25,907 nucleotides of DNA. It comes from a virus. The stretch covers positions 1 to 25,907 of IMG/VR virus record IMGVR_UViG_3300009481_000085. One strand, given 5' to 3'. The stretch's first letter is position 1. Every line of letters starts with the position of its first letter. The notes under the pieces are model-generated. The model saw nothing but the letters and a program-made list of their open reading frames with translations, was not told the DNA's origin and made no database searches. Below, piece after piece: positions 1 to 25,907 of the stretch. Made by a program: the position numbers and the translations under genes.

Positions 1-213
1 TGTTTCGTATAATGGTTTAGTACCTGTAATACCGCTGTTATGTCTTATAATTAAAGTAGATTTTTTTAACGGAGGCATTACACCTTTATCTATATTTTTT
101 CTAGCACCTTTTACGGAGCTTCTTGCATATCTGGAAGCTGTTTTTTCAAGTATTCTTGGCAAATTACTTGCTAATTTAGCAAAGCTAAATGTTACTTTAG
201 TCTTAATCTCCAT
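1..213 (-). CDS. virion morphogenesis / tail completion protein, C-terminus off window
   Basis: This frame opens at an ATG (211-213) and stays open to the window edge, giving 71 residues without a stop. It begins MEIKTKVTFSF. Near the edge it reads PPLKKSTLI, then GITGTKPLYET. That pattern (proline, basic residues and S/T-L, later G-KPL-x-x-T) is typical of the phage virion morphogenesis / HK97 gp10-like tail-completion families, which act at the head-tail junction. It overlaps the end of the portal C-terminal frame by 11 bases and so is the third gene of the minus-strand packaging operon. The family call rests on motif resemblance and position. The truncated 3' end prevents a length check. 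Confidence 0.6.
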   Translation of the reverse strand, partial: MEIKTKVTFSFAKLASNLPRILEKTASRYARSSVKGARKNIDKGVMPPLKKSTLIIRHNSGITGTKPLYET

Positions 214-511
214 TTTCTTGTCCTGAATCACCTTCCTGCATTGCTTGTAGATGCTCATCTTCCATAGCTTCTTTGTTTTTTTCTACTACTTTTTCAGCTT
301 CAGGTCTAGATAAATCCTTATTATACTCCATAAGAAGGTCTACTTCATCCATCATGTGATGTCTGAGTCTATGTTCGTCTAAAAGTATCTGATCTTGAAC
401 AGTTTTTGGATATTCAGGCTCATTAAAGTCTAATTTTAAGCTTTCAGGCAGTTTAATATTGTTATAAGCAGCAATTTCTCTCTCAATATAGTATAATTCA
501 TGATCATACAT
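203..511 (-). CDS. portal protein, C-terminal part after in-frame amber stop
   Basis: This open frame of 102 residues lies in the same reading frame as the portal gene just upstream and is separated from it only by a TAG (521-523) and three sense codons (Leu-Trp-Arg). Its content looks like the C-terminal region of SPP1/HK97-type portals: an acidic helical stretch with the motif VDLLMEYNKDLSRPEAEK, matching the usual portal tail pattern of 'S/D-x-x-x-LM-x-x-N-x-D-L-(T/S)-x-x-EA'. Joined through the TAG, the product would be about 441 residues, close to the usual size of such portals. A GGAGG directly abuts the ATG at 511, which is too close to serve it well as a ribosome site. It is therefore best read as a portal fragment and not as an independent gene, although separate translation cannot be excluded. 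Confidence 0.65.
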   Translation of the reverse strand: MYDHELYYIEREIAAYNNIKLPESLKLDFNEPEYPKTVQDQILLDEHRLRHHMMDEVDLLMEYNKDLSRPEAEKVVEKNKEAMEDEHLQAMQEGDSGQENGD

Positions 512-520
512 CCTCCAAAG

Positions 521-1528
521 CTATAAATCGTATTGATAATCTTCAAATCTCTCTAAATCTATGATTTTAAGAGCTATTCCTGAAGGAGTTTCACCACCAT
601 CTTGAGCAAATTGGACATATAAGTGGTTATTTTGAGCAACTAGGTCTACTTGGAACTTAATATTCTCAATAACTGACTCAATATTACCCTGTGGCGATAC
701 AATATCGAATGTTGCACCTTCAGGAAGGTCAATTATCTGGTCAGAACCTGCTCTTTCGATTCTTTTGTCTGAATCTACACCTGTCATATAAGGTTGTCCA
801 AACATTTGGAATCTTAAGCCAAGTTGCATCTCTGTCATCGCAATATTTACATGCTCATTGCAATCTACGATGTCATTAGCCCCATCTACATAAAATTCAT
901 CTATTTGTTCTTCTCTGTGAGTAAATAAAAATGGTAAAACACCATATCCATGCTCATATTCTTCAATTATATTGCCATCTTCATCATAATGAGCATAAAT
1001 TGACTCATCCCAATAAGCCCATTCGCATTTTTCAACAAAAGAAACATCATCAGGCTGCATTAATAGTGGGTACATAATAGCTGAAGGTGTAAATGCATCT
1101 TTTAAATGTACATTAAAGTAATAAACAGGTCTGTAGTCAAAATAAGGCATGCCATTTACTTCTTTATATATAATTTGTGTAGCAACCGTTCCCATTAAAC
1201 GAGTCATTCTTTCCACATGTTTCATTCTAGCATCTTTTTTTATAGTCAAAAGATCATATTGTTTGTTTACATTGCGATTTGCTCCAACTGTATAAATTCT
1301 ACTCATTTTATTAACAAATCTTCTAGTAAAATTAGCATTATAGCAGGGAACTTCTTGAAATGCAGAAGAATTAAAGTAGCTTTCAATATACTGATTGGTT
1401 GCATTGCCTCCATAGTAGTTGAGCATTTTTCTAACCCAATTTCTTCGTTGTTTTTGATTTAATTGCTTAGCCTCAGATACTGATTGTTTTATTATTTCCT
1501 CTACTGCCATTTTTTGATTATAAATCAT
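521..1528 (-). CDS. portal protein, N-terminal 335 residues, ends at in-frame TAG
   Basis: The portal forms the dodecameric ring at the packaging vertex through which terminase pumps DNA and onto which the tail is later attached. The call rests on position directly after the large terminase (ATGA overlap at 1525-1528) and on sequence style: an amphipathic N-terminus, YNANFTRRFVNKMSRIYTVG (the segment that usually precedes the wing), an acidic middle with FLFTHREEQIDEFYVDG, and GGETPSGIALKI near the end, the conserved 'S-G-x-A-L' clip/stem region of SPP1-type portals. Translation stops at TAG (521-523), but the same frame continues with portal-like C-terminal sequence. Either the gene carries an amber mutation or assembly error, or the stop is read through. 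Without the remaining roughly 105 residues the crown and part of the wing would be missing. Confidence 0.8.
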   Translation of the reverse strand: MIYNQKMAVEEIIKQSVSEAKQLNQKQRRNWVRKMLNYYGGNATNQYIESYFNSSAFQEVPCYNANFTRRFVNKMSRIYTVGANRNVNKQYDLLTIKKDARMKHVERMTRLMGTVATQIIYKEVNGMPYFDYRPVYYFNVHLKDAFTPSAIMYPLLMQPDDVSFVEKCEWAYWDESIYAHYDEDGNIIEEYEHGYGVLPFLFTHREEQIDEFYVDGANDIVDCNEHVNIAMTEMQLGLRFQMFGQPYMTGVDSDKRIERAGSDQIIDLPEGATFDIVSPQGNIESVIENIKFQVDLVAQNNHLYVQFAQDGGETPSGIALKIIDLERFEDYQYDL

Positions 1529-2838
1529 CTTGTCCTCACTTTAAATTCTCTGTTTTTTATTGGAAATTGGTTAATAAAGAAATATCTTATCATATCACAT
1601 CCATGATCGTGATAACCATCTTTTACAGGCTCAGGCTTTAAATCTGAACCTTCTTTTGGCTCTGGATAACGATAATTCTCTAAATCTTTCATTATTTGTG
1701 TACATTTTTCATTTATATGAAGAAATCTCTCTCCTGCTGCATTTTCTACAAATCCTCTTACATGAGATATACCTGATGCTATATTTCTTGATATTTTATC
1801 TCTTTTTGTATGCACCTGGATACCTTTTCTTTTAAAGATTTCTATATCTCCTAATCCTGATTGTCCTTGAGCTTGCATTCCTGCAGGGTCACCGTAATAT
1901 TTTCTAACATTATAATTCCTTGATAGTATAGAGTCAGCAAGTACATCAGTTTTAACATTTGTCTTGTGTATTATTTCATCTATCATATTTATATGCCAAA
2001 TTCCACCAACTCTATTTAACTGAAACCAACCAACTGCTGGCATTCTATAACCAAAATCTATACTGCAAAAAGTAGGAAAGTTTGGATTGTAAGGAAACTT
2101 ACCTACATCTAAATCTCTTTCAAAGGGATAAACTCTACCTGCAAAAGAAGTAAACTTAGCTCCATATTCTTGTTCATAAACCTCTTTAGCCATATTCCTC
2201 TTTCTTTCAAGTAGAAATTGGTCGCTTTTACCGTTAGGGAAGGCAAAATGGTTATCCCAAGATGGAGCTTGATGCGATTCCCATAATTCATCTTCTTTGC
2301 CGAGGAGATACAAATCATACACCCAATTAAAACCTTCAGGAGTAGTTATGAATATTGCCTTACCCTTACGGTCAGATAGTGTGGGAGATAAATACATATC
2401 CCATATTTTTCGTTTTACTTTAGCAGCTTCATCAATAATCAGAAGATCTAATCCCTCTCCTACTAGAGAATCAGGGTTATCTGCAGATTTAGCCTCAACT
2501 GTAGTACCCCATTTAAATTTTATAATTCTATCTTTTTCTGAGGCTCTTACTATGTCATTTGGATGCCCAATAACCATCTTTTGCCAAATTTCTCTAAACA
2601 TTAAATCTGCTTTATCATAGGATAAGCCAACAAGCCATATTCTTTTATTGGGCTGCGAAGCATAATATGTGGCTTCCATTGCAGATGCAGTTGTTTTACC
2701 AAACCTTCTCCCACAAACCATGACAAAAAACCTTGCTGTACTTTTTCTTGGAAAATGAAGTTTAGATTGACCGAAATGGGGGTTATACCCCATAAAATCA
2801 AACCATTTTTCTTTATATTCTGTAAGTGATTTTTCCAA
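1525..2838 (-). CDS. terL: terminase large subunit
   Basis: This is the packaging motor ATPase and headful/cos nuclease. Over 437 residues it shows a Walker A motif GRRFGKTT (about 43-50), a Walker B motif LLIIDEA (132-138), the coupling motif TTP (165-167), and a C-terminal RNase H-like nuclease with acidic residues in SIDFG (D261), GDPAG (D317) and DHGCDMIRY (D411/D415). Length and domain order are normal. The longest open frame begins at a TTG (2836-2838) with a stop four codons upstream. There is no good Shine-Dalgarno for it, and the next in-frame ATG is at residue 16, directly before the conserved GYNPHFGQ, so the exact start is uncertain. No small terminase is visible upstream on this strand. 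The divergent promoter region lies just upstream. Confidence 0.95.
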   Translation of the reverse strand: MEKSLTEYKEKWFDFMGYNPHFGQSKLHFPRKSTARFFVMVCGRRFGKTTASAMEATYYASQPNKRIWLVGLSYDKADLMFREIWQKMVIGHPNDIVRASEKDRIIKFKWGTTVEAKSADNPDSLVGEGLDLLIIDEAAKVKRKIWDMYLSPTLSDRKGKAIFITTPEGFNWVYDLYLLGKEDELWESHQAPSWDNHFAFPNGKSDQFLLERKRNMAKEVYEQEYGAKFTSFAGRVYPFERDLDVGKFPYNPNFPTFCSIDFGYRMPAVGWFQLNRVGGIWHINMIDEIIHKTNVKTDVLADSILSRNYNVRKYYGDPAGMQAQGQSGLGDIEIFKRKGIQVHTKRDKISRNIASGISHVRGFVENAAGERFLHINEKCTQIMKDLENYRYPEPKEGSDLKPEPVKDGYHDHGCDMIRYFFINQFPIKNREFKVRTR

Positions 2839-2935
2839 TAATTTGCATTATTACCTATTATTAATTTAAGTTATCTATAAGTATTATGCAAAAATTAGCA
2901 AAATACAGTTAAAATAATTAACAATGGAGGACAGT
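2839..2935. promoter_or_regulatory. divergent intergenic region with candidate promoters and repeats
   Basis: This is the only divergent junction in the window, so both the packaging operon (minus) and the scaffold/capsid operon (plus) should have promoters here. On the minus strand TTGCTA followed after 16 bases by TATAGA is a weak -35/-10 pair. On the plus strand TATTAT at 2882-2887 is a possible -10 without a good -35. TTTGCAT (2842-2848) and ATGCAAA (2886-2892) form an inverted repeat, and GCAAAA recurs at 2888 and 2898, one helical turn apart. All of this could arise by chance in such AT-rich sequence. The promoter assignment is inference. Confidence 0.35.
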
Positions 2936-3460
2936 ATGTCCGAAGACAAAACAACAGCAGTTGAAGAAACAGTTAGTGAAACACCTGCTATAGAAACTAC
3001 TCAAGATAGCTCTAATGAGCAGTATATTGCAGAAAGCAAAAAGTATAGAAAAAGAGCTCAGGATGCTGAAAATCGTTTAGCTAAATTAGAAAAAAGTCTT
3101 GCTAGAGCAGAAGAAGATAAACTTAAAGAAAAAGAAGAATTTAAAACCTTGTATGAAAAGGCTTCTTCTGAAGTTGAAGGTTTATCTGCTAATGCTGAAA
3201 AGTGGGCTAAGTATGAGGAAGTTAAAAGAAATTCTTTACTAGAAAACCATCCTGAAGATGAGAGAGAATCTTTATCTAAGTTAGATTTAGAAACTCTTGA
3301 ATATGTCACAAGTAAAATTAACAATATTAAACCAAATGCTCCAGAGGTTTTAGGTAATGCAAGAAAAGATTTGCCTAGCAAGCCTTATTCTCAGATGACA
3401 GATGAAGAGAGAAAAGAAAATTGGAATAGTATTGTAAATCAATTTAATAATAAACTTTAA
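2936..3460 (+). CDS. capsid scaffold protein
   Basis: The product is 174 residues, hydrophilic and highly charged, and directly precedes the major capsid gene, the usual place for a phage scaffold that guides procapsid assembly and is then removed. Residues about 25-90 are rich in Glu, Lys and Ala with heptad-like spacing (coiled coil). The C-terminus ends in a short basic/amphipathic helix (DEERKENWNSIVNQFNNKL), as in scaffolds whose tail contacts the coat. An ATG 12 bases upstream (2924) is in frame, but GGAGG at 2926-2930 lies inside that extension and is spaced five bases from the ATG at 2936, so 2936 (MSEDKT) is the likely start. No protease gene is seen beside it. Confidence 0.75.
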   Translation: MSEDKTTAVEETVSETPAIETTQDSSNEQYIAESKKYRKRAQDAENRLAKLEKSLARAEEDKLKEKEEFKTLYEKASSEVEGLSANAEKWAKYEEVKRNSLLENHPEDERESLSKLDLETLEYVTSKINNIKPNAPEVLGNARKDLPSKPYSQMTDEERKENWNSIVNQFNNKL

Positions 3461-3502
3461 AACTCTGAAAAATGAGGGTCTATAAGACATCAAAACAGAG
3501 TT
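3461..3502 (+). promoter_or_regulatory. hairpin-forming leader upstream of capsid gene
   Basis: AACTCTG (3461-3467) and CAGAGTT (3496-3502) are perfect 7-base inverted repeats separated by 28 bases. They fill most of the gap between scaffold and capsid genes and end just before the capsid ribosome site (AGGAGA near 3508). The arrangement could protect the capsid message 5' end or mark a processing site. No T-run follows, so it is not an intrinsic terminator. The repeat is seen; the role is speculative. Confidence 0.3.
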
Positions 3503-3518
3503 AAATTAGGAGAAATAA

Positions 3519-4589
3519 ATGGCTTTAACTGATCCTTTAGGGTCTAATATACTTATTGGTGGTCTACAAGGAAAAGCAGCACATGGTGCTGATAATGATA
3601 CAATAGGTGATCAGTTTGTTCCAGAAGTTTGGGGGCAAGCAATATTAGATTCTTTTCAAAAAAACACAGTAATGACAAAACTTGGTACAGATTTGTCAGG
3701 ATTGGCACAAAATGGTGGTGATGTAATTAATTTACCTCATGTTGGTGTTCCAATCGTAAAAGCAGTAAGTCAAGCTGCAGAAACAATCGCAATGGATGTT
3801 TCAGGTAGTGATACTGCAACAACAACACAGCTTAAATTCGATGAGCATTATGTTGCTCCTGTATTTATACCTGATGCTGTTCAAGCACAAGCAACTTATG
3901 ATTTGTTTAATTTATATGCAGGTCAAATGGGTTATGCAATTTCAAAGACAGTAGATAATTATTTAATGTCTACAGTTGCAAATGCCTTATCAGGTGTTCT
4001 TGGAAGTGGCGATGGTGTAAATGGAAATGCAACAATGAATGTTGAAGTAGCAGCTACCTTTGTTCCTGCTGACTTAGCAGAACTATTGCCTTTAATTATA
4101 GGTGAAACAGGAAGCACAGAAGGATGGACATTGGTTCTAGGTAAAACTTGCTATGGTGCTCTTGCAAATACTAGCAATTTTGGAAACTCTTATACTTTAG
4201 GTACACAGGGTACTCCATTAGGTGCAGGGTTTGCTAGCACAGGTGTTGCAGGATCTTTACTTGGTATGCCTGTAATTGCATCTAATAGTGTTTTCTTAGA
4301 TGATGGTGCTGTTGCTGCAAATGCAGAAGCAGGTATTACTAAAGCTTGGACAGGTTTTGATACAGGTTCAAGTGGTGCTGATACTGATGATGATGATTTA
4401 CTTAGAGGTTTTGCAATACATAACTCTGCTTTGTATTGGGGAATCCAAAAATCTTCAGTTAAGCAATCTTATCAACACACATATATGTCAGACTTAGTTT
4501 CTGTAGATGCTATATATGGTGCTGTTGCAAGAACTGCTGATTCTGCAGGTGATAGAAGAATCATCGCATTAACTGATAGCTTAGATTAA
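3519..4589 (+). CDS. major capsid protein
   Basis: This 356-residue protein, directly after the scaffold, is most likely the HK97-fold coat protein. Its N-terminal half resembles P22/N4-type coat proteins: DQFVPEVWGQAILDSFQKN near residue 30, an E-loop-like region around DVINLPHVGV, then a long helix with SKTVDNYLMSTVANAL (spine-helix-like, 'D-x-x-L'). The C-terminal half reads LVLGKTCYGALAN followed by LLGMPVIASNSVF, the usual A-domain strand order. A ribosome site AGGAGA lies about six bases before ATG. A strong intrinsic terminator follows 20 bases after the stop, suggesting that scaffold and capsid form a separately terminated, highly expressed unit. The family is not resolved beyond HK97-fold. 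Confidence 0.85.
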   Translation: MALTDPLGSNILIGGLQGKAAHGADNDTIGDQFVPEVWGQAILDSFQKNTVMTKLGTDLSGLAQNGGDVINLPHVGVPIVKAVSQAAETIAMDVSGSDTATTTQLKFDEHYVAPVFIPDAVQAQATYDLFNLYAGQMGYAISKTVDNYLMSTVANALSGVLGSGDGVNGNATMNVEVAATFVPADLAELLPLIIGETGSTEGWTLVLGKTCYGALANTSNFGNSYTLGTQGTPLGAGFASTGVAGSLLGMPVIASNSVFLDDGAVAANAEAGITKAWTGFDTGSSGADTDDDDLLRGFAIHNSALYWGIQKSSVKQSYQHTYMSDLVSVDAIYGAVARTADSAGDRRIIALTDSLD

Positions 4590-4608
4590 TAGTTAATTTG
4601 ATATAAAT

Positions 4609-4639
4609 AAATAGGAGGGCAGCTTTGCCCTCCTATTTT
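4609..4639 (+). terminator. intrinsic terminator after major capsid gene
   Basis: A perfect 13-base-pair stem (4609-4621 with 4626-4638) includes a GC-rich core AGGAGGGC/GCCCTCCT, closed by a four-base GCTT loop and followed by a short TTT run. It stands out strongly from AT-rich surroundings and sits 20 bases after the capsid stop codon. The T-tract is short, so some read-through into the lysis genes is likely. Confidence 0.9.
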
Positions 4640-4657
4640 AATATAAAGGAAGATATA

Positions 4658-4798
4658 ATGTATTCTGAATTAGAAAAAGATATTAATAATTATAATAAAA
4701 AAAATGGAAAAAATAAATCCAACATTTTTATTTACGACAAAGAATATCAAGAAAAGTATAATAAAATTTTTAGGAAAAAAACAAATGAATCTGCTTAA
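4658..4798 (+). CDS. 46-residue hypothetical protein
   Basis: This short frame starts MYSELEKDINNYN, with GGAAG six bases before ATG, and is the first gene after the capsid terminator. It is rich in Asn, Lys and Tyr, hydrophilic, without a membrane segment or recognisable motif. Its last 14 bases overlap the lysozyme start at 4785, an arrangement that suggests translational coupling and helps fix the lysozyme start. Function is unknown. Confidence 0.5.
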   Translation: MYSELEKDINNYNKKNGKNKSNIFIYDKEYQEKYNKIFRKKTNESA

Positions 4799-5210
4799 TG
4801 GTATTAAAAAACATGAAGGCTTTAGATCTAAAGTATATCAATGTACAGAAGGATATGATACGATAGGATATGGGTTTGCTATAAAAGATTTAGAATTAGA
4901 TGAAGATGTGGCAGAGCTTATTCTTATGAAAAAAATACAAAAATTGTTAGAAAGAATTTTAGTAGCTTTTAAATGGTTTAAAAGTGCCCCTGAAGAAGTT
5001 AAATTTGTTGTCACTAATATGTGTTATCAACTTGGAATACGAGGATTTAGTAAATTTAAAAAAACAATATACCTATTAGAAACAGAGCAATACGAGGAAG
5101 CTTCAGTAGAAATGCTCGACTCCTTATGGGCAAAACAAACACCAAACAGAGCTAAAGAACTTAGCGAAACATTAAGGGGTATAAATGGACACACTAAAAA
5201 CAGCGATTGA
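4785..5210 (+). CDS. T4-type lysozyme (GH24 endolysin) with Cys at the Asp20 position
   Basis: This muramidase would cleave peptidoglycan at lysis. From the ATG at 4785 the protein (141 residues) aligns without gaps to the T4 lysozyme active site: E11 in KKHEG, Thr26 in DTIGYG, and position 20 (VYQCTEGYDTIGYG) is Cys where T4 has the catalytic Asp. T4 lysozyme tolerates D20C, so activity is plausible. The later part contains NMCYQLGIRGFSKFKK, matching the T4 region around 'NMxFQxG'. The frame extends upstream to 4704, but that extension overlaps the 46-residue gene, lacks a ribosome site and would shift the family's N-terminus. There is no signal peptide, so release should need the holin-like protein encoded at 5185. 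Confidence 0.88.
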   Translation: MNLLNGIKKHEGFRSKVYQCTEGYDTIGYGFAIKDLELDEDVAELILMKKIQKLLERILVAFKWFKSAPEEVKFVVTNMCYQLGIRGFSKFKKTIYLLETEQYEEASVEMLDSLWAKQTPNRAKELSETLRGINGHTKNSD

Positions 5211-5352
5211 ATCAAAAGCAGGCACTATAGCTCAAGGATTAGGGGGTATAGGGCTATCTTATATAGTATTAATACCTATTTGGCTTAGAATAGGAATTTT
5301 ACTGGGAATCTTTATTAATGTTTGGTTAAAGCTTCTTAGAGAAATTAGGTAG
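5185..5352 (+). CDS. small membrane protein, holin candidate
   Basis: This 55-residue protein begins 26 bases before the lysozyme stop, in a different frame. After a hydrophilic N-terminus (MDTLKTAIESKAG) come a glycine-rich hydrophobic stretch (about 18-30) and a second hydrophobic run (about 36-50, IGILLGIFINVWLKL), ending in basic residues (KLLREIR). One or two membrane segments with a basic tail directly after an endolysin gene is the usual picture of a holin, which opens the inner membrane for a signal-less lysozyme. Ends with TAG. The holin role is inferred from position and topology, and other small membrane proteins downstream compete for it. Confidence 0.6.
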   Translation: MDTLKTAIESKAGTIAQGLGGIGLSYIVLIPIWLRIGILLGIFINVWLKLLREIR

Positions 5353-5411
5353 GAAATTAGGAATTAATATTTTTCTATACTAAATTATTTTACAATAAAC
5401 AAGGTAAATAT

Positions 5412-6197
5412 ATGGCTTTAAAGGATAAAGGAGTTGTCAATAGAGCTATTGTCACTCCTGATAAACACTTTCCTTTACATGACAAACCAAGTATAAATGT
5501 ATTATGTAAAACTATTGAAATAGTTAAGCCTGATATATATGTAGATCTTGGTGATATAGGTGAGTGGAGTGCATTTTCAGCATGGAAATACAAAAGAAAG
5601 AAAGCACCCCCCTTAGAATTTATGATTCCTGATATGGATGCAGATGTTGATGATGTTAATAAATGTATGGACATTGTTGATGAATCCCTTGATAAAGCAG
5701 GTTGCGATAAAAAATATATAACCGAAGGTAATCATGACAACTGGCTTAATATGGCAGTTGAAAAATATCCTTATATATCTAAATATAAATTTGCTACAGC
5801 AGTAGATTTAAAGGGTAGAGGATATACATATTATCCTTTTGGAAAACACTTAAAAATAGGCAAACTTTACTTTTATCATGGGCATCAATATGGAGGTCAA
5901 TATCATACATCTAATCATTTAAGGAAATTAGGATGCAATATAATGTATGGACATTGGCATGATTTACAACAGATGTCTGCAACTCACATGGATGGTGCTA
6001 AATCAGCTTGGTCGATTGGATGCCTCAAAGATATGTCAGATGAGGCAAATTCATGGCTTGGTAATAGAAGAATTAACTGGGCTCACGCATTTGCTATAGT
6101 TGATTTTTATAAAAATGGTCTTTTTACAGTCCATATTATACAAATTATTAATGGAAGAACATCTTTATGGGGAGAATTGATAGACGGTAATAAGTAA
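5412..6197 (+). CDS. calcineurin-like metallophosphoesterase
   Basis: This 261-residue enzyme has the full set of metal-ligand motifs of the calcineurin-like superfamily: DKH (D17/H19), DLGD (D45/D48), GNHD (106-109), HGH (156-158) and GHWH (180-183). Such proteins hydrolyse phosphomono- or phosphodiesters using two metal ions. The substrate here cannot be read from sequence. Members occur in many phages (for example the lambda phosphatase) and sometimes act on nucleic acids or phosphoproteins. It sits between the lysozyme/holin pair and a run of membrane proteins, an odd place for a nucleic-acid enzyme. A possible -10 (TATACT, 5376-5381) lies upstream but lacks a good -35. AAGG precedes the ATG by about eight bases. 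Confidence 0.88.
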   Translation: MALKDKGVVNRAIVTPDKHFPLHDKPSINVLCKTIEIVKPDIYVDLGDIGEWSAFSAWKYKRKKAPPLEFMIPDMDADVDDVNKCMDIVDESLDKAGCDKKYITEGNHDNWLNMAVEKYPYISKYKFATAVDLKGRGYTYYPFGKHLKIGKLYFYHGHQYGGQYHTSNHLRKLGCNIMYGHWHDLQQMSATHMDGAKSAWSIGCLKDMSDEANSWLGNRRINWAHAFAIVDFYKNGLFTVHIIQIINGRTSLWGELIDGNK

Positions 6198-6224
6198 ATA
6201 TTTATTATATTATGACGGAGAATA

Positions 6225-6587
6225 ATGGAAAAAGAAACAATAGAAGGACTGATTGGTCAATACGGCTGGATGGCTGTAGTAGGATTCTTTTTCCTTATAG
6301 GTCGTAATACTATAGAATCTCTTATAGAGGCTATAAAAGTTTTTGCAGGAGATGATTTAAATACTGACGATGTAATACATTTTGATGGCAGACCTGCTAG
6401 GGTCGTTAGGGTAGGTTTGTGGAAAACAGTTTTATTTATATATGAAGTGGGTTGCGTAGACGGAAAACCTTTTGTTAAAGGTGGAAATAAAGTCGCAATT
6501 CAAAATGATAAGCTAAAAGATCATCTTATTGAAAAGCCTTTACCAATGCTTGATTTAAAGAGATGGGATGATTGCGAGAAAGAATAA
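6225..6587 (+). CDS. small MscS-like membrane protein
   Basis: This 120-residue protein has one clear membrane segment (about 12-27, GWMAVVGFFFLIG), then an amphipathic helix, then a segment that resembles the pore-lining helix and beta domain of the small mechanosensitive channel MscS. DDVIHFDGRPARVVRVGLWKT (48-68) corresponds to the 'GD/GE-x-I-x-x-G-x-x-G-x-V-x-x-I-x-L-x-x-T' strand pair, and KVAIQNDKL (89-97) to the 'V-x-IPN-x-K' motif. MscS itself is far longer (three membrane helices plus a C-terminal alpha/beta domain), so this would be a minimal version, or a lookalike. A ribosome site (ACGGAG) is suitably spaced. The next gene overlaps it by one base. Role unknown: osmotic control, or a contribution to lysis. 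Confidence 0.55.
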   Translation: MEKETIEGLIGQYGWMAVVGFFFLIGRNTIESLIEAIKVFAGDDLNTDDVIHFDGRPARVVRVGLWKTVLFIYEVGCVDGKPFVKGGNKVAIQNDKLKDHLIEKPLPMLDLKRWDDCEKE

Positions 6588-6673
6588 TGACAGCACTTGG
6601 ATATTTTATATTAGGTTTTACAATAGTGTTCGTTTCAGGGCTACTAATAATGTACGATGATTTGGAGGATTAA
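6587..6673 (+). CDS. 28-residue single-span membrane peptide
   Basis: The ATG overlaps the stop of the preceding gene (TAATG). The peptide is one hydrophobic helix (about 4-22, LGYFILGFTIVFVSGLLI) with an acidic tail (YDDLED). The bases encoding its end include a GGAGG that serves as ribosome site for the next gene. It is too short for homology-based assignment. Tight coupling on both sides supports it being real, possibly a pinholin or antiholin-like accessory. Confidence 0.5.
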   Translation: MTALGYFILGFTIVFVSGLLIMYDDLED

Positions 6674-6940
6674 ATGTTACAAGCAATGCTAGCTAAAAAA
6701 GCAATCGATATTATACTTAAAAAGGTAATGGAGAAAAGGGAGATTAAAAAGCTTCGTAAGTATGTTGAGGATGATAATGAATTAGACATACAAGTAAAAC
6801 AGATGCAAAAGACTATAGCAAAACAGGGAAAAACTATTGAAAAAAATGAAGTAGATATTGCTAAGTTAAAGGTAGACTCACATCCAAAAAAAAAATTTCA
6901 TGTATGCAAACAATGTAAATGTAAATTAAAGGAGAAATAA
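6674..6940 (+). CDS. coiled-coil protein with C-terminal cysteine cluster
   Basis: This 88-residue protein starts right after the 28-residue peptide, with GGAGG about five bases before its ATG. Residues about 8-66 are highly charged with heptad-like Ile/Leu/Met spacing, suggesting a long coiled coil. The C-terminus holds a compact HVCKQCKCK cluster (H76, C78, C81, C83), which could bind a metal or form disulfides. There is no membrane segment or lipobox, so it is not a recognisable spanin. Function is unknown; placement in the lysis/membrane cassette is the only hint. Confidence 0.65.
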   Translation: MLQAMLAKKAIDIILKKVMEKREIKKLRKYVEDDNELDIQVKQMQKTIAKQGKTIEKNEVDIAKLKVDSHPKKKFHVCKQCKCKLKEK

Positions 6941-6941
6941 T

Positions 6942-7091
6942 ATGTTAGAATTATTAACAAGTAATTGGGAGTATTGTTTACTTGCACTATATGTGCTTGA
7001 AAAAGGAATAAAACTTAGTCCATCTAAAAAAGATGATCTAGTTTGGGATATGGTATTAAAACCTATAGTGGATAAAATTAAAGGTAAATAG
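6942..7091 (+). CDS. 49-residue small membrane-associated protein
   Basis: A good ribosome site (AAAGGAGA) lies seven bases before the ATG at 6942. The N-terminal part (about 8-22, NWEYCLLALYVLEKG) is hydrophobic and could be one short membrane span. The rest is amphipathic with a lysine-rich end. It stops with TAG at 7089-7091, and the G of that stop is the first base of the next gene's GTG start, implying translational coupling. Small proteins of this form are common near lysis or tail-fibre genes in marine phages. Exact role unknown. Confidence 0.55.
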   Translation: MLELLTSNWEYCLLALYVLEKGIKLSPSKKDDLVWDMVLKPIVDKIKGK

Positions 7092-8542
7092 TGCCAAAAA
7101 GAAGTATAAATAAGAGTCAGCCTAAAGATTTTGAGCCTAAAAAGAAAAACCCAATTTCTTTAGGTAATGACTCTAATATTGATAATGATTTTAAACCTTT
7201 TAGAATAGGGGGAATAGATACAGGGCTTGAGTTTAAAAATGGTGAAATAAAATCTTCTGCAAACAACTTTATAACATTACAAGAAACAACTGAGATATTA
7301 AATGTTACTAAAATAAAGGGGAATAGAAGTGGTAGTCAAGAAGTACCTAATTTTATATTTCAAAATCCTGATCCTACTTCTCCTGATACAGGTCTTTGGG
7401 TAAATGTTGCAACAGGAGGATTGTCAATATTAAGGTCTTATGGGTCTGCTGCACACATGGTACAACAGTCAGAGTCAAGTTTTTTCTTTGTAGGTGGTGC
7501 AGATGATGGAGATTTAATAAAGTGGCAAAGAGGCACTAGCTGGCTTACTCCTGATAGCACAGCAATGCAATTAGATTTATATAATACTAGTTTAAGCATA
7601 TTTGATAGGTCTGATGAAGGTGATTATTTTAAAATAGATGTTACTACTCATGGAGCTACTACAATATCAACTGTAGACGATGATGCTACTGCAGCACATT
7701 TAACATTGGATGTTGATGGCGATATACTATTAGAAACTGAAAGAGATTTTGCTGTAGATTCTGAAAGAGATATAATTTTAGATGCAAGTAGAAATACAGC
7801 TACTACATCTGATTTTTTATTGGTTGCAACTAAAAAATTATTTTTTGATGGTGGTTTTAACACATATATAGAAGAACAAAGTGCTGATTTATTAAATTTT
7901 AAAGTGGGTAATGTGGATTTATTTGCTCTTAAAGAAGATGCTACAACATCTGCTGCCCAGTCAAGCATAGTATTTACAGGTTGTCCAATTCAATTAAAAG
8001 ATATTGGAGGAGTTGCTGATACACCTGGTTCTGGGTTTGGCTCTTTGTATGTTAATAGTGATGAATTGTTTTATAAAAATGATAGTGGAACAGTAAACAG
8101 ATTAGATACAGCAAGTAAGTTTTTTCTTAATGTTGGTTGTTATTATGCTACAAGTATAAAGAAATGGCTACCATTAGCACAAGGTGAGTATGACCAAACT
8201 ACATATCCAATAGATTATGCAACTGATAATGCAAATTTTGTTGTTCCTTATGATATGAAAATAAATACTATATATGTAAACCACAATAGACAAAATTCAG
8301 GACAATCACAACCAGGAAATACAGATATACAATTATATAAAGGTGGCTCTGTATATTCAGCAAATGTAACAGTTGATATTAATGGTTCTGGTTATGATGC
8401 AACAAACACAGCAATTGTATATACTTTTGATTTTAGTGGAGAAACTAATACTTTTGCAGCAGGACAGGTAATGGCAATATCTTTAGACCCAACAAGCACA
8501 TCATATTATTTTGCTATAACCATATGTGGAGAATATGTTTAA
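7091..8542 (+). CDS. tail fibre / receptor-binding-like structural protein
   Basis: This 483-residue protein begins at GTG, overlapping the previous TAG. The N-terminus is basic and hydrophilic, followed by RIGGIDTGLEFKNGEIK (about 38-54). A middle region of short repeated beta strands (LTLDVDGDILLETERDF, then VDSERDIILDAS, about 203-233) is typical of trimeric beta-helical phage fibres. The last 140 residues look like a beta-sandwich with regular aromatic strands, ending FAITICGEYV. The C-terminal domain resembles that of the 260-residue protein encoded at 8717 in strand pattern (GCYY or GCYW, then 'VPYDMKINTIYV' or 'VPDNITIDRVVW'). A fibre or decoration role is inferred. The lack of a clear chaperone gene after it leaves the receptor-binding assignment open. 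Confidence 0.6.
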   Translation: MPKRSINKSQPKDFEPKKKNPISLGNDSNIDNDFKPFRIGGIDTGLEFKNGEIKSSANNFITLQETTEILNVTKIKGNRSGSQEVPNFIFQNPDPTSPDTGLWVNVATGGLSILRSYGSAAHMVQQSESSFFFVGGADDGDLIKWQRGTSWLTPDSTAMQLDLYNTSLSIFDRSDEGDYFKIDVTTHGATTISTVDDDATAAHLTLDVDGDILLETERDFAVDSERDIILDASRNTATTSDFLLVATKKLFFDGGFNTYIEEQSADLLNFKVGNVDLFALKEDATTSAAQSSIVFTGCPIQLKDIGGVADTPGSGFGSLYVNSDELFYKNDSGTVNRLDTASKFFLNVGCYYATSIKKWLPLAQGEYDQTTYPIDYATDNANFVVPYDMKINTIYVNHNRQNSGQSQPGNTDIQLYKGGSVYSANVTVDINGSGYDATNTAIVYTFDFSGETNTFAAGQVMAISLDPTSTSYYFAITICGEYV

Positions 8543-8576
8543 TTAAAAATTAAATTAATAAACGAGGAGAAATAAA

Positions 8577-8717
8577 ATGAATTACGAGGAAAAATTAAAA
8601 GAATTGCAAGAAAATGCAGAAAAGTTTAAAAATGCTTATATTAAGTGCATGGGAGCAATCGAATTTTTAGTATCTGAGCAAGAAAAAGCTCAAAAAGATA
8701 AAAAAAAGGATAAATAA
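8577..8717 (+). CDS. 46-residue coiled-coil hypothetical protein
   Basis: A strong ribosome site (GAGGAGA) precedes the ATG at 8577. The product is a charged helix (MNYEEKLKELQENAEKFK at the start), with a short hydrophobic patch (MGAIEFLV) and a lysine-rich end. Its TAA shares a base with the next ATG (TAATG). It could be a small trimerising or chaperone-like partner of the flanking fibre proteins. That is inference from size, helicity and position only. Confidence 0.5.
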   Translation: MNYEEKLKELQENAEKFKNAYIKCMGAIEFLVSEQEKAQKDKKKDK

Positions 8718-9499
8718 TGGCTAGTTTTACAGGAAGTAGTATTAAAAATGTATATAAAGATATTTTACATACATCTAATTCAAACACAGGAATAAACACG
8801 TCTATAAAACAAATTACTTGTGGTGATGGAGATACGACTTCTTTATATTTATCTAATCAAAATGCTAAAGTTCAACCTGCATCAGATTCTACTACTAATA
8901 CTGTTATTTATGATGCTGATGGAAATGCTTTATTTACAGTTGATTCTACTAATGATTTAGTAAAAGCAGGAATAGGACAGCATACTTTAAATACGCAGTA
9001 TGCTACATTTGGAATGACTTCAACTTATTCTTCTATGTCTGCAAATACACATTATTCTATTGCATCAACTTTAACAATATCTAATACTACACCTTTAGCT
9101 ATAGGAACAGGCACAAATCCTGATACAAGTTTAACTGTAGCAACAACAGCTCATGAAGTAATTGGCTGTTATTGGTTTGTTCCTGATAATATAACTATAG
9201 ATAGAGTAGTATGGCTTAGTGCAGCTGATACAGCTACAGGAGATACAACTAGAGCACATTTAATGAGTTACGATATAGACACAGGCAATGGCTCAACAGG
9301 TGGAGATTTATCAAACGGAACAGTTTTAGCAGATGGTGCAGATGTAACAAACGCAGGATATGAACAGGCATATTATCAGCAAATGACAATTCAATCAGCT
9401 AATGTAAACGCAGGTAAAGTTGTACTATTTACATTTAGATCTGATTCAGTAAATTCAGATTATTCAATTAATGCAACAGTCAAATATCATTTAAGGTAA
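8717..9499 (+). CDS. structural protein with C-terminal beta-sandwich (fibre/decoration)
   Basis: This 260-residue Thr/Ser/Asn-rich protein begins MASFTGSSIKNVYKDILHTSN, a start style seen in phage structural proteins that attach to virions. A central NTVIYDADGNALFTVDSTND strand repeat (about 61-80) is followed by a C-terminal domain of about 110 residues (from HEVIGCYWFVPDNITIDRVV) similar in pattern to the end of the protein encoded at 7091. No enzyme motif is seen. The pair may be alternative or cooperating head fibres or tail fibres; neighbours are other structural genes. Start is fixed by the TAATG overlap. Confidence 0.55.
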   Translation: MASFTGSSIKNVYKDILHTSNSNTGINTSIKQITCGDGDTTSLYLSNQNAKVQPASDSTTNTVIYDADGNALFTVDSTNDLVKAGIGQHTLNTQYATFGMTSTYSSMSANTHYSIASTLTISNTTPLAIGTGTNPDTSLTVATTAHEVIGCYWFVPDNITIDRVVWLSAADTATGDTTRAHLMSYDIDTGNGSTGGDLSNGTVLADGADVTNAGYEQAYYQQMTIQSANVNAGKVVLFTFRSDSVNSDYSINATVKYHLR

Positions 9500-9512
9500 A
9501 AAGGGAGTAAGG

Positions 9513-11075
9513 ATGGCACAGGCAAATATAAATTTAAGTATAAATGGAAATTCATTTTCAAAATCAAAAGCATATAATAATATATATGAAAATGCTCAAG
9601 AAATAGATAACACAGATGGATTTATAAATATTTTAACAGTATCTACAACAAAAGGAGCAAATACAGTTAGCAATATTAAAGCTGTATGTGTTTATAATCA
9701 AGGAAACGTTGGTGCAGAACTACAATTTACATATCAAGAATGGAAAAATAATTCTAATACTGACGATGCTAATTCTGTAGATACAGGTGGAGGAGCTACG
9801 GTCACAAGATATGCTACGATGCTTTTGCCTGCAGGAGAGTTTATGTATTTGCCACATGGAAGATTAGTAGGTTATAATGCTGATGCTTCTGCTGCTAATG
9901 CAACTTCTATTTCTAATGTTGCACCTGATTCTAATGAATATGTAGATAGTGGAGCTGATGTAGACCATGCAACATCAGCAACAATGGGCTCTGATGCTAC
10001 TCATACTACTTTAAATTTAGAAAATGGTCATTCAAAATATTTTAAAAGAGGTGATTTAATTCGATTAGAAGATGAAATATGTGAGGTAACTGCAGTTGGT
10101 ACAGGTGCTGATTTAGCTAATAGTACATTAACCATTATAAGAGGAACTCATGGCTCTACTGCTGCTACTCATGCAGACGATGTTGCTGTAAGATTTCCAT
10201 TTTTTAATGCCTATAATAATTTTGATAGATATACTGTTGCACAAACAAATAAAGATGGAAAATTTAAAGCTATGAACTTTTTTGGTTATGGAAGAACTTC
10301 TGATACAATATCTGATGGAATTGTTCCTGGTTCTGTGACATTTAAGTTTTATAATTCTGGTTATCAAGAAATTGGATTATCAGGAATTACTGCTAATACA
10401 AATACAGGATTGTCTGCTTCTACAACTTATTATTTTAAGATAGCAGTAGATGGAGGTTCTGCTTATGAAGTTGCATTTACAACAGACTCATCAAATGTTA
10501 ATTTTGGGGGCAAAAATGGTGTTTTAAGCAAGATTCAAGACATATTGGATACTCAGTATTACACAGAAGGTAATCTTTTTGAAAAAAGAGTAACTGTAGG
10601 TATTGTAAATGGAGATGTAAGATTTACGTCAGGTTCTTTTTTAGCTACATCTGCAATAGCTTTAACTGCAGGTACAAGTGGAACTGCTAATACTGATGAA
10701 CTTTTTGATGGTACAAACCAAATAGCAAGATTTCCTGCTAAAGTAGAGTCTGCTGTAGCTGCTAGACTACCTGAAGATACACTATTCAACAGAGTAACTT
10801 ATGAAGAAAATCCAAATGTTGGAGCATTTATGTATGATGATGGTAATGGTAATTTAGTTGGAGCAGGATCAGGTACTATAAATTATGAAACTGGAGCTGT
10901 AGATTTTACTGCAATGTCTAATGCTGAGTTTGTAATATCTGCAACTTATTTATCTGCACATAGTGGTGGAACTAATGTGTCTACTGCTAATGGTCATAAT
11001 CATTTGACTGCTATTGGAGCAAGAAGCACAAATCAAAAATTAAATGCTACAGTTAAAGTGATAGCATTAAACTAA
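9513..11075 (+). CDS. large structural protein with inserted beta module
   Basis: This 520-residue protein is rich in Ala, Thr, Asn and Gly and carries no catalytic motif. Residues about 142-228 hold a module containing KRGDLIRLEDEICEVTAV, then LTIIRGTHGSTAATHAD. The pattern 'GD-x-I-x-x-x-x-E-x-x-x-V … RG-x-x-G-(S/T)-x-A-x-x-H' recurs in many phage structural proteins and in the adaptor encoded at 11445. The C-terminal part (AHSGGTNVSTANGHNHLTA) is His/Asn-rich. Position before the head-tail joining genes suggests a decoration, head-fibre or neck protein. The start at 9513 has a GGGAG ribosome site. The function cannot be narrowed from sequence alone. Confidence 0.55.
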   Translation: MAQANINLSINGNSFSKSKAYNNIYENAQEIDNTDGFINILTVSTTKGANTVSNIKAVCVYNQGNVGAELQFTYQEWKNNSNTDDANSVDTGGGATVTRYATMLLPAGEFMYLPHGRLVGYNADASAANATSISNVAPDSNEYVDSGADVDHATSATMGSDATHTTLNLENGHSKYFKRGDLIRLEDEICEVTAVGTGADLANSTLTIIRGTHGSTAATHADDVAVRFPFFNAYNNFDRYTVAQTNKDGKFKAMNFFGYGRTSDTISDGIVPGSVTFKFYNSGYQEIGLSGITANTNTGLSASTTYYFKIAVDGGSAYEVAFTTDSSNVNFGGKNGVLSKIQDILDTQYYTEGNLFEKRVTVGIVNGDVRFTSGSFLATSAIALTAGTSGTANTDELFDGTNQIARFPAKVESAVAARLPEDTLFNRVTYEENPNVGAFMYDDGNGNLVGAGSGTINYETGAVDFTAMSNAEFVISATYLSAHSGGTNVSTANGHNHLTAIGARSTNQKLNATVKVIALN

Positions 11076-11084
11076 GGGGAAAAT

Positions 11085-11177
11085 ATGCCATACGGAAAAG
11101 GAACATACGGAAAAAAGAGGGGTAGACCTTCTAAAAAAATGAAGAAAAAAGTAGTTAGAAGAAAAAGGAAAAAGTGA
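11085..11177 (+). CDS. 30-residue highly basic peptide
   Basis: The peptide begins MPYGKGTYGKKRGRPSKK and then consists almost only of Lys, Arg and Val, with no acidic residue at all. A ribosome site (AAGGGGA) precedes the ATG. RGRP resembles an AT-hook core, which binds the minor groove of AT-rich DNA. It is one base short of touching the next gene, also very basic, so the two are likely co-translated. A nucleic-acid-binding or DNA-neutralising virion role is plausible but unproven. Confidence 0.65.
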   Translation: MPYGKGTYGKKRGRPSKKMKKKVVRRKRKK

Positions 11178-11178
11178 A

Positions 11179-11436
11179 ATGGCTAAATATCAAGGAAAAT
11201 CGGTTCGATTAAATAAACCTTCAAGAATTACAAAAGGTCAGCCAGGGTATGGTCGCAAAAAATTTAAAGTATTTGTTAAAAGTGGTAGCAAGGTTAAGAA
11301 GGTTATGTTTGGTGATCCTAATATGAGGATTAAAAAATCTAGTCCTGCAAGGAGAAAGTCTTTTAGAGCTAGACATAAGTGTTCTACAGCAACAGATAAA
11401 ACAACAGCAAGGTATTGGTCTTGCAAGAAATGGTAG
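11179..11436 (+). CDS. 85-residue basic conserved phage protein
   Basis: The protein is strongly basic. Its second half reads MFGDPNMRIKKSSPARRKSF, then RARHKCSTATDKTTARYWSCKKW. This signature, 'FGDPNM-x-I-(K)-x-x-x-P-x-RR-x-SF-x-A-RH-x-C', is recognisable as a small family common in marine phages and large viruses, with conserved Cys, His and Trp residues that could bind a metal or DNA. Its function is not established. Here it sits between structural genes and directly follows a 30-residue basic peptide. TAG ends the gene and a ribosome site for the next gene follows immediately. Confidence 0.7.
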   Translation: MAKYQGKSVRLNKPSRITKGQPGYGRKKFKVFVKSGSKVKKVMFGDPNMRIKKSSPARRKSFRARHKCSTATDKTTARYWSCKKW

Positions 11437-11444
11437 GAGAATAA

Positions 11445-12683
11445 ATGGCGACAGCACCAACATATTGTACACATAGACAATTAAAGGATGTATTTCCTCA
11501 AGTAGATTCATTTGATAATAAAAGACCTTTATATGGATGGGAAGTGGGAGTAGAAGATTTTTATGATAGCACTATAGATACTTACTATACTTCAAATACA
11601 GGTTTAGTTACACAATTATTTTGGGATGGTTCGCAAGTTGATAAAATTTCATTTAATACTACAGAAACCACTCAGGTTGCTACAGAGTTAAGCCCATCTG
11701 CTTCAACTCTTGTTTTAGATAGCACATCAGGGATAGGTGCAAGTGATATTCTAAAAATTAATAATGAATATTTAATGGTAGGTTCAGTAGATGATGGAAC
11801 TACTATTACTTTAACATCCTTGGCATCCAAAAGAGGTATGTTTGGAACTTCTGCTCAAAAACATCCTGTTGATTCAAGTGTTTATTTAATCGTAGATGCA
11901 AGTACAGAAATAGGAGATTCTACTTCTCAAGGTATAGATGCTTTAAGTTTTTTTTATGATACAAATTTAGATACTTGTGTTTTAATAGTAAGTGGAGCTA
12001 ACCCAAATGATTATTTGGTTGAGGCAGGAGAAGATTTTTCTACTTTAATTACTAGAATCACATCTAATGCTAGTAGATATTTAGATGCTAAATTAGACCC
12101 TAATCTACCCAAAGAACAATTAAGAGATAAATCAGGTAATTTTGATTATATAATAATAAGAACAACTGCACTTATAGCAGCTACATTTCTTATTAGAAGC
12201 CATGACCCAACATCTGAAATAGCAAATGCACTTATGGAAGATGCAGAGGGTAATATAGATGCTTTAAATAAAGGAGGAGCAGCTTTATCATGGCAAACAA
12301 CAGGCGACTCATCTAAAGGTGTTGTAAGAGATATTACTTATACATCAGGAAGCATAAGACCTGTAGATACAAGAGGAAGATGGTCAGGTACTTGGGATTT
12401 AATAAGGGTTACTATTAGCTCAACTACAGCAGGAGTTATTGGAACTGCTAAATATAATGTATATGTAAAAGATTCAGATGGATTGAAAAATAATCAAGTT
12501 GTAACTGAAGAAGTTATAACAGGCGATTATCAGACTTTAGCAGGAGGGCTTCAAATAAGATTTGGAGGTAAAACAGATGCTTCTACAGCAGTTGCAAATA
12601 ATGAATGGGAAATTGAAGTCTCAGGTTGGGAAGAAGAAGTAGACAATTCTGCTATTAACTCAGTAAGAATGACAAGAAGATAG
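11445..12683 (+). CDS. head-tail adaptor (connector) with inserted beta domains
   Basis: The adaptor sits under the portal and starts the neck. This 412-residue protein opens YCTHRQLKDVFPQVDSFDN (about 7-25), typical of HK97 gp6/SPP1 gp15-type adaptors. It then carries a beta module (about 78-150) with the same 'G-x-x-D-I-L-K-I-N-x-E … KRGMFGTSAQKH' pattern as the protein encoded at 9513. The helical bundle resumes at about 195-275 (ISRYLDAKLD-like region, then IIIRTTALIAATFLIRS), and a second beta-rich region lies at 290-410. Usual adaptors are 100-200 residues, so insertions account for the extra length. It is followed by the tail terminator, which fits the head-tail joining order. Confidence 0.7.
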   Translation: MATAPTYCTHRQLKDVFPQVDSFDNKRPLYGWEVGVEDFYDSTIDTYYTSNTGLVTQLFWDGSQVDKISFNTTETTQVATELSPSASTLVLDSTSGIGASDILKINNEYLMVGSVDDGTTITLTSLASKRGMFGTSAQKHPVDSSVYLIVDASTEIGDSTSQGIDALSFFYDTNLDTCVLIVSGANPNDYLVEAGEDFSTLITRITSNASRYLDAKLDPNLPKEQLRDKSGNFDYIIIRTTALIAATFLIRSHDPTSEIANALMEDAEGNIDALNKGGAALSWQTTGDSSKGVVRDITYTSGSIRPVDTRGRWSGTWDLIRVTISSTTAGVIGTAKYNVYVKDSDGLKNNQVVTEEVITGDYQTLAGGLQIRFGGKTDASTAVANNEWEIEVSGWEEEVDNSAINSVRMTRR

Positions 12684-12703
12684 GAATTTGGAAAATTAGC
12701 TAA

Positions 12704-13141
12704 ATGGCAGTAAATTTTACAAACAACTGGAAGAATATTTTAGACAAGTTAGAGTCTATTCTGGAAACAGAATTTAAAGGGGCTCTACCTGTTTATAAGG
12801 GTAAAGATATACCTAAAGGTGTAAATCAAGGTTTACAGCTTATACCTACAGGGTCAGTATTAACTGATTATAATGCAACCTCTGAAACAAGAGAATTTTC
12901 TGTAACTATAAGGTATGTTTTTGCAGAGGCTAATGTAAATGAAAGAGCATTAGACCATATACTTAGACAAATTTCAAGAATAGAAGCACTTATACATGAT
13001 AATGTAGCTATGACACTTTCAGATAGTAGTAATGCTTTTAATTGCAGGTTTGAAAATACAGATTTAAATACTGATGATGAATCAGGGATTTATGTAACAG
13101 AATGGGCATGGAAATGCCAACACTTAGGTAATATAGGCTAG
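12704..13141 (+). CDS. tail terminator / tail completion protein
   Basis: This 145-residue protein has an N-terminal helix (NWKNILDKLESILETEF), then alternating beta strands with an FSVTIRYVFAEA core and a C-terminal YVTEWAWKCQHLG. That alpha-beta pattern and length fit tail terminators of the lambda gpU / SPP1 gp17 type, which cap the tail tube and join it to the head. Placement between the adaptor and the tail tube gene supports this. No other function is suggested. Start ATG at 12704 follows the adaptor TAG by 20 bases. There is no strong ribosome site, so some coupling to the upstream gene is likely. Confidence 0.65.
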   Translation: MAVNFTNNWKNILDKLESILETEFKGALPVYKGKDIPKGVNQGLQLIPTGSVLTDYNATSETREFSVTIRYVFAEANVNERALDHILRQISRIEALIHDNVAMTLSDSSNAFNCRFENTDLNTDDESGIYVTEWAWKCQHLGNIG

Positions 13142-13149
13142 GAGGGCTT

Positions 13150-13344
13150 ATGAAAATAAAACTAAAAAAGGGAGTAGTATTGCCGAATAATTGGAAAAGC
13201 TGTAAGTGCTCTGCACAAGATTGGGCAGACCTAAATGGTGGCAAATCAATAGAAGTCAATTCTGTTCCAAAATTAATAGAAAATGATGTAGATGTTTTAG
13301 AATCAGCATCAAAAAATAAAAGTAAAAGTAAGGAGAGTAAATAA
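13150..13344 (+). CDS. 64-residue hypothetical protein in tail module
   Basis: A strong ribosome site (GGAGGG) precedes this ATG. The N-terminal half (MKIKLKKGVVLPNNWKSCKC) is basic with two nearby cysteines, and the C-terminal third is Ser/Lys/Asn low complexity. The TAA shares a base with the tail tube gene start (TAATG). Small proteins between tail terminator and tube genes are common in siphoviruses and often lack an assigned function. This one is not recognised. Confidence 0.6.
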   Translation: MKIKLKKGVVLPNNWKSCKCSAQDWADLNGGKSIEVNSVPKLIENDVDVLESASKNKSKSKESK

Positions 13345-14345
13345 TGGCAACAGTAGCACATTCGTTTTCTCCCAAAGAGTTTAAATGCTTTGTTATATCT
13401 GATGCAACTAACGCAGGAGCATCAGGCATACACGCATCAAATATGCTTCAATTAGATGTCGATTCAATATCTTTTCCATCACTAAATGTAAATCAATCAT
13501 TAGATGTTAGAAGTGGTGTGGGGCATACTCTTAAGGATGAAGATTTTTTTCAAGATAATAAAATGAGAGTAGTTGAATTAGGTTTATCAGGTACATTACA
13601 TGATGATGTAGGGCATAGATTGCTTATAGCTAATATTTGTGGAGCTGCACAAGCAGATGATACAAACCAAACTATTGGTAGTGCACATAAAATAGTAGCA
13701 CAAAAATATGGTGCAGCAGTAACAAACAATGCTTCATCATTAACTATAGTCCTTCAGCCTTCAGATGTTACTAATCAAACAGGACTAGAATTTCCTGGAA
13801 TGGTTGTGACTAATTTTGCAATTTCAGCAGATGCAGGAACAGAGGGTGGAAGATACAAGTTTTCTTGTACACTTCAATCAGGCAAAACTCCTGATTTAGC
13901 TTCTACTGCTGCAGCAGGAAGTACAGTATATGCAAATACCACAACAACAACTTTAGCTTCGGCAAGTGGTGTTGAGGTTTATAACGCAGATGCAGTATTG
14001 AATAGTTTTACAACTACAATTGATTATCCTGCTGTATTTTCAGGGATTACATCTACAGGTTATGACATAGTTAGTAGAGGAGCTGAATGTTCTGTAACTC
14101 ACGATTGTCAAGTTAAGTATGATGGAAACACTAAAGGATTAGTAAATTCATTTGACACGCAGACTGCTGCAAATGCAGAAACTACATTTATTGTTGTGAA
14201 CAATGGTAAGTTTGGTGTAGACACAGCTAATGGAGTATTAACAAATGTAGCATATTCCGAAGGTGATGTAATGATGCTTGATGTTTCAATTAAAGCTGTT
14301 GATGATGGTTCTGATGATGTTCTTATAATTGATTTGAGTGATTAA
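13344..14345 (+). CDS. major tail (tube) protein
   Basis: This 333-residue protein directly follows the tail terminator region and precedes the tail chaperone pair and tape measure, the standard position of the siphovirus tube subunit. It is beta-rich and acidic, with strands such as KMRVVELGLSGTL, GLEFPGMVVTNFAIS and GGRYKFSCTLQSGK that suit the tube fold. A Thr-rich segment (about 195-210) may link a second, Ig-like C-terminal domain (AECSVTHDCQVKYDGNTKG and following). Tube monomers with an added decoration domain are common. No protease or enzyme motif is visible. The fold is inferred from position and strand pattern. Confidence 0.7.
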   Translation: MATVAHSFSPKEFKCFVISDATNAGASGIHASNMLQLDVDSISFPSLNVNQSLDVRSGVGHTLKDEDFFQDNKMRVVELGLSGTLHDDVGHRLLIANICGAAQADDTNQTIGSAHKIVAQKYGAAVTNNASSLTIVLQPSDVTNQTGLEFPGMVVTNFAISADAGTEGGRYKFSCTLQSGKTPDLASTAAAGSTVYANTTTTTLASASGVEVYNADAVLNSFTTTIDYPAVFSGITSTGYDIVSRGAECSVTHDCQVKYDGNTKGLVNSFDTQTAANAETTFIVVNNGKFGVDTANGVLTNVAYSEGDVMMLDVSIKAVDDGSDDVLIIDLSD

Positions 14346-14367
14346 TAAGTAAAGATACGAGGAGATT

Positions 14368-14643
14368 ATGAAAGTAAAACTGCAATCAGGCAGAGAAGTT
14401 GATATAAAAGACTTATCTGTTGATGAACGAGATGAATTATTAGACAATGTAGATACAGACACTTCAGAGGATGGAGTTAAGATAAAGGCATTACACTCTA
14501 CTATGACTAAGTTTATAAGGATGGGTGTTAAAGGATCTAACGATAAATTTATATTATCTTTATCCTTTGCTGAAAAGACAGAGATATTCCAACTAATGCA
14601 GGAGGAATACTTGAATCTGGGGGAAGAAAAAGCCTCCAATTAA
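14368..14643 (+). CDS. tail assembly chaperone, short form (gpG-like)
   Basis: This 91-residue acidic protein sits between the tail tube and tape measure genes, where lambda encodes gpG. It begins MKVKLQSGREVDIKDLSVDE with a helical, charged remainder (TKFIRMGVKG, AEKTEIFQLMQEEYLNL). The gene has a GAGGAG ribosome site five bases from its ATG. A G-rich slippery run and a downstream hairpin near its 3' end (14619-14676) would shift a fraction of ribosomes into the -1 frame to make the longer fusion. The short form is the zero-frame product, ending at the TAA at 14641-14643. Confidence 0.7.
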   Translation: MKVKLQSGREVDIKDLSVDERDELLDNVDTDTSEDGVKIKALHSTMTKFIRMGVKGSNDKFILSLSFAEKTEIFQLMQEEYLNLGEEKASN

Positions 14644-15086
14644 CTCTTAATATAATTGCTGAGCCATGTGGAGGCTGTCAGTACGAGAAATACCCTTATA
14701 AAGCTCAGTTACCTGTATTAGTTGATGGTAAAAGACCTACTTGGACTTTTAATTCAGACAAAGATGTTTGGAAAGTAATCGACCTGCTTATACAGGAAAC
14801 TAAGGAGTTTAATGAGAAACAAGGCAAAGAGTTTGATATTGAATCATCAGTTCAAGCACAGTTGCCTTTTTTTTCATGCAAAAATGCTGTTTTTAGCAAG
14901 GAAATGCAAAAAGACATACAAAGGTATATCTATTGCGAGAAGTTCGGTATTTCGCCCTATAAAGGTGATTTTGGAGATCAGCCCTGTTTATGGGTAGATA
15001 AAGCATTTGTAATAAAAAAAGCATTTGCAAGATTAGAAAGTAATCAAATAGAGAAAGCAAGGAAAGATGGCACAAGAAAAAATTGA
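14368..15086 (+). CDS. tail assembly chaperone, -1 frameshift fusion (gpGT-like)
   Basis: A second frame, open from 14574 to the TGA at 15084-15086, has no ATG or GTG and no TTG before 14862, so it has no plausible start for most of its length. Reading from the first chaperone gene with a -1 shift near 14620 gives about 239 residues (86 from the first frame, then about 153). The added part carries EPCGGCQYEKYPYKAQLP, LPFFSCKN and a conserved-looking FGISPYKGDFGDQPCLWVDK. This is the organisation of lambda gpG/gpGT, where the fusion is made at low ratio and chaperones the tape measure during tail assembly. The end overlaps the tape-measure gene by 20 bases. Confidence 0.7.
14619..14676 (+). 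promoter_or_regulatory. probable -1 programmed ribosomal frameshift signal
   Basis: In the zero frame the message reads G GGG GAA GAA AAA (14619-14631). The P-site GGG can re-pair exactly one base back, and A AAA a little further on can do the same. Six bases after the G run, AGCCTCCA (14631-14638) pairs perfectly with TGGAGGCT (14669-14676) around a 30-base loop, a GC-rich stem that stands out here. Slippery run, short spacer and downstream stem are the standard ingredients of a -1 shift. Which run is the real slip site cannot be told from sequence alone. Confidence 0.65.
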
Positions 15087-17073
15087 AATATTATTTAAAC
15101 CAAAAGGTAGTCAGGTATTAATAACTGCTGTTAAAAATCTTGATGTTGCTACAAAAAGACTTCAAGGTCGTACCTCTATATATGAAAAAGAACTTAAAAA
15201 AATGGGGCTTACCCAAAAACAAGTTAATAAATTTTTAAAACAAGGAACTAATAATTTAAGATTACAGACAGGGGCTTTTGCTACACTTCGTTCTAATTTG
15301 CTTTTATATTCATTTGGAGTTGGTCTTGCTCAAAGAGCTATAGTATCTTTTGTAGAAAAAGCAGGAAAAGTAGAAGATCTATCAAGAGGATTTAGTAGTT
15401 TAACAGCATCAATGGGTAGCAGCGCAGATGTAATGAATGCTTTAAAAAAAGCTACCGATGGTACTGTAAATAGTACAGATTTAATGCAACAAGCAAATAA
15501 TGCTATGATGCTTGGAATAGTTAAAAGTAAAGAAGAAATGGCTGAGTTATTTGACACAGCTCAAAGACTTGGTCAAGCTTTAGGAAAAGATACTGTTTCT
15601 TCAATAGAATCTCTTGTTACAGGTATGGGTAGACAATCAAGGCTTATGCTTGATAACCTTGGTATAATTGTGAAATCGTCAGATGCTTACGAAAGATATG
15701 CACAGAAATTAGGAACTACAAAAGATTCTCTAACAGACATGCAGAAAAAAGAAGCATTTAATCAAGAGGTGTTAAGGGTTTCTAAAAAAATTGTAGATGA
15801 TTTAGGAATAGAACATTTAAGTACAAATGCTAAAATTCAAGTAATGAATTCTTCTGTTCATGATTTAAGTGTTGCGTTTGGTGAATTTTTAATACCTGTA
15901 TTGAATATTATGGCAAAATCTTTATTGGCTTTGTCAGAACATTTTGATGCTGAAAAAATTAAAAATTATGCTGTTGCATTAGTGGGGGTAGGATCTGCTT
16001 ATTTAATTGTTAGTGGAACTGCATTGAAAGCTGCAAAAGCATCATTACTTTTTATAAAAACAAACAAAGCATTACTAGGTGTTATGTTAGCAGTTACTGC
16101 AGTTGCTGAATTTTTAGATAGGCAATTTGATTTATTTGGATTAAATACTGATGAATTAGAAAATTCAATAGGTAATTTAAATGATAATCTTGAAAATTTT
16201 GATAGCAATCTTGAAAGCATAGATACTAGAATTAAAAAAATTAATTCAACTCTTTCTTACAATATATCTAATATTAAATTAAATGCTAGCCAAACTGAAG
16301 CATTAACTGATATTGAAGCAAAAGAATTAATCATTAAAGAAAAATTGTCAGCAGCAACAAATCTTTATAATCAACAATTGATAACAGAAGAAGAATTTTT
16401 AACAAGAATTAATAATTTAACTATTGAACAAACAGATTTAGAGTTGCAAGCCATTGAACAAAAAATTGCAAAATATCGAGAATATCAAGATGCTGTTATG
16501 GGCATTTCTAGTAGCATGCTTGCATTAAATTTACAAAATATAGAAAACTCAAGACAGGAAGCTTTAAGTGCTGCAGAATCAATAAGAAGTGAAAGAAGAA
16601 AAAAAGCAGAAATAGACAAAATAAATCAAAAATATGACAATAAAGTCAAAAAACAAAAACAAGCAATGCAAAAAGTTAAAGTTGCTGAAGCTATATCTAA
16701 TACTGCATTGGCTATTACTAAATACCACTCAGAAGGAAAATTAGCTCTTGCAATACTAGCAGGAATACAAGGTGCTATATCTATAGCAACAATAAAAGCA
16801 GAAAAATATCAATATGGTGGTATGGTTGGTGGTCGTAGACATTCACAGGGTGGTACTATGATAGAAGCAGAAAGAGGTGAATATGTAGTATCTCGTAGAG
16901 GTGTAGATGCTATAGGAATAGAAGCTTTAAATAGAATTAATGCAGGTCAAGGTGGTGGATCTGTTAATGTTACTTTTGCAGGTAATGTACTTTCCAAAGA
17001 CTTTATAGAAGATGAAGCAATACCACAAATAAAAGAAGCTATCCGTAGAGGTGCTGACATTGGGGTTGGATAA
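15067..17073 (+). CDS. tape measure protein
   Basis: The tape measure sets tail length and is ejected ahead of DNA. This 668-residue protein follows the chaperone pair, as usual. It shows a helical N-terminus (about 20-66), helices around TAQRLGQALGKDTVSS, two hydrophobic stretches (about 302-350 and again near LALAILAGIQGAISIATI), a long charged coiled-coil region (about 360-560), and a Gly-rich C-terminus (GGMVGGRRHSQGGTMIEAE) typical of marine siphovirus tape measures. At roughly 0.15 nm per residue the tail would be near 100 nm. The start at 15067 overlaps the chaperone fusion and has an AAGGAAAG ribosome site. Confidence 0.88.
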   Translation: MAQEKIEILFKPKGSQVLITAVKNLDVATKRLQGRTSIYEKELKKMGLTQKQVNKFLKQGTNNLRLQTGAFATLRSNLLLYSFGVGLAQRAIVSFVEKAGKVEDLSRGFSSLTASMGSSADVMNALKKATDGTVNSTDLMQQANNAMMLGIVKSKEEMAELFDTAQRLGQALGKDTVSSIESLVTGMGRQSRLMLDNLGIIVKSSDAYERYAQKLGTTKDSLTDMQKKEAFNQEVLRVSKKIVDDLGIEHLSTNAKIQVMNSSVHDLSVAFGEFLIPVLNIMAKSLLALSEHFDAEKIKNYAVALVGVGSAYLIVSGTALKAAKASLLFIKTNKALLGVMLAVTAVAEFLDRQFDLFGLNTDELENSIGNLNDNLENFDSNLESIDTRIKKINSTLSYNISNIKLNASQTEALTDIEAKELIIKEKLSAATNLYNQQLITEEEFLTRINNLTIEQTDLELQAIEQKIAKYREYQDAVMGISSSMLALNLQNIENSRQEALSAAESIRSERRKKAEIDKINQKYDNKVKKQKQAMQKVKVAEAISNTALAITKYHSEGKLALAILAGIQGAISIATIKAEKYQYGGMVGGRRHSQGGTMIEAERGEYVVSRRGVDAIGIEALNRINAGQGGGSVNVTFAGNVLSKDFIEDEAIPQIKEAIRRGADIGVG

Positions 17074-20000
17074 TGATTGATTTATCGTCTTACCCTAAGT
17101 TTAAACAAGACTCAGAACAATCTCATGTAACTATATATCCTTTAGTTATAATAGATAATCAATATTATATGTCTACTGTAAAAGAGTCTATGCTTACTCA
17201 AGAAGGTGGCTCGCTTTTATCTTTTAAAGATTATAATCTTAAAATATCAAATATAAAAGAATCTACTGATATTGAAAATCACAATTTTAAAATAAACAAT
17301 GTTACCCTTGATTTAAACAACTATGAAATTGATGGTCAAAGATTATCAGATATACTTGTTTTAAAGACTAATAAAGATGTAGAGATATATTATAAAACAC
17401 AATCATGTCAATATTTATCTGACTGTCTGCCTGTCTATAAAGGTTCTTTGAGAAAAATAGACCATGACGATTCTAATGTTAAAATTACACTAGAAGATTT
17501 GACTCAGTCAAGATTTCATAAAGATGTTCCTATAGCTAATATAGGATTTTCAGAAAACATTTTAAACAAAGATTACCAAAACAAACCTATTCCTATTACT
17601 TATGGATATGTAGATAAAGCTCCTGCTATTTTATATAAAGAATCATCAGGGTTTTTGGGAGATACTAATATATATGTTATAACTGATGATATTTCTGTTG
17701 TAACAGGGAATAATAGAAATATATCAATGGTAGGATTTGATTTGGATAGTGATGCTTTTTCTCTTGATGATTGTAAAATGATAGAGGATGCAAATAATCC
17801 TTTGCATATATATAAAGGCGATTACTATAGAATTTTAGAAGAATTTAATTCAACAGTAGATCCAGATTCTGATTACACAATTTACAACCAATATAAAATT
17901 GATGAATCTACAGATTTTATTAAAATTGAAAAAGAATTTGAAGGACAAACTCCTAAAAATCCACCTGCTTTTAATGAATTTCAAGCAATAAAAGTTAGAA
18001 TACCATCAGAATTTGAAAGTTTAGGATTAAATACTGCAGATGAAAATGGATATATATACGACAAAGATGATCATTCGCTATTAAATGTTAATAGTCCTGT
18101 TTATGGGTCTGAAAATTGTCTAATTAGTCCTGATTTTCCTTCTAAATTTAATGAAACTAATTCGTTTGATAGTTTTACAGAAATACCAAATAGCCAGATA
18201 GCTGATAGTTTTGATGATAATCTTTTGGTATCACAATTTTGCAATTATACGATTTCTAATTGGGAATATTCAGGAATACATTATCCTTCTAATGCTACTT
18301 TAGCTGACGGTACTAATTTTAATGCTTTAATAAATGCTTGGGTTTCTTGTAATGCACATAGCCTTCCTGTTAAATTTATAGGATTACCTCCTGCTGATAT
18401 GATACAAAAAAGATTGTCAGAGAAATTACAACAAGATAGCTTAATAGTAGAAGAAGTTGATGAGCCCTATAATGAATTTTCTGCAGGTAATGCTAGGATA
18501 GCCTATCAATGTGAGATTACACCTGCAATGAAAGGCTCTTGGAGAGATGCCTCTGGTTTTGATGGAACTGAATCGACTCAGATAAGCTATTGGCAAACTT
18601 CTGGAGTTGGCTTTGGAGGGGGTTATGAAGAACTTGATTATAATTGGTCTGATAATAATTATAGATATAAATCTTATTTAGGAGCTGGCAATAGTTCTTA
18701 TGATGACACATACATGGCACAAAATAGAGATTTGGCAAATACCAGGTCTTTATATGATGACACATTTAAAGATGAAAATTCCCCAAAGACTGTATTTCCT
18801 AGTTTAGTTTACCATTTTAAAATTGAAAATTCTCAAAATTTAAATTCTGGGAATAATTTGCATATTTTAGTAGGACAAAAAAATGATTCGATGAATGAAT
18901 ATTCAACAACTCGTTATTCTTCTAGTGATAACACTCCTCTTGTTTTTTATAACTTATTTAATGATGGTTCTGAAAATCAATATCTTTTTGAAATGGATGA
19001 GTTTCCTGTTTTTGACCCAAAAACTTTAGTGTTTAAAAGCAATTTTACACGTGATAGAAATATTGGCTGTAAATTTGACTCAGAATGGAACGGAGTTTCA
19101 GTAGGAACATATCCTTATGATGGTTATAAAACTTACTCTTGCCTTACAGATATAAGTATTCATTTAAATGGTGGATTTCCTGGAGCAGAGGTTGAAACAG
19201 GATTAAGTAATTCAATAAGCTCTGACGATATAGGTGTTTTTCATGAAACTAATGGTAATTATGGTGGTGGTTGGGTTATGTTAGTTGAAGATGTTATTGA
19301 AGATCCTTTATCTGACTCTTATAGTAATGCAGGAAGCCTTAATGAATATACAAACAACTCTATAAAAGGAATAATAAAAAAAGGAACTTTGTTAAATGCT
19401 AAAACATTAGTTAGAGCAAAAACAGGAAGTGGATGTGACACTAAATGGACAGGTTGGGAATTAGGATATGAATATATGATTCCAAATGATCAAAACTATT
19501 TTACAGTATCTCCATTAGTTCCTGGAACTTATGGAACAGCAGAGCAAAGGGCATCATCTTTATTAACATTACCTAGCTTAGATATTGAAGATGAGATTTT
19601 TACAAAAACATTTGCCTATGGAAAAGTTCTTGTAGAATTTCCAGGTAATGCACAAAACACTACAACAAATGTAGATAATAATTCTAGGTTTTTATTTGGA
19701 ATAGGAGCTGCAGATGTTACAGAAGATGGTATTGATTTTACTGCAGAGCTTCCTGTTAATGGTGTAAATATAATTGACATTCAAGAGTCAGAAAATAACA
19801 CATTAACTAATGGAGGAATTGTTAATTGGAATATAGCAAAAAATAGTGATTTGTTAGATGCAGAAAATGTTTATATTAATAAAGAACTTTCTGAGTGGGG
19901 CTCACCTAATGATTATAATGCTATAACTTTAACATCAAGAGCATTTTCTGTTGCTCCCAACTTAGAACATTATATATCAGCTAAAACTAAAATATTTAAT

Positions 20001-21545
20001 GTTGGACTATTACATTTCATAACTTTTGAAAATATATTTAAATCAGATTTTTATGTTGATACTATAGGCAGAGCTGACATTTTTCAAGAAGCAAATGAAG
20101 AAACAGGATTTAAGTATACAAATGAGCCTTATAGTGAAATAAAATTAGTAATAGAAAATCCTGCTGATATTATATATCATTTTGTTGAAAAAGAATTAGG
20201 ATATTTAGATATAATAAATGAAGAAAGTTGGTTAAATTGTAGAGAAAATCATCAAAATTATAGGCTTGGTTTTTCAGTAAAAGAAACAATTAATTCTAAA
20301 AAGCTTATAGAAGATATTAGTAAAAATACATCGTTTTATCCTAAGTTTACATTAGATGGAAAATTTGGATTTGATTTTATTAAAAAAACTTATTCTAATA
20401 ATGATGTTAATTCAATTATAACTAAAAAAGATGTTTTAGATATATCATTTACAAGAACTTCTATTGAAAATATACATACACTTGTTAATGTTAAATATAA
20501 AAAAGATTATGCAGAAGATGAATATACAAGGCAAACAGGTTATTGTGATTCTTATGATTTTTTTGGTAACGGAGATGGGTTTGAACAAGGAACTGTATTT
20601 GAACAAATATTTAATGCTTCCGTAGGATTAGAAGGTGGTTATAAATATTCTTATTATGGCTTAAATAGAGAAGATAAAATATTAGAATTTGAAAGTGATT
20701 ATATAAGAAATCAAGAAACAGCTATTGATTTAAGAAACTTTTTGTTAATGCAAAATGCAAATCAACATAACATAGTTAATTGCACATTAACACTTAAAAA
20801 CATTAATTTAGAAACAGGGGATGTAATTCGATTTTCAGAATTGATAAATAATTTAAAATGTTATGGAGAAGATTATACTAAAGATGATGTAAATAGAAAT
20901 GGTCAAACTATATATCCATATTTTATAATAACTTCAATAACTAAATCATCAAAAAACATTAAAATAACTGCAATGCAATTACACAAATTAAATTACTCAG
21001 AAACAAGTAACACAATAGGAGATTTAAGCAGATTTGGTGGCGATGTTAGGAATTATGAAGATATTAATATTTTAAATAAATATATATTAGGGCAATACCC
21101 CTATATTACCACAAAACAATTAAGGCAAGCAGATGGTCTTTTCCCATATTCTGGCAATGTTATTGATTACAATGATTTAAATGTATTATTAGCATTAGTT
21201 GGTACAGATTATCAAATAAGCTTTAATGAATATGGAACTGAATTTGTATTTTATCCACCTATTCCTGATCCTGTTGTATTTGACCCTGTTGCTATTGGAG
21301 AGTATACTTATCAATATGATGCAGATGGTAATGTTATGACTAACGAAGATGGAACTCCTATGTTTACTAATAATATGTTAGGAGATATTAATAGTGATGC
21401 AATAATTAATGTAGTAGATGTTGTAGCGATGGTAAACTATATACTTGGAGGAGATGAGGTTAATACAGAATTATCTGATGTAAATAATGATGGAGTAGTT
21501 AATGTAGTAGATGTTGTGGCAATAGTAGGATACATATTGGGTTAA
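17073..21545 (+). CDS. large tail hub/tip protein with C-terminal dockerin repeats
   Basis: This 1490-residue protein begins by TAATG overlap with the tape measure, the usual place for distal tail/hub proteins. The first 200 residues have short regular strands with VYKGSLRKIDHDDSNVKITL and PIPITYGYVDKAP, like the N-terminus of baseplate hub proteins. About 1080-1310 resembles a gp27/gpJ-like hub region (LLMQNANQHNIVNCTLTLKN, then LETGDVIRFSE). A degenerate dockerin-like pair (about 1323-1385) precedes a canonical type I dockerin (about 1437-1490): DINSDAIINVVD and DVNNDGVVNVVD, each followed by a helix ending YILG, with Ca-binding Asp/Asn at the expected loop positions. The middle is unassigned, with many Asn and Tyr. 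Confidence 0.75.
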   Translation: MIDLSSYPKFKQDSEQSHVTIYPLVIIDNQYYMSTVKESMLTQEGGSLLSFKDYNLKISNIKESTDIENHNFKINNVTLDLNNYEIDGQRLSDILVLKTNKDVEIYYKTQSCQYLSDCLPVYKGSLRKIDHDDSNVKITLEDLTQSRFHKDVPIANIGFSENILNKDYQNKPIPITYGYVDKAPAILYKESSGFLGDTNIYVITDDISVVTGNNRNISMVGFDLDSDAFSLDDCKMIEDANNPLHIYKGDYYRILEEFNSTVDPDSDYTIYNQYKIDESTDFIKIEKEFEGQTPKNPPAFNEFQAIKVRIPSEFESLGLNTADENGYIYDKDDHSLLNVNSPVYGSENCLISPDFPSKFNETNSFDSFTEIPNSQIADSFDDNLLVSQFCNYTISNWEYSGIHYPSNATLADGTNFNALINAWVSCNAHSLPVKFIGLPPADMIQKRLSEKLQQDSLIVEEVDEPYNEFSAGNARIAYQCEITPAMKGSWRDASGFDGTESTQISYWQTSGVGFGGGYEELDYNWSDNNYRYKSYLGAGNSSYDDTYMAQNRDLANTRSLYDDTFKDENSPKTVFPSLVYHFKIENSQNLNSGNNLHILVGQKNDSMNEYSTTRYSSSDNTPLVFYNLFNDGSENQYLFEMDEFPVFDPKTLVFKSNFTRDRNIGCKFDSEWNGVSVGTYPYDGYKTYSCLTDISIHLNGGFPGAEVETGLSNSISSDDIGVFHETNGNYGGGWVMLVEDVIEDPLSDSYSNAGSLNEYTNNSIKGIIKKGTLLNAKTLVRAKTGSGCDTKWTGWELGYEYMIPNDQNYFTVSPLVPGTYGTAEQRASSLLTLPSLDIEDEIFTKTFAYGKVLVEFPGNAQNTTTNVDNNSRFLFGIGAADVTEDGIDFTAELPVNGVNIIDIQESENNTLTNGGIVNWNIAKNSDLLDAENVYINKELSEWGSPNDYNAITLTSRAFSVAPNLEHYISAKTKIFNVGLLHFITFENIFKSDFYVDTIGRADIFQEANEETGFKYTNEPYSEIKLVIENPADIIYHFVEKELGYLDIINEESWLNCRENHQNYRLGFSVKETINSKKLIEDISKNTSFYPKFTLDGKFGFDFIKKTYSNNDVNSIITKKDVLDISFTRTSIENIHTLVNVKYKKDYAEDEYTRQTGYCDSYDFFGNGDGFEQGTVFEQIFNASVGLEGGYKYSYYGLNREDKILEFESDYIRNQETAIDLRNFLLMQNANQHNIVNCTLTLKNINLETGDVIRFSELINNLKCYGEDYTKDDVNRNGQTIYPYFIITSITKSSKNIKITAMQLHKLNYSETSNTIGDLSRFGGDVRNYEDINILNKYILGQYPYITTKQLRQADGLFPYSGNVIDYNDLNVLLALVGTDYQISFNEYGTEFVFYPPIPDPVVFDPVAIGEYTYQYDADGNVMTNEDGTPMFTNNMLGDINSDAIINVVDVVAMVNYILGGDEVNTELSDVNNDGVVNVVDVVAIVGYILG

Positions 21546-21547
21546 AA

Positions 21548-22234
21548 ATGAATTTAAAAAACATACTAAAAATATATAAAAAAGCAAACGAAGATAAGGC
21601 TGTAATCAACCCTGCTAGTGCATTAATATCTGTAGGGCAAAGTGAGATAAACTTAAATATACCTGGAGTTCCTTCAGTTATTGAGGTTACATATAAAGGC
21701 ATTTGCAATCTTGGTAATTTATTACCTATAACATTTAAAGTTAATTTGCTTAAAAACAAAATAGTTATAGTTAATGTGTTTAAAAAAGAAATACCTGAAA
21801 CTATATTTAACTATGCAGGCAAAATTGAAATAACAGATTGCGAAATATTGACATTTTCAGGTGATAGATTTAAAGCAACTATAAATAATAATGAATTGCA
21901 AGAAATTGTAGATGGTCAAAGAACTAAAGTTGAAGATGATACAATGATTATACATGAACAATATGAAGAAGAATTTCCAACTCCTTTTAAAAGAGGTTTT
22001 AGAAGTGGTAGTTTTATTAGTGCAGTTACAGAAACTAAAAAGAAAATATCAGGAATGTCAAAAGAAGAAAGATTAGATCTTAAAGAAACTGTTATTAGGG
22101 CACTAGTTAATAAATCAAAAATATCAGAACCAGTAAAACAGCAGGTAGTAAAACCAAGTCCTGTAGCCTCTCCTATAAAAACACCACCAAAAACAACAAC
22201 CTCTAGTGTTAAAGAAGAAAAAGGTAAATACTAA
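21548..22234 (+). CDS. 228-residue hypothetical protein of tail tip region
   Basis: This gene follows the hub protein by two bases. Residues about 20-125 look like a compact beta domain (INLNIPGVPSVIEVTYKG, then FKVNLLKNKIVIVNVFKK). About 150-200 is basic and helical (AVTETKKKISGMSKEERLDL), and the last 40 residues are Pro/Thr/Lys/Ser low complexity (SPIKTPPKTTTSS). I do not recognise a family. Being locked between the hub and two tip paralogues by close spacing and a TAATG overlap suggests a structural or assembly partner of the tail tip. Confidence 0.6.
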   Translation: MNLKNILKIYKKANEDKAVINPASALISVGQSEINLNIPGVPSVIEVTYKGICNLGNLLPITFKVNLLKNKIVIVNVFKKEIPETIFNYAGKIEITDCEILTFSGDRFKATINNNELQEIVDGQRTKVEDDTMIIHEQYEEEFPTPFKRGFRSGSFISAVTETKKKISGMSKEERLDLKETVIRALVNKSKISEPVKQQVVKPSPVASPIKTPPKTTTSSVKEEKGKY

Positions 22235-23901
22235 TGGCTTATCAAAAAGTAGGAACACCAAGGTTTTATATAGATAATATGACATATTTAAAATCTATAG
22301 GGTTTGATTTTATTAAATGGTATGAAGACTATGGATATGACCCAACTGAAAAAACTAGAAAATATGTATACGATGACCCTGATATATTTACATTTCAACC
22401 TGAAATTCAAAAACATTTATTTCATACAAGATATGATACAGATGGATGGGATGGAACTGAGGATTATTTATATTGGGATATTCCTACAGGCTATCCGAAT
22501 GGAACTGATTTTCAAGCAGATAATATAGGTTTTTTTGTAGCAATTTTAAATCATAATATGGCAACAAAAGGTCTTGCCCCTTATTTTGAAAGAGCAGATT
22601 ATATAGCAGAAACAAGTAATGGAGGTATTGAATCTGGCATACTAAATGTTAATGCCAATGGAAGTGGAGGAACTGATATTGCAAGTTTTGATGGATGTTC
22701 GATATTTGAAACTACAAATATAAATTGTGTGAAAGAAGATAGTATCTATAGAGTAATATTTCATGATAATAACAATGGTGGAGCTACAGACATAAAAATA
22801 GGAGCACTTCTTTCAGGAATATACTACGATATGCCTGTAAACCCTGACCTTGATTTATCTATGTCTATAGAGTATGATGGTTTTACTAATATAAAAACAT
22901 TAAGTGGACACACTATAACACAGGCTAACTATCAAGGCTCACCCTGGTGGTATGATGTAGATGGAAATAAAGTTGAACCTTGGTCTGTAGGAGAATCTAC
23001 AGGAATATCTAAAAGAAATGGTAGGAGGGTGTGGAAACTCAAGTTTTCTTATATGTCAGATAAAGATTTATTTGCTTCTAACTATGGAAGTAGCACTTAT
23101 GCAGAAGATTTACTTCCTTATGAGCCAGGCGACCAAGACATTCCTAATTTTAGTGTAAATTTGGTTGGAGATTCAGATTTTGATACTGATGTTTCAGCTA
23201 ATACAACAGGAACATACTATACTACATTAAATGATTCTGTTATTTCTTCAGGAGAAGCATTGGTTAAGCCAACACCAAAATCATCTGCTTTAAATAATAA
23301 TACTAGCATCAGCAATAGTTTTCAAAATTGGTCTGTTAATCAAGCAAATGTATTTTCCTTAGAAGATGGAGATAAAAATGTCAGATATACCATAAGATTT
23401 AGAGCTAAAAGAGTTAATTCAGATGCAAATAGATTTCAAATGGGTTTTGGTTATTGGAGTTTTTTTGATATGGAATTGACAAGTGATTATGTTGTTTACG
23501 AAGTACCAAATGTTAGAATTGGAGAAAGATTTGCTGAGTTTATACAAAATACTGAAAATGATAATTATAGCGAAAATGCTTTTGATAATGCTAATAGCCA
23601 TAGATTAACTATGGGTGGTTACCCTAATGATGGCGATAGCGATAGTTTTAAAGTTGATTGGGTAACTGTTCAAAAACATAATCCATCTGACTTTACTTAC
23701 ACCATAGACAATGACGATTCATTCTCAGCTCAAGTATTAAATAAGGTTTCACATGGAGAGAAGTTTATCTTTCAACCAGATAACACAGCTAACAATCCAT
23801 CAGACTTTGCTATATGTGTTTTAGATGGAGATTCTTTTGAGATGAAAAGAACTGCTCCAAATGTATATGATATAGAGATGACAATAAGGGAGGTGTGGTA
23901 A
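22234..23901 (+). CDS. tail tip protein, paralogue 1, with inserted jelly-roll domain
   Basis: This 555-residue protein starts MAYQKVGTPRFYIDNMTYLK and shares its whole framework with the next gene: N-terminus, GIYYDMPVNPDLDLSMSIE (about 190-208), GRRVWKLKFSYMSDKDLFAS, and the C-terminal DDSFSAQVLNKV and EKFIFQPDN, ending IREVW. Between DQDIPNFS (about 300) and PSDFTYTIDND (about 484) lies a beta-rich insert unlike that of its neighbour (with NVRYTIRFRAKRVNSD and DSFKVDWVTVQK), in the style of carbohydrate-binding jelly rolls. A host-recognition role is inferred from position in the tail-tip cluster, duplication and the variable domain. The conserved part has no assigned family that I recognise. 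Confidence 0.65.
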   Translation: MAYQKVGTPRFYIDNMTYLKSIGFDFIKWYEDYGYDPTEKTRKYVYDDPDIFTFQPEIQKHLFHTRYDTDGWDGTEDYLYWDIPTGYPNGTDFQADNIGFFVAILNHNMATKGLAPYFERADYIAETSNGGIESGILNVNANGSGGTDIASFDGCSIFETTNINCVKEDSIYRVIFHDNNNGGATDIKIGALLSGIYYDMPVNPDLDLSMSIEYDGFTNIKTLSGHTITQANYQGSPWWYDVDGNKVEPWSVGESTGISKRNGRRVWKLKFSYMSDKDLFASNYGSSTYAEDLLPYEPGDQDIPNFSVNLVGDSDFDTDVSANTTGTYYTTLNDSVISSGEALVKPTPKSSALNNNTSISNSFQNWSVNQANVFSLEDGDKNVRYTIRFRAKRVNSDANRFQMGFGYWSFFDMELTSDYVVYEVPNVRIGERFAEFIQNTENDNYSENAFDNANSHRLTMGGYPNDGDSDSFKVDWVTVQKHNPSDFTYTIDNDDSFSAQVLNKVSHGEKFIFQPDNTANNPSDFAICVLDGDSFEMKRTAPNVYDIEMTIREVW

Positions 23902-25490
23902 TGGCATATCAGAATGTTGGTACTCCTAGATTTTATATAGACCACTATCAATATCTTAAATCTATAGGATTTAATGTTGGTAAATGGTATCAAGATTATT
24001 ATTTAGGCAATTTAGCAAATAATAATTATAAGGAAAATCCTAATTATGGTGGAGATGGATACGATTTTACTCCACTTAAATATCCACAAGTTTTTGATTT
24101 AAATCCAACAGAGCAATTCTTTTTTGATAGAAATGAAGGAACTGGAACTACAAATAAAAAATGGTTTAATTTCGTTTTACCTTTTACTAATATACCACAA
24201 ACAGAAAATCAAAAATTATTTGCTTTTATTTTAAATCATAGTTTGTATAGTGAGTCAAAGTTGGATTATAATGGAGAGGGAGATGCTTTATTTAAAATGT
24301 ACATAAATTTTCAAGATAACGAATACAATCAAATTACACCACACCCTGAGGAAGATGTTTTAAATTTATCAAATGATGGAAACCATGTAATAGAAAATAA
24401 TGGTTGCTCTTTAATGTTGGGAACTCCTATTGCAGGACAAACTTGGAATAATTTTAGAATAGGAATTGGTGTTACAGACCAAAATATTATGGAAAATAAC
24501 ACAATAGGTCATTGGATAGGTGGAATATCTTATGGAACATACTACGATATGCCACATTCCCCTGAATTAGATGTTACTATGACTATTGAAAATGATGGGT
24601 TTGATTCTATAACTACACAAGGTGGTGCTCATTTAAATAATATAAGATATAATGGTGCTCCTATGTGGAAAAAAGCTGATGGATCAGAAATTCCTCCTTG
24701 GACTATTGGAGAGCCTACTGCTGTTGGTAGAAGAAGGGGTAGACGAGTATGGTCTATGAACTTTAAATATCTTTCTGATAAAGATTTGTTTGCATCTAAT
24801 TATATGTCTAATACTTATGCAGAAAATTTAAATAGTTATGCAGAAGGTGATAAAGATATTCCTAATTGGAGTGCAGATTTAATAACAAATGGAGATTTTG
24901 AAGATGGATTAACAGGATGGGGAGTAGGTTCAGGAAGCGATGGTACTACTCCTGTTATACGAAACACAGGAAGTCCTGCAAGTAATGGGGCTAGGATAGT
25001 AAGTGGAACAGACCCCTATGCCAATAATTCTTATATAACTCAAAACTATACTATAAAATCAGGCGATACATTTAAAATATCTTATAGAATCCTTGAGAAC
25101 AATGGAGGCTCAGTAGCTTTTGAAAGCCATACAACCACAATTTTAGAATCTTCTGTTGGAAACCATAGTTTTGAACATACATTTAATGCTGATGATAATG
25201 CTTTTGTATTTAAAAGAGGTTCGGCTAACACAGATATAACAATAGATGATATTGTAATATCAAAGTCTAACGATTTTGACTTTTACCATACCTTAGATAC
25301 AGACGATTCTTTTCATGCTCAGGTGTTAAATAAAATAGGTAATGGGCAGAGGTTCATATTCCAGCCTGATAATAATAATAATAATCCTGACCAATTTGCT
25401 ATATGTCAGTTAGACCAAAACAGCCTTGATATAAAGCAGGTTGCTAATGGTGTTTATGATATTTCTTTAAAGATTAGAGAAGTTTGGTAG
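23901..25490 (+). CDS. tail tip protein, paralogue 2, with CBM-like insert
   Basis: From the ATG at 23901 (TAATG overlap) this is 529 residues. An in-frame GTG at 23895 is less likely because it would lie inside the upstream gene's last codons. It begins MAYQNVGTPRFYIDHYQYLK and follows the paralogue through GTYYDMPHSPELDVTMTIE, GRRVWSMNFKYLSDKDLFAS and DDSFHAQVLNKI. Its insert (about 325-455) contains LITNGDFEDGLTGWGVGSG and later ITIDDIVISKS, the start and end strands expected of a CBM4/9-like carbohydrate-binding jelly roll. It ends with TAG at the convergent junction. This is the last gene of the structural operon. Binding of a surface glycan is plausible but not shown. Confidence 0.68.
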   Translation: MAYQNVGTPRFYIDHYQYLKSIGFNVGKWYQDYYLGNLANNNYKENPNYGGDGYDFTPLKYPQVFDLNPTEQFFFDRNEGTGTTNKKWFNFVLPFTNIPQTENQKLFAFILNHSLYSESKLDYNGEGDALFKMYINFQDNEYNQITPHPEEDVLNLSNDGNHVIENNGCSLMLGTPIAGQTWNNFRIGIGVTDQNIMENNTIGHWIGGISYGTYYDMPHSPELDVTMTIENDGFDSITTQGGAHLNNIRYNGAPMWKKADGSEIPPWTIGEPTAVGRRRGRRVWSMNFKYLSDKDLFASNYMSNTYAENLNSYAEGDKDIPNWSADLITNGDFEDGLTGWGVGSGSDGTTPVIRNTGSPASNGARIVSGTDPYANNSYITQNYTIKSGDTFKISYRILENNGGSVAFESHTTTILESSVGNHSFEHTFNADDNAFVFKRGSANTDITIDDIVISKSNDFDFYHTLDTDDSFHAQVLNKIGNGQRFIFQPDNNNNNPDQFAICQLDQNSLDIKQVANGVYDISLKIREVW

Positions 25491-25650
25491 GGTGTTCATA
25501 TTTTCCTTTAAACCAGCCATCTCTCCATTTAGCCATAATCTTACTCTTGTCCTCATTAAAGCGAAGTTTTTTTTGTTTTTTTTCAGGTAATGGTTTATTA
25601 CCCATCTTAGGAAAACTACATTTCTTATAATTTTTAGCATTATAACTCAT
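25474..25650 (-). CDS. 58-residue basic hypothetical protein
   Basis: This minus-strand frame starts MSYNAKNYKKCSFPKMGNKP with an AAGGAGA ribosome site, and continues with a Lys-rich stretch and WRDGWFKGKYEH near the end. Its start overlaps the stop of the upstream nuclease gene (ATGA), and its end overlaps the 3' end of the last tail gene by 17 bases, head to head. No family is recognised. Coupling to the nuclease suggests a replication or recombination accessory role, by position only. The run of T on the plus strand near 25568-25584 is its lysine codons. Confidence 0.6.
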   Translation of the reverse strand: MSYNAKNYKKCSFPKMGNKPLPEKKQKKLRFNEDKSKIMAKWRDGWFKGKYEHPTKLL

Positions 25651-25907
25651 TGTTTCTCCTTAATTAAGTTTAAAAATTTATCGAATTTTATAATAGCATA
25701 CACCTCAGATCTATTCCTTTTTATAACCAGTACAGGGTTTCTGTCTTCGCAATTAGACTCACATTGCTGTAATGATTTCCAAAGGTTTAATCTTTCTGTA
25801 TTTTTACATTCAAAAGAATAAGGAATTACTTTTTTAGCAGTAGGTGTTAATACTATATCTTCGCCACTCATTCCCATAGTTTGAGATTTAATATCATCTT
25901 CTTCTAA
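25647..25907 (-). CDS. PDDEXK-type nuclease / resolvase-like protein, C-terminal part
   Basis: The frame is open from the right edge to the TGA at 25647-25649, giving 86 residues of a protein whose N-terminus lies outside the window. It contains SGEDIVLTPTAKKVIPYSFECKN followed by LNLWKSLQQCESNC and PVLVIKRNRSEVYAIIKFD. The acidic residue before, and the E-C-K, fit the E-x-K core of PDDEXK nucleases. The '(S/F)ECKN-x-E-x-LN-x-W-K-x-L-x-Q' pattern is common in phage Holliday-junction resolvase-like nucleases. An internal ATG at 25877 exists, but without the upstream part the fold would lose its first strand. It likely belongs to a replication module to the right. Confidence 0.65.
   Translation of the reverse strand, partial: LEEDDIKSQTMGMSGEDIVLTPTAKKVIPYSFECKNTERLNLWKSLQQCESNCEDRNPVLVIKRNRSEVYAIIKFDKFLNLIKEKQ

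Follow-up and report, generated by a model that had tools for sequence, protein, structure and literature searches.

Base errors in metagenome-assembled phage contigs give rise to spurious premature stops, and it is with these, and with the portal proteins of tailed phages (80alpha/SaPI1, NF5, phiCD508, SPP1 gp6, T7 gp8), that the locus described here can be compared. The window, a stretch of 25,907 nucleotides from IMG/VR virus record IMGVR_UViG_3300009481_000085, carries on its minus strand a putative portal protein gene (203..1528) interrupted by an in-frame amber codon (521..523) at portal codon 336, where relatives encode Glu (61) or Asp (17). As with spurious metagenomic stops, the stop is found in one record only with a sense codon in every relative, while further unique changes lie close by and a contig end is near; the case differs from recognised ones in that its cause is inferred. 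Very probably, the amber codon arose by mistake when this record was sequenced or assembled.

In keeping with tailed-phage portals, the gene adjoins that of the terminase large subunit (1525..2838, minus strand; phrog_2 1.1e-48, Pfam Terminase_6N), which lies directly upstream with a 4-base overlap, and the intact proteins of the relatives are 423-459 residues long. Unlike these portals, its sequence profile matches are weak, with the portal pieces of the window itself matching no Pfam or PHROG family and, among 38 aligned intact homologues, two matching the phrog_145 portal weakly (best 2.8e-6) and three the phrog_104 portal (best 8.7e-4). For the intact homologue encoded by contig L001, an AlphaFold2 model of modest confidence (mean pLDDT 56) was used for a Foldseek search in which the first 36 PDB matches were all phage portals or portal/neck/tail complexes, five of them at E < 1e-3 and the best being 9m6k (E 1.4e-4), 8vde, 8v8b and 9gb5. 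The TM-scores were low owing to poor model quality, such that the fold result supports portal identity rather than proving it. Taken with the weak profile matches, the fold comparison nonetheless leaves the predicted assignment as a portal well supported, though sequence by itself does not prove it. The window also encodes a major head protein (3519..4589, plus strand; phrog_267 1.1e-22), a lysozyme-like protein and a tape-measure-like protein.

The interruption itself is present in the record sequence, with the amber codon at 523..521 of the minus strand. Translation from 1528 to 203 gives 335 residues, the stop, Leu-Trp-Arg, a further 102 residues and then TAA at 203, matching the two same-frame open reading frames at 521..1528 (335 aa, ending in TAG) and 203..511 (102 aa), both on the minus strand. 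This bears out the original prediction of a TAG interrupting the portal frame with LWR and 102 codons beyond it, and of a joined product of about 441 residues (440 amino acids plus the amber position), a size within the range of the intact relatives. TAG had also been named as the ordinary stop of six other genes, and all six ends were found, at 5185-5352 (55 aa), 6942-7091 (49 aa), 11179-11436, 11445-12683, 12704-13141 and 23895-25490, the first two being short reading frames of unproven coding status. TAG does end other reading frames, and the original prediction was right to regard its global reassignment as unlikely.

A search of IMG/VR found 100 relatives, of which 80 were kept. Comparison of the codon across related portals, proposed with the original prediction, gave a sense codon in all 78 relatives that cover the column (GAG 55, GAC 14, GAA 6, GAT 3) and a stop in none, and no split portal occurred among the relatives examined. 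Three contigs (L058, L061 and L062) had been flagged as carrying a stop, which in each lies at codon 5, upstream of the gene's own start and outside the gene body. Across the relatives the reading frame is conserved equally well on both sides of the stop, indicating a single protein that includes the C-terminal part. As a by-product, the comparison reveals a well-populated marine portal family whose 100 IMG/VR relatives have no counterpart among the 50,697 named phage records, against which the portal gave no tblastn match even at E 10; likewise window positions 1-12000 gave no megablast match to named phages, and the species genomes searched yielded no relative. The distal genes, from the tape measure to the tail end (7091-8542 and 15067-25490), are far less conserved than the head genes, their best relatives being 35-52% identical compared with >90% for the terminase.

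An open and conserved frame beyond the stop is what would be expected of programmed or tolerated amber read-through, in which a leaky TAG-C context or a host suppressor tRNA would yield both a 335-residue product and the full-length portal, and the base following the TAG is indeed C. Against this, programmed read-through is marked by a stop conserved at its column in relatives, and here none of the 78 has one, including a contig 99.9% identical to the window. No tRNA gene was detected in the window or in the 27 related loci scanned, and no Rfam structured RNA was matched in the window. Suppressor-tRNA phages are marked by numerous in-frame TAGs together with a suppressor tRNA, and this combination was not seen within the window either. 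Three further changes at invariant residues, described below, would in addition be left unexplained, and read-through of either kind is thus of very slight probability. A true allele would leave an essential virion protein reliant on suppression, for which nothing here gives support.

If the portal were functionally split into two proteins, each with a start of its own, the second start would be an ATG at 511, three codons past the stop and preceded by GGAGG. This GGAGG abuts the ATG with no spacer, and the arrangement varies among the relatives, many of which have TGGCGTATG, TGGAGAATG, TGGAATATG or no Met at this place, such that the candidate internal start for the C-terminal piece was rejected as unconserved and spacerless. 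The break would also fall inside a long helix (residues 323-355) predicted in the modest-confidence model of the intact homologue, and with no divided portal in any relative a split is exceedingly improbable.

The closest record to the window is L082 (IMGVR_UViG_3300024344_000385), which is 99.925% identical to it over 11,981 bases and encodes an intact portal with a sense codon at the amber site; the next-best records are about 91-94% identical. The window and L082 differ at nine positions (503, 523, 532, 561, 5267, 6892, 11987, 12016 and 12021), the first four of which fall in a patch of 59 bases (503..561) corresponding to portal residues 342, 336, 333 and 323, respectively. When nine random differences were simulated, four fell within 59 bases with a probability of about 5e-5. 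At all four sites the window has A on the plus strand (three C/A differences and one T/A), and each change is non-synonymous and unique to the window. Residue 342 is Asp in the window and Glu in 78 of 78 relatives, residue 333 is Tyr as against Asp in 78 of 78, residue 323 is Ile as against Lys in 80 of 80, while the stop at residue 336 replaces Glu or Asp (78 of 78). At no other portal position does the window stand apart from all relatives, L001 and the near twin L082 included. A pattern scan of IMG/VR, in which both bases were allowed at the three 3'-most sites and the sequence 3' of site 561 was fixed, returned L082 alone, of the intact type, and thus no record sharing the patch changes, although such a scan may omit records very near the window. 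The earlier suggestion that one base substitution suffices is therefore correct for the stop itself and misses the cluster of four to which it belongs.

Random errors strike conserved positions freely and selected variants do not. With L001 left out, we counted across all genes the residues private to the window at columns with a conservation of at least 95%. The portal had three in addition to the stop and the remaining testable genes, with about 5,000 positions in sum, had two, none of them in the terminase and head protein control genes, the lysozyme or the phosphoesterase. By this contrast the patch has the character of random error that ignores constraint, and the remaining window that of selected sequence.

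Clustering of substitutions in one short patch could also reflect targeted diversification, by a diversity-generating retroelement or template switching that rewrote it. Neither the template repeat, nor the reverse transcriptase, nor the adenine-specific changes of such a retroelement were found: the window holds no template copy (best ungapped match of the 59-mer 32/59), the proteins scanned gave no match to a reverse transcriptase family and the changes extend beyond template adenines. The patch lies outside every repeat family found in the window and the substitutions improve no hairpin, with the window thus offering neither a hairpin nor a repeat copy as the source. As the changes affect a conserved core residue set and create a stop, diversification has next to no probability; even when it is pooled with read-through and a split portal, the three remain very unlikely.

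The main rival to error is a real, recent but non-functional allele, in which four clustered mutations in a minority or defective genome, or in a damaged DNA molecule, were chosen by the assembler; it would leave the phage making a truncated, inactive portal. The clustered one-directional differences would fit damage to one DNA strand or a tract of error-prone synthesis, yet a dead-end genome should be rare and hence unlikely to dominate the consensus, and none of the four changes is found in any relative, making such an allele an unlikely source of the patch. Fixation of four genuine changes in a sub-population, with the portal needing amber read-through or complementation by intact co-infecting phages, is highly unlikely.

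An error in the record is favoured because the differences are clustered, run in the same direction and are confined to the window while the gene is intact in all relatives. Over a short stretch close to the contig end, at least 503-561, the consensus would probably have been built from a single poor-quality read or a handful of them, with four wrong bases entering it and one of them creating the TAG. In the phage population the portal would be of the ordinary kind, about 441 residues long and uninterrupted; thin coverage combined with read error is our inferred cause of the patch. Against error, the patch lies some 500 bases inside the contig, away from its very end, and L082 is itself flawed over its first 363 bases, though in the portal it is in accord with every other relative. 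Error had been listed first among several options in the original prediction, and it is this one that the patch and the relatives favour, with leaky read-through, a suppressor and functional splitting, listed alongside it, finding no support and leaving the companion changes unexplained. Where a metagenomic phage gene shows a lone premature stop, a close relative should accordingly be searched for differences accompanying it, ahead of any proposal of read-through or splitting.

Some further features concern the ends of L082. Three of its differences from the window (11987, 12016 and 12021) fall within its last 44 bases, an excess at its far end that is as expected from poorer sequence at contig ends. 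At its other end, bases 1-363 code for a protein resembling a bacterial lipid A acyltransferase (PF03279, 2.5e-17), with the phage sequence joining at window base 50, while window bases 1-49 are collinear with the phage relatives L027 and L050. The start of L082 is probably a chimeric assembly join made via a short shared AT-rich stretch.
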